From: an uncultured Rhizobiaceae group bacterium
GTDB lineage: Bacteria > Pseudomonadota > Alphaproteobacteria > Rhizobiales > Rhizobiaceae
Assembly (NCBI GenBank): GCA_938010435.1
Contig: CALLUS010000008.1
Coordinates: 62,001 to 126,000, forward strand
Length of the DNA stretch: 64,000 nucleotides
Reading direction: 5' to 3'
In this document: piece by piece, positions 1 through 64,000 of the stretch
How the letters are laid out: every line of letters begins with the position of its first letter
How positions within the stretch are numbered: position 1 is the first letter of the stretch
Program-made: the position numbers and the translations under genes
The notes under the pieces: model-generated
What the model was told of the DNA's origin: nothing
The model's input: only the letters and a program-made list of their open reading frames with translations
Database searches by the model: none

Positions 1-2
1 TG

Positions 3-443
3 GTTGGCCGCAAATTGCCAAGCAAGGGCGGCCGTGCGGTTCAGGCTTACTTTAAAGAAGTGGGTTCGTTCTGCTCCGCTCACAAAGACAATGACGACAT
101 GAAGCCTTTCGTTGAGCCGCTTTCAAAAGCACTCACCGATCTTCAAACAGCCACCATGTGGTTGATGCAAAACGGTATGGCTAACCCCGACAATGCGGGT
201 GCCGCTTCCACCGATTACATGCATTTGTTTGGTCTTGTGGCCTTCGGTCACATGTGGGGTCTTATGGCTGTTGCAGCTCTTGAAAAAATTGCTTCGGGCG
301 ATGGCGACAAAGAATTCTATGAGAAAAAACTGGTCACAGGAAAATTCTTCATGGAACGCGTGATGCCAGAACACATGGCCCACCTTGCCCGCATCCAAAC
401 GGGTGCCGAAACCATGATGACCCTGAACGCAGAGGCATTCTAA
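3..443 (+). CDS. Acyl-CoA dehydrogenase, C-terminal fragment (5' truncated by window edge)
   Basis: The reading frame is open from the first bases of the window, so this is the last ~146 codons of a longer gene. The sequence (GRKLPSKGGR, then a helical stretch with HLFGLVAFGHMWGLMA, ending ARIQTGAETMMTLNAEAF) resembles the extra C-terminal helical domain of large (~590 aa) acyl-CoA dehydrogenases of the DmdC/FadE-like group, which oxidise an acyl-CoA to the trans-2-enoyl-CoA with FAD. A TTG occurs at 15 but is internal, not a start. It ends 20 bp before a second acyl-CoA dehydrogenase and heads, or belongs to, the beta-oxidation operon that follows. The exact substrate cannot be told from this fragment. 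Confidence 0.8.
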   Translation, partial: VGRKLPSKGGRAVQAYFKEVGSFCSAHKDNDDMKPFVEPLSKALTDLQTATMWLMQNGMANPDNAGAASTDYMHLFGLVAFGHMWGLMAVAALEKIASGDGDKEFYEKKLVTGKFFMERVMPEHMAHLARIQTGAETMMTLNAEAF

Positions 444-463
444 AGCCCATACCGGAGCAAAGC

Positions 464-1636
464 ATGACCCTGCCCACCGAGGCCCTTGATATCTCAACTC
501 CCACATGGCGCTCTGATGAAGAGGTCGTCATGGTGGAGGATATGACCAACCGTTTCATGAGCGATGAGGTGCTGCCGCATTATGATCGTTTTGAGAAACA
601 GGAAATGGTGGATCGCGACGTTTGGGAAAAAGCAGGCGAAGCCGGATTGCTCTGCGCCTCCATGCCTGAAGCATACGGTGGCGCTGACGGCACCTATGCC
701 CATGAGGCTGTGATTGCAGAGGCTATCGGACACGTAGGTGTCGACGGATTTGGCCTTGCGCTGCATAATTCTATCGTCGCGCCCTACATTTTGCATTACG
801 GCTCGGAAGAGCAAAAACAAAAATGGTTGCCACGCATGGCATCCGGTGAACTGATTGGTGCAATTGCCATGACAGAACCCGGTGCAGGTTCTGATCTGCA
901 AGGCGTCAAAACCACAGCTGTTAAGGACGGCAATCACTATAAGATCAACGGGTCCAAAACATTCATCACAAATGGCCAACACGCCAACATTATCATCGTG
1001 GTGGTGAAGACAGATCCGTCGCTGGGCGCTAAAGGCACATCGCTTGTTGTCCTTGAAACGGACGGGATTGAAGGCTTTGAACGCGGACGCAACCTCGACA
1101 AAGTGGGTTTCAAAGCGAACGACACATCGGAACTGTTTTTCAACGATGTGCGTGTGCCAACATCCAATCTGTTGGGTGCAGAGGAAGGTCGTGGTTTCTA
1201 TCAACTGATGGAACAATTGCCGCAAGAACGATTGTTGATTGCCAATCAAGCGATTTGTGCCATTGAACGCGCTTTGGCTTTGACCATTGATTATGTGAAA
1301 GAGCGCAAGGCATTTGGAAACCGTATTATTGACTTTCAAAACACCCAATTCAAACTAGCCGAAATGAAAACTGAAGCGAGTATTGCACGGGTGTTTGTTG
1401 ACCATTGTGTTGAACAACATCTCAAAGGTGCATTGGACGCAACAACTGCATCTATGGCAAAATATTGGGTCACTGACCTGCAATGCAAAGTGATGGACGA
1501 GTGCGTTCAACTGCATGGTGGGTATGGCTATATGAATGAATATCCGATCGCCCGCATGTTTCGCGATGCCCGCGTGCAACGCATTTACGGCGGCACAAAT
1601 GAGATCATGAAAGTTTTAATCTCGCGGAGCTTATAG
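464..1636 (+). CDS. Acyl-CoA dehydrogenase, long-chain/isovaleryl type
   Basis: A 390-residue protein of normal length for the family. It shows the FAD-binding signature [14 protein letters not shown] (about residues 130-143), the TFITNG strand, and the C-terminal LHGGYGY and YGGTNEI motifs. The YGGT (rather than YEGT) near the C terminus means the catalytic base is not at the medium-chain position. The LPQERLLIA helix carries a Glu at the place used by long-chain and isovaleryl-CoA dehydrogenases, so that is the likely base. GGAG lies 5-8 bp before the ATG. It probably performs the first oxidation of fatty or branched acyl-CoA in the cytoplasm, together with the thiolase and FadJ encoded downstream. 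Substrate length is not determined. Confidence 0.93.
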
Positions 1637-1638
1637 TT

Positions 1639-2082
1639 TTGGAAGTAGCAGCATTCACCCGTGATATGGCGCCGCCTTCCGCCCGTTGGATGGGGATGGA
1701 TTTAATTGAACATGATGCCGAGCGCATGTTCACACGCGTGTCGTTTGAACCCAACAGCGACATGATCAATTTTGGTGGCGTGATCCAAGGTGGGTTTCTG
1801 GGTGCCATGATGGATGATGCCATGGGGTTTAACACCTTCATTTCACTCGGAATGAAATTTGCCATGGCGACGATTGATCTGCACACTCAATTTTTGAAAG
1901 CCGTTCCATTCGGACCGATTACCTGTGACACGCAGGTCACGAAAGCGGGCAAATCGATTGTGTTCACCGAAGCCAAGCTTTTCATTGGTGCAAATGACCT
2001 TGCGGCGCGCGCCACCTCAAGCTTGAAGCTGCGACCTTTCGCTGGACTGCAATACGATATGAAAGAGAGCCAAAATGGTTGA
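1639..2082 (+). CDS. Hotdog-fold thioesterase (PaaI/YdiI-like)
   Basis: A 147-residue protein with the hotdog hallmark NFGGVIQGGFLGAMMDDAMG (residues ~35-54), where the Asp in the helix is the usual catalytic acid/base of PaaI-type acyl-CoA thioesterases. It would release free acids from acyl-CoA. The longest frame starts at TTG 1639, two bases after the preceding stop; an ATG at 1666 is an alternative that leaves the fold intact. Its 3' end overlaps the next start by 8 bp, indicating translational coupling within the beta-oxidation operon. A role in recycling CoA from stalled intermediates is inference from context. Confidence 0.82.
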   Translation: MEVAAFTRDMAPPSARWMGMDLIEHDAERMFTRVSFEPNSDMINFGGVIQGGFLGAMMDDAMGFNTFISLGMKFAMATIDLHTQFLKAVPFGPITCDTQVTKAGKSIVFTEAKLFIGANDLAARATSSLKLRPFAGLQYDMKESQNG

Positions 2083-2710
2083 TTACACACTGCATTGTTT
2101 TCTAGAATCTGGAAACTCGTTCAAGCCCGCTCTCATGCTTCAACTTTGCCAAGCTGACTGGCAGGCGCAGTGGGTCGACTTTTTTAAAGGCGAACATCGT
2201 TCACCGGAATATCTTGCACAAAACGCCATGGGCGAAGTGCCTATGCTTATAGATCATACTGAAGATGATTTGGTGGTGAATCAAAGCGGTGTCATGCTTT
2301 ATCATCTTGCAGGAAAAACTAAACAATTCAGCCCCGAAAATACCGCAGAAGAGCGCGAAGTAATGCGTTGGATTTTGTTCGACAATCACAAATTAACAGG
2401 CGCAATCGCGATATATCGTTTTTTGAATAAGTTTATGGACAAAGGCGAAACGCCAGAAGCCGTGTTCATGCAAGGTCGGATGATCCAAGCGATCAAAGTT
2501 CTGAACCGACATTTGGAACAAAACGATTGGGCTGCAACCAATCGGCCTACAATCGCTGATATTTCCATGATGGGCTATCTCACATGGCCGGATCATTTCA
2601 ACGTTGATTGGGATGACTATAGAAACGTTAAGGCGTGGTTGGAACGCATGTCCAACCTACCTCATTACGCAACACCCGAAGACCTGCTGCCGACCAAACC
2701 TGCAGCGTAA
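2075..2710 (+). CDS. Glutathione S-transferase family protein
   Basis: A 211-residue protein with an N-terminal thioredoxin-like GST domain (about 1-80, with the cis-Pro segment GEVPMLID and the glutathione-contact NQSGVMLYHLA) and an all-helical C-terminal domain (about 90-200) containing RPTIADISMMGYL, the usual N-capping-box region. It overlaps the thioesterase gene and sits 38 bp before the thiolase gene. Placement between beta-oxidation genes suggests a role in detoxifying or processing an acyl/enoyl intermediate, but the substrate is not evident. No obvious frame or length anomaly. Confidence 0.88.
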   Translation: MVDYTLHCFLESGNSFKPALMLQLCQADWQAQWVDFFKGEHRSPEYLAQNAMGEVPMLIDHTEDDLVVNQSGVMLYHLAGKTKQFSPENTAEEREVMRWILFDNHKLTGAIAIYRFLNKFMDKGETPEAVFMQGRMIQAIKVLNRHLEQNDWAATNRPTIADISMMGYLTWPDHFNVDWDDYRNVKAWLERMSNLPHYATPEDLLPTKPAA

Positions 2711-2748
2711 ACAATAAACCCGTACAGGGTTCCAAAAGGAGACCAGCA

Positions 2749-3957
2749 ATGGCTGATGCATTTATTTATGACCACGTGCGCACACCACGCGGACGTGGCA
2801 AAAAAGACGGATCGCTGCATGAAGTGACCACAAACCGCCTCGCCTCCGGTGTTTTGGAAAGCCTGCGCGACCGCAATGGGCTTGATACAAAATTGGTGGA
2901 TGACGTTGTTTTTGGATGCGTGGACCCTGTGAAAGAAGCGGGAGGCGACATAACCCGCACCGCCATCTTGCAAGCCGAATATGATGAAAGCGTTGCTGGC
3001 GTTCAGTTGAATCGCTACTGCGCATCAGGTCTTGATTCTGTAAACTTCGCAGCTTCCAAAATTATGGCGGGCGCTGATGATGTCGCCATTGGTGGTGGCG
3101 TCGAAAGCATGTCACGTATCGGGATTGGCGCTGCTGGCAACGCATGGCCGATGGACCCGTCTGTGGCCGTGCCTTCTTACTTCGTACCACAAGGTATTTC
3201 AGCAGATCTCATCGCTACCAAATACGGATTCTCCCGTGATGATGTAGATGCCTACGCAGTAGAAAGCCAAAAACGCGCGGCGAAAAGTTGGAAAGATGGA
3301 CGTTTCAAGAACTCGATTGCGCTAGTCAAAGATGTGAACGGGCTGACCATTCTCGAACATGATGAGCACATGCGCCCTTCAACCGATATGCAGTCACTTG
3401 CTTCTTTGAACGCGAGTTTCGCGATGATGGGCGAAATGGGTGGTTTCGATGCGGTTGCAGTGCAACGTTATCCTGAATTGGAAGACGTGAACCACGTACA
3501 CCACGCAGGCAACTCATCAGGCATTGTAGACGGCTCTGCGGCGGTGTTGCTTGGTTCCAAGCGCGGCGGCAAGGCAATGGGTCTGCAACCCCGTGCTAAA
3601 ATTCGAGCCTTCACAAATATTGGGTCAGAACCAGCCATTATGCTGACCGGTCCTGTAGATGTGACCGAAAAACTCTTAAAACGCGCCAGGATGCAAATCG
3701 AAGACATTGATCTCTTCGAGTTGAACGAAGCTTTTGCTTCGGTAGTTTTGCGCTACATGCAAGCATTCGAAATTCCCCACGACAAAATGAACGTGTGTGG
3801 TGGTGCAATTGCTATGGGCCATCCGCTTGGCGCAACCGGAGCGATGATCCTCGGCACGGTTCTTGATGAACTGGAACGCCGCGACCTCAACACTGCACTC
3901 GTGACACTCTGCATTGGCGGCGGCATGGGCACGGCAACAATTATCGAACGGGTGTAA
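2749..3957 (+). CDS. fadA: Acetyl-CoA C-acyltransferase (3-ketoacyl-CoA thiolase)
   Basis: 402 residues. The frame is open further upstream, but ATG 2749 is preceded by AAAAGGAGA at the right distance and gives the usual thiolase N terminus (MADAFIYDHVRTPRGRG). Catalytic elements are present: the acyl-accepting Cys in NRYCASGLDSV (~residue 92), the GGGVESMS loop, the His in GGAIAMGHPLGATGA, and the C-terminal Cys in TLCIGGGMG. It cleaves 3-ketoacyl-CoA with CoA to acetyl-CoA and a shortened acyl-CoA, the last step of the beta-oxidation spiral, and is 11 bp before the FadJ-like gene that makes its substrate. Confidence 0.93.
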   Translation: MADAFIYDHVRTPRGRGKKDGSLHEVTTNRLASGVLESLRDRNGLDTKLVDDVVFGCVDPVKEAGGDITRTAILQAEYDESVAGVQLNRYCASGLDSVNFAASKIMAGADDVAIGGGVESMSRIGIGAAGNAWPMDPSVAVPSYFVPQGISADLIATKYGFSRDDVDAYAVESQKRAAKSWKDGRFKNSIALVKDVNGLTILEHDEHMRPSTDMQSLASLNASFAMMGEMGGFDAVAVQRYPELEDVNHVHHAGNSSGIVDGSAAVLLGSKRGGKAMGLQPRAKIRAFTNIGSEPAIMLTGPVDVTEKLLKRARMQIEDIDLFELNEAFASVVLRYMQAFEIPHDKMNVCGGAIAMGHPLGATGAMILGTVLDELERRDLNTALVTLCIGGGMGTATIIERV

Positions 3958-3968
3958 GGGGAAAAATT

Positions 3969-6173
3969 ATGACTTACACAAATTTCAAAATTGAAACGGA
4001 TTCAGAAGGCATCGCACTCATCACTTGGGACATGCCGGACAAAAGCATGAACGTCATTGACGGCACAGTCATGGACGAGATGGACGTTTTGTTGGAACAG
4101 ATTGAAGGTGACGAAGCGATAAAAGGCGTTGTCATCACTTCTGGCAAACAAGCTTTTGGTGCTGGTGCAGACCTTACAATGTTGCAAAGCATGTTAGGTG
4201 ATTATGCGGCTGAAAAGGCCAAGGACGAACAAAAAGCAGCGCAAATGCTGTTTGATGGCGCCTACCGTTTGAACAAGACCCTACGCCGTATCGAAGCCGG
4301 CGACAAACCTTGGGTGGCCGCCCTCAACGGCATGGCTTTGGGTGGTTGTTTGGAAATCGCACTTGCGTGCCATGCACGTGTGGCATCGGATGATGAGAAA
4401 ACAAAGTTCGGCTTACCAGAAGTGAAAGTTGGTCTTTTGCCTGGTGGGGGTGGCACCCAGCGCATCGCGCGTTTGGTGAACCCGCAAGACGGCATTCAAA
4501 TGTTGCTGCAAGGCAAAACGCATCCAGCGAAAAAGGCTATGCAACTTGGTTTCATCACCGAGGTTGTGCCTGCCGCTGATGTTGTTGAAACGTCTAAGCA
4601 AATGATCCGTGATGGATTAAAAGCTGAAGCACCTTGGGATCAAAAAGGCTTTAAAGCCCCAATCAATGTCTGGTCTCCTGCGGGCGTTCAAATGCTCTCT
4701 GCTGGCAATGCCATTTTGCGCAAAGAAACTTATGCAAACTATCCAAACGCATTGAACATCATGAAATGCGTTTACGAAGGTCTTTTGCTCCCGTTTGACA
4801 CAGCGTTGAAGGTGGAAAGCCGTTATTTCGCAAACACGCTGACCACGCCTGAAGCCAAGGCGATGATCCGTTCACTCTTCATCAATATGCAAGAGTTGAA
4901 CAAGGGCGCGCGTCGCCCTGATGTTCCAAAATCCGATCTTAAGAAAGTTGGCGTCATTGGCGCGGGTTTTATGGGCGCAGGCGTTGCCTATGTAACTGCG
5001 AAAGCTGGACTAGAAGTTGTGCTGCTTGATCGCGATCAGGACGCCGCAGATAAAGGCAAAGCTTATTCTTCTGATCAAATGGATAAAGCGATCAAACGCC
5101 GTCGTGCCACAGAGGAAAAGAAAGAATCGTTGCTTGGTCTGATCACAGCAACAACAGACTATGCTGCACTTGAAGACTGCGATCTAGTGATTGAAGCCGT
5201 GTTTGAAGATAAGGGTATTAAAAAGGTTGTTACAGAAAGCGCGGAAGCGGCGATTGGCAAGAATGCTATCTTTGCGTCCAATACGTCCACCATTCCGATC
5301 ACAGAGCTTTCAGAAGCATCCGTACGTGCCAAAAACTTTATCGGCATTCACTTCTTCTCACCTGTTGATCGCATGATGCTTGTGGAAATCATTATGGGCA
5401 AAAAGACTGGCGATAAAGCGCTAGCCATGGCTATCGATTATGTTCTCGCGATTAAGAAAACACCGATTGTGGTCAACGATTCACGCGGCTTCTACGTCAA
5501 CCGTTGTGTTATGCGATACATGAACGAAGCGTGGAATATGTTGGCTGAAGGCGTGCCTGCGCCAATGGTTGAAAATGCTGCCAAGATGGTCGGTATGCCT
5601 GTAGGTCCACTCACTTTAAATGATGAAGTGGCGATTGACCTTTCCCAAAAAGTGATCAAGCAAACCATAGCAGATCTCGGCTCTGATGCTGTTGATCCAC
5701 GTCATGTGAAGCTGGTCAATATTCTGGTTGATGACTACGGTCGTATTGGCAAAAAAGCTGGCAAAGGTTTCTTCGACTATCCACCAAAACCTGCCAAGAA
5801 AAAGCTCTGGCCGGAATTGAAAACTTTGTTCCCGCAATTGGACGCGAGTGATGTGGATATCAATGATCTGAAAGATCGCTACCTCTACACAATCGCCATG
5901 GAAGCAGCACGCACGGTTCAGGAAAAGGTTGTCACCGACATTCGTGAAGCGGATGTGGGCGCTATTCTGGGATTTGGTTTTGCGCCGTATACTGGCGGCC
6001 CACTCTCATTCATTGATGAAGTTGGACTGGCTAATTTCCAAAAACGTGCACGTGAACTCGCCAAAAAATATGGTGATCATTTCAAACCGATCAAGCTGAT
6101 CAATCAGATGGCAAAAGACGGCGACACTTTTTACGGGCGGTTTAAAATTGAGGCTGATAAAGAAGCTGCTTAA
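3969..6173 (+). CDS. fadJ: Fatty acid oxidation multifunctional protein (enoyl-CoA hydratase / 3-hydroxyacyl-CoA dehydrogenase)
   Basis: 734 residues, the normal size for FadB/FadJ. The N-terminal crotonase domain (~1-190) has the oxyanion-hole segment FGAGADL and the hydratase Glu-bearing ALGGCLEIALACH and GLLPGGGGTQR motifs. A linker leads to the NAD-binding Rossmann motif GVIGAGFMGAGVAY (~320-333), and the dehydrogenase part has FASNTST, GIHFFSPVDRM and the C-terminal GFGFAPYTGGPL segment. It converts trans-2-enoyl-CoA to 3-ketoacyl-CoA in the cytoplasm. AAGGGG precedes the start. A hairpin follows the stop, so this is the last gene of the operon. Confidence 0.95.
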   Translation: MTYTNFKIETDSEGIALITWDMPDKSMNVIDGTVMDEMDVLLEQIEGDEAIKGVVITSGKQAFGAGADLTMLQSMLGDYAAEKAKDEQKAAQMLFDGAYRLNKTLRRIEAGDKPWVAALNGMALGGCLEIALACHARVASDDEKTKFGLPEVKVGLLPGGGGTQRIARLVNPQDGIQMLLQGKTHPAKKAMQLGFITEVVPAADVVETSKQMIRDGLKAEAPWDQKGFKAPINVWSPAGVQMLSAGNAILRKETYANYPNALNIMKCVYEGLLLPFDTALKVESRYFANTLTTPEAKAMIRSLFINMQELNKGARRPDVPKSDLKKVGVIGAGFMGAGVAYVTAKAGLEVVLLDRDQDAADKGKAYSSDQMDKAIKRRRATEEKKESLLGLITATTDYAALEDCDLVIEAVFEDKGIKKVVTESAEAAIGKNAIFASNTSTIPITELSEASVRAKNFIGIHFFSPVDRMMLVEIIMGKKTGDKALAMAIDYVLAIKKTPIVVNDSRGFYVNRCVMRYMNEAWNMLAEGVPAPMVENAAKMVGMPVGPLTLNDEVAIDLSQKVIKQTIADLGSDAVDPRHVKLVNILVDDYGRIGKKAGKGFFDYPPKPAKKKLWPELKTLFPQLDASDVDINDLKDRYLYTIAMEAARTVQEKVVTDIREADVGAILGFGFAPYTGGPLSFIDEVGLANFQKRARELAKKYGDHFKPIKLINQMAKDGDTFYGRFKIEADKEAA

Positions 6174-6198
6174 GCATTTTCTCTCCATATTTAGCATT

Positions 6199-6234
6199 AA
6201 TCAGGCAGGGTCATTCCTGCCTGATTTCATTTTC
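6199..6234 (+). terminator. Hairpin terminator after fadJ
   Basis: A perfect 11-bp inverted repeat (AATCAGGCAGG at 6199-6209 and its complement at 6216-6226, 6-nt loop) follows the fadJ stop by 25 bp. The trailing tract is T-rich but broken (TCATTTTC), so termination may be partial. Confidence 0.75.
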
Positions 6235-6353
6235 AGGCAACATAAATATTAACTACACGTTAATGTCATCGATGCTTGTCCTCACAATTTTAATGTTGTC
6301 GGACTACACTTCCATTTGATAATAGCTCTATAGGGCATCTTGAGGGAGAGACT

Positions 6354-7625
6354 GTGTCTGACATTTTTACACATTCCGCGCAGAAAAACGCCGATGATGC
6401 TGATCGAATTGACGGCTCAGGCGATGAAAAATCTACCGTAGTTTCTGGTCAGTGGCGCATAGAAACCCTAAAATCTTTAGCTGACATTCGGCAAAATGCG
6501 TTGCGTTGGGTGGAGTTGGAAGCTCAATCGATCGATCCTCAAGCTGTGTTTCAGGGGGTTGCCTGGTGCGAGACTTGGGCAGAAGTTTATTGCAAAGCAC
6601 AACAAAATTCTTACGAGCCTCGTGTTTTTTTCATTTCACAGGGTACAACACTTGCAGCCATTCTTCCACTGATGCTGGAAACTCACATGGGGACACGGGT
6701 GTTGACACTATTTGGGGAACCTCATTCCCAAATTGCAAATGTCCTGACTCATTCAAATATCGATACTACCGATGGGCTCAGACTCTGTCTCGCCCAAGCT
6801 GTGATGTTGGCTGGAGCAGATGTAATGGCACTGGGGCCGATACCAGATGATAGCCCGCTGTTGAATGTTGCTGAAAAACAGCACCTATCAGCAGATCCGG
6901 CTGAATGTCTTTCAGTATGTCAGTGGCCAAACGGGCAGACCGTTGAAAACCATTTAATGAAACTTTCCAAAAACAGTCGGAAAAACTTCAATCGAAAATC
7001 ACGTCAAATCGAAGAAATGGGCAATGTTCGGTTTCAAAGATTCACCCCACTTGATAACGAATTTAAACCAGCCATTCGACAAGCTCTTAATTGGAAACGT
7101 GACTGGCTTGAACGCAACGGAACATTTTCTCTCGGTCTTTCTACGTCTGGAGTTGATGAGTTTTTAAGCAGTTTTTCGGGCCGAGATACTGTTTTTCAAC
7201 CAAATGTGGATGTGCTTTTTCTAAATGATGACCCTATTTCCATTTCGATCAATATGACGGGCAACGGTATTCGGCATAGCTATTTATCGTCACACGATCA
7301 TAAGTTCCAAGAGCTTTCACCTGGCACCTTGGCAACTCATATTGCAATTCATGAATCCATATTGGACAAACAGGACGGATACAGTTTTCTTGGGTTTCCG
7401 ACACCGTTCAAAGCCACATGGTCAAACAAACATATTCCGCTTTGGCGATATCATCATGCACTGAGCCTACGCGGCAAAATTTGGTTGCAAGTTTGGACAC
7501 GAGGTCTGCGCCCAATGGCCAAACATGTTCTGACTTATACGCGCCGAGCGGCGCAAACACCCGTTCTCGGAAAAGTGCTGAATGAATTTCTGAACCTTCT
7601 ATCGAAACAACGCGGAAACGGTTAG
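6354..7625 (+). CDS. GNAT-family acetyltransferase, CelD/BcsL-like
   Basis: 423 residues, starting at GTG 6354 behind a strong GAGGGAGAG. The middle (~residues 195-350) matches the Acetyltransf_6 fold used by CelD/BcsL proteins: LSKNSRKNFNRKSRQIEE is the characteristic basic helix, and a later segment runs through ISINMTGNGIRHSYLSSHDHKF. CelD-like proteins occur with exopolysaccharide or cellulose genes and are thought to transfer acyl groups to polysaccharide or lipid precursors. No polysaccharide synthase lies next to this one, so its substrate is unknown. It is a lone transcription unit after the fadJ hairpin, with a ~120-bp AT-rich region upstream. Confidence 0.75.
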   Translation: MSDIFTHSAQKNADDADRIDGSGDEKSTVVSGQWRIETLKSLADIRQNALRWVELEAQSIDPQAVFQGVAWCETWAEVYCKAQQNSYEPRVFFISQGTTLAAILPLMLETHMGTRVLTLFGEPHSQIANVLTHSNIDTTDGLRLCLAQAVMLAGADVMALGPIPDDSPLLNVAEKQHLSADPAECLSVCQWPNGQTVENHLMKLSKNSRKNFNRKSRQIEEMGNVRFQRFTPLDNEFKPAIRQALNWKRDWLERNGTFSLGLSTSGVDEFLSSFSGRDTVFQPNVDVLFLNDDPISISINMTGNGIRHSYLSSHDHKFQELSPGTLATHIAIHESILDKQDGYSFLGFPTPFKATWSNKHIPLWRYHHALSLRGKIWLQVWTRGLRPMAKHVLTYTRRAAQTPVLGKVLNEFLNLLSKQRGNG

Positions 7626-7663
7626 TGTGAATTCAAACACAATCTAAACATTGGGCCTCTCAG

Positions 7664-8281
7664 ATGGCTGCTACAATCGACTACTATTTCTTTGGAATTT
7701 CACCATTCACCTACCTTGGACATAAAGCTATTTGCGATGTCGCCGCCAAGCACAGTGCTAAATTGAATTTCAAGCCAGTTGGGCTTATGGGACTTTGGGA
7801 AATCTCTGGAGCTGTGCCTCCAGGACAACGCCCGCCGGTACGCCAACGCTATCGCGTTCTTGAACTAAAACGCGCAGCCGAGATGCGCGACCTCCCGATC
7901 AATGTGGAACCTGCACATTTTCCAGTCGACATCACGTTGGCAGACAGTTGCGCAATCGCGCTTACAGAAAAAGGCCTAGATCCAACCGACTATCTCGATG
8001 CCGTGTTCAAGGCGGTTTGGGTTGAAGACGCCAATATGAGCGAAGAAAGGGAAATAGCATCCCGCTTGACCGCCGCCGGCTTTGATGCCGACGAGATTAT
8101 TGCTTCTGCAAAATCCGATGAAGTTGCCGCTCTTCGTGCAACTTACACCAAAGAAGCGATCGCACAGGATGCCGTTGGGGTTCCAGCATTTGTTTTGAAT
8201 GGTGAAGTGTTTTGGGGCCAAGACCGCATCGAATATTTGGACAGCGCTCTTACCAGTGGACGTCAGCCGTACACTGCATAA
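7664..8281 (+). CDS. 2-hydroxychromene-2-carboxylate isomerase family (DsbA-like fold)
   Basis: 205 residues with the kappa-GST/DsbA-like architecture. The N-terminal FFGISPFTYLG has the Ser-Pro that replaces the CxxC of DsbA and positions glutathione in HCCA isomerases. The C-terminal DAVGVPAFVLNGEVFWGQDRIEYL is the cis-Pro and closing strand signature. Members perform glutathione-dependent isomerisations in aromatic degradation, but no aromatic pathway genes are adjacent, so the physiological substrate is open. It is not coupled to the preceding gene (38 bp gap). Confidence 0.85.
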   Translation: MAATIDYYFFGISPFTYLGHKAICDVAAKHSAKLNFKPVGLMGLWEISGAVPPGQRPPVRQRYRVLELKRAAEMRDLPINVEPAHFPVDITLADSCAIALTEKGLDPTDYLDAVFKAVWVEDANMSEEREIASRLTAAGFDADEIIASAKSDEVAALRATYTKEAIAQDAVGVPAFVLNGEVFWGQDRIEYLDSALTSGRQPYTA

Positions 8282-8367
8282 CTGTGAGTTGCTATTAACC
8301 CGCTTCTGGACAGATGTTTGGAACTCGATTAACGTAGGATAAAATTCCTCTTTTCTTCGAGCTGCTT

Positions 8368-9060
8368 ATGTTCTCTCACAGCCAAGTATGGGCAGCTATT
8401 GACGCGCTTGCACAGGAAAAAGATATGTCGGTTTCCCGCTTAGCACGCAATGCCGGGTTGGACCCGACGACTTTCAACAAGTCAAAGCGGAACTCTGCAG
8501 ATGGTCGCCAACGTTGGCCGTCGACAGAATCTTTGCACAAAGTGATGCGAGCCACCGGCGTTGGGATCGAGCAATTTGTTGCCTTAATGCAAAATGATCG
8601 TCGCAGCTTTGTAGACAGCTTTACGCGGTTGCAATCAGGTTTTGGGGAAGACGCACCGGCTGATTTTCATGTGCCTTCTTCAGTTCCTTTACTTGGCTTG
8701 GCGCAAGCAGGCAGCGGTGGGTTTTTTGATGATGCCGGATTGCCCATGGGCGAAGGTTGGGATGCAGTTGAGTTCCCGCGCCCTGACGGTGAAGCCGTTT
8801 ATGCTTTGGAAATTTCTGGCGATAGCATGATGCCGCTTTACCGCGATGGTGATAGAATTATCGTCTCTCCTGCCGCTTCCATACGCCGTGGTGACAGGGT
8901 TGTTGTCCGCACCACTGAAGGGGAAGTCATGGCGAAAGTTCTGGCGCGCCGCACTGCAAAGTCAATTGAGCTGGAATCAATCAATCCCGAGCACACAAAT
9001 CGCGAGTTTCAATTGACTGAAATTGACTGGGTGGCTCGTATCGTCTGGGCGAGTCAATAA
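8368..9060 (+). CDS. HTH regulator with S24/LexA-like peptidase domain
   Basis: 230 residues. The N-terminal helix-turn-helix (~10-75) includes SVSRLARNAGLDPTTFNKSKR. The C-terminal S24 domain (~110-225) has the catalytic Ser in ALEISGDSMMPLYRDGD and a Lys in GDRVVVRTTEGEVMAKVL, the serine/lysine dyad of LexA/CI-type proteins. A clear Ala-Gly cleavage site is not obvious in the linker (LAQAGSGG is a candidate). Single-copy chromosomal proteins of this kind occur in many Rhizobiales as Cro/C1-type regulators. It ends one base before the VOC gene, so the two are probably co-transcribed. Targets are unknown. Confidence 0.85.
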   Translation: MFSHSQVWAAIDALAQEKDMSVSRLARNAGLDPTTFNKSKRNSADGRQRWPSTESLHKVMRATGVGIEQFVALMQNDRRSFVDSFTRLQSGFGEDAPADFHVPSSVPLLGLAQAGSGGFFDDAGLPMGEGWDAVEFPRPDGEAVYALEISGDSMMPLYRDGDRIIVSPAASIRRGDRVVVRTTEGEVMAKVLARRTAKSIELESINPEHTNREFQLTEIDWVARIVWASQ

Positions 9061-9061
9061 G

Positions 9062-9442
9062 ATGATTGAGCGCTTTTTCTTCAATATTCTAACCGATGAT
9101 GTGGCGCGTTCTAAGTCCTTTTATATTGAACTCTTAGACATGCATTTACACTTCGACAGCGACTGGTTTGTCATTTTAAAACCGGATGAAAAATCAAATG
9201 TTGAATTTGGCATTATTGATCAGAACAGTCCTGTCGCACCGGACAGTGTTCAAAGGGTTGCTGGCGGAATCTATCCCACATTTGTCGTTAAGGATGCAAA
9301 TGTGATCCACACGCGCGCGGTCGATCTCGGCACCAAAATTTTGGAAGCACCAACAGATATGTTTTACGGGCAACGGCGTTTGCTGGTGGGAGATCCGAAC
9401 GGATTCACCGTGGATATATCGTCCCCAACAGCAACACTTTAA
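9062..9442 (+). CDS. VOC/glyoxalase-fold protein
   Basis: 126 residues from ATG 9062, which is placed directly after the stop of the regulator gene; an upstream in-frame start at 9023 would overlap it and add residues foreign to the family. The sequence begins FFFNILTDDVARSKSFYIELLDM and ends LLVGDPNGFTVDISS, both typical of a vicinal-oxygen-chelate domain. Metal ligands are not complete enough to name an enzyme; it may be a dioxygenase, glyoxalase or resistance-type binder. Convergent with lysK, 5 bp apart. Confidence 0.8.
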   Translation: MIERFFFNILTDDVARSKSFYIELLDMHLHFDSDWFVILKPDEKSNVEFGIIDQNSPVAPDSVQRVAGGIYPTFVVKDANVIHTRAVDLGTKILEAPTDMFYGQRRLLVGDPNGFTVDISSPTATL

Positions 9443-9447
9443 CGCGC

Positions 9448-11085
9448 TTATTTTCTTACCAGCGCTTCTTTTATCATCGCGACTGTTGCGTCTTTTCCAT
9501 AAAGTGCTGTGAACGAACCAAAGCGCGGACCTTGGTCTTGTCCCAACAACACTTGATAAAGCGCTTGGAACCATTCACGCAGGTTTTCAAAGCCGTGATC
9601 TTTGCCCACAGTGAACACTTCAGTTTGAAGCGCTTCCGCATCCGTATCATGCGACATCGCCTCAAGACGAATTGCCAAATCATCCATAGCTACGCGTTCT
9701 TGGTCTGTTGGCGTGCGGAACTTTTTGCTAGGCTTCACAAAATCTTCGAAATAGCTAATCGCATATCCCACCAATTCATCCAGTTTTGAATTTTTTTCAG
9801 GCGTTGCGCCTGCATCATATTGGCTGATGAATCCCCACAAGGTTTCTTTGTCTGAAGCATTTGCGGCGCTTACCAAATTCAACAACATTGAAAATGAAAT
9901 AGGCATATCGATCGTCGGAGGGTTGCCCCCATGAATGTGCCACGCAGGACTGTTCAGACGCGTCTTGGCGTCTTCCGCTTTGTGGTAACCGGAAAGATGT
10001 TGAAAATATTCATCCACCTGTTTGGGGATCACATCAAAAAACAAACGTTTTGCTGTTTTGGGCTTTGTGAACATGAAAAGTGACAGACTTTCCGGCGACG
10101 CGTATGTCAGCCATTGCTCCATGGTGATGCCATTGCCTTTGGACTTCGAAATTTTTTCACCTTTATCATCGAGAAACAATTCATAAATGAAGTGCTCAGG
10201 CGCGCGACCTCCCATGATACGGCACATTTTGTCATATAGATTTGAATTGTTCTGGTGGTCTTTACCATACATCTCAAAGTCCACATCAAGTGCTGCCCAG
10301 CGCATGGAGAAATCCGGTTTCCACTGCAGTTTCACATGGCCACCTGTGATGGGAAGCGTCGTTTCACTTCCATCTTCATCATCAAAAGTGATTGTTCCAC
10401 CTGTTGCGTCCACGGCTTTCATAGGCACGTAAAGCACGCGACCTGTTGTGGGCGAAATCGGCAAAAAAGGGCTATATGTGGCACGGCGTTCTTCACCCAA
10501 GGTCGGTAGCATTGCATCCATAATGTCATCATATTTTTCCGCACACCGCAGAAGAAGTTCATCGAATTTTCCGCTCTTGTAATATTCGGTTGAGCTGGCG
10601 AATTCATAGGTAAAGCCGAACTGATCAAGAAAGGCGCACAGACGCGCGTTGTTGTGTTCCCCAAAAGACAGATGCTTATCTCCGAACGGGTCAGGAACTT
10701 GTGTCAGTGGCTTTCCCAGGTGGGCTTCCAACATATCTTTGTTCGGCACGTTGTCCGGAATTTTTCGCATACCGTCCATATCGTCGGAAAAGCATAGTAA
10801 ACGCACTTTCACTTTGTCTTCAGTCAACAACCGAAATGCGTTGATAACCATAGATGTGCGGGCAACTTCACCAAACGTTCCGATATGCGGCAGACCAGAT
10901 GGTCCGTAACCCGTCTCAAACAGAACTTCATCTGGCCAATTATAGTCCAGAGCACCGCCAGGTCCTCGATTTTCATAACGTTTGACAATCTTGCGCGCTT
11001 CTTCAAATGGCCATGCTTTGCTGACCTTGGCTGCGTCCACATATTCAGCGGAGATATCAAGCTTTGAAAAGGCAGAATTATTCAT
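9448..11085 (-). CDS. lysK: Lysyl-tRNA synthetase, class I
   Basis: 545 residues from the ATG at 11085 (the frame continues 25 codons upstream, but residues there are not family-like). It has the class I signatures: HIGH as [16 protein letters not shown] and KMSKS as [11 protein letters not shown]. Class I LysRS, instead of the common class II enzyme, is typical of alphaproteobacteria and archaea, and supports the taxonomic call. It charges tRNA-Lys in the cytoplasm. The gene is divergent from a TerB-like gene across ~210 bp and convergent with the VOC gene. Confidence 0.95.
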
Positions 11086-11296
11086 TGAGTTTAGCCCATA
11101 CAAGGAAACGGAAAAACGTTGAGGTTTTGGAGGTCGATGCAGTGTTTGAGACCGCAACACACCAGCGCGCGGAACCTATGGCGTGGTTGCTTCAACGTCA
11201 ACCACATCACTATTTTCGCATTCTTTTGTGATGTTGTTGAAACGGCGGGCGCTGAGCAATACATTGATCGCATAAATCAATTTGGACGCATCCCCA

Positions 11297-11704
11297 ATGG
11301 ACGGTATTTCTCATCAAGACACTCTCGTTTACGTTATGGTATCTATTTCGGCGGTGGATCGCCAAATGGAAGAGCAGGAAATGCTGCGTATTGGCAATAT
11401 CGTTAAAACCCTGCCGATTTTTAACCATTACAACAGTGATCAATTGGTGAACGCGGCCAAAACGTGCCGTGATATATTGCAAGAAGAAGAAGGGTTGGAA
11501 ACCATTTTGGGAATTGCAGCCAGCCTACCCCGCAATTTGCAAGAGACCGCTTACGCACTGGCTGCAGAGATTGCTGCAGCAGATTTAAATGTAAGCGCTG
11601 AAGAAGTACGACTGCTGCAATTGTTGCGCAACCATCTTGGCCTCGACAAGCTGACATGCGCAGCTCTCGAACTCGCCGCACGGGCGCGGCATCAGGACGG
11701 ATAA
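11297..11704 (+). CDS. TerB-like (tellurite resistance TerB family) protein
   Basis: About 135 residues from ATG 11297 (a TTG at 11282 is the alternative). The protein is all-helical and acidic, with VMVSISAVDRQMEEQEMLRIGNIV and a second related block ALAAEIAAADLNVSAEEVRLLQLLRNHLGL. These are two EF-hand-like D/E-bearing helices characteristic of the TerB fold, which binds metal at conserved acidic residues. No ter operon is present, so a tellurite role is not implied. It ends 6 bp before a membrane hydroxylase gene. Confidence 0.75.
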   Translation: MDGISHQDTLVYVMVSISAVDRQMEEQEMLRIGNIVKTLPIFNHYNSDQLVNAAKTCRDILQEEEGLETILGIAASLPRNLQETAYALAAEIAAADLNVSAEEVRLLQLLRNHLGLDKLTCAALELAARARHQDG

Positions 11705-11710
11705 GCAAGC

Positions 11711-12523
11711 ATGGATATTCAAACTTTCATCGCAGGTAATGAAGGGCCAATACGGCTGAGTGTGTTCCTTGGGCTGTTCGTCATTATGGCATTTTCAGAA
11801 TGGGCAAAGCCACGCAGAAAATTGACGCTTACAAAGGGCCAACGCTGGACAACCAATATTGCGATTGTCTTGCTTGATAGTGTGATTGTGCGTTTGTTGT
11901 TTCCTGCCGCCGCGGTGGGTGTCGCACTATGGGCGCAGTCAATGGGATACGGGTTATTCAACCTTGTCGATGTGCCTCTTTGGATTTCTATTCCGGTCAG
12001 CTTTGTCGTGCTCGATTTCGCCGTTTGGCTGTCTCACGTTCTATCTCACAAGGTTCCGTTGTTTTGGCGCTTTCACAGAATGCATCATTCAGACAGGGAT
12101 ATTGATGTCACCACCGCCATTCGTTTTCATCCGATTGAAATTGTGGCTTCAATGATCTGGAAAGTGGCTTGGGTGGTTGCGCTGGGCGCACCGGCTGTTG
12201 CTGTGATCGTATTTGAAATTGTGTTAAATGGTTGCGCTATGTTCAATCATTCCAATACCAAGCTTCCACTCTGGTTAGACCGGATATTGCGATTGGTATT
12301 GGTGACCCCTGATATGCACCGCGTCCACCATTCTGCAATTGGCGATGAAACTGATTCCAACTATGGCTTCAACTTGCCTTGGTGGGACAGGGTATTTGGA
12401 ACTTACATCGACCAACCCGAATTTGGGCATGATGGAATGACTATCGGCTTAAAAGAATGGCAAGATGAAAGGCCTGCCAAACTTGGGTGGTCTTTAAAAG
12501 TTCCGTTTATCGAACAGAAATAG
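11711..12523 (+). CDS. Sterol desaturase / fatty acid hydroxylase family membrane protein
   Basis: 270 residues with about four hydrophobic segments (residues ~15-30, 50-80, 88-110, 145-170) and the histidine clusters that bind the di-iron centre: HVLSHKVPLFWRFHRMHHSD, FNHSNTKL and TPDMHRVHHSA. The family hydroxylates or desaturates lipids at the membrane using O2. The substrate (sterol, hopanoid, carotenoid or fatty acid) is not visible. It is likely co-transcribed with the TerB-like gene. Confidence 0.88.
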   Translation: MDIQTFIAGNEGPIRLSVFLGLFVIMAFSEWAKPRRKLTLTKGQRWTTNIAIVLLDSVIVRLLFPAAAVGVALWAQSMGYGLFNLVDVPLWISIPVSFVVLDFAVWLSHVLSHKVPLFWRFHRMHHSDRDIDVTTAIRFHPIEIVASMIWKVAWVVALGAPAVAVIVFEIVLNGCAMFNHSNTKLPLWLDRILRLVLVTPDMHRVHHSAIGDETDSNYGFNLPWWDRVFGTYIDQPEFGHDGMTIGLKEWQDERPAKLGWSLKVPFIEQK

Positions 12524-12529
12524 ATCTAA

Positions 12530-13426
12530 TCAGTACAAACTGATTGGAAAATACCTCAGATAGAGTTCGCCGAAAATACCCTTGTCGTTGATTGACCGTA
12601 GCGCGTAATTGATTGCGATTTCCAAGTCGGTTTCCTCGAGTGCTAATGCAACTGCCAACCCCCGACCGAAATAGGTTTCATCCAGATACGGCCCGCCGAC
12701 AAATTCGCAACACGCCTTCTCGCCTTTGCCTTGAATCCAGAAAGACAAAGCCAATCCATCTGAAAAAACTGCGCTGACTTCATCTTTTTCCAATGCTGCC
12801 ATGGCGGAGCTGAGAGAATCAAATTGGCGAAGTGCCGTATTGCCAAGGTATGCCTTGGCATAAGCGGCGTGGGCTGTATCAACCACGATGCCAAGGGTTT
12901 TGCCTCTCAAACTATTAGCAAGCGGTTCAGAAAGACCAGTCGCAGGTTTTGCAACAAATCTGGCGGGCAATCTGAAATAAGGGCGCGAAAACCCAAAACG
13001 CTGACGGGATTGTGCTGTGATGGCGTGACCTGCAAGAGCGGCTTCCGCGCCACCTGATTTCAAAACTTGCTCGATTTGTTCAAACGGAATGGCTTGTATC
13101 TGACATACGCTGGACAGGTTCAGTTCTGCACAAATAGCACGTGCCAAATCAACATGGAAACCACGCAATTGTTTCTGATTGTCGATGAAGGAAAATGGTG
13201 GAAAATCCGTCACGGTTAGGAACTTCATGCGTTGAACGCCCTGCAAACCGGGTTTTACCACCCGTTCTTGCGGGTCCCAGAAGTTCGGGATCACAGGGTC
13301 TTTAGTGCTTTGCGCCCATGAAAAAGGCACAAATGCCATAAATATCAATGCGGCCAGTAGGGTGCGGGAAAGATGCATTTGAGTATGAGCCGTTGAACGT
13401 GTTTCAATGAAACTCATAAACCGCAT
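12530..13426 (-). CDS. Periplasmic substrate-binding protein (SBP_bac_3 type)
   Basis: 298 residues. The N terminus has a hydrophobic signal (LSRTLLAALIFMAFVPFSWAQS) preceded by ~20 residues, so the true start may be the second ATG (MSFIETR at 13417) or the MHLSRTLL methionine. The mature part reads as an amino-acid-type binding protein: FLTVTDFPPFSFIDNQKQLRGFHVDLARAICAEL, then GRGLAVALALEETDLEIAINYALRSI near the end. No permease or ATPase gene is next to it, so it may be an orphan binding protein or feed a distant transporter. Tail-to-tail with the desaturase-like gene. Confidence 0.82.
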   Translation of the reverse strand: MRFMSFIETRSTAHTQMHLSRTLLAALIFMAFVPFSWAQSTKDPVIPNFWDPQERVVKPGLQGVQRMKFLTVTDFPPFSFIDNQKQLRGFHVDLARAICAELNLSSVCQIQAIPFEQIEQVLKSGGAEAALAGHAITAQSRQRFGFSRPYFRLPARFVAKPATGLSEPLANSLRGKTLGIVVDTAHAAYAKAYLGNTALRQFDSLSSAMAALEKDEVSAVFSDGLALSFWIQGKGEKACCEFVGGPYLDETYFGRGLAVALALEETDLEIAINYALRSINDKGIFGELYLRYFPISLY

Positions 13427-13528
13427 TTTGGCGCAGGCAAAGACTTGCGTTTCAACCTAATTAGGTCTACATCACCGCTGCTTACAGAGCGGTCAGGCAG
13501 GGCATGCCTTGGCTGTTCAAAATGCGTT

Positions 13529-13564
13529 AAAGCCTCGCTATTGGTTTGTGAGGCTTTGTTTTTT
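13529..13564 (+). terminator. Intrinsic terminator-like hairpin in the rpmI leader
   Basis: AAAGCCTCGC at 13529-13538 pairs with GTGAGGCTTT at 13548-13557 and is followed by a G and a run of six T, so it is a strong intrinsic terminator on the + strand. It lies ~65 bp before rpmI and there is no + strand gene for 1 kb upstream. It therefore probably acts as an attenuator in the rpmI-rplT leader or ends a small leader transcript starting near 13470. Confidence 0.7.
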
Positions 13565-13629
13565 CAAAACGAACAAGAACATCGTTGGGGCAAACCCCTT
13601 AATTCTATGCGGTGTTGAAGGAGTGCAAA

Positions 13630-13833
13630 ATGCCCAAGATGAAAACCAAGTCGAGCGTTAAGAAGCGCTTTAAAGTGACTTCCACCGGTAAGGTGAAAGT
13701 AGCAGCCGCCGGCAAACAGCACGGCATGATCAAGCGGTCTAATAAATTTTTACGCAATGCACGTGGCACAATGGTTCTTTGCGAACCAGACGCACGCGTC
13801 ATCAAGAAATTTATGCCTTACGCAGGCAAATAA
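13630..13833 (+). CDS. rpmI: Ribosomal protein bL35
   Basis: 67 residues, starting [23 protein letters not shown], highly basic, of standard length. ATG 13630 is preceded by AAGGAG. The longer frame from 13612 is excluded because bL35 begins MPKMKTK. It is a component of the large ribosomal subunit, followed by rplT 33 bp downstream as in most bacteria; infC is not adjacent here. Confidence 0.97.
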
Positions 13834-13866
13834 GCCGCAACAACCGAGATTTCAGGAGTTTAGATC

Positions 13867-14271
13867 ATGGCACGTGTAAAACGCGGCGTTACAGCCCACG
13901 CCAAACACAAAAAAGTTCTCAAGAAAGCCAAAGGCTATTACGGCGCCCGTCGTAAGCAGATTAAAACTGCAAAGCAGGCCGTTGAGAAAGCACAACAATA
14001 CGCTTACCGCGACCGTAAGGCGCGCAAACGTACTTTCCGTACACTTTGGACACAGCGTATCAACGCTGCTGCCCGTGAGCACGGTTTAACATATTCACGT
14101 CTCATCGACGGCTTGACTAAAGCAGGCGTTGAAGTTGACCGTAAAAATCTTTCCGATATGGCAATCAACCAGCCAGAAGCATTTGCTGCAGTTGCAGCAG
14201 CAGCGAAAAAATCGCTGGAATATTTGAAAGACACAACACCAAACGCTTTTGAAGGCGCAGTCAAAGGCTGA
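13867..14271 (+). CDS. rplT: Ribosomal protein bL20
   Basis: 134 residues with the conserved start [23 protein letters not shown] and the C-terminal domain ending in the usual alpha-helical tail, which is ~15 residues longer than in E. coli, as often in Rhizobiales. AGGAG precedes the ATG. It assembles early into the 50S subunit and, in other bacteria, represses its own operon by binding leader RNA; the hairpin before rpmI could be relevant to such control, but this is inference. Confidence 0.97.
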
Positions 14272-14301
14272 CCCGCGCTTCCAATTAAAGTGACATAATT
14301 T

Positions 14302-14343
14302 GGAACCCGTGGCAGCTTAACGCTGACGCGGGTTCTTTTTGTT
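14302..14343 (+). terminator. Hairpin and T-run between rplT and pheS
   Basis: GGAACCCG at 14302-14309 pairs with CGGGTTC at 14329-14335, followed by TTTTTGTTT. It looks like an intrinsic terminator 30 bp after rplT and only ~15 bp before pheS, so it may be an attenuator limiting read-through into the phenylalanyl-tRNA synthetase genes. Confidence 0.72.
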
Positions 14344-14355
14344 TAAGGCATATCA

Positions 14356-15438
14356 ATGAGCGACATCGAAACCTTAGAGACTTCCATTCTGGCCGGGATT
14401 GACGAGGCCGCAGACGAGAATGCGCTTGAAGCCGTTCGTGTTGGCGCAATCGGCAAAAAGGGTTCCATTTCCGAGCAAATGAAGACTCTTGGGAAAATGA
14501 GTGCGGAAGAACGCCAGACTATGGGGCCATTGCTCAATGGTTTGAAAGCCAAAATCACTGACGCGATCAACGCCCGCAAAGACGTTTTGAAACGCGAAGG
14601 TATTGAAGCCCGCCTTGCAAACGAGCGTGTGGATGTGACCTTACCAGTTCGTCAAAACCCGTTGGAAGCCGGACGCATTCACCCGATCAGCCAGGTGATG
14701 GACGAGATCACCGCAATTTTTGCCGATATGGGTTTCACTATTGCCGAAGGGCCGGACATTGAAACCGACTATTACAACTTCACCGCGCTGAACTTTCCTG
14801 AAGGCCACCCGGCGCGTGAGATGCACGACACGTTTTTCTTCAATGAAGATGACAAAGGCGAACGTCGTGTTTTGCGCACGCACACATCGCCTGTTCAAAT
14901 TCGCACGATGGAAAACCAAGAGCCGCCGATCCGTATTGTCATTCCCGGCAAGACCTATCGTCAGGACAGTGATGCGACACATTCGGCCATGTTCCATCAA
15001 CTGGAAGGTTTGGTGATTGATAAAAAGGCCAATATCGCAAACCTAAAATGGACATTGTTGGAATTCTGTAAAACGTTCTTTGAAGTCGATAATATCGACT
15101 TGCGCTTCCGCCCATCCTTCTTTCCTTTCACGGAACCTAGCCTTGAGGTCGATATAAAGTGCGACCGTTCGGGAAGCGAAGTGAAATTCGGTGAAGGCGA
15201 AGATTGGATGGAAATTCTGGGCAGTGGCATGGTGCATCCAAATGTCTTGCGCAATGCTGGTCTCGACCCTGATATCTATCAAGGTTTCGCATGGGGCATC
15301 GGCATCGACCGCATCGCCATGTTAAAATACGGTATGCCTGATTTGCGCCCATTCTTTGAAGCGGACCAGCGCTGGATCGACCATTACGGCTTCCGCCCAC
15401 TTGACATGCCAACCCTATTTGGAGGCTTGAGCAGATGA
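14356..15438 (+). CDS. pheS: Phenylalanyl-tRNA synthetase, alpha subunit
   Basis: 360 residues with an N-terminal coiled coil (~1-90) and the class II catalytic core. Motif 2 region is seen as [13 protein letters not shown], with [25 protein letters not shown], and motif 3 as [17 protein letters not shown]. It forms the catalytic half of the alpha2-beta2 enzyme charging tRNA-Phe. The stop overlaps the next start by 4 bp (ATGA), which couples it to a small gene inserted before pheT. Confidence 0.97.
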
Positions 15439-15965
15439 CCCGTTTTTCCGACGCCGCCCTTTTAAAGGGCGACTTCGCCCACATGGCTGCAGAGTTTCGT
15501 GCGGGCAATCGCCCCGCCCCCAAGAATAAAGATTGGAGCAAGGCTGCTTGTGACAATCAGGCCGAAGAAGCGGCCCAAGAAGTTGCAAAGCATATTTTTG
15601 CTTTACAGCAGGACATTGACGCAGAAAAAGAAGCCTTGGAAATTACCACATTCACTGCAGCCGGCCCGATGAAAGTGATGGGTCTTTTGCCGGGCGAAGG
15701 CGATATCATTCGCATTGATGGCATATTGCCCGACGGTAATCCTATCGCCCATGTGGTGCATGCAACACAATTGGCGCTAACCTTCACTAAAGCTTCCTTG
15801 AAAGCAGATGAACCAGCTGATGATGGGCTGGATATCGGATTTGTGATTTTTGAAGAACTCAAAGAGCGCAAAAAGAAACGTGCCAAAAAAGCCAAAAAAC
15901 TGAGCCTTTCCACATCACGTACAATTAAGGCACCAGCACAAAAAGCTACACCAAAAAAGAAATGA
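15435..15965 (+). CDS. Uncharacterised protein with lysine-rich tail, within the pheST operon
   Basis: 176 residues. No catalytic motif is recognised. The N-terminal half is acidic and helical ([29 protein letters not shown]), a middle part looks beta-rich ([28 protein letters not shown]), and the last ~35 residues are strongly basic ([15 protein letters not shown] and a KATPKKK end). The basic tail could bind nucleic acid. Both ends overlap neighbours by 4 bp (pheS before, a GFA-family gene after), so it is made from the same message as PheRS. Function unknown. Confidence 0.75.
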
Positions 15966-16402
15966 ATAACGTGGTAAAACATCGTGGACATTGTCGGTGC
16001 GGATTGGTTGTTATGGAAGCAAGTTCCACGCCCGACTTCGCGGTTTATTGCCACTGTGATGATTGTCGTCGTGCAACTGGCTCACCTGTTTTGGCTTCTG
16101 TTGGCTTTCCAAAAATCGATATCGCATGGACAAGCAACTCTACAGTTTCTCGCTATGTAAATGGTACAGCATCACGATTGTTTTGCAGCAATTGCGGCTC
16201 GCAAATTGCGCAAGAGCACGAGAGCCGCAGCGACATGACCTTTTTCAACACTGGGTTTATGGACAATCCAGAGGCTTATCCGCCCACAGCGCATACTTTT
16301 GCTGGCGATCAACTCAGCTGGCTTTCTCTTAATGACGATCTCCCAAGAGCCGAGAAAACTCTTTTGATCGATACACAATCGAACGATGGAACAAGATTAT
16401 GA
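15962..16402 (+). CDS. GFA-family zinc-binding protein
   Basis: 146 residues carrying the cysteine pattern of the glutathione-dependent formaldehyde-activating (GFA/CENP-V) fold: GHCRCG near the N terminus, [14 protein letters not shown], and [10 protein letters not shown], which bind two zinc ions. Despite the family name, most members are not proven to act on formaldehyde. It overlaps the genes on both sides by 4 bp and therefore sits inside the pheS-pheT transcription unit, an uncommon neighbourhood. Confidence 0.88.
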
Positions 16403-18813
16403 AATTCACTCTCTCGTGGTTGAAAGACCATTTGGAAACCGACGCTTCGCTTGATCAGATTGTGGAAACACTCACAATGATCGGGCTTGAGGTGGAAGAT
16501 GTGGATGATCGTTCCGCGTTCCAACCGTTCACCATTGCTAAAGTTCTGACTGCAGAACGCCACCCTGATGCAGATAAATTGCAGGTGCTTTCTGTTGATA
16601 CGGGCGACGGAAAACCATTGCAGGTGGTTTGCGGCGCGCCAAATGCGCGTGCTGGAATGATCGGTGCATTTGCTGGTCCCGGCACTTACGTACCCGGTAT
16701 TGATGTAACTTTGGGCGTTGGCAATATTCGCGGCGTTGAAAGCTTCGGCATGATGTGTTCCGAGCGCGAACTCGAATTGTCTGAAGACCATGATGGCGTG
16801 ATCGACCTACCTGAAGACGCACCTGTGGGAACGCCATTTGCAGATTATGCAGGGCTGAATGACCCCGTGATAGAAATTGGCATTACGCCTAACCGCCCCG
16901 ATGCGCTTGGTGTTTCTGGAATTGCAAAAGATTTGGCTGCGGCCGGTCTTGGCACAGTCAAAACACCGGCCGTTGTAAAAGTGTCGGGCAATGGGGCTTG
17001 TCCGGTTGCTGTTGATCTCAGCTCAAACGGTGCATCAGAGTTCTGCCCTGCCTTTGGGTTGCAACTTGTACGTGGCGTAAAGAATGGCCCCTCTCCTAAA
17101 TGGATGCAACAGCGATTGAAAGCTATTGGTCTGCGACCAATTTCCGCTCTTGTAGACATTACGAACTACGTCACATTCGACCGTGGTCGTCCGCTTCACG
17201 TGTTTGATGCAGACAAGGTCAAAGGCAATCTAGCGGTGCGCCGTGCGTTGACTAAAGAAGAATTCTTGGCGCTTGATGGTAAAACATACACGCTATCACC
17301 AAGTCATTTCGTGATTGCAGATAACAATGGCCCAGAATCTCTAGCTGGCGTGATGGGGGGAGAAGAATCCGGTTGTTCTGATAAAACCGTCAATGTGCTA
17401 GTGGAATCTGCTCTTTGGGACCCACTCACAATTGCACGCACAGGTCGTGACCTCGGTATCATCACCGATGCACGCTATCGATTTGAACGCGGCGTTGACC
17501 CAAATTTCATGGAAGATGGTTTGGCACTTGGTACGCAGTTGGTCATCGACCTTTGCGGAGGTGAAGCCAGTGAGCCTTTGATCACAGGCACAGTTCCGAC
17601 ACCTGATCTCGTGATTGAATTTCCAATCAGTGAGACCAAGCGTCTGACCGGTATTGATGTCTCTTCAAAAGATTCTGCTGATATTCTCAAACGTCTTGGT
17701 TTTGGCGTTAAGGGCAGCGGCGAAACGCTAACCGTTTCAGTTCCTGGCAATCGCCCTGATGTGCATGGCAAGGCCGATCTCGTTGAAGAGGTGATGCGCA
17801 TTTTCGGCATCAACAATATTGAGCCGCAACCACTGCCCGCCATGAGCGCCGTTGGTCAAAAAATTCTAACCACGGGTCAATCCCGTACCCGCGATACACG
17901 TCGCACACTGGCATCACGTGGCATGAGTGAAGCTGTGCTCTATTCTTTCATCCCGAAAACCCACGCTGAAGCTTTTGGGGGCGGAGCTGCAGAACTCGCA
18001 CTATCTAACCCAATCGCGGCAGATATGTCTGATATGCGCCCTAGTCTTTTACCGAGCCTATTGGCAGCGGCGAAGCGCAATGTGGACCGTAGTTTTGGAG
18101 ACCTAGCCATATTTGAAGCAAGCCACGTTTATCACGGTGTGAACCCGTCTGATCAAGTGCGTACTGCGTCCGGCATTCGTCGTGGCACTAACAAACTTGA
18201 AAATTCCGGACGCCATTGGTCTGGGGCATCAGTATCCGTCGATGTCTTCGATGCGAAAGAAGATGCTCTGGCAGTTATTGCTGCCTGTGGCATGGACCCA
18301 AACAAAGTGCAAATTGAAGCTGGCGGACCTGATTGGTTCCACCCCGGCCGAAGCGGCACGTTGAAACTTGGCCCGAAGGTCGTTCTCGGCACATTCGGTG
18401 AATTTCATCCCATGACATTGGAACTCATGGATGTATCTGGTCCATTGTGCGGATTTGAGGTCAACTTGGAAGCCATCCCGCAACCACGCAAGAAAGCGAA
18501 CCGTTCCAAAGGTGCCGTCACCATGTCGGCCCTTCAGGCTGTCCATCGTGACTTCGCATTCGTGATGGACAAAACAGCAACTGCAACATCACTCTTGCGG
18601 GCGACTTCTGGCGCGGACAAAAAACTCATCACCGATGTAAAAGTTTTCGATCTGTTTGAAGGTCCATCGATTGGTGAAGACAAAAAATCTGTCGCCATTG
18701 AAGTGACCATTCAACCAACGGACAAAAGTTTAACCGACGAAGAGATCGACGTAATAACTGCTAAGATTATCGAGAATGTTGGCAAGTCAACGGGTGGTGT
18801 GTTGAGGGGATAA
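16399..18813 (+). CDS. pheT: Phenylalanyl-tRNA synthetase, beta subunit
   Basis: 804 residues, full length. Domains in order: EMAP/tRNA-binding (~40-150, [19 protein letters not shown]), B3/B4 editing (~210-390, [20 protein letters not shown] and [10 protein letters not shown]), B5 (~400-475), and a C-terminal ferredoxin-like anticodon-binding domain (~705-804, [12 protein letters not shown]). It recognises tRNA-Phe and edits mischarged Tyr. Its ATG overlaps the stop of the GFA gene, so PheS and PheT are made from one message with two extra products between them. Confidence 0.97.
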
Positions 18814-18850
18814 TTACCTCAGCACAAATTATGTTGGTCGAGAAAGCCCA

Positions 18851-19483
18851 TCAAGTTCCGGTCGGCATGGTTTTTTCAACGCGGCTGCTCACATAAAATA
18901 TGTGCTGTCCGATGCGACCCATACGTTTTAACTTGCTGCTCCAATCCGGAGTCACATAATTAGCGTGATAGTGGGTGGAACGGCGCGTTTGACGCGGCAG
19001 CAATTCGGCAGGGTGCTTTTCTTTTGAAAGAGTTTTCGCGAACCTGTTGGTGGTGAAGCCCAGCGCAATCTTTTTGGCGACTTGCCAACTTTCGAAGTCC
19101 CGCACACTGTCAGCCTTACCATCACACGTGAACGAAAACTGGCAACGGTTTCTCTTGTGTGAGTTTTGCCAAACAACGCGACAAATTGAATCTGGAAAAT
19201 AACCAGAGCGTGCACGATTTACAATCACTTGCGCGACAGCAATTTGACCCAACTGGCTTTCACCTCGCGCTTCGAAATATAGAGCAGCGGCGAGGCACCC
19301 ACTTTCGCGATCCATCTTTTCACGCGCGAATAGTGCAGGCTGCAATTCACGCAAGCCGTATTGTCCGTGGCCAGATGGATAACCGGCAAATGAAGTTTCG
19401 TAATTCTCGTTCACAACCTCAGCAAATGCAGGTGAGATTGAAGCGCAGCATGACAGAATTAAAATGAATAATTTGGTTTTCAT
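18851..19483 (-). CDS. Cell wall hydrolase, SleB family (Hydrolase_2)
   Basis: 210 residues. An N-terminal signal peptide (MKTKLFILILSCCASISPAFAE) is followed from ~60 by the SleB/CwlJ-type domain: CLAAALYFEARGESQLGQIAVAQVIVNRARSGYFPDSICRVVWQ, in which the Glu of EARGE is the presumed catalytic acid. C..QFSFTCDG follows. It would cleave peptidoglycan glycan strands in the periplasm. Gram-negative homologues are vegetative, not spore, enzymes. Convergent with pheT. Confidence 0.9.
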   Translation of the reverse strand: MKTKLFILILSCCASISPAFAEVVNENYETSFAGYPSGHGQYGLRELQPALFAREKMDRESGCLAAALYFEARGESQLGQIAVAQVIVNRARSGYFPDSICRVVWQNSHKRNRCQFSFTCDGKADSVRDFESWQVAKKIALGFTTNRFAKTLSKEKHPAELLPRQTRRSTHYHANYVTPDWSSKLKRMGRIGQHIFYVSSRVEKTMPTGT

Positions 19484-19854
19484 TGTTCAGCTCCCCGACC
19501 AGAAGTTTGGGACAAAAGACTGGAAAAATGGCTGAAATCCGTATGAGAATTGTCACGAAATATTTCGAATTATGTTTACCTTTACAAAATCTAAATCTTT
19601 TAAATTCAACACGTTAAGGAGTTAGTACTGCGCCCTACATCACAGTGACAACGTATTCAAAATCAATATTGTTCGAAATAAGTCGCAACTTGCTCATTGT
19701 AAGAGATATAATCTACCCCATGCTGCCACCAGCAGTTGGTTTAGTGATTTGGCTGACGGTTCGATTTCGGGCTATTTATCAATTGTAATATCAAACCACT
19801 GATTCGGCTCAGTTTTACGGTATTGAAATTTGGAGATTTCACGAGGTCTTACAC
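19484..19854. other. AT-rich intergenic region between divergent cell-wall genes
   Basis: 371 bp between the SleB-type gene (leftward) and the MepA-type gene (rightward). It is AT-rich and must hold both promoters. Several AT-rich hexamers are possible -10 elements, but none has a convincing -35 partner. No ORF, tRNA or strong hairpin is seen. Confidence 0.5.
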
Positions 19855-20907
19855 ATGCATTTCCCCCGCCTTATATTGGCAACAACAATTGCAGCGAGTT
19901 CACTTACCGCAGTCGCTTTACTGACTTCCAATACTTTTGCGGCAACACCTGCGAAGAAGCTGTTTGGTGCTAAGCGAGATGGTGCAGCACTTAAACCCGC
20001 AGTCTTCGGCTCCTACGCAAAAGGCTGCGTTGCTGGCGCTGAAAGACTTCCCGATGATGGCGCCACATGGCAAGCTATGCGCTTGTCGCGCAATCGGCAT
20101 TGGGCGCATCCTGAACTTATTCAGTTGGTGAAAAAACTATCTGTAGATGGACGTAAGGTGGGGTGGAACGGATTGCTCGTTGGCGACCTTACACAGCCAA
20201 GAGGCGGACCAATGCTTACCGGCCACGCGTCTCATCAAGCCGGATTGGATGCCGATGTTTGGCTAACACCAATGCCCAACCGTCGGTTGAGCCGCAAAGA
20301 ACGGGAGCAACTTTCTGCTACATCCATGTTAGCACGACGCAGTAACGGCAAGCTAACCAACCAGAAAATCGATAAACGACGTTTTACTAGAGCCCATGCG
20401 GGTATTATTCGCACCGCCGCAAGCTATCGAAACGTGGAACGCATTTTTGTGCATCCAACAATCAAACGCGAGTTATGCCAGCAATATCCCAACAAGCCTA
20501 AATGGCTTGGTAAAGTGCGTGCGCAATTTGGACATCACTATCATTTTCATATTCGTATTGGTTGCCCCGCCGGTTCGCCGGGTTGTAAACCACAGCGCGC
20601 TGTTCCTTCCTATGGCTGCGACAAAGCTACGATGGATTATTGGTTCAAGGTTGCTTACGGGCCACCGCCCAAACGCAAGAAAGGGGCCAAGCCCGTTAAA
20701 CGCAAACCAAAACGTCAAATCCGATTGACCGATCTGCCAAGGCAGTGCCGTGTGGTTTTAAATGCACCCGGGACAGGTCGTTCAGTAAGTGGACAGGCCT
20801 ATATACCTTCAACGTCCACCTCAAAGGTTGTACAAGCGTTGAACACTGTTTTGATTGATAAAGTGGTATTACCAACTTTTAGACCAGCGCCGGCCGGTTT
20901 CAGGTAA
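19855..20907 (+). CDS. mepA: Penicillin-insensitive murein endopeptidase (MepA, M74)
   Basis: 350 residues with a signal peptide ending near SNTFAA. The LAS-type zinc site is visible: GHASHQAGLDADVW (His and Asp ligands) and HYHFHIRIGCP (HxH). The protein is longer than E. coli MepA because of a basic, proline-rich C-terminal extension (KRKKGAKPVKRKPKR then ~55 residues). It cleaves D-Ala-meso-DAP cross-links in the periplasm. Divergent from another cell-wall hydrolase. Confidence 0.93.
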   Translation: MHFPRLILATTIAASSLTAVALLTSNTFAATPAKKLFGAKRDGAALKPAVFGSYAKGCVAGAERLPDDGATWQAMRLSRNRHWAHPELIQLVKKLSVDGRKVGWNGLLVGDLTQPRGGPMLTGHASHQAGLDADVWLTPMPNRRLSRKEREQLSATSMLARRSNGKLTNQKIDKRRFTRAHAGIIRTAASYRNVERIFVHPTIKRELCQQYPNKPKWLGKVRAQFGHHYHFHIRIGCPAGSPGCKPQRAVPSYGCDKATMDYWFKVAYGPPPKRKKGAKPVKRKPKRQIRLTDLPRQCRVVLNAPGTGRSVSGQAYIPSTSTSKVVQALNTVLIDKVVLPTFRPAPAGFR

Positions 20908-20912
20908 TCTAA

Positions 20913-21275
20913 TTACAAACCCAGTTCGGAACGTTTTGCTCGGGTGAGTTTGTGTGCGATAATTTCGTGCGCAGCCTCAATATAAACCTTTATGTCGTCA
21001 TCGCTCATAGCGCTTCTGTCTTGAATTTGTACCCACTTGAAACGCCCAAGATATGGCGCAGCGATAATGCCTGATTGTTCTGTTAGAATCTGAAATGCCA
21101 AATCACTGACTTTGAACACAACTTTCCAGCTTTTATCATCCCGCTCTTCACCCCATGGGGCGCAGAGAGCAAAGACCTTATCTCCCACTTTCCAAACATG
21201 GGCCCCGCCCCATTGCACCACCATGGTGGTGGCTGGAAGCGATTTGCAGAATGTATCGAAGACCTTCAAGTCCAT
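20913..21275 (-). CDS. MmcQ/YjbR family protein
   Basis: 120 residues. The sequence VFDTFCKSLPATTMVVQWGGAHVWKVGDKVFALCAPWG, then SWKVVFKVSDLAFQIL and GRFKWVQIQ, matches the CyaY-like MmcQ/YjbR fold, proposed to bind DNA or small ligands. No function is established. It is 15 bp downstream of msrA on the same strand and probably shares its message. Confidence 0.87.
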   Translation of the reverse strand: MDLKVFDTFCKSLPATTMVVQWGGAHVWKVGDKVFALCAPWGEERDDKSWKVVFKVSDLAFQILTEQSGIIAAPYLGRFKWVQIQDRSAMSDDDIKVYIEAAHEIIAHKLTRAKRSELGL

Positions 21276-21290
21276 CTGTGATGCCGTTTG

Positions 21291-21947
21291 CTAAACCTCA
21301 GATGGGACAGGGCAAGCCACGCCCGTGCCCGCAAGATTACAATAGCCATTCGGGTTTTTGGCTAAGTATTGCTGATGATATTCATCTGCATAATAAAATG
21401 TAGGCGCATCCATAATCTCGGTCGTGATATTGCCCCGCCCTTGGGATGAAAGAGCTTTCGCATAGGCATTTTTCGAAGTCTCTGCCGCTACTTTTTGTTC
21501 TGGCGATGTGGTGTAAATGCCTGAACGGTATTGTGTACCGGTGTCATTGCCTTGACGCATTCCTTGCGTTGGGTCGTGGGATTCCCAAAAAGTAGCGAGT
21601 ATCTCATCGATAGAAATTTCCGCGGGATCAAATACAACGCGCACTGTTTCATTGTGGCCAGTAAGACCTGTACAGACCTCGTTGTAAGTCGGGTTTGGTG
21701 AAACACCGGCCTGATAACCAACAGCCGTGACCCAAACGCCCTGTTTTTCCCAAAACAAACGTTCCACACCCCAAAAACACCCCATGCCAAGAAAGATCTC
21801 TTCCATACCTTCCGGTACAGGATCACCAATTGGACGGCCATTTACATGGTGGAACTCTGACGTAGGCAATGCATCTTTACGACCCGGCATCGCCGTCTCA
21901 GCAGTTGGCATTTTCAATTTACTGGTCAACCGGTCTATCAAAAACAT
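21291..21947 (-). CDS. msrA: Peptide-methionine (S)-S-oxide reductase
   Basis: 218 residues with the catalytic cysteine in MGCFWGVERLFW (~residue 56), plus GYQAGVSPNPTYNEVCTGLTGHNETVRVVFDP and the QYRSGIYT strand. A resolving cysteine is likely at NGYCNLAGTGVACPV near the C terminus. It repairs oxidised methionine using thioredoxin. An N-terminal ~40-residue extension is usual in the Rhizobiales form and is not a clear export signal. A small membrane-protein gene lies 26 bp upstream. Confidence 0.96.
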   Translation of the reverse strand: MFLIDRLTSKLKMPTAETAMPGRKDALPTSEFHHVNGRPIGDPVPEGMEEIFLGMGCFWGVERLFWEKQGVWVTAVGYQAGVSPNPTYNEVCTGLTGHNETVRVVFDPAEISIDEILATFWESHDPTQGMRQGNDTGTQYRSGIYTTSPEQKVAAETSKNAYAKALSSQGRGNITTEIMDAPTFYYADEYHQQYLAKNPNGYCNLAGTGVACPVPSEV

Positions 21948-21973
21948 GAGACATCTCTTTCAATTTGAATTCA

Positions 21974-22330
21974 CTAGCGACTCGCAAAACGCCCAAATCG
22001 ACTGTCTCGCTTTTGTCCTAGCCACAATAAGATCATCGCGAGCAACCAGAACACCAACCAACTGGGCAGCGCCAAGATAAGTGTAACCACACTATCCCAA
22101 ACAAAAGAAGGCAAGGTATTAGAAATGGCGTCTTTTGCCGCAGTAAATGATGCGGGATTGAACCCAGCCCAGGCATCCCCGAGCGATGTCATGATAAGTG
22201 AACTGGCCGTTATGCTGCGTGTTATATCCAAAACCGCCAACACAAGAGCCAGCGCAAGGGTCACAAATCCTAAAAGACGAAAAACAAAACTGAACAATAC
22301 CGGGGCCTTTGCATTTGTCCGCTGGAGCAA
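21974..22330 (-). CDS. Small membrane protein of unknown function
   Basis: 118 residues with two strong hydrophobic segments (~12-35, FVFRLLGFVTLALALVLAVLDI, and ~80-103, VVTLILALPSWLVFWLLAMILLWLG), and a short basic tail. The first loop contains a conserved-looking SLIMTSLGDAWAGFNP. It looks like an inner-membrane protein and is probably co-transcribed with msrA. No family name is assigned. Confidence 0.65.
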   Translation of the reverse strand: MLQRTNAKAPVLFSFVFRLLGFVTLALALVLAVLDITRSITASSLIMTSLGDAWAGFNPASFTAAKDAISNTLPSFVWDSVVTLILALPSWLVFWLLAMILLWLGQKRDSRFGRFASR

Positions 22331-22604
22331 CTTAAGTCGTTCCTAATTGGGGCAACCTAACTATTGAATCCCCCTGTTACCAGTCGTTTAAGGCGAGATT
22401 TATACGTGTTCAATAATTTGTCTATACACAGGCAGTTAAGAGTTGAAACATGCCCTGTCTTATGTGTATACCGTGGCCGCTTCATCAGAAGCAGAGACGC
22501 AGACAATTGGTCTTTTGTTTTCGTTATCGGTTGCCAATATGGCACCAAATGAAGCTTTGCTTCGATCAAGACCTTCTCTGATACTCCGATCAGGGCAATA
22601 CTGC

Positions 22605-22694
22605 GGACAGGTGGCCGAGTGGTCGAAGGCGCACGCTTGGAAAGCGTGTGGGCGGGTGACCGTCCCCAGGGTTCGAATCCCTGTCTGTCCGCCA
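22605..22694 (+). tRNA. tRNA-Ser (GGA)
   Basis: The sequence folds as a class II tRNA: acceptor GGACAGG with its 3' partner at 22684-22690, discriminator G and an encoded CCA (22692-22694); D-arm GGCCGAGTGG; anticodon stem CACGC/GCGTG with loop TTGGAAA, anticodon GGA at 22639-22641; a long variable arm (GGCGGGTGACCGTCC region); and T-arm with GGTTCGAATCC. It reads UCC and UCU serine codons. Confidence 0.95.
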
Positions 22695-22795
22695 TAGTTT
22701 TCTTGTTTCAATAATTTTTTGGTGTTCCGAATTGAGTAAGTTGAGCTTATCTGAATGATAATCAGATGCGAAACACTATCCTGAGTTGATGCAAT

Positions 22796-23053
22796 TTAAT
22801 CGTTAGTGTTGAGAGTGAAAAACCTTTCTGAAGAACCTCTCGTTGCCGCATTATAAAACTTCCCATCCAATGGGATCACACTTTTTAGAGCTCTCGTAGA
22901 GATCAAGGCTGTTTCAAGCAGGGCAAATTCTTTCAATACATTAGGCTTACGATAAAGAAACACATTTCCCATACGCGCGGAGTCGGCGGCTTGTGCATTA
23001 AACAGTACCCTTTCCCAACATTCTTTCGCTTCGCACAATGCGAGATAGGTCAC
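22796..23053 (-). CDS. Doubtful small ORF downstream of tRNA-Ser
   Basis: An 85-codon frame with GTG start in the ~460-bp gap between tRNA-Ser and the SDR gene. No Shine-Dalgarno sequence is seen and no family is recognised. Its composition (KECWERVLFNAQAADSARMGN, then a leucine-rich stretch) is protein-like, so it might be a degraded or orphan gene. The rest of the gap shows no tRNA repeat or integrase remnant. Confidence 0.25.
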   Translation of the reverse strand: MTYLALCEAKECWERVLFNAQAADSARMGNVFLYRKPNVLKEFALLETALISTRALKSVIPLDGKFYNAATRGSSERFFTLNTND

Positions 23054-23157
23054 GTAAAATGATCTGTTGGGAACCTATGCTTAATACGTTAATTCTCCAA
23101 AGTAACGGACAATCGGCAGAGATATTTGTCTCAGCCTGCATCGACTGTTTTAAGTGT

Positions 23158-23946
23158 CTATAAAAGGTCGCTCAATTCTAAGCGGTCAGACGTGGCAAAT
23201 GCAGACATTCCGCCATCAATTGAAATATCAGTTCCTTTAATCCAGCCACTTTCAGGAGAAAGAAGGAACATAGCGAGTTGTGCAATTTCATCTGCGGTGC
23301 CAGATCGCCCTGCCCTTTCAACATTCTTGGTCATGCGATCTCCGAACGCTGCTTGAAAGTCGTCCAATATTTGAGTGTTCACCGCACCAGGACTAATGGA
23401 ATTAATGCGCATGCCGCGATTCAAATAGTTTTCAGAACTTGCCATAGTCCAAAGAATGATAGCTTCCTTGGACAAATCATAAGCGCGAACGGGGGTGATC
23501 TCTTCTTCGGCAATAAATTTTTGAACGTTCGATGTACCGCTCATCTTAGAAAGCCGCTTAACTTGCTCAATACCATTGGGCCATCCATGACCGGCGCGCG
23601 ATGCCATGTTTACAACTGACGCTCCATCTTTGAGCTTTGCTTGTAATTCGTTTGTAAACTGACGTGTCCCAAAATAATTAACCGCCAATATTTGCTCTTC
23701 TAGCCCATCACGCGGAGGTAAACCGGCGCTGTTGCAAATGCCGTCCAACCCATCTGAAACTTGTGCGCAGGCGTCTACAATAGAAGATGGGCGTGACAAA
23801 TCCAGTGCTATAAACTGATCTACATCTTGAGTGGGTTTGGCAATGTCAAACCCTAGAACACGATGACCCTTTAACTTCAGCAGTTTCGATAATTCCTTGC
23901 CAATACCATTTGAAACCCCAGTGATTGCATACGTTTTATCAGTCAT
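23158..23946 (-). CDS. Short-chain dehydrogenase (coniferyl-alcohol dehydrogenase-like)
   Basis: 262 residues from ATG 23946 (a longer frame from 23988 lacks support; the Rossmann strand starts at residue 5). NAD(P)-binding GVSNGIG, the NSAG motif, catalytic Ser in VVNMASRAG and the YDLSKEA Tyr-Lys pair are present, with SISPGAVNT after. An insertion of ~25 residues between the Ser and Tyr motifs (GWPNGIEQVKRLSKMSGTSN region) resembles coniferyl-alcohol or 3-alpha-hydroxysteroid dehydrogenases. An aldehyde dehydrogenase gene lies upstream on the same strand, so an alcohol-aldehyde-acid sequence is possible. Confidence 0.85.
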   Translation of the reverse strand: MTDKTYAITGVSNGIGKELSKLLKLKGHRVLGFDIAKPTQDVDQFIALDLSRPSSIVDACAQVSDGLDGICNSAGLPPRDGLEEQILAVNYFGTRQFTNELQAKLKDGASVVNMASRAGHGWPNGIEQVKRLSKMSGTSNVQKFIAEEEITPVRAYDLSKEAIILWTMASSENYLNRGMRINSISPGAVNTQILDDFQAAFGDRMTKNVERAGRSGTADEIAQLAMFLLSPESGWIKGTDISIDGGMSAFATSDRLELSDLL

Positions 23947-24033
23947 TTCGTGGCCATCCCAACATTTTATTGATGCAGCGTACGTCACCAGACATGTTAA
24001 CTCTGCGCGTTTTCCAAACTCGCATCAATGCAT

Positions 24034-24069
24034 AAAACAGAAACAGGCACCCGATTTCTCGAGTGCCTG
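24034..24069 (-). terminator. Intrinsic terminator after the aldehyde dehydrogenase gene
   Basis: On the minus strand CAGGCACTCGA pairs with TCGGGTGCCTG around a GAAA tetraloop (24044-24069), followed by TTTCTGTTTT. It lies ~30 bp after the dehydrogenase stop and before the SDR gene, so the two genes may have separate transcripts. Confidence 0.82.
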
Positions 24070-24099
24070 ATCGGCAAAATTCTACTTCTTAGAATAAGT

Positions 24100-25542
24100 T
24101 TAGGCGCCGCTTGGCCATCCACCGATTGCACGGACTTCCAAGAAATCCTCCAATCCCCAAATGCCGCCTTCGCGACCATTACCGGATTGTTTCATACCAC
24201 CAAATGGCGCACCAGCACTTCGACCTTGGCCATTGATATCAACCATTCCACTACGTAATTCCCGCGCTACACGGCGTGCACGTTCGGGATCAGATGTTTG
24301 GATGTAATTGGTCAAACCGTATTCGGTATCATTTGCGATCGCAATCGCTTCTTCTTCGCTGTCGAATGGCATCATTGAAAGAACAGGGCCGAACACCTCT
24401 TCGCGCATAATCCGCATGTCATTGTGACAATCAGCAAAAACTGTAGGGCGTACATAGAAACCACGGTTCAAGCCATCAGGACGACCGACCCCGCCTGAAA
24501 CCAAACGAGCGCCTTCATCTATGCCGACTTGGATAAGATCCTGAACTTTGTCGAACTGCATTTCTGATACAAGCGGGCCAATATGACGCCCTTCTTCGGA
24601 TGCAGCATTAACGGAAGTTGCTTCAGCAGCTTCTTTGGCTTGCTCTACAGCTTCATCGTACCGCGAACGTTCAACCAACATGCGCGTGGGCGCGTTACAG
24701 GATTGTCCTGTGTTGTTGAAGCATCTGACAATGCCTTGCTTTACGGCCTTCTCATCAGCATCAGCAAACACAAGATTTGCCCCTTTGCCGCCGAGTTCCA
24801 AAGTCACGCGTTTAACAGTTTCAGCACCCGATTTTGTGATCAAACGACCTGCGCGAGTGGAGCCGGTAAAGCTGATCATCTCAATATCTTCGTGGGCAGA
24901 CAACTGGCTTCCAACGCCCGGACCGTCACCATTCAACATATTGTAGACACCTGCAGGCACGCCCGCCTCATGCATGATCTCAGAAAACAGAACCGCAGAT
25001 AGTGGCGACTGTTCAGAAGGCTTGAGTACAGTTGTACAACCGGTTGCAAGAGCTGGGATCACTTTGAGCGCAATCTGGTTCATCGGCCAGTTCCAAGGCG
25101 TGATCAATCCGCAAACACCGATTGGCTCATACAAAATGCGATCATTAGGTGTATCAGCACGCAATTCGCGCTCAAATTCGAAATTTTTCAATGCATCAAT
25201 AAATGCCTGAATGTGAAAGCTACCAGTTCCAGACTGTTGTGTTTTAGCCATGGAAACAGGCGCACCCATTTCACGACTGATCACTTCGCCCATTTCATCG
25301 GAACGTTTGGTGTAAACGCTCAAGATGGTTTGCATCAGTTCAAGACGCTCAGCCTTCGTAGATTTGCGCCATTTCGGGAAAGCCGCTTTTGCAGCAGCAA
25401 CCGCAGCATTAGTATCAGCCTCGCCACCTAGCGAGATTGTCGCGAATGCTTCTTCATTTGAAGGATCAATAACAGGAAAGTCAGTACCAGCTTGAGGTTT
25501 GACCCATTGACCATTGATGTAAAAATTTCGAGCGTCTTGCAT
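24100..25542 (-). CDS. Aldehyde dehydrogenase family protein
   Basis: 480 residues from the ATG at 25542, which has AAGGGTGG upstream; a GTG four codons earlier is less well spaced. Catalytic Cys is in NNTGQSCNAPTRM (~residue 282), the general-base Glu in TLELGGKGANLVF, and the NAD-binding Asn in ITPWNWPMNQ. Length and motifs are standard for NAD(P)+-dependent ALDH of broad specificity (similar to 3-succinoylsemialdehyde-pyridine dehydrogenase-like proteins). With the SDR downstream it could oxidise an alcohol-derived aldehyde; the substrate is not identifiable. Confidence 0.93.
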   Translation of the reverse strand: MQDARNFYINGQWVKPQAGTDFPVIDPSNEEAFATISLGGEADTNAAVAAAKAAFPKWRKSTKAERLELMQTILSVYTKRSDEMGEVISREMGAPVSMAKTQQSGTGSFHIQAFIDALKNFEFERELRADTPNDRILYEPIGVCGLITPWNWPMNQIALKVIPALATGCTTVLKPSEQSPLSAVLFSEIMHEAGVPAGVYNMLNGDGPGVGSQLSAHEDIEMISFTGSTRAGRLITKSGAETVKRVTLELGGKGANLVFADADEKAVKQGIVRCFNNTGQSCNAPTRMLVERSRYDEAVEQAKEAAEATSVNAASEEGRHIGPLVSEMQFDKVQDLIQVGIDEGARLVSGGVGRPDGLNRGFYVRPTVFADCHNDMRIMREEVFGPVLSMMPFDSEEEAIAIANDTEYGLTNYIQTSDPERARRVARELRSGMVDINGQGRSAGAPFGGMKQSGNGREGGIWGLEDFLEVRAIGGWPSGA

Positions 25543-25658
25543 GGATTGATCCACCCTTGAAAATTATTTGCATTACCGAAATTCGGCAATTTCTACAAAC
25601 ACATACTCTCAACGAAAGGGGCACGCAACAATCCGTGTCATGCGAATATAAGACTCTT

Positions 25659-28598
25659 TTAGGCAGCCTTTGACTTTTCAACACCATCAGCTGAAAGAGT
25701 CTTTTTAAGCGCTGCCCCGTTTTTGTCAGAACTGAACAAACCAAGCCAATCGGTCATCACATCGACAGGCATTGGTTTGGAGATCAAATAACCTTGAAAC
25801 GCGTCACAATTGATATCGCGAAGAAACTCTAATTCTTCTTCAGTTTCAATTCCTTCAGCAACCGTTTTCACACCAAGGCACTTCGCCATCACAATAACCG
25901 AACTGACCATAGTCGCGTTTGAGTGGTTGATGTTTATGTCGGACACAAACGAACGATCGATCTTCAGAATATCAGGATGCAATTTCTGCAGATAAGATAA
26001 GGATGCCTGTCCTGTTCCAAAATCATCAATCGCAATAAACACACCTAAATGTTGTAAACGTTTTAGCAACGGCGCAGCAATTTCCATGTCAGTCGCTTGG
26101 GCGGACTCTGTCACCTCAACTTGAATACGAGAGGCTTCATACGGGAATGCTTTAATGATTTCATAGACCTCGTCCATAAAGCTAATATTGGTTATTTGTC
26201 TAGCAGAAATGTTGATAGAAATTCTCGGCAAATTTAGCCCCGCATCGCACCAAGTTTTCATCTGTTCCAACGCTGTCTTAAACACCCAGGTATCAATCTC
26301 GGTAATCAAAGATGATTTTTCAGCTACGCTTATGAGACGATCCATTCGTGTCTTTTGCAACTCAGGACATACACAGCGGAGCAAGCATTCCGCTGCATTC
26401 AGTTGACCCGTTTTCGCATCAACAATCGGTTGAAAGCTAAGGGCAAATCCGTCACTGGCCAGCGCTGCTCGTATGCCATGCTCAATATCCAGACGCTTCA
26501 AGGAAGCTTCAATCATTCCTTCTTCGTAGATTTTGAACCCTTCTAAACGGTTTGCTTCAACTGCACGCCGCATCGCTACATCAGAGTTGCGTACGAGTGT
26601 ATCCACATCGTGCCCATGTTGAGGATACAAAGCTGCGCCAATACGACATTCGACAAAGACTTCTTTTTCGCCAATTTGATTTGGTTTACGAGCGGCCGTA
26701 AGCAGTTGTCCAATAATCCAATTGGTGTCGACGGCTTCATCCAGTCCGCCAATCTCAATGAACATTTCACCTCTGGTGTTGCGAACTGAGACTGTATCAT
26801 TTTCACGCAAGACAGACCCAACATGCTGTTTTAAGGAGGTCATGAGTTTAGCAGACAAACTGCTCCCTAAAGCTTCAACAAGGTAATCCCAAGACACAAC
26901 TGAGAGCTTTAAAATTGCAAAAGGTTTTTCATTGTTGCGGGCCATGTTGAGACTTTGTTTTGCTTTCGCAATGAACAATTCATGATGGTTGAGATTCTGT
27001 TGTATTGGCCCAGTTTGAGTATTTTGAATTGAAGCATCAATCGTCTTCGGGGCTTCAACACTTGTTCTGGTGTTTGTGATGCTGGAGGCAATTTGTTTTA
27101 CATTTTTAATGTCATCAAAACGAATTGATTTGTTTTTGCCAGACTTTTTCGCTGCTTGAACAGCAGCATTCGCTTCTCCTACAAAGTCTTGGGCCAAAAC
27201 TTTGCGGCCAGACATTTCAGCTATGCCAATGCTCACCGTTACATACTGACCACCAGGAAGAACCTTTCGAGATTCTTCCGTGATCTTGGTGCGTAAATTG
27301 TCTGCAAACTCAATCGCTTCTTTTGAAGAAACAGCACTGCGAACAATGCCAAAGTCTTGGCCGCCGATTCGAGCGACGTAGTCCGAACCAGAACACACAG
27401 ATTTTACAGCACTCGACACAGCAAGGAGAACAGAGTCGCCAGCGACAGGACCAAAACGTTCATTCACAGATTTAAAGTCATCCAAATCAATAATGAACAG
27501 GCTCATTGAACCAACCGCCAGCATGCTTGCATCGAGGTCACGATCCAAACGGCGGAAAAAGGTTCGACGGTTAATACAACCCGTAAAAGGGTCATGACTG
27601 GTCAGATAAGCCAATTCTTTGGTTTTTCGTTCAACATCTGATTGCGTTTTTTCAAGCTTTTTCGCGGTGACCTCCAAAGCTTCTTGGCTTTGGTTTAAAT
27701 CAGTTATATCTACAAGGGTAACAATCGCGCCAATTGCCTTGTCTTTTTCACCAGCAATTACCGTAGCATTGACGTTAAAATTGAATATCTCACCACTCTC
27801 AATACGCAAACTCATGAGTTCTTCACGTATTTCTCTTTTCTCGCGAATGGCTAAATGCCACGGATGAGCACCTGCGGAGGAAGACTGATCGCCCATCCGC
27901 CACTGCAAGTTGCTTATTTTGGTTCCAATTTCAGGGCCTTTTCCCGTACCGTACAACTTTAAAAGCGCACTGTTCACCAATAAGATTCGCTGCTTCTCAT
28001 CCAGAATAATCACACCTTCATTCAGGGTGTCGAAGGCTTTTTGCACCCGTTCCGGGATGACACGTCCGGGGTCAAGTTCATGCAAAGAACGTTTCAAAAT
28101 CAGGAAGTAACCCAAAAAACCTGTCGCCGCCAAAAAGGCCAGGAATGTTAATATTGGTACAGGGATTCCCAAGTATTGAGCATCGGAGAACGCCGAGCCA
28201 AAAGAAATCTCAATAGCGCCCTGTTTGCCTTCTTCACCAAGCAACGGAACGACAATATGTGTAGGAGTTGAGCGTCCGGATTCGTTCGCAATCCAGTTCT
28301 TTTCGTGATCACCGGCTGAAACAATAATAGTTCCGTCATTACGTCGCAAAGCGGCAGAAATTACGTCCGCGTTACGCCCGACAACCAAGCTCAACGTTTC
28401 TTCCAGCGTCACGCCATCATTGCGGTTTGCCGCACCTGCAAGTTGTAAAGACAACGCCTCTGCAACTTTCACACGGGCGTCAAGCTCTGTTGCACTCTTG
28501 TCTGGAATGAGCCCAAGAAGATAGGCTGTCAAAGAGATTGCGAGGGTCAGGGACACCAAGCCAAAACTCAACAGGAATACGAGCTTTAGTCTTTTCAT
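25659..28598 (-). CDS. Membrane PAS-GGDEF-(GGDEF-like)-EAL signalling protein
   Basis: 979 residues. Order: TM1 (~6-30), periplasmic region (~31-140), TM2 (~145-167), PAS (~185-305), coiled linker, GGDEF domain (~340-500) whose active-site motif is GGQDF at ~410, a second degenerate GGDEF-like domain (~545-700, RGEMF at ~607), and EAL (~710-960). The EAL keeps all usual catalytic residues: E in ECLLR (~734), INIS Asn, EVTES Glu, DDFGTG (~859), KIDRS Lys, EGIETE and FQGYL. This suggests c-di-GMP phosphodiesterase activity with weak or regulatory GGDEF domains. Its start overlaps the stop of the giant surface-protein gene by 4 bp, so the two are translationally coupled. Confidence 0.92.
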   Translation of the reverse strand: MKRLKLVFLLSFGLVSLTLAISLTAYLLGLIPDKSATELDARVKVAEALSLQLAGAANRNDGVTLEETLSLVVGRNADVISAALRRNDGTIIVSAGDHEKNWIANESGRSTPTHIVVPLLGEEGKQGAIEISFGSAFSDAQYLGIPVPILTFLAFLAATGFLGYFLILKRSLHELDPGRVIPERVQKAFDTLNEGVIILDEKQRILLVNSALLKLYGTGKGPEIGTKISNLQWRMGDQSSSAGAHPWHLAIREKREIREELMSLRIESGEIFNFNVNATVIAGEKDKAIGAIVTLVDITDLNQSQEALEVTAKKLEKTQSDVERKTKELAYLTSHDPFTGCINRRTFFRRLDRDLDASMLAVGSMSLFIIDLDDFKSVNERFGPVAGDSVLLAVSSAVKSVCSGSDYVARIGGQDFGIVRSAVSSKEAIEFADNLRTKITEESRKVLPGGQYVTVSIGIAEMSGRKVLAQDFVGEANAAVQAAKKSGKNKSIRFDDIKNVKQIASSITNTRTSVEAPKTIDASIQNTQTGPIQQNLNHHELFIAKAKQSLNMARNNEKPFAILKLSVVSWDYLVEALGSSLSAKLMTSLKQHVGSVLRENDTVSVRNTRGEMFIEIGGLDEAVDTNWIIGQLLTAARKPNQIGEKEVFVECRIGAALYPQHGHDVDTLVRNSDVAMRRAVEANRLEGFKIYEEGMIEASLKRLDIEHGIRAALASDGFALSFQPIVDAKTGQLNAAECLLRCVCPELQKTRMDRLISVAEKSSLITEIDTWVFKTALEQMKTWCDAGLNLPRISINISARQITNISFMDEVYEIIKAFPYEASRIQVEVTESAQATDMEIAAPLLKRLQHLGVFIAIDDFGTGQASLSYLQKLHPDILKIDRSFVSDININHSNATMVSSVIVMAKCLGVKTVAEGIETEEELEFLRDINCDAFQGYLISKPMPVDVMTDWLGLFSSDKNGAALKKTLSADGVEKSKAA

Positions 28599-31500
28599 GA
28601 CTGTGGAATACCTTTCACACGAGATCGTGCATCTTTTACATGCGCCAGCATGACATCAAATTCTGAAGATTCTTCTTCTTCGTTTTCGTCGCGGCGACTT
28701 GTGACGATTGTCACCGGGTCAAAACGACTCCATGCAGGCATGACTGACAAAAATGCTGCCATCAATGCGCCACCACGTAACAGCCAGGATACCCCGCCGA
28801 TTGAAAGAAGAGAGCCAAATGTGAAGCTCACTTTCGCGACATCAGCTCCCAAGAATTCGCTATATTCTCGAACATCTTGGCTGGACTGATCAATCTTTTC
28901 CAACATCGCACGACGGCTTACAGGCTCAAACGTATGGTTTGGCAATGGGATGGGTTTATAACTGTCTTTGGGTGATTCAATTTGAGTCTGGCGAGCTGGA
29001 AGAATAGCTCTTCCTTCGATTTCGCCTAGGTCGTCAACAACCGATACGGATGCTTCCTCCAAAACTTGGGCAGCAGGAGCAAGAACCGGTGCTTTTGCAA
29101 CAGCAGGATTGGAAGTCGTACCTTCAAATATCCCGTTTGTCGAAGTTTCATCTTCCGCCTCTTCTTCCGCTTCCTCTTCGCCTTCTTCTTCAGTTTCTTC
29201 TTCAGCTTTTTCTTCTAAGACATCCGGTTCCTCTGGATCGATATCTCCGGGATTTGTAGGCGCAGCCACTTGGATGACCATTTCAGAAATGATGTTGCCG
29301 TCATCCCCGTCGTTTACTGTGTATTGGATCACCGCATTTTCTAAACGATCGCCTTCCGGAGTGAACACCATCGTATTCACATCAGCTGCGTCAATAACCA
29401 TTCCTTCGGTTACGATTACGTTGCCATCGGAAAGTGTTAGTGTTCCCCCGACGAGAGTAAGGGATTCAATTCGGATCGATTGAAGGTTATCACCTTCAAC
29501 ATCAATATAACCGAAGTCTGATATTTGAAATGTGTATGGCTCATCAGAATCTGTTGATGCTGTGCCGCCTGTTGCAACAGGAACATCATTCACTTCTGCA
29601 ATATTGATATTCAACGTTGCAGATGAAAGCCCCGCATCATCATCATTTACAGTGTAGTCAAAACTCACATTCCCAAAGCTATTTGCGGTCGGTAAGAATG
29701 TTAAGTCTGACATCTCAGCGGCCGAAATTGTCATTCCGTTCGACACCTCAATCGTCCCACCTGAATGGGTTAAAGTGCCACCAGATAAGGCCAGATTGGA
29801 AACAGTTATCGATTGAAGGCTGTCGCCGTCTGCATCAGTGAAGTTAAAGGCCGAAATAGGGATAACGTGTTGAACGTCTTCTGTTGCGTTTGTTGAACCA
29901 CCCGTTGCGACAGCCAGATCATTCTGATCAAGAATATTGACACGAATAGTTTGTGTATCGATTCCACCATTGCCGTCAGAAACTTGAACAAGAACAAAAT
30001 AGTCATTGTCCAGACCAAAATCATTCGGGTTTTCAAAATCCGGCGATGTAATGAGCGTAAGCACACCCGTTGATGGATCGATATCAAATTTGTCGAAATC
30101 GTTACCGCCAACGATTGAATAGGTCAGTGTGTCTGATGGAAGATCGGCGTCAACAGCCTCCAGATCAACAACATCCGCCTCACCTTCAGCAACATCGATT
30201 TGCCAAATTGAACCAGCACCGCCCGTTACGAACGTTGGTACGTCATTCACTGCATCAACCTGAACTGTCATCACTGCGGACACCGTACCAAGACCTGCAT
30301 CGTTGACCGTATAATCGAATGTGGCATCGGCAGAACTGTTGGCGGCAGATGTGTAGACCAATGTATCAATCTGCGTGGCTGTCAACGTATCCCCATTGTT
30401 GACTACTGTTCCACCGGAATGGGTTAACGCGCCGCCAATAAGATTAAGATTTGAGATTGCAATCGACACCAATGCATTGCTCTCAACATCACTGTAACCA
30501 AAATCAGCCACAGAGAATACGTGTGCCACATCTTCATTGGTGGTTACAGAACTGTTGGTTGCGACAGGAACCTCATTCACATTGCCCACAACGGCTCTTA
30601 TCAACTGCTTATCGGTACCACCATTTCCATCAGATGCAGTGACCTCTACGCGATAAATACCGTTAGTGTCATTATCGAGTGTTTGCTCAAAATCTGGCGC
30701 ACTTATAAAATTTAAAACACCAGTTGTTGCATCAACTTCAAAAAAAGCAGCGTCAATTCCACCTGTTATAGAATATGTGATCGTATCGCTTGGAACATCA
30801 ATATCACTGGCCGTAACTGTGGTGACGTATGTTTGATTCTCATCAGCATTGGATAATGCAGAATCTCCACCCCCATCAGATGTGATGACCGGTGCATCGT
30901 TTACCGCATCAACCCGAACAGTCATCACTGCGGACACCGTGCCAAGATCAGCATCATTGACCATATAGTCGAATGTGGCATCGGCAAAACTGTTGGCGGC
31001 AGATGTGTAAACCAATGTATCGATCTGCGCGGCTGTCAATGTATCTCCATTGTTGACTGCTGTTCCACCGGAGTGGGTTAACGTGCCACCTGCCAATGAC
31101 AGGTTTGTCAAAGTGACTGACACAAGTGCATCACTCTCAATATCGGTGTACCCAAAGTCAGTCACAGAGAACGCATGTGCTACATCTTCGTCCGTGGTCA
31201 CTGAACTATTGATAGCAACCGGAACTTCATTGACATTCGCAATAGTAATCGTGAACTGCTGTTCAGCAGTGCCACCGTTACCATCAGATGCAGTTACAAT
31301 AACTCTAAAAATGCCATTGTTGTTGAAATCCATTGGGTTTTCAAAATCTGGCGCAGCAATGAAGCTCAGGTCTCCAGTCACGGAATCAACTACAAATGAT
31401 GCCGCATCAGGCCCACCTGTGATTGAATAACTGATGGTGTCACCCGGCAGATCGACATCGCTTGCTGTCACGGTTGAGACAAATGTCTGATTCTCATTGT

Positions 31501-33448
31501 AGTTCATTGGGACAATTGCATCGCCGCTGTGAGACGTGATGATCGGAGCATCGTTTTCCGAAGTAATGTTAATAGTTACGGTGCCAATCTGAATTCCTTG
31601 GTCAGCATCGTTGGACGTAAAATCAATCATCACCGGGTCGGTACTGTTAAGCGCAGGTGTGAACATCAGTGTGCTGATATTTGTCCCCGTGATCGTGTCA
31701 CCGACATACACCACTGTTCCACCGCTATGCGTCACCGTACCGCCACCAAGATCCATTGCTTGAATAGTGATTGATTGAGCAAGATCGGAATCTTCATCCG
31801 AATAAACAAACTGATTACTAATATCTAAAGGCGTGTCTTCAGTCGTACTGGTTGTCCCGCCTATCGCTATAGGTGCATCGTTGATGTCTCTGATTGTGAC
31901 ACGGAGTTGTTGGGTATCAGAACCGCCATTACCGTCAGATGCGGTTACATCAACCGTGTAGATCCCGTTACCATTGCCATCCAAGACTTGCTCAAAATTG
32001 GGAGCGTTGATGAAAGTTAGAACACCAGTATTGGCATCAATCTCGTAAAATGAAGCATCCGGACCGCCTGTTATAGAATAGGTGATTGTGTCACCCGGCA
32101 AATCAATGTCGTTGGCCACAACTGTTGTGACGTAGGTTTGATTTTCATCGACGGTCAGGTTTTCAACCGAATCTCCCCCATCGGATGTGATATCTGGATC
32201 ATTGTTCATGGCATCAATGATTTTAAAATAAAGATCGTGTTGGTTCTTAAACCCACCATCCGGTCTCACATATTGACCACCAGAATAATTGCCATCCCTA
32301 CTGTTGGCAGTTTCGATGGTTTCACTTGGATTATCTGTAGATAGTGTGATGTAGTAGAGTTGGTCATCAACGAGCGTTGTCACACTGTCCAATGTTATTG
32401 CGTAGTATTCAAAATCGCCTGTAATCGAAGTGCTGTTAAAAGTACCTTCGCCAACTGGGACACCTCCAAATGAATCGCTGATCGTCACTCTAATCGTTTG
32501 ATCTGGCCCACCAGTGTCACGCAGCACAACTTCGACTTTATCAACTTCGTAGGCACCATTTCCACTATTGTGTCTAAAGGTTTGGCCAACACTGCGGGTT
32601 GAACCAATTTCTTCAGCATCTTCAATTTCAGAAAGGTCCGGACTGTATTCTTCCAACACTACATCTGCCAAAGTGCCTGACCAGCTTGTGCTGGTCGCTA
32701 TCTCTTTGGTTTCCACATCGCCGGATTTGACTTCCAGATCCCAATCACCATCTTGAGCGGCATTGCCTGTAAGATCATCACTTGCTGCCACATCAGCACC
32801 CGTCATGCGACTGATCGCTTCAACAGCTTTTCGGCCAACGTCACCACCTGCAAAGTCGCAACCGTAAATCAAGATATCGCCATCTTCGCTCAAAGCATCG
32901 CCAATCATCGCAAGTTGAGCAGCGTAAATGCTTTGCATTGTTTCAAACGTGAGGTCGTCTCCACCCAGAGCCAAAGCTCCTTGACTGCCATGGCTTAAAA
33001 TGTGGATAGCATCCACGTCAGATCGTAAAGACAGTGTTTCAGCGATCTGGCTTAAGCCATTTTTATCTGCGGTTAAAAAGACAACTTCTGTCGAACTGGG
33101 CAGCGCAGCGAGCAATTTTTGTGGATCGTCAATGTCAGCGGCAATAAATACAATTTCCGAATGCTGTTCAGTCGACGACTGTAAATCCAAGGCTTCCAAT
33201 GGGTCTGCAAGTTTTGGAAATTCTAAATCGGACTCACTTTGACCATCACGCTGCGGGAAATTGGATCGGACAAAATCGTCTGCTAAGCCAGCGTGCACAG
33301 CTTCGTTCACCGCATCGACAGCGGTTTCCATGGCTGCAGCATCTAACAATATTCGAGGCTCCAGCGCACGCATGTGCGGGCGAATGTGCAACGGCATCGC
33401 AAACGATGAGCAAGACTGCTCCAACGCTTTTCGATTGCCTTTTAACAT
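28595..33448 (-). CDS. Giant LEPR-XLL / DUF4347 repeat surface protein
   Basis: 1617 residues from the ATG at 33448, chosen over an upstream in-frame start because GAGAGGGG lies 8 bp before it. Order: LEPRILLDAA motif (29-38), DUF4347-like domain (~95-260, with IHILSHGSQGAL and LIYGCDFAGG), a beta-sandwich (~290-420), then about nine alternating ~100-residue cadherin/VCBS-like repeats of two types (DENQTYVTTVTASDIDLPGD type and EDVAHxFSVxDFGYxDxESD type) to ~1380, a Glu-rich stretch (~1402-1437), a Pro-rich linker, a hydrophobic segment (~1540-1575) and a short charged tail. It lacks an ordinary signal peptide. The architecture fits a large exported adhesin or matrix protein, possibly held at the membrane by its C terminus. 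The downstream EAL protein suggests c-di-GMP control of adhesion. Confidence 0.85.
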   Translation of the reverse strand: MLKGNRKALEQSCSSFAMPLHIRPHMRALEPRILLDAAAMETAVDAVNEAVHAGLADDFVRSNFPQRDGQSESDLEFPKLADPLEALDLQSSTEQHSEIVFIAADIDDPQKLLAALPSSTEVVFLTADKNGLSQIAETLSLRSDVDAIHILSHGSQGALALGGDDLTFETMQSIYAAQLAMIGDALSEDGDILIYGCDFAGGDVGRKAVEAISRMTGADVAASDDLTGNAAQDGDWDLEVKSGDVETKEIATSTSWSGTLADVVLEEYSPDLSEIEDAEEIGSTRSVGQTFRHNSGNGAYEVDKVEVVLRDTGGPDQTIRVTISDSFGGVPVGEGTFNSTSITGDFEYYAITLDSVTTLVDDQLYYITLSTDNPSETIETANSRDGNYSGGQYVRPDGGFKNQHDLYFKIIDAMNNDPDITSDGGDSVENLTVDENQTYVTTVVANDIDLPGDTITYSITGGPDASFYEIDANTGVLTFINAPNFEQVLDGNGNGIYTVDVTASDGNGGSDTQQLRVTIRDINDAPIAIGGTTSTTEDTPLDISNQFVYSDEDSDLAQSITIQAMDLGGGTVTHSGGTVVYVGDTITGTNISTLMFTPALNSTDPVMIDFTSNDADQGIQIGTVTINITSENDAPIITSHSGDAIVPMNYNENQTFVSTVTASDVDLPGDTISYSITGGPDAASFVVDSVTGDLSFIAAPDFENPMDFNNNGIFRVIVTASDGNGGTAEQQFTITIANVNEVPVAINSSVTTDEDVAHAFSVTDFGYTDIESDALVSVTLTNLSLAGGTLTHSGGTAVNNGDTLTAAQIDTLVYTSAANSFADATFDYMVNDADLGTVSAVMTVRVDAVNDAPVITSDGGGDSALSNADENQTYVTTVTASDIDVPSDTITYSITGGIDAAFFEVDATTGVLNFISAPDFEQTLDNDTNGIYRVEVTASDGNGGTDKQLIRAVVGNVNEVPVATNSSVTTNEDVAHVFSVADFGYSDVESNALVSIAISNLNLIGGALTHSGGTVVNNGDTLTATQIDTLVYTSAANSSADATFDYTVNDAGLGTVSAVMTVQVDAVNDVPTFVTGGAGSIWQIDVAEGEADVVDLEAVDADLPSDTLTYSIVGGNDFDKFDIDPSTGVLTLITSPDFENPNDFGLDNDYFVLVQVSDGNGGIDTQTIRVNILDQNDLAVATGGSTNATEDVQHVIPISAFNFTDADGDSLQSITVSNLALSGGTLTHSGGTIEVSNGMTISAAEMSDLTFLPTANSFGNVSFDYTVNDDDAGLSSATLNINIAEVNDVPVATGGTASTDSDEPYTFQISDFGYIDVEGDNLQSIRIESLTLVGGTLTLSDGNVIVTEGMVIDAADVNTMVFTPEGDRLENAVIQYTVNDGDDGNIISEMVIQVAAPTNPGDIDPEEPDVLEEKAEEETEEEGEEEAEEEAEDETSTNGIFEGTTSNPAVAKAPVLAPAAQVLEEASVSVVDDLGEIEGRAILPARQTQIESPKDSYKPIPLPNHTFEPVSRRAMLEKIDQSSQDVREYSEFLGADVAKVSFTFGSLLSIGGVSWLLRGGALMAAFLSVMPAWSRFDPVTIVTSRRDENEEEESSEFDVMLAHVKDARSRVKGIPQS
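30245..31215 (-). repeat. Near-identical tandem DNA repeat inside the giant gene
   Basis: Two blocks of roughly 315 bp (about 30245-30560 and 30899-31215), 654 bp apart (218 codons), are nearly identical, for example the shared stretches from 30317 and 30971. Together with the intervening module they form a duplicated pair of repeat domains. The similarity is far higher than between the other repeats of the gene, which points to recent duplication or gene conversion. Confidence 0.8.
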
Positions 33449-33463
33449 TCGATATTCCCCTCT

Positions 33464-33495
33464 CCGACTGTGATTGCGGACGCAATCACAGTCGG
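33464..33495 (-). promoter_or_regulatory. Perfect 15-bp inverted repeat abutting the RBS of the giant surface-protein gene
   Basis: CCGACTGTGATTGCG at 33464-33478 is followed after two bases (GA) by its exact reverse complement at 33481-33495. It touches the Shine-Dalgarno sequence (about 33457-33464, minus strand) of the 4.85-kb gene. In RNA it would form a 14-bp stem with a four-base loop. It has no T-run, so it is not a terminator. It may be a translational control hairpin or a dimeric regulator site. Confidence 0.7.
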
Positions 33496-33739
33496 GATAT
33501 TCAAAATTCAGCCGTACCATTGAAAAGATTAGAATAATTTAGCTAGAAATATGTTAATTTAGGCAGATATTTCGGTTCGGGAACTTCCCAAAAAATTAAC
33601 GATTTCAATTTCAAAGTCGTGAAATTCCTTTCGACTTCATAAAATCGATGTAAGTCGCTCAAAAACACTGTTTTTGCTTGGCGCATACCCATTCTTCGGT
33701 CACAAGTGATGCAACACAGATTTTGCCGGATATTGACCT

Positions 33740-34918
33740 ATGACCATTCCGAATTTTGATGAGAAAATTGACCGTATTGGCACCAACGCAGCCAAATGGG
33801 ACGCTTTGGAATCCATGTATAAAATGGACCCAAATGATGGCATCGCCATGTGGGTAGCGGATATGGAATTCAAGCCGCCTCAAGCCGTCCTATCGAAACT
33901 GAAAGACATGGTCGATCACGGTGTATTTGGCTATTACGGTGATCAAACCAGTTACTTGCAATCCATCACCAATTGGATGCAAAGGCGACATGGTTGGACA
34001 GTTGATCCATCTTGGATATTCACCACACATGGTTTGGTGAACGGCACTGCGCTCTGCGTGCAAACCTATAGCCAACCGGATGACAACATCATTTTGTTCA
34101 CACCCGTCTATCATGCGTTTGCAAAAATCATCAAAGCCAACAACCGTGGTATATTAGAAAGCCCACTCGTCAATAATAATGGCCGCTACGAGATGGATTT
34201 GGACGCTTTGGAAAGTCAATTGACTGGCAAAGAAACCATGTTGGTGTTCTGTTCACCACATAATCCATGCGGACGTGTATGGACAAAGGAAGAATTAAAA
34301 AGTGTTTGCGATTTCTGCATCAAACATAAGCTCATTCTCGTGTCAGATGAAATTCACCACGATCTCGTGTTCTCTGGACATAAACACACGGCAATGCCGC
34401 TCATCAGCAAAGATATTAAACCGCAATTGGTAATGATGACCGCAGCAACAAAGACATTCAATATGGCAGGTGGTCATAGCGGGAATGTCATCATTGAAGA
34501 TCCGAATTTGCGCGGCAAGTTTGCGGCAACCATGATGGCAGGTGGGGTTTCACCAAACAGTTTTGGCATCTCCATGACCGAGGCAGCCTACAACAATGGT
34601 GAAGAATGGCTTGATCAACTTCTCGCTTATCTTGAGGGCAACCGGCGTGTCTTCGATGACGGCATCAATTCTATACCGGGATTGAAATCGATGAAGCTGG
34701 AAGCCACATATTTAGCTTGGGTGGACTTTTCTGACACAGGCATGACCCGACAAGAATTTACAGATCGAGTTGAAAAAAATGCGCGAATTGCGACCAATTA
34801 CGGACCATCATTCGGGGCGGGTGGAGAGACGTATTTGCGCTTCAACATTGCTTGTTCCCGGTCTGAAATTGAAAACGCTGTTGCAAGACTAAAGGAAGCG
34901 TTCAGCGACCTTCAATGA
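33740..34918 (+). CDS. PLP-dependent aminotransferase / C-S lyase, MalY-PatB type
   Basis: 392 residues. Features: MWVADMEFKPPQAV near the N terminus, typical of MalY/PatB, FCSPHNPCGRVW (Asn contact with PLP), LVSDEIHHDLVFSGHKH (Asp to the pyridine nitrogen), and the Schiff-base Lys in TAATKTFNMAGGHSGN (~residue 237). These proteins usually have cystathionine beta-lyase activity, making homocysteine or cleaving other C-S bonds. The gene stands alone on the + strand, divergent from the giant surface-protein gene. Confidence 0.93.
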   Translation: MTIPNFDEKIDRIGTNAAKWDALESMYKMDPNDGIAMWVADMEFKPPQAVLSKLKDMVDHGVFGYYGDQTSYLQSITNWMQRRHGWTVDPSWIFTTHGLVNGTALCVQTYSQPDDNIILFTPVYHAFAKIIKANNRGILESPLVNNNGRYEMDLDALESQLTGKETMLVFCSPHNPCGRVWTKEELKSVCDFCIKHKLILVSDEIHHDLVFSGHKHTAMPLISKDIKPQLVMMTAATKTFNMAGGHSGNVIIEDPNLRGKFAATMMAGGVSPNSFGISMTEAAYNNGEEWLDQLLAYLEGNRRVFDDGINSIPGLKSMKLEATYLAWVDFSDTGMTRQEFTDRVEKNARIATNYGPSFGAGGETYLRFNIACSRSEIENAVARLKEAFSDLQ

Positions 34919-35021
34919 TCTATAACATTGAATAATAACGTTTATTCTGACATGGTAAGCTTAATGTAAAGAAATAGGCTCTCATTAACCCCTACTCCGC
35001 ATTTGGGACGTATGATGGGTT

Positions 35022-36143
35022 ATGACTATACGCTATGACATAGATTCAAACTCTCAATCCAAACCCGCACCGAGACTTCCGGGGCTGGATATATTGCGAT
35101 TGGGCGCGGCGCTTCTCGTCGTAGTTTATCACTATGCCTTTCGAGGTGGTTTGAACGGGGAGTTTCTCAACTTCTCTTTGGTACAACCCGGCTCTTGGGT
35201 TCAGTATTTCTATTTCGGCGTACAGCTGTTTTTCATTATCTCAGGTTTCGTCATTCTCTGGTCTGCGGAGAATAAAAACTGGCTTGATTTCGGTATTGCC
35301 CGTGTGTTGCGGCTTTGGCCCGCCTACCTCATTTGTGTCTCCATAACGGCAGCAGTATTCGCATGGGCTGGAAACCCGTTATTTGAAACGAGTATTTGGC
35401 ATTGGTTGGCGAACTTGACCTTTTTTGCTCCGGCCTTTGGACAGAGTTTTATGGACGGGGTTTACTGGACCATTGTTTTGGAGCTCATCTTCTATTTCTG
35501 GATCATGGCAGCGCTTTGGACCAAACTGCTCCCGCGCTTCACACATGAACTGTGTTTGGGTTGGATGATACTCATTGCGGCAAACGAATTCTGGCTGCAG
35601 TCGGGTATTTTTGAAAAACTGTTGATCACAAGATATGGCATTTGGTTTATCATTGGTATTCTCATGTACTCAATGTGGTCACGCGGAAAATCTGCAACAA
35701 CTGGTTTGCTTCTCACCACTGCCATCGCCATGTCCATGATCATGGCAGTTGTTGAGCATATTGGTGCAGCCGCAGACTACGGCTACGCGGTGGAGTATTT
35801 GCGTCCACTCATCGCAAATTGCGTTGTGATTGGCCTTGCTGGAGCCGCGATCGCATTGGGCAAACGTTTGCCGGGTGGAAAGCTTGCTTATGTGCTTGGT
35901 GGTTTGACCTACCCCCTCTACCTCATTCATCAAAATGTTGGTTACATCATGATCAAAGAGTTACGGCAGAGTATCGGCGATGTTCCAGCCGTAGTTGCGA
36001 CTGTGGCAGTGATGCTGATTGTATCGTCCTTAATCTTCCTGTTCTGGGAACGTCCATTGGGCCGTTTACTGAAGCGCCTTGTCACAAATGTCCGCATATA
36101 TTCGGGCAACATTCAGCTGCTCGGCATTCGAAAACCCGCATAA
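35022..36143 (+). CDS. Acyltransferase family 3 (OafA/YrhL type) membrane protein
   Basis: 373 residues and about ten hydrophobic helices. The conserved start RLPGLDILRLGAALLVVVYHYAF has the family Arg and His (RxxA...H region), and YFGVQLFFIISGFVILWSA is the next family signature. No C-terminal SGNH domain is present. Members O-acylate surface polysaccharides or lipids at the inner membrane. No polysaccharide operon lies next to it, so the acceptor is unknown. Confidence 0.9.
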   Translation: MTIRYDIDSNSQSKPAPRLPGLDILRLGAALLVVVYHYAFRGGLNGEFLNFSLVQPGSWVQYFYFGVQLFFIISGFVILWSAENKNWLDFGIARVLRLWPAYLICVSITAAVFAWAGNPLFETSIWHWLANLTFFAPAFGQSFMDGVYWTIVLELIFYFWIMAALWTKLLPRFTHELCLGWMILIAANEFWLQSGIFEKLLITRYGIWFIIGILMYSMWSRGKSATTGLLLTTAIAMSMIMAVVEHIGAAADYGYAVEYLRPLIANCVVIGLAGAAIALGKRLPGGKLAYVLGGLTYPLYLIHQNVGYIMIKELRQSIGDVPAVVATVAVMLIVSSLIFLFWERPLGRLLKRLVTNVRIYSGNIQLLGIRKPA

Positions 36144-36242
36144 GGTTGTCCTCGTTTTTGTTCGATAATTTACACACTTTGCGATTCACCAATGAGATGT
36201 GGTGAGGTACTGTAATGGAGTTCTGAATCGCGAAGTGTTGAT

Positions 36243-37571
36243 GTGACCCAAAATATTCTCCCCCAAGAAATAATCCGCAAAAAGCGCGATGGGTTTGAAC
36301 TCGATCAAACCGAGATTACCGCATTTATCAAAGGCATCACAGACAGCACGGTAACCGAAGGACAAATCTCGGCTCTTGCAATGGCTGTTTTCTTTCAAGG
36401 CATGTCACGGGATGAAGCAGTATCGCTAACGCTCAATATGCGCGATTCAGGTGATGTTCTCAATTGGTCTGATCTCAACGGCCCCGTTCTGGACAAACAT
36501 TCGACAGGTGGGGTGGGTGACAATGTCTCACTCATGCTCGCACCAGCTGTGGCCGCTTGTGGTGGTTTTGTCCCGATGATCTCAGGTCGGGGTCTTGGCC
36601 ATACAGGCGGCACGTTGGACAAACTGGAAACGATTCCCGGCTACACCACCGCACCTGACAACGAACTGTTTCGTAAAGTCACCAAAGAAATCGGTTGTGC
36701 AATCATCGGCCAAACAGCCAACCTCGCTCCGGCTGACAAACGCTTTTACGGGGTCCGGGATGTGACGGCGACTGTTGAAAGCGTGCCTTTGATCACCGCA
36801 TCGATATTGTCAAAAAAACTGGCTGCGGGATTGGGCGGTTTGGTACTGGATGTGAAATGCGGCAATGGCGCCTTTATGAGTGATGTTGCGAAGGCGCAAG
36901 AGTTAGCGAATTCTTTGGTTCAAGTGGCCAATGGTGCAGGCCTACCCTCCTCTACTCTTATTACCGACATGAACGCCTCTCTTGCCTCTGCTGCCGGAAA
37001 TGTAGTGGAGGTTCACAATTGTATCGATTTCCTGACGGGTCGCCATGTGGACAGCCGTCTTTGGGACGTCACAGTTGCATTGGGAGCAGAGATGCTCGTG
37101 AGTGGCGAACTTGCCAAATCAGCGAAAGAAGGCGCTGGGATGATGGAACAAGCATTCACATCGGGTACTGCTGCCGAAAAATTTGCGCAAATGATCAGCG
37201 CGCTTGGTGGTCCTTCTGATCTCAATGACAAGCCGGAAAAGTATCTCGAAGCTGCACCTGTTGTGCGCTCAGTGTTCGCTTCCACTGAAGGCGCTATTAC
37301 GGCTGTGGACACAAGAGCGATTGGAATGGGAGTGGTTGCCCTTGGTGGCGGCCGCGTGCGTGCTGCGGACGCTGTTGATCCTGCAGTGGGCTATACAGAA
37401 CTCGCCATGCCGGGAGATTTTGTGGACAGCGAAAGACCTATTGGCATCGTGCACGCCCGCAATGATGATCAAGCAGATCACGCAGCGTCCGTTTTGCTCG
37501 ATGCCTATAACCTGGGATCAGCGCGAGACGTTCAAGATACTCCAGTGATCATTGAAAAAATCAGCGCATAG
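36243..37571 (+). CDS. deoA: Thymidine phosphorylase
   Basis: 442 residues from GTG 36243 (the frame-shifted ATG at 36241 runs straight into a stop). The sequence aligns over its whole length with E. coli DeoA as remembered: [30 protein letters not shown] as [46 protein letters not shown]. It splits thymidine to thymine and deoxyribose 1-phosphate for salvage. Its last 11 bp overlap the convergent methyltransferase gene. No other deo genes are adjacent. Confidence 0.97.
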
Positions 37572-38565
37572 CTTCGATCACTTTAAAACCACCGCTATCA
37601 GCCAATTGTGCCACTTTCCGAAAAACCCCACTGAGTGTACGCTCGTAAGGTAAATTTCGATTGGCGACCATCAATAGACGCCCTCCTTGAGGCAAGGCCT
37701 TTGCAGCAGCCTCTATAAACTTGCTGCCAATTTCAGGCTCAGCAGCGCGATTGGTGTGAAATGGCGGGTTCATAACGATCCAGTCAAAAGGTCCACGCGG
37801 CGCTTCTGTTACAATATCGGTCCAATGGAATGTCGCTATATCAGACTTGACGTTTTGTTTAGCAGCTTCCAGTGCCGACCAGTTCGCTTCGTGCAAGTCA
37901 ATACTGTCAATTCGATCACTTTTTTCCAGCAGTTCACCAGCGAGATAACCCCACCCTGCTCCAAAATCTGCAACCTTACCACGAATACGTTGATCAAAAT
38001 ATGAAGCAAGCAAAACAGAACCAGCATCAGGTCCATCGGCAGAAAACATTCCCGGGCCGATTTGATATTTTCCTGTTTCAGTCTGTTCAATGTGGGGAGG
38101 CCAGTTCTCTCCCTTCTTAAGCACCCAGAACACCACCGCATGGTGCTTTGAAAAATCGCCCGAAATCTCTGCTTTAGATGACACCCATTTTCGCAATGAT
38201 TTTACGCCTGCCTTGTTGTCAGCAGCAAAAACAAGAAATCCACCTTCGCGAAGCCCATTCCATCCGCGTGTAATATTGATTTCATTGAGCACTCTTGATC
38301 TGCTGGGGAGCACGACAACGCCATTTGGCGAGGAAGAACTTAAATCCACTTGATGGGTCGTTTGATAGTTCTTTTTTGTAAGTTCAACGCTCAACGGTCG
38401 GAACCCTTGCTCGCACTCAAACATATTTTGCCATTCAATGTCGGAACGCGGAAGAACCTGCGCTTCCAACATTGCGTATCTTTCATCATTCTTTGACAGT
38501 GGTAATTCTCCACGCTCAAAGGCAAGCGCAAGCGCATCTAGAAAGTTTTGGTTTTTAGCAGCCAT
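37561..38565 (-). CDS. Class I SAM-dependent methyltransferase, RsmC/small-domain type
   Basis: 334 residues. The C-terminal half has [16 protein letters not shown] (SAM-binding motif I) and [20 protein letters not shown], where the NPPF motif marks N-methylation of a base. The N-terminal half is a degenerate methyltransferase-like domain, as in RsmC/RlmG. This suggests methylation of guanine in 16S or 23S rRNA. Its start overlaps the patatin stop (TAATG), and its end overlaps the convergent deoA by 11 bp. Confidence 0.88.
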
Positions 38566-39713
38566 TATCGCCGAGAAATTCTGTCAAATTGTTTTAGGGT
38601 TGGCGGTTGTCGCCACCAAAAACCAGGCTTTTGTACGGTGTCAAATCCGATATCGTAAATCCGTCTAAGGTATTCTCGATCAAATTCCAACGCTGACTTT
38701 GGAGGAGGAATATTATCTGGAATAGCAGTCAATTGGAACTTCGTGCCAGAATTTTGCGCTCTGACATATCCCCGATACACAACCTGTTGGGTGAGTTCTC
38801 TCGTCAAAGCAGCCACTGACTTGGTCGCGAGATCTTGAAGGTTTGGAGATACGGCTTCGAAAGCGTCTTCCAATGCAAGAGATCCGTTTACAATGACATA
38901 TAATTCACGTGATTTTGCACGACTTTGAAATAGAAAGTCGCTGATCAGCACAGGCGCTTTTATGCCGCCATCCACATGAGCCTGCCGCAGTTGAACACCA
39001 CGTTTTGGTTTGATATAAACAGGTGGAAACAGGACTGGGATTGCTGCTGAAGCGCGTAATACCTTTTGAAACAACTGCAACGAGTTGGTTCGCCCCTCTG
39101 CACCACCACCCGCCAATAAGCCCATGTCCCAGACCACAAGCTCTTTGGAATCCAAGTTGGTTGTTGCGACAAAAAGCCGACGGCCCTTTGAATGTTCAGC
39201 AGCGATGTCTGCCAACAGTTCAGCTGTCATGTATTTTTCAATACGACGCTTGAGTGGGCTATTGTCTAAAAGGCTATCTGAGAAAAATCCTCCAATTCCA
39301 CGGTCTTTGAGGATGTCAGATTCTTTAGGGTTTACATAAAGTTCTTTCAGAAGAGCGTCGTATTTTGGGCCCAGAAACGCAAAGACAGACATCAAAGCGC
39401 CCGTTGATACACCTGTGACAATATCAAATTTTGGTCTGCGTCCGGTTTTAGTCCAGCCGTTTAAAACACCAACACCATAGGCGCCATCAACGCCGCCGCC
39501 TGACAATGCCAGAATGGTCAGACGGTCTTTGGGGCCGATAATGGAATTATTTGCATTTTGAACTTCAACATCATTTACGGCAACCGCTTCACTTGGCTCA
39601 AGACCGCGTGTATCAGGACTTTCTGCAGGTCTGATCACACAACCTGCCAACAAAAGCATGATGATTGGGAAAGCCAAAAATTTGATCCGTTTGGTGATCA
39701 ATACACAATCCAC
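38565..39713 (-). CDS. Patatin-like phospholipase, putative lipoprotein
   Basis: 382 residues. The N terminus has a lipobox (MLLLAGCVIRP, Cys at ~residue 25), so the protein is probably lipid-anchored. The patatin domain shows the oxyanion loop LALSGGGVDGAYGVGVL, the nucleophile in GVSTGALMS (GxSxG) and the catalytic Asp in VDGGIKAP. It would hydrolyse acyl esters of lipids in the periplasm or outer membrane. Co-directional and overlapping with a methyltransferase gene, which has no obvious functional link. Confidence 0.9.
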   Translation of the reverse strand: MDCVLITKRIKFLAFPIIMLLLAGCVIRPAESPDTRGLEPSEAVAVNDVEVQNANNSIIGPKDRLTILALSGGGVDGAYGVGVLNGWTKTGRRPKFDIVTGVSTGALMSVFAFLGPKYDALLKELYVNPKESDILKDRGIGGFFSDSLLDNSPLKRRIEKYMTAELLADIAAEHSKGRRLFVATTNLDSKELVVWDMGLLAGGGAEGRTNSLQLFQKVLRASAAIPVLFPPVYIKPKRGVQLRQAHVDGGIKAPVLISDFLFQSRAKSRELYVIVNGSLALEDAFEAVSPNLQDLATKSVAALTRELTQQVVYRGYVRAQNSGTKFQLTAIPDNIPPPKSALEFDREYLRRIYDIGFDTVQKPGFWWRQPPTLKQFDRISRR

Positions 39714-39834
39714 TCAAAACACACTTTAGATCTCGGGTTGTTGTGAACCTACTGCAAGGTTCGGTTTGAGAAAAGCACTCAGCGTGTAATTTGTTAACGT
39801 TGGTTAACCATGTCGATATGACAATCCAGATATT

Positions 39835-39866
39835 AAAAAGGCGCTACTGTTTCCAGCAACGCCTTT
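39835..39866 (-). terminator. Intrinsic terminator after pnp
   Basis: On the minus strand AAAGGCGTTGCTG pairs (with a few G-U pairs) with CAGTAGCGCCTTT around a GAAA tetraloop, followed by further T. It lies ~50 bp after the pnp stop. Confidence 0.85.
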
Positions 39867-39915
39867 CAATCAATTTAAATGTGCAGACATAAGCCACACA
39901 CTGAAAACAAAGTGC

Positions 39916-42045
39916 TTATTCTTCGCCTTCATCGTCTGCGAATTCTTCGCCAGTTTCCTGATCGACAACTTTCATGGAAAGGCGAACCTTACCACGATCG
40001 TCAAAGCCCATCAGTTTAACCCAGACTTTATCGCCTTCGCTGACAACATCCGTTGTCTTCCCAACGCGTTCATCAGCCAGTTGCGAAATATGTACGAGGC
40101 CATCTTTCGCACCGAAAAAGTTTACAAATGCGCCAAAGTCCACTGTCTTCACAACAGTACCTTCGTAGATCACACCAACTTCCGGATCATCAGTGATGGA
40201 ACGTATCCATTTTACAGCAGCTTCGATTTCCTTACCAGAAGAAGAAGCAACCTTCACCATACCATCGTCTTCAATGCTGACTTTAGCACCAGTCTTTTCA
40301 ACGATTTCACGGATCACTTTACCGCCCGAACCAATCACTTCACGGATTTTGTCCGTGGGAATTTTGAAGCTTTCGATGCGTGGTGCGAACTCACCGAGTT
40401 CTGCACGACCTTCAGTCAAAGCATTCGCCATTTCACCAAGAATATGGATACGACCGTCTTTCGCCTGATCGAGAGCCACTTTCATGATCTCTTCAGTGAT
40501 ACCAGTGATTTTGATATCCATCTGCAAAGACGTGATGCCTTCTGATGTACCTGCCACTTTGAAGTCCATGTCGCCGAGATGATCTTCATCACCAAGGATG
40601 TCGGACAAGACAGCGTAATCATCGCCTTCTTTGATCAAGCCCATTGCGATACCAGCGACAGGTGCTTTCAACGGAACGCCAGCGTCCATGAACGCAAGTG
40701 ATGTGCCGCAAACTGTTGCCATAGATGATGAACCGTTTGATTCAGTAATCTCTGACACTGCACGCAATGTGTACGGAAACTCTTCCTTGTTTGGAAGAAC
40801 CGCACGAACCGCACGCCAAGCCAATTTACCATGACCGATTTCACGGCGTGATGTGAAACCAATACGACCTGTTTCACCAACTGAGTATGGAGGGAAGTTG
40901 TAATGCAACAGGAAGTTCTCTTTGTAGGTTCCTGTTAGCGCATCGATGAATTGTTCATCATCACCTGTGCCCAAAGTAGCGACAACGATTGCTTGTGTTT
41001 CACCACGGGTGAACAAAGCAGAACCGTGTGTTCTTGGCAGGATGCCAACTTCAGATTCAATTGCGCGAACTGTTGAAAGATCGCGACCATCAATACGTTT
41101 TTTAGTTTTGATGATTGAGCCGCGAACAACTTTCGCCTGCACTGATTTGAACACTTCACCAAGCGTGTTGGTTTCTTGCTCAGTAGATTCCTCGGACAAG
41201 AATTTCTCTTTGGCTTTTGCTTTTGCTGCGTCCAAAGCAACATAACGATCTTGCTTATCAGCGATTGTGTAAGCTTTGTCGATGTCTTTACCGACCAGCT
41301 TTTCAACTTTCGCCATCAAATCAGAATTGTCTGGTGCGATGTGCTCGCGTGGCTCTTTTGCGCATTTTTCAGCAAGAGCAATCACAGCGTCGATAACAGG
41401 CTGGAATTCTTTGTGACCAAACATCACTGCGCCAAGCATAACTTCTTCGCCGAGAATTTTTGCTTCTGATTCCACCATTAAGACGGCGTCATTTGTACCA
41501 GCAACAACAAGGTCGAGATCGCTCTCATCCATTTCGTCGATATTCGGGTTCAAGACATACTCGCCATCAATCAAGCCAACGCGTGCGCCACCGATTGGGC
41601 CTTGGAAAGGCACGCCGGACAATGTTAACGCAGCAGATGTTGCTATCATTGCAACGATGTCGGGGTTGTTTTCCATATCGTGCGACAGAACAGTACAAGT
41701 GACCTGAGTGTCATTCTTGTAGCCATCAGCAAACAATGGACGGATCGGGCGGTCGATCAAACGGCAAACAAGTGTTTCGTTTTCTGATGGACGTGCTTCG
41801 CGTTTAAAGAAGCCACCTGGGATTTTACCAGCGGCGTATGCTTTTTCGATGTAGTTCACGGTTAGCGGGAAGAAGTCGAGACCCGGCTTTGGCTGAAATT
41901 GTGAAACAACGTTACACATAACGGTTGTTTCACCGTAAGTAACAATTACGGAGCCGTGAGCTTGACGAGCAACTTGGCCCGCTTCAAGCGTGAGCGGACG
42001 TCCGCCCCATTCAATTTCCACGACATGTTTTTCAAACATTGACAT
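39916..42045 (-). CDS. pnp: Polyribonucleotide nucleotidyltransferase (PNPase)
   Basis: 709 residues. Two RNase PH-like domains (~1-235 and ~310-545; [28 protein letters not shown] and [17 protein letters not shown]), a helical linker, KH domain (~555-615, [22 protein letters not shown]) and S1 domain (~620-690, [22 protein letters not shown]). It ends with an acidic tail. It degrades RNA 3'-5' by phosphorolysis. The first ATG has GAAGGAAA at a good distance. It follows rpsO, as in many bacteria. Confidence 0.98.
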
Positions 42046-42445
42046 TCAATAGTTTCCTTCGTGTGCGGCCACACGGCGCCTATCGCCGGGTGCACGAACC
42101 GCACATATTTCTAGTTCTTGGTAAAAATGTGCCTTGCATGAACCGCAACAAACAATGCGCTCAAACCCGATAACAATTTCAAGAAAGGTGGTGGTGTTCA
42201 AAGCAACCACTTTGCATAATTTGCCGTTTCATCTCGCACCATCCGGCGCAACGTACAAAAGGGCAAATATCCCTTCTTTGGGGTCTATCGAGGGCAAGAC
42301 AATAAGAAGCACTTATGTGCTGCTGACAATCCTGCCCCTATCCACTTCAGACCATTTCTACCAATTTTGAGACGCTAACAGAATGAGAGGTCTCAAACAA
42401 CAAGCGGCGAAACCTGCATTGGTCCGCCGCCTGAATTCTTCATAT
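42046..42445 (-). other. rpsO-pnp spacer with hairpins
   Basis: 400 bp between rpsO and pnp. Near rpsO, GCGGCG and CGCCGC arms (about 42405-42434) form a hairpin followed by TTGTTGTTT on the minus strand, a possible weak terminator or processing site. Close to pnp, CGGCG/CGCCG at 42074-42088 forms a short hairpin. In other bacteria a leader stem of pnp is cut by RNase III for autoregulation; whether either hairpin has that role is unknown. No ORF with support is seen. Confidence 0.45.
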
Positions 42446-42715
42446 CTATCGGCGAATACCGAGGCTCGTAATGAGCTTCTTATAACGCTCTTCGTCTTTA
42501 CGCTTCGTATAATCGAGAAGCGAACGACGTGTTGCCACCATTTTCAAAAGACCACGACGGGAATGGTTATCCTTTTTATGACCTTTGAAATGTTCGGTAA
42601 GATTGTTGATCCGCTCTGTGAGGATTGCAACTTGCACCTCAGGTGATCCGGAATCACCGTCTACAATGGCATATTCTTTAATTAATTCAGCTTTGCGCTC
42701 AGGCGTAATCGACAT
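42446..42715 (-). CDS. rpsO: Ribosomal protein uS15
   Basis: 89 residues, the usual length: [66 protein letters not shown]. It binds 16S rRNA early in 30S assembly and often regulates its own translation through its leader. GGAGTATC lies shortly before the ATG (minus strand). Confidence 0.98.
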
Positions 42716-42876
42716 CGGGATACTCCTATATATATATGGGTAAAAAGACGCCTAAGCCGAGATGTCGTCCAGCATAGGCCGAGAATGTGCTTGTGGCACG
42801 CGGGCGATATAAGCTTGATTGATACAAAACGCAAGAGTGACGCAAACTGGCTTTAGACCGCGTAAGGAGATTTCAA

Positions 42877-43302
42877 TTGCACACAGCGCGCCTTATTCCC
42901 GAACTTTATTGCACTGATATCACAACCAGCCTGCTCTTCTATGTGGATCTAATTGGGTTTGAAATTCTTTGGGAAAGGAAAGAGGAGAAGTTTGTTTATC
43001 TTGACCTCAATGGTGCGCAGCTGATGTTGGAAGAACAAACCTTCGATGCTACTTCAGAACGAACCTGGTGGACGGGGCCGGCTCAACTTCCGTTAGGGCG
43101 CGGTATCAATTTCGAAATTGCTGTGGATGACGTAAACCACCTGTATGAACGGGTTATCGAAGCGAAATGTCCGGTTTTCCGAGAAATCGAAAATAAATGG
43201 TATCAAACCGGTGAAATTCAATCTGGCAACAGGCAGTTTCTTGTTCAAGATCCTGATGGTTATCTTCTGCGATTTGCGGGCGCGTTGGGTGAACGCAGCT
43301 AA
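42877..43302 (+). CDS. VOC family protein (glyoxalase/bleomycin resistance type)
   Basis: 141 residues starting at TTG 42877, supported by AAGGAGA seven bases upstream. It begins LIPELYCTDITTSLLFYVDLIGFEILWERKEE and ends FLVQDPDGYLLRFAGALG, with a Glu in the last strand region replaced by a more hydrophobic context. It is of the BLMA/bleomycin-binding type, without a clear full metal site. Divergent from rpsO and convergent with the GH25 gene. Confidence 0.83.
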   Translation: MHTARLIPELYCTDITTSLLFYVDLIGFEILWERKEEKFVYLDLNGAQLMLEEQTFDATSERTWWTGPAQLPLGRGINFEIAVDDVNHLYERVIEAKCPVFREIENKWYQTGEIQSGNRQFLVQDPDGYLLRFAGALGERS

Positions 43303-43339
43303 TGGCGAAGAGATCATATCAGATTCACCAACCTTACAT

Positions 43340-44134
43340 TTACCGCGTGTTTCGCTTTAACCAGCTGCTCCACTGCGCACTGCTACCATTGAATGCATTG
43401 ATATCAACCGGGCCTTCTATTCCAGGAATTTTACCGGTTCCTGTATATTGCCAAAACACCCATGGGCGACGTCCGTAAATGTATTTTGGTTCGGCTTTCA
43501 CCGAACGCAACCAATATTGAAAACCCGGCAATTCACCATTAGCAAGATTTTCAGCGTGAAAATCGACTGTCGTGTAAATAATTGGTTTTTGTCCATAATG
43601 CCGTTCGATGATTTTCAACCATCGACCAAGATGATTAACGACTGTGGAAGGCGAAGGCCGTCTTTTACAAGAAGGAGATTTCGGATTCCATTCCACATCG
43701 AGAATGGGTGGGAGCGCTGAATCACTCTTTGGAACTGTACGTATATAATTGGCTGCCTGCGCCTCAGGTGTCGCGCAGAAATAATAGAAATGATAAGCTG
43801 ACCTTGGCACCCCTGCCCTGCGCGTATCGCGCCAGAACTCGGCAAACCTTATATCACGATCATCTTTGCCTTCGGTGGCTTTAACAAATGCAAAATTGAC
43901 GCCTACGCGTTTCACTGTGCGCCAGTTAATCGCTTTGTTGTGACGGGATAGATCAATGCCATGAACGACAAATTCTTTCGGCTGCTTTCCTTGGATTTTA
44001 ACCGGGTCAAAATCACCATATTTCAGATGATCAACCGTTTTAACGCGCAACGCTTTTTCAATGGAATAGTCCGCTTGGGTGCAGGCGGTCAGTGCGACGG
44101 TCACAAGAGATAATAGAATATGAGCAAGTTTCAT
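43340..44134 (-). CDS. GH25 lysozyme-like lipoprotein
   Basis: 264 residues. Signal peptide with lipobox LTAC (Cys at ~18). The GH25 (Cellosyl/Chalaropsis-type) barrel is visible: VHGIDLSRHNKAINW, VNFAFVKATEGKDDRD, SAYHFYYFCATPEAQA, LPPILDVEWNP (the catalytic Asp/Glu pair) and PWVFWQYTGTGKIPGIEGPVDINAFNG. It would cleave the glycan strands of peptidoglycan. Chromosomal lipoprotein forms are common in Rhizobiales. Downstream of phaA on the same strand, with its own probable promoter in a 133-bp gap. Confidence 0.9.
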   Translation of the reverse strand: MKLAHILLSLVTVALTACTQADYSIEKALRVKTVDHLKYGDFDPVKIQGKQPKEFVVHGIDLSRHNKAINWRTVKRVGVNFAFVKATEGKDDRDIRFAEFWRDTRRAGVPRSAYHFYYFCATPEAQAANYIRTVPKSDSALPPILDVEWNPKSPSCKRRPSPSTVVNHLGRWLKIIERHYGQKPIIYTTVDFHAENLANGELPGFQYWLRSVKAEPKYIYGRRPWVFWQYTGTGKIPGIEGPVDINAFNGSSAQWSSWLKRNTR

Positions 44135-44267
44135 TTATAGTCCATTCCAATGCCAATCGCCCTGAAAACGAAATCTGTATATCTCCCCATGCTTCTACAT
44201 GCGGTTGGTATGGTTAACGAAACCTGAATGCGCCTTACATTTAGTCATCAATTGCATCAACTTTTCA

Positions 44268-45452
44268 CTAGCGTTCAACGCACATGGCAACGCCCATACC
44301 GCCGCCAATGCACAATGTGGCCAAGCCCTTTTTTGCATCACGCCGTTTCATCTCATGCAGAAGAGTGGTCAATACACGCGCGCCTGAAGCACCGATTGGA
44401 TGACCAATTGCAATCGCACCACCATTCACATTTACTTTTTCAGTATCCCAACCCATTTCTTTGTTCACAGCACATGCTTGGGCGGAAAACGCTTCGTTTG
44501 CCTCGATCAAATCAAGCTCGCTGGCCGTCCATCCCGCTCGTTCCAGTGCGCGACGAGATGCCGGAATTGGACCTGTTCCCATTATGGCCGGATCAACACC
44601 TGCCGTTGCCCGGGACGCTATACGTGCCAATGGTTCTAAGCCACGCTTGTCTGCTTCCGCTTGCGACATCAACACTAATGCCGCAGCGCCATCATTTATG
44701 CCGGATGCGTTGGCAGCCGTTACCGTGCCTTCTTTGTCGAACGCAGGTCGCATACCCGAAATGCCTTCCAATGTGGCCCCGTGACGAATGTACTCATCTT
44801 GGTCCAAGAGCGTTTCACTCTTTCGGTTCTTTACACTAACTGCTGCAATCTCATCGTTAAAACGTCCGGCACTTTGTGCAGCTTCTGCTTTGTTTTGAGA
44901 CGACACAGCAAAAGCATCCTGCGCTTCACGAGTGATCTGAAATTTTTCAGCCACATTCTCTGCGGTAACACCCATATGATAGCCGTTAAAGGCGTCCCAA
45001 AGTCCGTCCTTGATCATCGTATCAATCATCTGGAAGTCACCCATACGTTGACCACTGCGCATGTGCTGGCAATGAGGTGATAGGGACATGCTTTCTTGTC
45101 CACCAGCAACAACGATATTCGCATCTCCACCTTCAATTTGTTGCATCCCCAAAGCAACAGCCCGTAAACCGGAACCACATACTTGATTGAGACTCCAAGC
45201 GGATGCTTCCTTGGGAACGCCCGCAGCCATTGCTGCTTGGCGGGCAGGATTTTGCCCCTGACCAGCCGTTAGAACCTGACCCAGAACAACTTCTTCAACT
45301 TCTTTGCTGTCGATACCAGCCCGCGCAATTGCCGCTTCAATAGCGATACGGCCCAATTCGTGCGCCGGTACGCTGGCGAACGCCCCATTAAAACTTCCAA
45401 CAGGCGTTCTTGCTGCAGAAACGATGACAACCGAGTTTGCGTGTTTTGACAT
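44268..45452 (-). CDS. phaA: Acetyl-CoA C-acetyltransferase
   Basis: 394 residues from the ATG at 45452; the frame stays open upstream but thiolases start here ([19 protein letters not shown]). The nucleophile is in [10 protein letters not shown] (~residue 90), the His in [18 protein letters not shown] and the second Cys in [12 protein letters not shown]. Length and motifs fit biosynthetic thiolase condensing two acetyl-CoA for PHB or ketone metabolism. No phaB is next to it, so the symbol is by similarity. Confidence 0.92.
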
Positions 45453-45662
45453 AATTATGAGGTTCCAGAAGATGTTACAAATACCAACACCATTCATATA
45501 GGCGATGACGGCGCGAGAAAAGTCGCGCAGGTCTATACACCAATGCAAAACATAATAGTGTGCAAAAACGCACTTGTTATAGACGAGCCATAAGCTATCG
45601 TCTTTCTATGATCGTGAGATCAGTTCCAAAGTGCAGTGCAAAACACGTGTTCGGGGTATAAA

Positions 45663-48434
45663 TTGCAGCAAGACAGCACACTAGCTGATGCCAACAGACC
45701 GTTAGACCGCAATTTGTTGCGATATGTCTGGCGACATACACGGGCTGAGCAAATTTGGGTTCTTTGCGTCATTTTAGCGTCCATGCCGACCTATTTTTTG
45801 GTTTTGGATCTTCCCGTTCGCATTATCAACCAGCCGATACAGGGCGTTGGTTTTGAGATTGCTGGCGCTACACAACAATTTCTTGACTTTACGCTTTCTT
45901 TGCCCGGATTCTTGGGGGGCAAAGAATATGTGCTTTTTGAAGGTTTCGAGCTGGAACGCTGGCCATATCTTATTGCCCTGAGCACCCTCTTTTTGGGTCT
46001 CGTTTGCGTCAATGGGCTCTTTAAATTCTACATCAACACATACAAAGGGCGCTTGGGTGAGCGGATGCTGCGCCGCATGCGTTATCAACTGACAGACCGC
46101 GTCTTGCGCTTTCCAATTCGTCATTTCAAACGCGTTAAAGGGTCCGAAATTGCATCCATGGTGAAGGATGAGATCGAACCGTTTGGTGAGTTCATTGGTG
46201 ACGCCTTTGTTCAACCCGTCTATTTGGGCGGGCAAGCACTCGTGGCATTTATATTCATTCTCAGTCAAAGCTTTTGGCTGGGGATGATTGCAGTTGCTAT
46301 TATTGCTATTCAGGTCACGCTCATTCCGTATTTGCGCAGGCGCGTTCTTGAATTGGGCAGAATGCGCCAATTGACCGCACGTCTTCTATCCGGTCGCATT
46401 GGTGAAATCGTTGATGGAATTTCCTCCATTCACGTAAACGACACATCAAACTATGAACGCGCTGAACTCTCTAGTAGGTTGAGCAAGATATTCTTCATTC
46501 GCTACGAACTTTATCAGCGGAAGTTTTTCATCAAGTTTATCAATAATTTCTTGGCGCAATTAACACCATTTCTATTTTACGTTGTGGGTGGTTATTTTGC
46601 GATCCGGGGCACACTTAATGTTGGCCAATTGATTGGTGTGATAAACGCCTACAAAGATCTCCCATCCCCCATCAACGGGTTGATTATGTGGGATCAGAAA
46701 CGCGTCGATATCAATATAAAATATGCGCAGATCGTGGAGCAATTTAACGTCAAAGATATTTCAGATGCTGAATTGCAACAACACAGCTACGATCCCGTAG
46801 AACCTTTGAGTGGTGAAATAACTGTCAGCAATTTGACTGTGATCGACGATACCGGAACGGCACTTGTAGAAGATGCGGACTTTACATTGGGTATCAATGA
46901 AATTGCATGTGCCATCGGCCCTCTCGGATCAGGCGCTGGTGCTACAGCAGATACTTTGGCCGGATTGATGAATCCGACTTCCGGGCGAATGTCATTGAAC
47001 GGACGTCAACTGAAAGACCTTCCCCAACGGATTCGAGGCCGAAGATTTTCTTACTGTGGCAGTGACGCTTATTTGCCTCAATCAACACTTCTAGACACGC
47101 TGCTCTATGTGAACAAACATGTGCCATTGCGGGAAACAGACGGATCAAATATCCCCGAACCATTGCACCCGAAAACGCAAGCCGAAGCAAAAGCATCCGG
47201 CAACAGTTTGCTCGATTATTATTCAGATTGGGTTGACTACGAAGCAATGGGCATTTCGGGACCGGAAGAAATTTACGGAAAAGTTCGCGATGTGTTGGAC
47301 GTGGTTGAAATGGGGGAAACAGTTTACGAACTGGCCATGCGTCAAACACTCGATCCAAAATTACACCCGGAACTTACCAGCAAGCTTGTGGATATGCGCA
47401 AAGTATTACGCGAACACATTGATGATTCTGAAATCAGCAACTTAGTCGAGGTTTGGGATTGGAACGGATATAACGAACACGCAACAATCGCTGAAAACCT
47501 GTTGTTTGGTACAGCCGTTGAAACAGATGATGTAAAATCGAGTCAGCTCGTCGCAAACGAGTATCTTCGTTCGGTTATGAAAAAGGACGGGTTGGACGAA
47601 GCCATGTTCGAGATGGGTGTGGAACTTGCCGAAACCGCGATCGAATTGTTTGCGGACTTATCTCCTGATAATCCATTTTTTGAACAGTTGAACTTCATGA
47701 CACCTGAACAGTTGGAGCTTTATGGCCCGATTGTTTCGCGGGCTAAAGAAAAAGGGTTTGAAGGTATCAATGAATTGGACCGTCGGATGTTGCTTCGACT
47801 GCCCTTCGACTATGTTGAGCCGCGCAACCGCCTCAGACTTTTAGACAAAAAACTGCAAGACAGAATTCTACTTGCACGACATGATTTTCACAAAAATTTA
47901 CCTCTCGATATGCAAGGCGAGATCGCGGTCTATGAGTTGAACACCTACAATGCATATAATTCTGTTCAAGATAATATACTCTTCGGGCGTGTGGCTTACG
48001 GCTCTTCCAACGGCCCTGAGAAAGTGAGAGCCCTGATTAAGGCATTGCTGCGTAAAAACGGTATGGATGATGACCTGTTTAGAGCAGGATTAGACTTTGA
48101 TATCGGCACCGGTGGTAAACGCTTGTCCGAAGCGCAAAGACAGCGACTCATTTTGGCGCGCGGGTTGCTCAAAGGCGCTGACCTCATGGTTATTAATAGA
48201 GGGTTGAATGCCTTGGACGCAAAGTCCCAAGAAGTGCTTATCAAAAAAGTTCTTGCGCGAGCACGCGGGGAAAACGGCAACAAACCGTTTGGTCTGTTCT
48301 GGGTGCTCACTTCTCCAAGAGTGGCTGAAGCTTTTGATCAGGTCTTTGTCTTCCGCAGACAAAAGCTTACGGCCACAGGGCATTCAAGCATTCTGGAAGA
48401 TTCTGATGATTTTTATAAACAATTGGTGGCATGA
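45663..48434 (+). CDS. ABC-exporter-like membrane protein with degenerate nucleotide-binding domain and large insertion
   Basis: 923 residues from TTG 45663, which has GGGG six bases before it; a GTG at 45636 is the alternative start. An exporter-type membrane domain (~20-330, several helices, VLRFPIRHFKRVKGSEIASMVKDEIEP) precedes an NBD (~380-915). The NBD has lost the key residues: Walker A reads GPLGSGAGAT (no Lys-Ser/Thr, ~419-428), the signature is LSEAQ (~821-825), Walker B ends VINRG (Asp to Asn, Glu to Arg, ~845-846) and the H-loop reads LTSP. About 300 residues are inserted between Q-loop and signature; three lid-like motifs occur (TLLDTLLYV, TIAENLLFG, SVQDNILFG). ATP hydrolysis is therefore doubtful. 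It heads a cyclic-nucleotide gene cluster; transport or sensing role unknown. Confidence 0.85.
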   Translation: MQQDSTLADANRPLDRNLLRYVWRHTRAEQIWVLCVILASMPTYFLVLDLPVRIINQPIQGVGFEIAGATQQFLDFTLSLPGFLGGKEYVLFEGFELERWPYLIALSTLFLGLVCVNGLFKFYINTYKGRLGERMLRRMRYQLTDRVLRFPIRHFKRVKGSEIASMVKDEIEPFGEFIGDAFVQPVYLGGQALVAFIFILSQSFWLGMIAVAIIAIQVTLIPYLRRRVLELGRMRQLTARLLSGRIGEIVDGISSIHVNDTSNYERAELSSRLSKIFFIRYELYQRKFFIKFINNFLAQLTPFLFYVVGGYFAIRGTLNVGQLIGVINAYKDLPSPINGLIMWDQKRVDINIKYAQIVEQFNVKDISDAELQQHSYDPVEPLSGEITVSNLTVIDDTGTALVEDADFTLGINEIACAIGPLGSGAGATADTLAGLMNPTSGRMSLNGRQLKDLPQRIRGRRFSYCGSDAYLPQSTLLDTLLYVNKHVPLRETDGSNIPEPLHPKTQAEAKASGNSLLDYYSDWVDYEAMGISGPEEIYGKVRDVLDVVEMGETVYELAMRQTLDPKLHPELTSKLVDMRKVLREHIDDSEISNLVEVWDWNGYNEHATIAENLLFGTAVETDDVKSSQLVANEYLRSVMKKDGLDEAMFEMGVELAETAIELFADLSPDNPFFEQLNFMTPEQLELYGPIVSRAKEKGFEGINELDRRMLLRLPFDYVEPRNRLRLLDKKLQDRILLARHDFHKNLPLDMQGEIAVYELNTYNAYNSVQDNILFGRVAYGSSNGPEKVRALIKALLRKNGMDDDLFRAGLDFDIGTGGKRLSEAQRQRLILARGLLKGADLMVINRGLNALDAKSQEVLIKKVLARARGENGNKPFGLFWVLTSPRVAEAFDQVFVFRRQKLTATGHSSILEDSDDFYKQLVA

Positions 48435-48481
48435 AATGTTATCCACCCGAAATGAACGCAGACGAAAGAAGGGGAAACACA

Positions 48482-48958
48482 ATGAGTAAGTTGAAGGATG
48501 AAGTCGACCTTTTACGCTCGATACCTATGTTGGCAAATTTGCCGGCCAATAAATTGAAGCTGTTGGCCTTTGCTTCTGATCGGGTTTCGTATGAAAAAGG
48601 CGACACCCTCTTTCACCAGGGTGACGATGCTGATGCTGCCTATATTGTTATTTCAGGGTGTGCTGATGTTCTTGTTTCAGCAGATGGGGATTCTGAAGCG
48701 ACTGCTGTTGCGCAATTGGGCCCCAACTCTGTAATCGGCGATATGGCAATATTGTGTGACATTCCAAGAACAGCAACCATTCGCACTTGCGAAAAGCTGG
48801 ATGCTTTGAAAATTCATAAAGACCACATGCTGGATATGATGAAAGAAAGCCCAACGCTTGCATTGGCTGTTTTGAAAGAGATTGTTCAGCGTTTGGCAAA
48901 AACCACTCAAGATCTTTCTGAAGCCCGCGAAGAAGTTGCAAGGTTGCAAACAGGATGA
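48482..48958 (+). CDS. Stand-alone cyclic nucleotide-binding domain protein
   Basis: 158 residues from ATG 48482 (AAGGGG upstream; the frame's earlier ATG at 48431 is less likely). The CAP-type beta-barrel occupies ~15-130: GDTLFHQGDDADAAYIVISGCADVLV, then the phosphate-binding cassette GPNSVIGDMAILCDIPRTATIRT, where Gly, Glu-like and Arg-Thr positions are broadly kept (the Glu position is Asp in IGDMA). There is no HTH, only a C-terminal helix (LSEAREEVARLQ). It is thus a cAMP/cGMP reader, not a transcription factor. It lies 48 bp after the ABC-like gene. Confidence 0.9.
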   Translation: MSKLKDEVDLLRSIPMLANLPANKLKLLAFASDRVSYEKGDTLFHQGDDADAAYIVISGCADVLVSADGDSEATAVAQLGPNSVIGDMAILCDIPRTATIRTCEKLDALKIHKDHMLDMMKESPTLALAVLKEIVQRLAKTTQDLSEAREEVARLQTG

Positions 48959-48982
48959 ATTTGAAACCCGCAGTTCTGGAGA

Positions 48983-49846
48983 ATGACTTTGCCTAAGCAG
49001 AAGTTTTTTGCAAGATTTTGGGGTGCAAGAGGCACCATGGCGTCCACATCAGACGATACCAATCGTTATGGAGGCAACACCGCTTGCGTTGAAGTAAATT
49101 GTGGTGATGAAACCTTGATCTTTGATGCCGGGTCTGGCCTTCGCCTCTTAGGCGACGACATCATGAAGCGGGTTGCACGTGATGATAAAAAAGACATCAA
49201 ACGCAAAAGACTGAATCTGTTTTTCACCCATTGTCATTATGATCATATTTCCGGATTCCCATTTTTTGCTCCGTTTTTCGACAAGAAAACCAAAATAGAT
49301 ATTTGGTCAGGTCATCTAACCGGAAAAAATAAAACCGAACGCATGATCCTCAATTATATGCGCCCGCCATTCTTTCCGGTCGGTCCTGAAGTGTTTTCTG
49401 CAAAACTGCGATATCGGGACTTTGAACCCTATGATAAATTATCCCCTGTCAAAGGGGTGAAAGTATCGACTCTTTCTCTCGATCACCATGACGAGTGTGT
49501 TGGGTACAGAGTTGATTTCGATGGTCGCAGTATTTGTTATATTACCGACACAACACACACGCTTGGCAAGCCCGACATGCGGATCATAGAGTTTGCACGT
49601 GATACAGATCTTATGATTTACGATGGCACTTACACCGACAGTGAGTTTCCGGCTTTTTCTAATTTTGGACATTCCACATGGCAAGAAGGCCAGCGTCTGG
49701 CTCTCTCGGCAAATGCAAAACGCTATTGTATTTTTCACCATCGACCCAGCCGTACTGACAAAGCGCTCGATAAGATTGATCAACAAGCAAAAGCGAAATT
49801 CAAGAAATCTTGGGCTGCTTACGAAGGGCTTGTCATCAAGGTCTAG
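48983..49846 (+). CDS. MBL-fold metallo-hydrolase, candidate cyclic nucleotide phosphodiesterase
   Basis: 287 residues (ATG 48983; TTG 48989 would be better spaced from CTGGAG). It begins FWGARGTMASTSDDTNRYGGNTACVEVNCG, and has THCHYDHISGFPFF (HxHxDH), ITDTTH (metal-bridging Asp) and a late FHHRP His. This family (WGxRGS start) is often near or fused to CNB and cyclase domains. By gene context it may hydrolyse cyclic nucleotides, but RNase Z-like or other phosphodiester activity is possible. Confidence 0.85.
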   Translation: MTLPKQKFFARFWGARGTMASTSDDTNRYGGNTACVEVNCGDETLIFDAGSGLRLLGDDIMKRVARDDKKDIKRKRLNLFFTHCHYDHISGFPFFAPFFDKKTKIDIWSGHLTGKNKTERMILNYMRPPFFPVGPEVFSAKLRYRDFEPYDKLSPVKGVKVSTLSLDHHDECVGYRVDFDGRSICYITDTTHTLGKPDMRIIEFARDTDLMIYDGTYTDSEFPAFSNFGHSTWQEGQRLALSANAKRYCIFHHRPSRTDKALDKIDQQAKAKFKKSWAAYEGLVIKV

Positions 49847-49933
49847 TCACGTCAAAGCCCGATGAGTTGAATAGACAATAATCAGGCAACAAAGCTAAGT
49901 TTAACGATCACCTGTTTGGAAAAACCAATTTAT

Positions 49934-51274
49934 ATGAATAATTTGTCGGCTACATTTCAGGAGGCCCTTAAAAATATCTGGCCTTCACCTGGCAAAAACC
50001 GTATCCCCGACAGAGTCGCGGAATCGATTGCACGCAATGACGATATCAGTGAAATTTTAGTCAAACTGATTCAGTTATTTGTCTTTGCTCTATGGGCTAT
50101 TTTTTACCTCGCCGCACCAAAACCTGATCCCGACACAATTTCTCAAGTACCTTTGGTGACGTCAGTTTATCTGATTTTTACAATTGCGTTATTGCTTTTG
50201 GCATTGGTGAGAAGAACTCCAAGCTGGCTGATTTATACATCCATAATCATTGATATGGCTCTGCTGACTTATCTGATCTGGAGTTTCCATATTCAGTATG
50301 GGCAACCTGCTTCTTTTTCTTTAAAAGTGGTGGAAGTGATGAACTACTTTGTTCTAATCGCTCTCCGCGCCGTTCGCTTTGAAGCCCGTTACGTTCTGGC
50401 AGCTGGAGTAGCCGCTGCATTGTTCTGGTCATTGATGATTTTGTATACGATCACCAATGATGCAGATGACGCAATGATTACACGGGACTATGTGACCTAT
50501 ATCACCAGTAACTCCATTCTGATCGGTGCCGAGGTCAGCAAGATTATTTCGATGATAATGGTCTCGATTGTTTTGGCTATCTCTGTGCGTCGCGCTCATA
50601 GTTTTTTAGCCTTATCTGTATCTGAAAGCAGTGCTGCAAAGGACCTGTCACGATTTCTCACCGATGATGTGGCCAAGCAAATTCGCGGCTCAAATCAAAA
50701 GATTGAGCCCGGGCAAGGTGTTCGTCGTGACGCTGTTATACTGAACATCGACATTCGCGGATTCACCACCCTAGCGGCTAACCTCACCCCTGATGAAGCG
50801 ATGGCCATATTATCAGACTATCAACATCAGATTGTTCCCATCATTCACAAGCATGGTGGGACAGTAGATAAATTTATGGGTGATGGAATTATGGTGACAT
50901 TCGGCGTCTCTTCAGACGACCCAAAATATTGCGCAAATGCAATCCGGTGCATCGAAGAAATTCTGATTTCCAAAGAACTTTGGCAAGGTCCGGCGGCTGA
51001 AGTAACTGCCAATATCGCAGCTATGTTTGGACCTGTCATTTACGGTGCCGTTGGTGATGGTGACAGACTAGAATTCACCGTCATCGGTTCACACGTAAAC
51101 CTTGCCGCAAAACTAGAGAAACAAAATAAAACTCTTGGAACCACAGCTTTGTGTGGAACAATTTTACTCAAAAAAGCTATCGAACAGGGTTATATAAATT
51201 CAAAAGAACGGCGCGAGATTTTAGTAAAACTCGATGAAAGCAGCCCCCCTTATAAAGTCCAGGTTTTCGCATGA
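49934..51274 (+). CDS. Six-helix membrane class III adenylate/guanylate cyclase
   Basis: 446 residues from ATG 49934 (TTG 49916 is the alternative; neither has a strong RBS). Six hydrophobic helices (~residues 40-220) precede a class III cyclase domain (~250-430): VILNIDIRGFTTLA (first metal Asp), VDKFMGDGIM (Lys and second metal Asp) and the LEFTVIGSHVNLAAKLEK loop. In that loop the transition-state Arg is Lys (N at ~389, K at ~393). It may be a weak homodimer or need a partner. Its 3' end overlaps the next cyclase by 4 bp. Confidence 0.9.
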   Translation: MNNLSATFQEALKNIWPSPGKNRIPDRVAESIARNDDISEILVKLIQLFVFALWAIFYLAAPKPDPDTISQVPLVTSVYLIFTIALLLLALVRRTPSWLIYTSIIIDMALLTYLIWSFHIQYGQPASFSLKVVEVMNYFVLIALRAVRFEARYVLAAGVAAALFWSLMILYTITNDADDAMITRDYVTYITSNSILIGAEVSKIISMIMVSIVLAISVRRAHSFLALSVSESSAAKDLSRFLTDDVAKQIRGSNQKIEPGQGVRRDAVILNIDIRGFTTLAANLTPDEAMAILSDYQHQIVPIIHKHGGTVDKFMGDGIMVTFGVSSDDPKYCANAIRCIEEILISKELWQGPAAEVTANIAAMFGPVIYGAVGDGDRLEFTVIGSHVNLAAKLEKQNKTLGTTALCGTILLKKAIEQGYINSKERREILVKLDESSPPYKVQVFA

Positions 51275-53004
51275 ACGTAACTCCTGTTCCCAACAAATCA
51301 GCGAGACACTTATTTAACGGAATCACAACCGCAAGAGTGCGTTCAACAAGCGGCCTTATTTTGATGGTGTATGTCACCTGCCATCTCGTTGCACACTGTT
51401 TTGGTCTGATATCTCAAGAAGCGTTGAGTGTTGCAGGCGAAACCATGAAAACGGTTTGGCGTTGGTTGCCTCTGACAGTAATTTTATATGCTGCATTGAT
51501 AGCTCATTTTGGCAGCGCACTTTTCCATATCTATCAACAGCGCTCCTTAAAGATGCGCATTCGTGAATGGTTCCAATTGGTGCTTGGGATATTGATCCCT
51601 TTGCTTCTTGTCTCACATGTCATGGGCACACGCTATGCATCGGCAAGATATGGAATAAACGACAGTTACGCCTATGTGCTGCTTTCCACTTTTGTGTTTT
51701 CGCCGGTGAACGGATATCTCAATGCTGCGGGCTTAGTCGCTTCTTGGGTTCACGGGTGCATCGGTGTGCACATGTGGGCGCGGTTTAAACCCTGGTATTC
51801 GCAAGGCTATTTTCATTGGGGCTTGAGTGTTGCAACGCTTCTCCCGATCACTTCACTAGCAGGCTATTTATCAGCCGGACGTCGTATTGTGCCACTCGCA
51901 TCTGATGGAGAATGGTTGGAGGTCTACTACGAAAATCTGCAGCTTTCGTCAGATGATGTCTGGACTTGGATAGGGCAAGACACAGAGTTTGTTCGTAACC
52001 TGTTGATCGCAATTATCATATTGGTTTTTATAGCGCGTGTTGTGCGAACTATATTGCAGTCTCATGGCGACACTATTTCAATTTCGTATTTTGACGGCCC
52101 TATTCTCAACGGACCCAAAGGCCCAACACTTTTAGAACACAGTTTGTCAAACAATGTGCCCCACGCGAGTGTTTGTGGCGGACGCGGGAGATGTTCTACC
52201 TGTCGAGTGCGCATTCTGGAATCAGACTTCGATCTTGAACCGCCTGATGAGAATGAAACGCGCGTTTTGAAACGCATCAACGCTACAACTGACGTGCGGC
52301 TGGCCTGTCAAATTCGACCTGTTGGAAAAATGAATGTTATGCGGCTACTGCCATCAGAAGCAGATATGAATGTTGTCGAAAAAGACAGCAACTGGGCTAG
52401 CGGCCGCGAACGCGTGGTTACCGTTATGTTCGTTGATCTACGAGATTTCACCGGAACGTCAGAAAACAAACTGCCTTTCGATGTTGTTTATCTCATCAAT
52501 CAGTTTTCACGCGCAATGGGGATTGCGGTTGAAGGTCATAATGGACGAATCGATAAATTCTTAGGCGATGGATTTATGGCGTTGTTTGGTGTGAACGAAA
52601 CCAACAAACAGGGTGCAAGGAACGCGCTTGCCGCAACCGAAGCCATAATCGCAGAACTGAGTGTATTGAACGAACGATTGAAGGGCGATCTGGCAAAACC
52701 ACTTCGAATGGGTATCGGTCTGCATTCAGGCAATGTCATACTAGGTGAAATGGGGTATGGATCAGCACGTGGACTGACAGCATTAGGTGAAACGGTCAAT
52801 CTTGCCAGCCGTCTGGAAAGTGCGACCAAAGAACAAAAGTGCACGGTCTGTGTATCTCAAGCAACATTGGATGTGGCACAGTTCACCCCTGTCACGTTAA
52901 GGCCTAAACGCATTGATATACGTGGGTTGAAATCTAAAGTTGAAATGTATGCGATTGAGCATCCTGATGAACTGGATGTTATCGAAAATAATGGGAACGG
53001 ATGA
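51271..53004 (+). CDS. CyaC-like cyclase: histidine-rich membrane anchor, [2Fe-2S] domain, class III cyclase
   Basis: 577 residues. The N-terminal membrane part (~30-265) has His-bearing helices (MVYVTCHLVAHCFG, IAHFGSALFHIY, LLLVSHVMGT, WVHGCIGVHMW), like heme b anchors of succinate:quinone reductases. A plant-type ferredoxin domain (~270-355) has Cys302-x5-Cys308-x2-Cys311 and Cys346. The cyclase domain (~375-570) keeps FVDLRDFTG, IDKFLGDGFM and ETVNLASRLE, all catalytic positions intact. The anchor resembles S. meliloti CyaC, a redox/quinone-regulated adenylate cyclase. Here it is plausibly a quinone or redox-state sensor making cAMP. Confidence 0.92.
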   Translation: MNVTPVPNKSARHLFNGITTARVRSTSGLILMVYVTCHLVAHCFGLISQEALSVAGETMKTVWRWLPLTVILYAALIAHFGSALFHIYQQRSLKMRIREWFQLVLGILIPLLLVSHVMGTRYASARYGINDSYAYVLLSTFVFSPVNGYLNAAGLVASWVHGCIGVHMWARFKPWYSQGYFHWGLSVATLLPITSLAGYLSAGRRIVPLASDGEWLEVYYENLQLSSDDVWTWIGQDTEFVRNLLIAIIILVFIARVVRTILQSHGDTISISYFDGPILNGPKGPTLLEHSLSNNVPHASVCGGRGRCSTCRVRILESDFDLEPPDENETRVLKRINATTDVRLACQIRPVGKMNVMRLLPSEADMNVVEKDSNWASGRERVVTVMFVDLRDFTGTSENKLPFDVVYLINQFSRAMGIAVEGHNGRIDKFLGDGFMALFGVNETNKQGARNALAATEAIIAELSVLNERLKGDLAKPLRMGIGLHSGNVILGEMGYGSARGLTALGETVNLASRLESATKEQKCTVCVSQATLDVAQFTPVTLRPKRIDIRGLKSKVEMYAIEHPDELDVIENNGNG

Positions 53005-53008
53005 AGAC

Positions 53009-53731
53009 ATGATGCTCAAGACCAGCACTACCACTGCCGTACTTCAATCAGTGAGTATAATGACAATATGTTTGGTGGGATCTGTATTTTACTCAACCGC
53101 ACCAGCCTCTGCTGCCTGTTCAGATTATCCTGCTCCATCTGTAAACTGGTCAAGCTGCCGCAAGCGCAATGTTATTCTAACTGAGAATGATCTCACAGGC
53201 TCTAACTTTGCCGAGATCGATCTTTTAGGATCAGACCTGCGGAACACCAAATTTGATAATACTAATTTTACAAAAGCGCAAATGTCACGGGTGAACATGT
53301 CTTCTTCCAGTGCGGCAAAAGCCGACTTCACGAAAGTAGAAGCCACACGGGCTGTATTTCAAAGCACGAATCTGCAGAACTCCAATTTCGAGAAAGCGGT
53401 CATGTTCAGGAGTGATTTTTCAAATAGTGATATGCGCAATGCAAGTTTGGCCAAATCTGAATTCAGCAGATCCAAATTTTCTGGAACGGATTTAGAAAAT
53501 GCAAAACTGTCGTTTACAAATCTAGCACGTGCGGACTTTCGTGATGCTAATTTAAAGAATGTCGACCTCAACACCAGCTGGACTTATCTCACCCGTTTTG
53601 AAGGCGTCGATTTGTCATCAGCCAAGAACCTCTCACAAGCTCAGATACAAATTTCTTGCGGTGATCAATCCACCAAACTTCCCGAAGGCTTGATTGCCCC
53701 TCCAACGTGGCCCTGCACAGTGACAGATTGA
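53009..53731 (+). CDS. Exported pentapeptide-repeat protein
   Basis: 240 residues from ATG 53009, just after the CyaC-like stop (53004). A signal peptide ends near APASAAC. The mature part from ~55 to ~200 is made of A(D/N)LxX-type pentapeptides (LTGSNFAEIDLLGSDLRNTKFDN region and NFEKAVMFRSDF, etc.), which form a right-handed beta-helix. Two Cys pairs flank it (CSDYPAPSVNWSSC; ISCG...WPC), likely disulfides in the periplasm. The role is unknown; its position ties it to the cyclase operon. Confidence 0.85.
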   Translation: MMLKTSTTTAVLQSVSIMTICLVGSVFYSTAPASAACSDYPAPSVNWSSCRKRNVILTENDLTGSNFAEIDLLGSDLRNTKFDNTNFTKAQMSRVNMSSSSAAKADFTKVEATRAVFQSTNLQNSNFEKAVMFRSDFSNSDMRNASLAKSEFSRSKFSGTDLENAKLSFTNLARADFRDANLKNVDLNTSWTYLTRFEGVDLSSAKNLSQAQIQISCGDQSTKLPEGLIAPPTWPCTVTD

Positions 53732-53756
53732 ATTGATGTTTAGGGGCTCGCGAAAA

Positions 53757-54941
53757 CTATCGCGTCAGTTCTTTCATCGCATCGCCAATGCCAGACAACG
53801 TCAGTGGGTACATGCGGTTTGACAGACACTCTTTGATCATTGCGGTGGACTGGGTGTAGCGCCAACCTTTTTCCGGAACGGGGTTAAGCCAGACTGTGGA
53901 TGGCCACTGATCCACGGCACGGCGCAGCCAAGTTTCTCCACTTTCCTCGTTCCAGTGTTCAACGGAACCACCGGGATAAACCACCTCATACGGACTCATG
54001 GCAGCATCGCCAACAAAGATACATTTATATGTCGATCCATAAGTGCGCAGAACATCCCATGTGCTCATCTGTTCACCGTAACGACGGCGATTATCTTTCC
54101 AAACTCCTTCGTACAAGCAATTGTGGAAGTAATAGAATTCCATGTGCTTAAACTCGGCTTTTGCGGCAGAGAACAACTCTTCAACTTGTCGGATATAGCC
54201 ATCCATAGAACCACCGACATCTAGAAACAAAAGCAGTTTGACAGCGTTGCGTCGTTCAGGTCTCGTCTTCACATCCAGATAGCCGTTTTCAGCGGTGGAC
54301 CGGATTGTACCGTTCAGATCAAATTCGTCGGCCTCCCCCTCGCGCGCCCAGCGGCGCAAGCGTTTCAACGCAACTTTTATGTTGCGTGTGCCAAGTTCTA
54401 CATTGTCATCAAAATTGCGGAATTCACGTTTGTCCCAGACCTTCACAGCAGTGCGGTTTCGTCCTGCATTTTGGCCTATTCGAACACCTTCAGGGTTGTA
54501 GCCGTAAGCCCCAAAAGGCGATGTGCCCGCAGTGCCAATCCATTTGGACCCACCTTGATGACGTTTTTCCTGCTCCTCAAGGCGCTTTTTCAGCGTCTCC
54601 ATCAGCTTTTCCCAGCCACCCAGAGCTTCAATTTCTTTTTTCTCTTCATCTGACAGATGCTTCTCGGCCATCTTGCGTAGCCATTCTTCAGGGATCGGCT
54701 GTTCACCAACCTCCGAGGTGCCAGACACAGTTTCCAATCCTTTGAAAACTTCTGAAAAAACGCGGTCAAATTTGTCTATATTTCGTTCATCTTTGACCAA
54801 AGCTGAACGAGAAAGGAAATAGAACTCCTCTACGTCCCACATTGCCACACCCTTTTCCATCGCTTCCAACAACGTGAGATATTCACGCAAGGAAATCGGA
54901 ACTTTTGCCTCTTTAAGTGCGTAAAATAAGTTTGAGAACAT
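53757..54941 (-). CDS. VWA domain (CoxE-like) protein
   Basis: 394 residues. The N-terminal helical part (FYALKEAKVPISLREYLTLLEAM) and a charged middle (GWEKLMETLKKRLEEQEKRHQGG) precede a VWA domain (~210-380) with MIDAS motif FLDVGGSMDG. Proteins of this type work with MoxR-family AAA+ ATPases in maturation or chaperoning of enzymes. A MoxR gene occurs on the same strand at 57.4 kb, and they are separated by metA, an SDR and a DUF805 gene. Tail-to-tail with the pentapeptide gene. Confidence 0.9.
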   Translation of the reverse strand: MFSNLFYALKEAKVPISLREYLTLLEAMEKGVAMWDVEEFYFLSRSALVKDERNIDKFDRVFSEVFKGLETVSGTSEVGEQPIPEEWLRKMAEKHLSDEEKKEIEALGGWEKLMETLKKRLEEQEKRHQGGSKWIGTAGTSPFGAYGYNPEGVRIGQNAGRNRTAVKVWDKREFRNFDDNVELGTRNIKVALKRLRRWAREGEADEFDLNGTIRSTAENGYLDVKTRPERRNAVKLLLFLDVGGSMDGYIRQVEELFSAAKAEFKHMEFYYFHNCLYEGVWKDNRRRYGEQMSTWDVLRTYGSTYKCIFVGDAAMSPYEVVYPGGSVEHWNEESGETWLRRAVDQWPSTVWLNPVPEKGWRYTQSTAMIKECLSNRMYPLTLSGIGDAMKELTR

Positions 54942-54951
54942 GAGCTAAATC

Positions 54952-55869
54952 CTACTGGCCTATATCGTTCAAATCAAACGATGTGGTTTGATAAATCTGA
55001 TTGATCCAATTGCCGAACAATAAATGAGCATGGCTCTTCCAGCGGTTTTGCGGAGGTAGGTTTGTATCATCTGCAGGATAATAATTGTGCGGCACTTCAA
55101 TGGGTGTCCCGTTGGAAACATCACGATCATACTCTTCTTTTAGAGAGAATGAATCGTACTCTATATGATTGAAGATATAGAGCCGGTTTCCCTCTTCTTC
55201 GGCAATCAAACAAGGGCCGGTAATGTCACTTTCCATCAACAGTTCCAGGCCTGCATGTTGTGCAATATCCGCACTGCGCATTTCAGTCCAACGCGAAACC
55301 GGAATTTGAAAATCGTCAGAAAAACCGTTCAAATAGGGTGACGATGGATTGAGATTGCGGTGTCGGTAAACGCCAAATGCTTTCTGGTTGAGTTCATATT
55401 TTGGCACACCATGAAAATAGTAGGCTGCTGCCATTGCTCCCCAACAGATGTTGAACGTTGAGTGAACATTGGTTCGTGTCCATTCAAAAATCTCTTTCAG
55501 TTCTTCCCAGTAATCCACCTGTTCAAAGTCAAGCGTTTCAATGGGTGCTCCCGTGATGATGAACCCGTCAAATTTCTCATCTTTGATCTCATCCCATGTT
55601 TTGTAAAATGAAATGAGATGGTCTTGAGACGTGTTCTTGGATGTATGTCCACTAACCCGCACGAGAGTCATCTCAATTTGCAGGGGCGTTGCCCCCAACA
55701 AACGAGCAATCTGAGTTTCCGTACGAATCTTGTTTGGCATCAGATTCAACAAGCCAAAACGCAGGGGACGAATATCCTGACGTGTGGCTGTGTCCTCTCC
55801 CATAACCATCACGCCCTCAGCTTCCAAAGTGGCACGGGCAGGAAGTGTATCTGGTATACGAATGGGCAT
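54952..55869 (-). CDS. metA: Homoserine O-acyltransferase (MetA/MetAS type)
   Basis: 305 residues, starting [23 protein letters not shown]. The nucleophile Cys is in [18 protein letters not shown] (~residue 142), with the catalytic His in YIFNHIEYD and a Glu nearby. It activates homoserine by acylation for methionine synthesis. The usual alphaproteobacterial products are O-acetyl- or O-succinyl-homoserine; which donor is used cannot be told by eye. It is preceded by a SAM-II riboswitch and terminator, so it should be off when SAM is plentiful. The VWA gene begins 10 bp after its stop. Confidence 0.96.
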
Positions 55870-55882
55870 AAGCTAAAGCCTT

Positions 55883-55916
55883 AAAACTAAAAAACCGACA
55901 GTGAAATCACCATCGG
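55883..55916 (-). terminator. Terminator in the metA leader
   Basis: On the minus strand CCGATGGTGA pairs with TCACTGTCGG (55895-55916), followed by TTTTTTAGTTTT to 55883. It lies between the SAM-II aptamer and the metA start, so it is likely the expression platform. Confidence 0.85.
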
Positions 55917-55940
55917 TCCGTCCCAATTCGGGCTTCGGTC

Positions 55941-55992
55941 CTTTAGCGATTTATTTAAAGTGGCTGCAAGCCGACCGGCCAAATCACCACTG
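55941..55992 (-). promoter_or_regulatory. SAM-II riboswitch (metA motif)
   Basis: On the minus strand the conserved elements appear in order: GTGGTGATTTGGCC, GGCTTGCAGCCAC, TTTAAATAAATCGCTAAAG. These are the P1 pairing (GTGG..CCAC), the UGAUUU/GCUAAA pseudoknot-forming segments and the A-rich joining region of the SAM-II aptamer from alphaproteobacteria. It precedes metA by ~70 bp. It should sense S-adenosylmethionine and reduce metA expression. Confidence 0.9.
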
Positions 55993-56112
55993 CTCTAAAC
56001 TAGACTGACCATTGTTCCACGTCAATTCGATGTGGCATGCCAAATTTTTGTTTGCTGACATTGCACGCTGTGGCCTAATGGGCAGGACCAATAAACCAAG
56101 AGACTCGTATCC

Positions 56113-56871
56113 ATGTCAGATCAATTCGCAATCTATCCAAGCCTTGCCGGAAAATCCGTTCTCATTTCAGGGGGCGCATCCGGCATCGGGGCAGAATTGG
56201 TCAAAGCATTTACAGCACAAAAATCAAAAGTTGGTTTTGTCGACCTTGATGAAACTGCAAGTGCTCGTCTCGTTGAAGAAATCGGCGGCGATGTTTCCTA
56301 CGCTATTTGTGATTTACGGAACATTGAGTCCATGCGTTCTGCATTTGCTGAATTGGTCGAACAGAATGGTTTTGCTAAGGTACTGGTGAATAATGCCGCC
56401 AGAGATGATCGCCACGATTGGAAAGATGTCACACCAGACTATTGGGATGAACGCATGGCCACCAATATCCGACATCAATTCTTTGCCATTCAATCGGTGG
56501 CGCAAGGAATGATCGAAGCCGGTGGTGGTTCAATCATCAATATGGGGTCGAATTCCTGGTGGGAAGCCGGCGGGAATTTTCCAGCTTACACAACAGCTAA
56601 AGCAGCCGTACATGGCCTTACCCGCACGATGGCACGCGACCTTGGTAATCACCGTATTCGGGTTAACACCGTGGTACCGGGGTGGATTATGACAGATCGT
56701 CAGAAGGAGCTTTGGGTGACTGAAGACGCGATTGAAAACCATCGTGCACGCCAGTGTTTGCCGGATTTGATCGATCCGGTTTACGTGGCTCGTATGGTGT
56801 TATTCCTCGCATCCGATGATGCCGCCATGTGCACTGCCAATAACTATATGGTGGAAGCAGGTTCTATCTAG
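56113..56871 (+). CDS. Short-chain dehydrogenase/reductase
   Basis: 252 residues with ISGGASGIGAELVKAF (cofactor Gly motif), VNNAARDDR, the catalytic Ser in INMGSNSWW, YTTAKAAVHGL (Tyr-Lys pair) and RVNTVVPGWIMTDR. It resembles FabG-like or sugar/glucose dehydrogenases, but the substrate is not recognisable. Divergent from metA; its promoter shares the ~240-bp spacer with the riboswitch. Confidence 0.9.
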   Translation: MSDQFAIYPSLAGKSVLISGGASGIGAELVKAFTAQKSKVGFVDLDETASARLVEEIGGDVSYAICDLRNIESMRSAFAELVEQNGFAKVLVNNAARDDRHDWKDVTPDYWDERMATNIRHQFFAIQSVAQGMIEAGGGSIINMGSNSWWEAGGNFPAYTTAKAAVHGLTRTMARDLGNHRIRVNTVVPGWIMTDRQKELWVTEDAIENHRARQCLPDLIDPVYVARMVLFLASDDAAMCTANNYMVEAGSI

Positions 56872-56995
56872 TATTGCCAATTTTCAATGTGATGTGTTCA
56901 CTGGTAACGGGGTAAATATTGTTTCCACAAAACTTTGTGCGGAGACATCAACAAAGAGCATCCTATGCTCACCATTGTTTAGAGGAGAGAAACAA

Positions 56996-57385
56996 ATGGA
57001 AAACTATGGCTACATCTCGGCAATGCGAAAATACGCAACCTTTTCAGGTCGTGCACCACGCAAAGAATATTGGATGTTCACCCTCATCTACATCATCATT
57101 GCGATTGTAGGCGCTGTTCTTGATGCATTTATTTTTGGTTTGGGAGTAGAATCTGTTGGCGTTCTCGGCGGGATTATCGCATTGGGTCACATTATACCAA
57201 GCATCGCAGTTGGTGTTCGTCGGTTGCACGATACAAATCGATCCGGTTGGTGGTATTTTATAATTTTTATCCCGCTCATAGGCATTCTGGTCATGCTGTA
57301 CTGGATGATCAAAGCATCTGATCCGGGCGACAACCAATATGGACCGAATCCTTACGGCGTGGCTGACACAAGCGTTTTTGAATAG
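56996..57385 (+). CDS. DUF805 family membrane protein
   Basis: 129 residues from ATG 56996 (AGAGGAGAG upstream; upstream in-frame codons belong to a spurious extension into the SDR gene). It starts MENYGYISAMRKYATFSGRAPRKEYWMF, then hydrophobic helices at ~28-50, 55-75 and 85-105, with VGVRRLHDTNRSGWWYFI, the family signature. Function unknown; it may be a small inner membrane protein. Tail-to-tail with moxR, one base apart. Confidence 0.9.
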   Translation: MENYGYISAMRKYATFSGRAPRKEYWMFTLIYIIIAIVGAVLDAFIFGLGVESVGVLGGIIALGHIIPSIAVGVRRLHDTNRSGWWYFIIFIPLIGILVMLYWMIKASDPGDNQYGPNPYGVADTSVFE

Positions 57386-57386
57386 A

Positions 57387-58244
57387 CTAAGTGTTTGAGC
57401 GGCGGGCCATGAATGCCAGTCGCTCAAACAAATGCACGTCCTGCTCATTTTTCAACAATGCGCCGTGCAGCTTCGGCAATGCGTTGGTCGATTTTTCGCG
57501 CAAAGTTTCCGGGTCCACATCATCAGCAACCAACAGTCGTATCCAATCAAGCGCTTCACTGGTTGATGGCTTTTTCTTCAAACCCGGTGTCTCGCGAACT
57601 TCGTAGAATTGCGTCAATGCTTCCCGCACCAAACGTTGTTTGATACCAGGATAATGCACTTCAACAATCTGGTTCAAAATATCCGCTTCGGGGAATGAGA
57701 TATAATGGAAAAAACAACGGCGCAAGAATGCATCTGGTAGTTCTTTTTCGTTGTTTGAAGTAATGATGACGATAGGACGGTTTTTTGCCTTTATCGTTTC
57801 ATCCAATTCATAACAATAGAATTCCATCTTATCGAGTTCTTGCAAAAGGTCGTTTGGAAACTCGATGTCAGCCTTGTCGATCTCATCGATCAGAAGTACC
57901 ACCTTCTCGTCCGTTTCAAACGCCTCCCAGAGTTTTCCCTTCTTTATATAGTTGCGAATATCTTGAACTTTCTTTTCGCCCAACTGGCTATCTCTCAACC
58001 GCGACACCGCATCATATTCATATAGACCCTGTTGCGCTTTGGTTGTGGACTTCACGTTCCATTCCAGCATTCTTAAGCCGAGCGCCTGCGATATCTGCTT
58101 AGCCAATTCGGTCTTACCCGTTCCAGGCTCACCTTTTACGAGCAAGGGGCGCTCAAGTGTGATGGCTGCATTGACTGCAGTGGTCAGGTCTGCGCCGGCA
58201 ACATACGAAGCGGTGCCTGCAAAACGTTTTTTCTGATCGGACAT
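57387..58244 (-). CDS. MoxR-family AAA+ ATPase
   Basis: 285 residues with Walker A GEPGTGKTELAKQ (~38-50), Walker B VVLLIDEIDKAD (~118-129), sensor-1 region IVITSNNEKELPDAFLRRCFFHY, and an Arg finger in LRRCF. MoxR proteins remodel partner complexes with VWA proteins. The likely partner is the CoxE-like VWA protein at 53.8-54.9 kb. Convergent with the DUF805 gene. Confidence 0.93.
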   Translation of the reverse strand: MSDQKKRFAGTASYVAGADLTTAVNAAITLERPLLVKGEPGTGKTELAKQISQALGLRMLEWNVKSTTKAQQGLYEYDAVSRLRDSQLGEKKVQDIRNYIKKGKLWEAFETDEKVVLLIDEIDKADIEFPNDLLQELDKMEFYCYELDETIKAKNRPIVIITSNNEKELPDAFLRRCFFHYISFPEADILNQIVEVHYPGIKQRLVREALTQFYEVRETPGLKKKPSTSEALDWIRLLVADDVDPETLREKSTNALPKLHGALLKNEQDVHLFERLAFMARRSNT

Positions 58245-58306
58245 AAAATACTGAATTCCAAATAATGTTTGCGAGACCCTAAAAGTTCAGGCCGCGCCAC
58301 GCAATA

Positions 58307-60127
58307 TTATTTCGGAGTTTCTGCATTCCAACCAGCCAACGTGAGGCCTTTTAGAAACAAATCCATGTGTTCAGATTTGGTGAATGGGTGACCAGCCTTC
58401 ACAGCTTCGATTGGGTAAACTGGAAACACCTTTTGAACTTCACCATAGGTGCGTTTGGCTCCCTCCACATCACCCGCAAGGGCCTGACACACAGCTGCAA
58501 GAATCTGATGAAAATACCAATTGGGCCTTTTAGCCGCGGCTTCCAGAGCGAGTTGCTGAGCCTCGTGATATTTGCCCTCAATCATTGACGCCAGTGCCAT
58601 GGACCGGATGAACAAACTTGCATGGGGGTCCGTTGGTGAAACTTTGAGTGCACGAACAGCCATTACACGCGCCTCTTGCGTCTCCCCAATACACACCAGC
58701 ATTCTAGCGAGTTCGCCGATGGCAGAAGCGGAATTTGGATTGAGCGATAAAGCTTGCCGTTCCGCTGCAATAGCTTCAGACATTCTGCCTTTTAACGACA
58801 GTGCTGTTCCCAACGTGAAATGTGCATTGGCATCTGCTTCGTCGTAGCGAACAGCCATGCGCGCAAGTCGATGTGTTTCATCAACTTTGGCAGAAAAGTC
58901 ATCGTATTTACCCGTCCAAATTTCGATCATGTGGCAAAATGCCATCAGCGCATAAGCTCTTCCATTTTCCGGATCTAGCTGCAGAGCCTTCTCAGCATTG
59001 GCCATGGCCTGAACAATATTCTTATAATTGCCACGCCAATAATGCCAACGCGCACGCATGAGGAGTTCCCAAGCATCGACATCGCGCGGCCGACTGTGTG
59101 CTGCCTTCCAAGCTTCATGGCGCAGGAATTCCGGTTCGATATTGCCAACAATCTGGCGAACAATCTCATCATGAATTTCATAGAAGTCTTGATTTTTATG
59201 ATCGAAACTCTGGGACCAAACTGTAAATTGGTTTGCACAATCGACTAAGAACGCAGTGACACGAATTGAACTACCTTTGTTGCGAATGCGTCCCTTCAAC
59301 AAGTACCGAACACCCAGTTCACGTGTAATATCATTGTCGGTGTAACTTGCATCAGAATAGTTCATTGAAGATCGCGGTGAAATCACATTGAGCCATTTTG
59401 AGTGTGCCAAACCATCAGCAACATCAGAGGCCAGTCCCAATGCAACCCATGCATCCTCTTCCTCGGCAACATCCCCACCTTTTGGAATTTCAAACGGAAG
59501 AACGGCAATGCCCCGTTCGCTTTTGAATACATGAGTATCGTCTTGAATCTCATCAATAACTTGAACAGACGGGAGTTTGTTGTAGGTCGATTTATCGGAT
59601 AACTGCCAGAGACGGACCGGATTAGAAATCCCTTTCAATATCCGAAATCCAAGGTCGTTGAACCGAAAATCATCGCTCGAAGAAATTCTGGAATAGGCTT
59701 CACCACATACCAGTGTGGATGCCGGTTCTGCCAGTTGCTGTAAACGGGCAGCTACGTTGACCGCCGGGCCGGATATACGTTCATTTTCTCTTAAAACCGG
59801 CCCGTACGAGATGCCTGAACGAAAACTCAATCTGTCTTCTAAGGAAAGATGTTCATTTGCCCTTACAACTTGCTGATGAAACTCGAGTAAGCACTTTGAA
59901 GCTCCGCAGGGTTTCTTGAATTCCGCAAAAACCCCGTCTCCTGCGGTGTCGATAACATCTCCCCCGTGTTTAACAATAAGATCTCCCAACTGATGAAAAA
60001 GAGAGGCTAAATACTTGCGGGTCTCTATTGCATCACGTTCAATGTGAGACGAATAAGCAACAGCATCGACAAAAGCCGCACAGCTCTTGTCCCATACATA
60101 TCCGCTATTCTTAACCACCGTCTCCAA
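58307..60127 (-). CDS. Class III adenylate/guanylate cyclase with C-terminal TPR domain
   Basis: 606 residues, apparently from a TTG at 60127 (a GTG three codons later is also possible). The cyclase domain (~15-180) has AAFVDAVAYSSHIERD (metal Asp), IDTAGDGVFAEF and GPAVNVAARLQQL (transition-state Asn and Arg, both kept). A CadC/TolB-like segment (~200-340) and TPR repeats (~370-560, NGRAYALMAFCHMIEIW, ANAHFTLGTALSLKGRM) follow. No TM helix is seen, so it is cytoplasmic. Rhizobial genomes hold many such cyclases with protein-protein-interaction tails. This is the third cyclase in the window. Confidence 0.9.
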   Translation of the reverse strand: METVVKNSGYVWDKSCAAFVDAVAYSSHIERDAIETRKYLASLFHQLGDLIVKHGGDVIDTAGDGVFAEFKKPCGASKCLLEFHQQVVRANEHLSLEDRLSFRSGISYGPVLRENERISGPAVNVAARLQQLAEPASTLVCGEAYSRISSSDDFRFNDLGFRILKGISNPVRLWQLSDKSTYNKLPSVQVIDEIQDDTHVFKSERGIAVLPFEIPKGGDVAEEEDAWVALGLASDVADGLAHSKWLNVISPRSSMNYSDASYTDNDITRELGVRYLLKGRIRNKGSSIRVTAFLVDCANQFTVWSQSFDHKNQDFYEIHDEIVRQIVGNIEPEFLRHEAWKAAHSRPRDVDAWELLMRARWHYWRGNYKNIVQAMANAEKALQLDPENGRAYALMAFCHMIEIWTGKYDDFSAKVDETHRLARMAVRYDEADANAHFTLGTALSLKGRMSEAIAAERQALSLNPNSASAIGELARMLVCIGETQEARVMAVRALKVSPTDPHASLFIRSMALASMIEGKYHEAQQLALEAAAKRPNWYFHQILAAVCQALAGDVEGAKRTYGEVQKVFPVYPIEAVKAGHPFTKSEHMDLFLKGLTLAGWNAETPK

Positions 60128-60209
60128 AGTCGCGCATCCCCACTGCTCTTATTGGAAAACTAAGTTTAATCACATAATGGGAATGTGACAAATCACACAT
60201 TTAGGGGAT

Positions 60210-60668
60210 TTATGCCGGCAAGTCCGTCGACACCGATGGTCGGCTGGTCGGCTTTGGCACTTCTTTGTCTTCTGGCAACATATAAGCGCTGCGTGTAACG
60301 CATGTTTTACCCTTCACAAATCGCTCTCCAACAGTCGAAAGACCAACGGGCGCCCAACCAGCACCTTTAAAGCCAAGTTTCTCCGCAGCAATACGTGTGA
60401 CATCGATAATACGGCCTTTGATGAAAGGGCCCCGGTCATTAATACGCACAATAACAGATCTTCCATTCCTGAAATTCGTCACCCTAATACGTGTGCCAAA
60501 TGGCAGTGTGCGATGAGCTGCTGCCATAACATTTGGATTGGCGCGTTCGCCACTCGCTGTCATCGAAGTCAATTGATACCAAGACGCTTTGCCACAGCTT
60601 TTCACCTTTGCGTAAGCGGGCGCAACTGAAAACACCGCGATCAATATGGGAAGAATGAATTTTTTCAT
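60210..60668 (-). CDS. rlpA: RlpA-like septal ring lytic transglycosylase
   Basis: 152 residues with a signal peptide ([21 protein letters not shown]). The double-psi beta-barrel domain reads [57 protein letters not shown], with the catalytic Asp in INDRGPF. It lacks a lipobox and a SPOR domain, so it is a short form. It would cut or bind denuded peptidoglycan in the periplasm. Confidence 0.9.
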
Positions 60669-60727
60669 GCAAATGTGTTGCTTTGAAAATCAGGCGAAAT
60701 TCTGTCGGCTGTCAAGATATGTACAAA

Positions 60728-60757
60728 CAAAAAGGCCCGCGATTTTCATCGCGGGCC
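60728..60757 (-). terminator. Intrinsic terminator after rpsA
   Basis: On the minus strand GGCCCGCGAT pairs with ATCGCGGGCC around GAAA (60734-60757) and is followed by TTTTTGTTTGT. It lies ~27 bp after the rpsA stop. Confidence 0.9.
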
Positions 60758-60784
60758 TCTTCAATTTGATAAAGCGATGTTCGC

Positions 60785-62485
60785 TTATTCGCCTTCGCGA
60801 TCCTTAAGCGCTGCGCCAAGGATATCACCGAGTGAAGCGCCCGAGTCGGATGAACCGAACTGCTTAACCGCTTCTTTTTCTTCAGCGATTTCCAATGCCT
60901 TGATGGACAGATTGACCTTACGGTTTTTCTTATCGAACAAGATAACGCGTGCGTCGATTTTCTGACCAACAGAGAAACGCTCCGGGCGCTGCTCGTCACG
61001 GTCACGGGAAAGATCGAAACGTTTGACGAATGCTTCAATGTCTGTATCAGCGATTTTGACCTCAAGGCCACCATCAGTGACTTTCAGAACTTCAGCTGTC
61101 ACGATTGAATTCTTACGAATTTCACCGCTCTCGCCGCCGTCCATTGGATCAGCACCATCAAGTTGTTTGATGCCGAGCGAGATGCGCTCCTTATCAACAT
61201 CAACGTCAAGAACAATGGCTTTCACCATGTCGCCTTTATTGAAATTCTCGATCGCTTCTTCACCAGACAGGTTCCAGTCCAGATCAGACAAATGAACCAT
61301 TCCGTCAACATCGCCATCGAGACCGATGAACAGACCGAATTCAGTTTTGTTCTTCACTTCGCCTTCAACAATTGTGCCCTGTGGGAACTGTTCAGCGAAT
61401 GTATCCCATGGGTTGGACAAGTTCTGTTTCAGACCAAGAGAAATACGGCGCTTGGAAGGGTCAACCTCAAGAACGATCACTTCAACTTCCTGAGAAGTTG
61501 CAACGATTTTCCCCGGGTGAACGTTTTTCTTTGTCCAAGACATTTCAGAAACGTGGATCAAGCCTTCAATGCCCGGCTCCAGTTCAACAAATGCACCGTA
61601 GTCAGTGATGTTTGTGATACGACCAACGACTTTCGTGTCGATTGGGTATTTCGCACCAATTGCATCCCATGGATCGCTTTCAAGCTGCTTCATGCCGAGT
61701 GAGATACGATGTGTATCTTGGTTCACGCGGATGATCTGAACCTTTACAGTCTGACCAATGTTGAGGATTTCCGTTGGATGATTGACACGGCGCCAAGCCA
61801 TATCCGTCACGTGCAACAAGCCGTCGATGCCACCAAGGTCCACGAATGCACCGTAATCGGTGATGTTTTTGACAACGCCTTCCACGACCTGACCTTCTTC
61901 GAGGTTCTGGACGATTTCGGAACGTTGTTCTGCGCGGCTCTCTTCGAGAACAGTACGTCGCGAAACAACGATGTTGCCGCGACGACGGTCCATTTTCAAA
62001 ATTTGGAACGGCTGCGGTGTATTCATCAGCGGAGTAACGTCGCGAATTGGACGAATGTCCACTTGCGAACGTGGAAGGAAAGCTGTTGCGCCATCCAGAT
62101 CGACAGTGAAACCGCCTTTGACCTGATTGAAGATTGTGCCTTCGACTTTTTCTTCTGCTTCGAACTGCTTTTCGAGTTTAACCCAGCTCTCTTCACGGCG
62201 AGCTTTGTCGCGGGACAGAACAGCTTCGCCCATCGCGTTTTCAACACGCTCCAGGTAAACTTCTACTTTGTCGCCAACTTTCAAAGAGCCGTCGCGGGCG
62301 CTAGCTCCAAATTCTTTAAGTGCAACGCGGCCTTCAACTTTCAAGCCTGCATCGATCACAGCCATATCTTTTTCGATAGCTGTTACAATACCTTCAACAA
62401 CAGTGCCTTCTTGAATGGACTGTACTGCAAAGGATTCGTCGAGGAGGGCTGCAAAGTCCTCCATTGAGGGGTTCATTTCTGACAT
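60785..62485 (-). CDS. rpsA: Ribosomal protein bS1
   Basis: 566 residues with six S1 repeats (from ~25 to ~550), for example VEGVVKNITDYGAFVDLGGIDGLLHVTDMAWRR and TKVVGRITNITDYGAFVELEPGIEGLIHVSEMSW as successive copies. It binds mRNA leaders and helps initiation. GGAG lies before the ATG. It lies downstream of cmk on the same strand, the classical order, with 230 bp between. Confidence 0.97.
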   Translation of the reverse strand: MSEMNPSMEDFAALLDESFAVQSIQEGTVVEGIVTAIEKDMAVIDAGLKVEGRVALKEFGASARDGSLKVGDKVEVYLERVENAMGEAVLSRDKARREESWVKLEKQFEAEEKVEGTIFNQVKGGFTVDLDGATAFLPRSQVDIRPIRDVTPLMNTPQPFQILKMDRRRGNIVVSRRTVLEESRAEQRSEIVQNLEEGQVVEGVVKNITDYGAFVDLGGIDGLLHVTDMAWRRVNHPTEILNIGQTVKVQIIRVNQDTHRISLGMKQLESDPWDAIGAKYPIDTKVVGRITNITDYGAFVELEPGIEGLIHVSEMSWTKKNVHPGKIVATSQEVEVIVLEVDPSKRRISLGLKQNLSNPWDTFAEQFPQGTIVEGEVKNKTEFGLFIGLDGDVDGMVHLSDLDWNLSGEEAIENFNKGDMVKAIVLDVDVDKERISLGIKQLDGADPMDGGESGEIRKNSIVTAEVLKVTDGGLEVKIADTDIEAFVKRFDLSRDRDEQRPERFSVGQKIDARVILFDKKNRKVNLSIKALEIAEEKEAVKQFGSSDSGASLGDILGAALKDREGE

Positions 62486-62715
62486 TTAAGCTCCAAAACC
62501 GCGTGCGATACTATATTTGCGCCAACGCGGAGGTGCACCGGGGTTAGTGTTTCAATTAATCGACTTGTCCCACTCCGCCTCATTTTCGAGGCTAGATCCG
62601 GAAATTCCGGTGTGGTGCAAAAGAGCGGAAGGCCGGCTTGCTTACGAAAATAACTTCAAGACTCTTGAAATCAAAAGGGCACAGCCATGTTCGGCGGCAC
62701 CCCCCAATTCGCTGT

Positions 62716-63366
62716 TCATTTAGGATTTGATGATTTTACAATGCTCAAAGCCGTGTGGAACGCGGTTTCTATATCCATTTTTGACGTGTCGAGCAAGTGG
62801 GCATCTTCTGCCGGTTTAAGCGGACTATCTGCACGCCCCATATCGCGTTCATCCCGCAACTTGATATCAGACAATATGGTCTCAAAACTTGCGTCGCTAC
62901 CGGTCAAATTTCCCCGTTCTTGAACTTCTTTCCAACGCCTTTCAGCGCGCACTTCTGGTGATGCGGTCACATAGAATTTCACTTGGGCATCTGGGCAAAC
63001 CACGGTGCCAATATCACGCCCGTCGAGCACTGCACCTTTGCCAGCGTTTGCAAACTGGCGCTGTTTATCAACCAATGTGATCCGCACACGCGACATGACG
63101 GCCACTTTGGAAGCGGCTTCGCCAATTGCATGAACAGCCAATACGATTGGGTCCAAGACTCCCAAATCAATTTTCTTTGCAGCCTCCACAGCGATGTCTT
63201 CATCATCCAGAGGTTGCTTGTCTTGCAACAAGGCATGAGCAACAGCACGGTAGGTCAGTCCTGTATCGAGATGAGGAAGCTCCAACGCCTCTGCCAAACG
63301 ACGTGACAACGTTCCTTTGCCAGATGCCGCTGGGCCGTCGATTGCAATGATAAAAGGGATGCTCAT
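62716..63366 (-). CDS. cmk: Cytidylate kinase
   Basis: 216 residues, starting [28 protein letters not shown] (P-loop, GPAASGKGT). Further features: [50 protein letters not shown], and the C-terminal [12 protein letters not shown]. It phosphorylates CMP and dCMP for nucleotide pools. Confidence 0.97.
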
Positions 63367-63523
63367 AGAAACCGTTTACTCCCTGCTCTTTCCGCAAACA
63401 AGATAAAGACTTGTCCACCGTCATTGAAATGACATCAAACCTTCATGTTTGTGTTAGGCTGATGATGCATTGGGCGGGCAACCGAGTTCACAAGACCGGT
63501 CTTTTAAAAGAAGGAAACTGATC

Positions 63524-64000
63524 ATGACACTTGATGCTAAAATTCAACCCGCTTGCGAAAATATCGATGACATCACATTTGACGACATTGATGACATTAT
63601 AAATCCAAAACCTGACGAGAACGATTTTGACCGAGTTGTTGAAACTGCCCTTTCTCGACGCGGATTTATGAGCGGCGTATTGACCTTCGGCGGTGCCGCG
63701 ATGTTGGGCGCTTCCACTGCTTTGACACCTTCTAGAGCAAAGGCCGCAACACTGTTCGAATTTGAACAAGTCCCTGCAAACTCCCTAGACACAATAACTG
63801 TGCCCAAAGGCTATAAATGGGATGTGGTGGCAAAATGGGGAGATCCATTGTTCTCCGATGTTCCTGAATTTGATGAAGCAACACGCGGCACACCCGAAAC
63901 GCAAGCGCGCGCCTTTGGCGACAATAACGACGGAATGGACTTGTTCGAAAAAGACGGGAAATCTGTCTATGTGGTCAACAATGAATATGTAAACCGCAAA
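63524..64000 (+). CDS. PhoX-like (DUF839) alkaline phosphatase, N-terminal part
   Basis: 159 codons, running off the window end. ATG 63524 has AAGGAAAC upstream. A long acidic N-region (DDITFDDIDDIINP) precedes a twin-arginine signal, SRRGFMSGVLTFGGAAMLGAS, and the mature start LFEFEQVPANSLDTITVPKGYKWDVVAKWGDPLF, typical of PhoX proteins. PhoX is a calcium/iron phosphatase exported by Tat and used for organic phosphate scavenging. The Pho box was not convincingly seen. Confidence 0.88.
   Translation, partial: MTLDAKIQPACENIDDITFDDIDDIINPKPDENDFDRVVETALSRRGFMSGVLTFGGAAMLGASTALTPSRAKAATLFEFEQVPANSLDTITVPKGYKWDVVAKWGDPLFSDVPEFDEATRGTPETQARAFGDNNDGMDLFEKDGKSVYVVNNEYVNRK

Follow-up and report, generated by a model that had tools for sequence, protein, structure and literature searches.

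Six co-directional open reading frames are tightly packed on one strand of the 64,000-nucleotide stretch of Rhizobiaceae DNA analyzed here (the window; Table 1). Their Pfam domains are, in order, ABC_membrane with a partial ABC_tran, cNMP_binding, Lactamase_B_2, Guanylate_cyc, Fer2 with Guanylate_cyc, and Pentapeptide. The successive gaps between the frames are −4, 24, 69, −4, and −65 bases, and the ATGA overlap joining the two cyclase genes is real. These values agree with an earlier note, which had described six same-strand genes with short gaps or overlaps, and all the modules named there were recovered as Pfam domains in the six frames. Two of the genes probably start later than their frames. 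The likelier start of the gene for the cyclic-nucleotide-binding (CNB) protein is the ATG at 48482, which leaves a 47-base gap after the ABC gene and is favored because most homologues have about 150–160 residues and because purine-rich sequence lies upstream. For the pentapeptide gene, an ATG at 53009 or 53012 is likelier than the frame start at 52940.

Table 1. Features of the six-gene locus (45636–53731, + strand)
Feature	Position	Strand	Evidence
ABC-exporter-like membrane protein, 932 aa	45636..48434	+	ORF, Pfam, motifs, AlphaFold model
Alternative start of ABC-like gene	TTG 45663	+	
Remnant of Walker A (GPLGSGAGAT), with Ala for the catalytic Lys	46917..46946	+	Motif alignment
Insert of ~270 aa within nucleotide-binding domain	47136..47945	+	Sequence and AlphaFold model
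Signature (LSEAQRQ) and Walker B (LMVINRGLNALD), both degenerate	48120..48218	+	Motif alignment
CNB-only protein	48431..48958	+	ORF, Pfam cNMP_binding, cassette
Phosphate-binding cassette SVIGDMAILCDIPRTATI	48728-48781	+	CNB motif alignment
MBL-fold hydrolase, RNase Z-like	48983..49846	+	Pfam Lactamase_B_2, metal-site motif
Intact HxHxDH metal site of MBL	49229-49246	+	
Membrane class III nucleotide cyclase (second cyclase, CYC4)	49916..51274	+	Pfam Guanylate_cyc, residues
Alternative start of second cyclase	ATG 49934	+	
CyaC-type cyclase	51271..53004	+	Pfam Fer2 and Guanylate_cyc, residues
2Fe-2S domain of CyaC-type cyclase	52114-52320	+	
Class III catalytic domain of CyaC-type cyclase	52411-52959	+	
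Exported pentapeptide-repeat protein	52940..53731	+	Pfam Pentapeptide

The first protein combines a transmembrane domain with a split, catalytically degenerate nucleotide-binding domain. Both PF00664 and PF00005 score above their cut-offs, and the AlphaFold model (pLDDT 81) has ABC exporters as its structural matches. Where an active ABC exporter has its Walker A, Walker B, and signature motifs, the window protein has the degenerate sequences GPLGSGAGAT, MVINRG, and LSEAQ. The insert carries a second copy of the Q-loop element "ATLxENLLFG", the first copy lying before the insert and the third just after it; profile comparison gave probabilities of 97.8% for copies 2 and 3, 89.6% for copies 1 and 3, and 43.4% for copies 1 and 2. 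The protein shares the fold of its transmembrane and nucleotide-binding domains with the type IV exporters MsbA, PCAT1, and TmrAB, but differs from them in its lost motifs, its insert of about 270 residues, and its CNB partner.

The losses recur among the 118 homologues, of which 26 keep the Walker A Lys, six the Walker B Asp, and 24 the Walker B Glu. Some members of the family may still use ATP, for example those keeping the Walker A Lys in the class sample (26 of 39) and the fused protein L202, which retains the Walker A Lys-Ser and the Walker B Asp-Glu. Between the window protein and its homologue L090, dN was 0.071; dS was saturated, and the ratio of 0.022 is only indicative. The low dN argues that the frame, dead domain included, is under constraint, and since the losses also recur in homologues, a recent pseudogene was rejected for the window. 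On these grounds, the protein, which the earlier note had called dead, is judged to be catalytically dead yet conserved. The family is largely confined to one class: in a phylum-wide search, 20 of 249 genomes gave a match, 19 of them within the class (G283, G413, and G421 over the C-terminal part only), and the sole match outside it (G396) was partial, covering profile positions 17–341.

The CNB protein passes PF00027 and retains the conserved Gly, Glu/Asp, and Arg of the phosphate-binding cassette. Among 114 homologues, Gly and Arg are invariant, while the acidic position is Glu in 104 and Asp, the residue of the window protein, in 10. The cAMP domains of PKA RI-alpha were among its best solved relatives (1.8e-18), behind only one Toxoplasma chain. 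The cassette and these relatives support the prediction that the protein is built to bind a cyclic nucleotide, with cAMP as the likeliest ligand.

The ABC and CNB genes travel together. Among 289 genomes of the class, the ABC gene was found in 98, the CNB gene in 96, and both in 93; the two were on the same contig in 89 of these 93 genomes and no more than 6 kb apart in 88, the window's genome included. The phyletic co-occurrence statistics here and below ignore kinship. In addition, ABC and CNB form a single polypeptide in nine frames from eight genomes and five families. All nine have cNMP_binding above the Pfam cut-off and keep the cassette Gly, Glu/Asp, and Arg, while Walker A is unrecognizable in several; in four, all of family f24, the Ala two residues past the cassette Arg is missing. 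On the tree, in which copy L083 of G154 was scored as fused by length alone, the fusions require just one change, so that one event is possible. The conservation of the pair across the class is, by these counts, beyond chance, and the adjacency in 88 of 93 genomes, together with the natural fusions, makes it very probable that the ABC-like protein is the target of the CNB protein. The fusions likewise support the suggestion that the ABC-like protein is the output of the locus. A parallel pairing of a CNB protein with an ABC exporter occurs in NHLM bacteriocin export (TIGR03796, ABC; TIGR03896, the CNB-containing "bacteriocin-type transport-associated protein"), to which the window proteins match weakly, far under the NCBIfam cut-offs (116 vs. 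853 and 40 vs. 161 bits).

The CyaC-type cyclase has all the features expected of its type, namely the anchor His, the 2Fe-2S Cys, and the class III residues. Five His of the membrane anchor (H38, H42, H79, H116, and H161), four Cys of the 2Fe-2S domain (C302, C308, C311, and C346), and the catalytic D389, K429, D433, and T503 are kept in 22 of 22 homologues, and N510 and R514 in 21. With the CNB cassette, these residues confirm that the binding and CyaC-type catalytic motifs are intact, as had been claimed. The anchor His and 2Fe-2S Cys are shared with S. meliloti CyaC (SMc01818), a redox-regulated di-heme adenylate cyclase, and by published residue numbers K429, T503, N510, and R514 are each offset by +19 from its mutated K410, T484, N491, and R495 (PMC10463352). 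A quinone or redox input through this cyclase may be inferred from the likeness. For the S. meliloti enzyme, PMC10463352 describes CycR, which is TetR-like, and the transcription factor Clr as partners, whereas the window cyclase shares an operon with ABC-CNB, the MBL protein, and the second cyclase.

The second cyclase retains the two metal Asp, the base-binding Lys, Thr, and the transition-state Asn and departs from the full class III residue set only at the transition-state Arg, which is replaced by Lys; its homologues have Lys in 19 of 21 cases and Asn in two. This Arg-to-Lys exchange is a detail missing from the earlier note. The protein is perhaps an additional, putative source of cAMP.

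In the MBL protein, HxHxDH, a further His and Asp, and a GHS[T/S] motif are each conserved in 60 of 60 homologues. RNase Z entries rank highest among its weak matches. Although it shares metal-site motifs with RNase Z and the MBL phosphodiesterases, it scores well under the cut-offs for RNase Z and for cyclic-nucleotide phosphodiesterases; for the cAMP phosphodiesterase family NF041851, the score is 27.4 bits and the cut-off 400. It is also present in 47 genomes without the ABC gene. A role as cAMP hydrolase is unproven on this sequence evidence, and an MBL enzyme that ends the signal is the weakest step of the explanation given below.

The complete set of genes is much rarer than the pair. 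All six families occurred together in five of 73 loci longer than 9 kb, and were co-directional in four; among the loci examined, no clade other than that of the window has the pentapeptide gene next to ABC-CNB. By this survey, the exact six-gene operon is restricted to one Rhizobiaceae clade and is not a widely conserved operon. Thus, of the cyclic-nucleotide circuit that the earlier note had read from the locus, the modules, the dead ABC domain, the CNB pocket, and the ABC-like protein as output held up, while co-conservation failed for the six genes outside the clade and held for the ABC-CNB core. A literature search with narrow terms in open-licence PMC returned no paper on the whole six-gene set or the ABC-CNB pair.

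The neighborhood in which the pair usually lies, which the earlier note did not include, is a conserved glycosyltransferase/Opp cluster of GT28 and GT4 genes with an Opp-type importer. GT28 was found in 93 of the 289 genomes, ABC in 98, and both in 91, and GT28 lay within 6 kb of ABC in 63 of the 70 genomes with both on one contig; seven ABC genomes gave no GT28 match (G044, G071, G169, G210, G255, G266, and G283). In the window's genome, oppDF-oppA-oppB-oppC and GT28-GT4-GT28b-GT4a are on another contig (C9), apart from ABC-CNB. In S. meliloti 1021, by contrast, the GT28/GT4/Opp set stands beside the pair: pSymB carries GT4a, PDA, MBL, oppDF-A-B-C, GT28, GT4, GT28b, ABC, and CNB at 822.6–845.0 kb, with the ABC match at 841.7–844.4 kb.

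One surface polysaccharide of S. meliloti is the phazolicin-protecting polysaccharide (PPP). According to PMC10128002, nine genes between smb21252 and smb21271 form a PPP surface-polysaccharide locus, and disrupting it makes the cells less resistant to phazolicin, with phenotypes observed in Sm1021; the paper also reports that cyaA insertions were depleted, the effect of cyaA on phazolicin sensitivity being small according to its authors. The spacing of locus tags from anchors in PMC12542648 suggests that the S. meliloti ABC-CNB/glycosyltransferase region is the PPP interval, the tags being matched by position only. SMb20813 was dropped as the S. meliloti ABC gene, since the pSymB position and the tag anchors point to SMb2125x–2127x. 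The ABC frame is split into two overlapping frames of 237 and 762 residues in the record of strain 1021 and forms a single intact frame of 916 residues in that of strain 2011. Given the PPP phenotypes of Sm1021, either the 1021 record is in error or PPP is independent of an intact ABC-like protein.

Our preferred explanation, held tentatively and at a little under an even chance, is that cAMP acts through the CNB protein on an ABC-fold protein that works without ATP in the assembly or export of a surface glycan. Its core would be a two-part module of a CNB protein and an ABC-exporter-fold membrane protein with a dead ATP engine. The CyaC-type cyclase, perhaps together with the second cyclase, would supply the cAMP, and the CNB protein would work the ABC-like protein directly, taking over from ATP the switching of its conformation or assembly. 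The sequences themselves show the degenerate nucleotide-binding domain, the conserved CNB pocket, the fusions, the co-location and co-occurrence with glycosyltransferases, and the intact CyaC motifs; cAMP as the ligand, direct gating, a redox input, and, as the output, a surface glycan made by the GT28/GT4 cluster with its Opp-type importer are inferred. In the window's lineage, the pair would have been split from the glycan cluster and placed in an operon with likely cAMP sources. A bolder version, in which cAMP has replaced ATP as the driver or gate of the exporter fold through a partner or fused CNB domain, giving a second-messenger-gated glycan flippase or channel across Alphaproteobacteria that is redox-switched by CyaC and the quinone pool, we consider doubtful.

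The loss of catalytic motifs in most ABC-like members, the glycosyltransferase neighbors, and the faster change of the nucleotide-binding half than of the transmembrane half (dN 0.076–0.096 vs. 0.044, window vs. L090) would also suit a signaling scaffold, that is, a non-transporting membrane platform that gathers or switches glycosyltransferases once the CNB protein binds cyclic nucleotide. However, the transmembrane half keeps the exporter fold and is the most conserved part, for which a pure scaffold has no obvious need, and we regard a scaffold as rather unlikely. An ordinary exporter whose ATPase is weak or supplied by a partner, with the ABC-like protein paired to an active half-transporter and the CNB protein a minor regulator, would fit the heterodimeric TmrAB and TM287/288 among the structural matches as well as the Lys retained in 26 of 118 homologues and the motifs of L202. 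Yet the signature and Walker B are degenerate in most members and would complete a partner's site poorly, and a second exporter half was not seen among the conserved neighbors. The broken ABC frame in the 1021 record strengthens this ordinary exporter and weakens the preferred explanation and its bolder version; we nevertheless consider such an exporter improbable.

The cyclases, the MBL protein, and ABC-CNB might also be mere neighbors, the CNB protein answering a general cAMP pool. The window's genome has 10 PF00211 matches, and CyaC lies more than 30 kb from ABC in 11 of 18 same-contig genomes. Against the absence of a shared circuit stand the 20 of 24 same-contig genomes with CYC4, and the seven of 18 with CyaC, within 30 kb of ABC (the window's genome included in both counts), the 26 of 73 loci with a CYC4 or CyaC-type cyclase within about 10 kb, and the strong co-occurrence of ABC and CyaC (both in 75 of 289 genomes, ABC only in 23, CyaC only in five, neither in 186; kinship uncorrected). 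We consider mere neighborhood unlikely. Two other identities were rejected: for a Pycsar defense system (PycC cyclase plus effector), the six proteins gave only generic cyclase-domain and CNB-domain matches, and for mobile or phage cargo, no relative was found in the viral_contigs or phages sequence sets.

The output of cAMP in bacteria is usually taken to be transcription via CRP-like factors. About one in three genomes sampled from the class carry the ABC and CNB genes (98 and 96 of 289, respectively). The pair suggests that a cyclic nucleotide can act directly and post-translationally on a membrane machine, and the ABC-like protein may be a tangible example of an ABC exporter having given up ATP. 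For S. meliloti, this reading provides a testable hypothesis for the unexplained PPP locus and for a route by which cAMP could act there.

The six genes of the operon (ABC-like protein, cyclic-nucleotide-binding-only protein CNB, MBL-fold hydrolase MBL, second membrane class III cyclase CYC4, CyaC-type cyclase, and pentapeptide protein) were called as open reading frames (ORFs) in one direction, with spacings in that order of -4, 24, 69, -4, and -65 bases. A domain search returned the modules that the earlier note had listed for them. Homologue lengths and upstream sequence suggest starts later than those of the ORFs for CNB (48482) and for the pentapeptide protein (53009 or 53012). The genome is 3.57 Mb in 37 contigs, and the closest named relatives of the window are metagenome genomes labelled Rhizobiaceae, with an ABC-like protein 90% identical at locus L090. 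Between this gene and that of the window, dN was 0.071 and dS was saturated, so that the dN/dS ratio is indicative only. The complete set occurred in 5/73 named loci longer than 9 kb (L086, L087, L089, L090, and L113) and was co-directional in four of the five; these counts leave out the seven shorter of the 80 named loci, which represent the closest relatives, many of them Rhizobium. A CoxE-like VWA protein and a MoxR-like ATPase, both by resemblance, lie just past the operon end, and another class III cyclase domain, with an apparent TPR-type C-terminal region, lies about 5 kb past it.

Coordinates of the operon, related loci, and neighboring features
Record	Position	Strand	Feature
Window	45636-53731		six-ORF operon
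Window	53757-54941; 57387-58244	-	CoxE-like VWA protein; MoxR-like ATPase
Window	58307-60127	-	class III cyclase domain, TPR-type region
Contig C9, window's genome	~133.5-138.3 kb	-	GT28, GT4, GT28b, GT4a
Contig C9, window's genome	141.7-147.7 kb	-	oppC, oppB, oppA, oppDF
S. meliloti 1021 pSymB	822.6-845.0 kb		copy of locus
L191, S. meliloti 1021 pSymB	1491-2693	+	ORF resembling putative cyclases
L191, S. meliloti 1021 pSymB	17685-18398; 18148-20436	+	split ABC frame
L213, S. meliloti 2011	1189-3939	+	intact ABC ORF
L202, genome G267	940-4248	+	ABC-CNB fusion
L192, Phyllobacterium sp. T1293	15270-17039	-	metallophosphoesterase gene
L188	5458-8220; 10251-11489	-	flippase-like membrane, FemAB/GNAT-like, and D-alanyl-D-alanine-carboxypeptidase-like proteins
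L188	16509-18878	+	GGDEF-EAL-like protein

Judged from its motifs and distribution, the ABC-like protein is catalytically dead, old, and conserved. It was matched in 98 of the 289 class genomes at E up to 1e-30, mostly near full length; among the few partial matches, some lay on fragmented contigs and that of G283 was restricted to the C-terminal part. ORFs matching the family solely there (profile positions ~522-887) were seen in the order-mates G283, G413, G421, and G436. Motifs were counted in 118 homologues out of 120 fetched loci (40 picked among the 98 genomes plus 80 named). The Walker A Lys was present in 26/118 (0/79 in the named set, 26/39 in the class sample), and the following residue, in place of Ser/Thr, was Glu (72 homologues) or Asp (27). 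Retention counts were 6 for the Walker B Asp, 24 for the Walker B Glu, and 13 for the H-loop His. An AlphaFold model built with 35 sequences (mean pLDDT 81, pTM 0.74) matched ABC exporters. The nucleotide-binding domain is split in two by an insert of ~270 residues. Three copies of the Q-loop/'ATLxENLLFG' element are present, matching with 97.8% probability for copies 2 and 3, 89.6% for 1 and 3, and only 43.4% for 1 and 2.

The CNB protein is very probably the partner of this ABC-like protein. CNB was matched in 96/289 class genomes at E up to 1e-20, and both were present in 93, on one contig in 89 and within 6 kb in 88, counting the window's genome. The CNB motif, described previously as intact, was kept across 114 homologues, with Gly and Arg of the phosphate-binding cassette in all 114 and Glu in 104 or Asp in 10; the window has Asp. 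Among solved structures, one Toxoplasma chain matched best, and the cAMP domains of PKA RI-alpha came next. Fusion was checked in 11 loci from ten genomes, most chosen for a shared ABC/CNB open frame or an unusually long ABC frame. Nine, from eight genomes and five families, carried a single ORF of 1003-1103 aa with CNB C-terminal, while in L207 and L208 the two were in different frames or ORFs. Above the Pfam cut-off, cNMP_binding and ABC_membrane were found in 9/9 fusions and ABC_tran in 6/9; the CNB part retained Gly, Glu/Asp, and Arg in all nine, and the Ala two after the Arg was gone in the four fusions of the f24 family. Walker A was beyond recognition in several. The L202 fusion, unlike most of the family, retained Walker A Lys-Ser and Walker B Asp-Glu and could reflect an ancestral ATP-using state. 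Since a single change suffices for the fused state in a tree built from 73 ABC domains, the fusions may derive from a single fusion or fission. Precedents exist separately for CNB-linked ABC exporters and for degenerate ABC proteins, and the NHLM parallel (CNB with an ABC exporter) appeared among the weak family matches. Our searches found no described system pairing or fusing a dead ABC exporter with a cyclic-nucleotide receptor, and literature searches found no paper on the ABC-CNB pair.

By Pfam and NCBIfam families, the conserved set around the pair includes two GT28-type and two GT4-type glycosyltransferases, a histidine phosphatase, PDA, a small protein weakly matching a PH domain, and the importer genes oppDF-oppA-oppB-oppC, after which come MBL, a methyltransferase, CYC4, and a response regulator. 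The PDA label comes from a Phyllobacterium counterpart annotated 'polysaccharide deacetylase family protein'; the copy scanned had no match in Pfam or NCBIfam. A sample of 20 loci was biased, having been picked for an MBL or CYC4 match on the same contig; counts with less bias put at least one of these glycosyltransferases in 30/40 class-sample loci and 56/73 named loci >9 kb. GT28 occurred in 93/289 genomes, 91 with ABC and two without, and ABC alone in seven (Fisher value 7e-64, kinship ignored); they shared a contig in 70 genomes and lay within 6 kb in 63 of these. The locus is a real and conserved oddity, in part as the earlier note read it, in a broader context of glycan genes that the note could not see. 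Because the gene order on C9 agrees with that of rhizobia, where ABC-CNB comes after GT28b, the pair probably split off from the glycan set in the window's lineage; it now stands beside MBL, CYC4, CyaC, and the pentapeptide gene. Flippase-like and other proteins, named by resemblance, adjoin the glycosyltransferase operon of the window's genome in L188, where a GGDEF-EAL-like protein between the Opp and glycosyltransferase genes hints at c-di-GMP input into the same system.

In excerpts of PMC12542648, SMb21240, SMb21245, and SMb21307 lie at 807.9, 813.5, and 970.9 kb. From position, we infer that the S. meliloti locus spans about SMb21252-SMb21272 at ~1.1 kb per tag, the spacing to SMb21307 being wider. 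The ORF adjoining MBL on pSymB may be SMb21257, 'hypothetical adenylate cyclase, truncated' in the same excerpts. According to the available sections of PMC10128002, nine genes within smb21252-smb21271 are needed for an uncharacterised surface polysaccharide (the phazolicin-protecting polysaccharide, PPP), and phazolicin resistance is reduced by insertions in this range and by smb21252 and smb21265 mutants; cyaA insertions were depleted, yet a single cyaA mutant was little changed. Seven of the nine genes were up-regulated under predation (PMC10315480, in part), and cAMP-Clr controls the adjacent polysaccharide cluster nodP2-smb21248 (PMC5498481, in part). The ABC frame is split into overlapping ORFs of 237 and 762 aa in the 1021 record and is a single ORF of 916 aa in that of 2011. 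Since PPP was seen in Sm1021 (PMC10128002, same sections), either there is an error in the 1021 record or an intact ABC-like protein is dispensable for PPP.

The CyaC-type catalytic motifs, also noted earlier as intact, were conserved in 21-22 of 22 homologues, and all 22 had the five anchor His and the four 2Fe-2S Cys. S. meliloti CyaC reportedly carries an iron-sulphur cluster (work of Wissig et al., 2019). Its mutated catalytic positions, in the available part of PMC10463352, are each 19 below four positions of the window's CyaC. CyaC and ABC occurred together in 75 genomes, ABC alone in 23, and CyaC alone in five; counting the window's own genome, CyaC lay within 30 kb of ABC in only 7/18 same-contig genomes and CYC4 in 20/24. 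In CYC4, a putative cyclase, the transition-state Arg was replaced by Lys in 19/21 homologues. MBL retained its metal ligands in 60/60 homologues, was a closer match to RNase Z than to any cyclic-nucleotide phosphodiesterase, and was present without ABC in 47 genomes. Another candidate cAMP-removing enzyme is the metallophosphoesterase encoded between CNB and MBL in L192. That the cyclases, MBL, and ABC-CNB share no circuit is unlikely. The ABC-like protein might instead be a scaffold rather than a transporter, which we consider rather doubtful, or an ordinary exporter, which is quite improbable.

The reading we prefer, from CyaC-made cAMP through CNB and the dead ABC-like protein to a surface glycan, is tentative; it was lowered from an even chance to slightly below because of the broken frame in 1021, and its weight and those of the three rivals overlap in part. 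The sequence features given above are shown; the ligand, gating, glycan output, and redox input we infer. CyaC, perhaps with CYC4, would answer to the quinone pool by producing cAMP, CNB would bind it, and the cAMP-bound CNB would switch the dead ABC-like protein, which would serve surface-glycan export or assembly.
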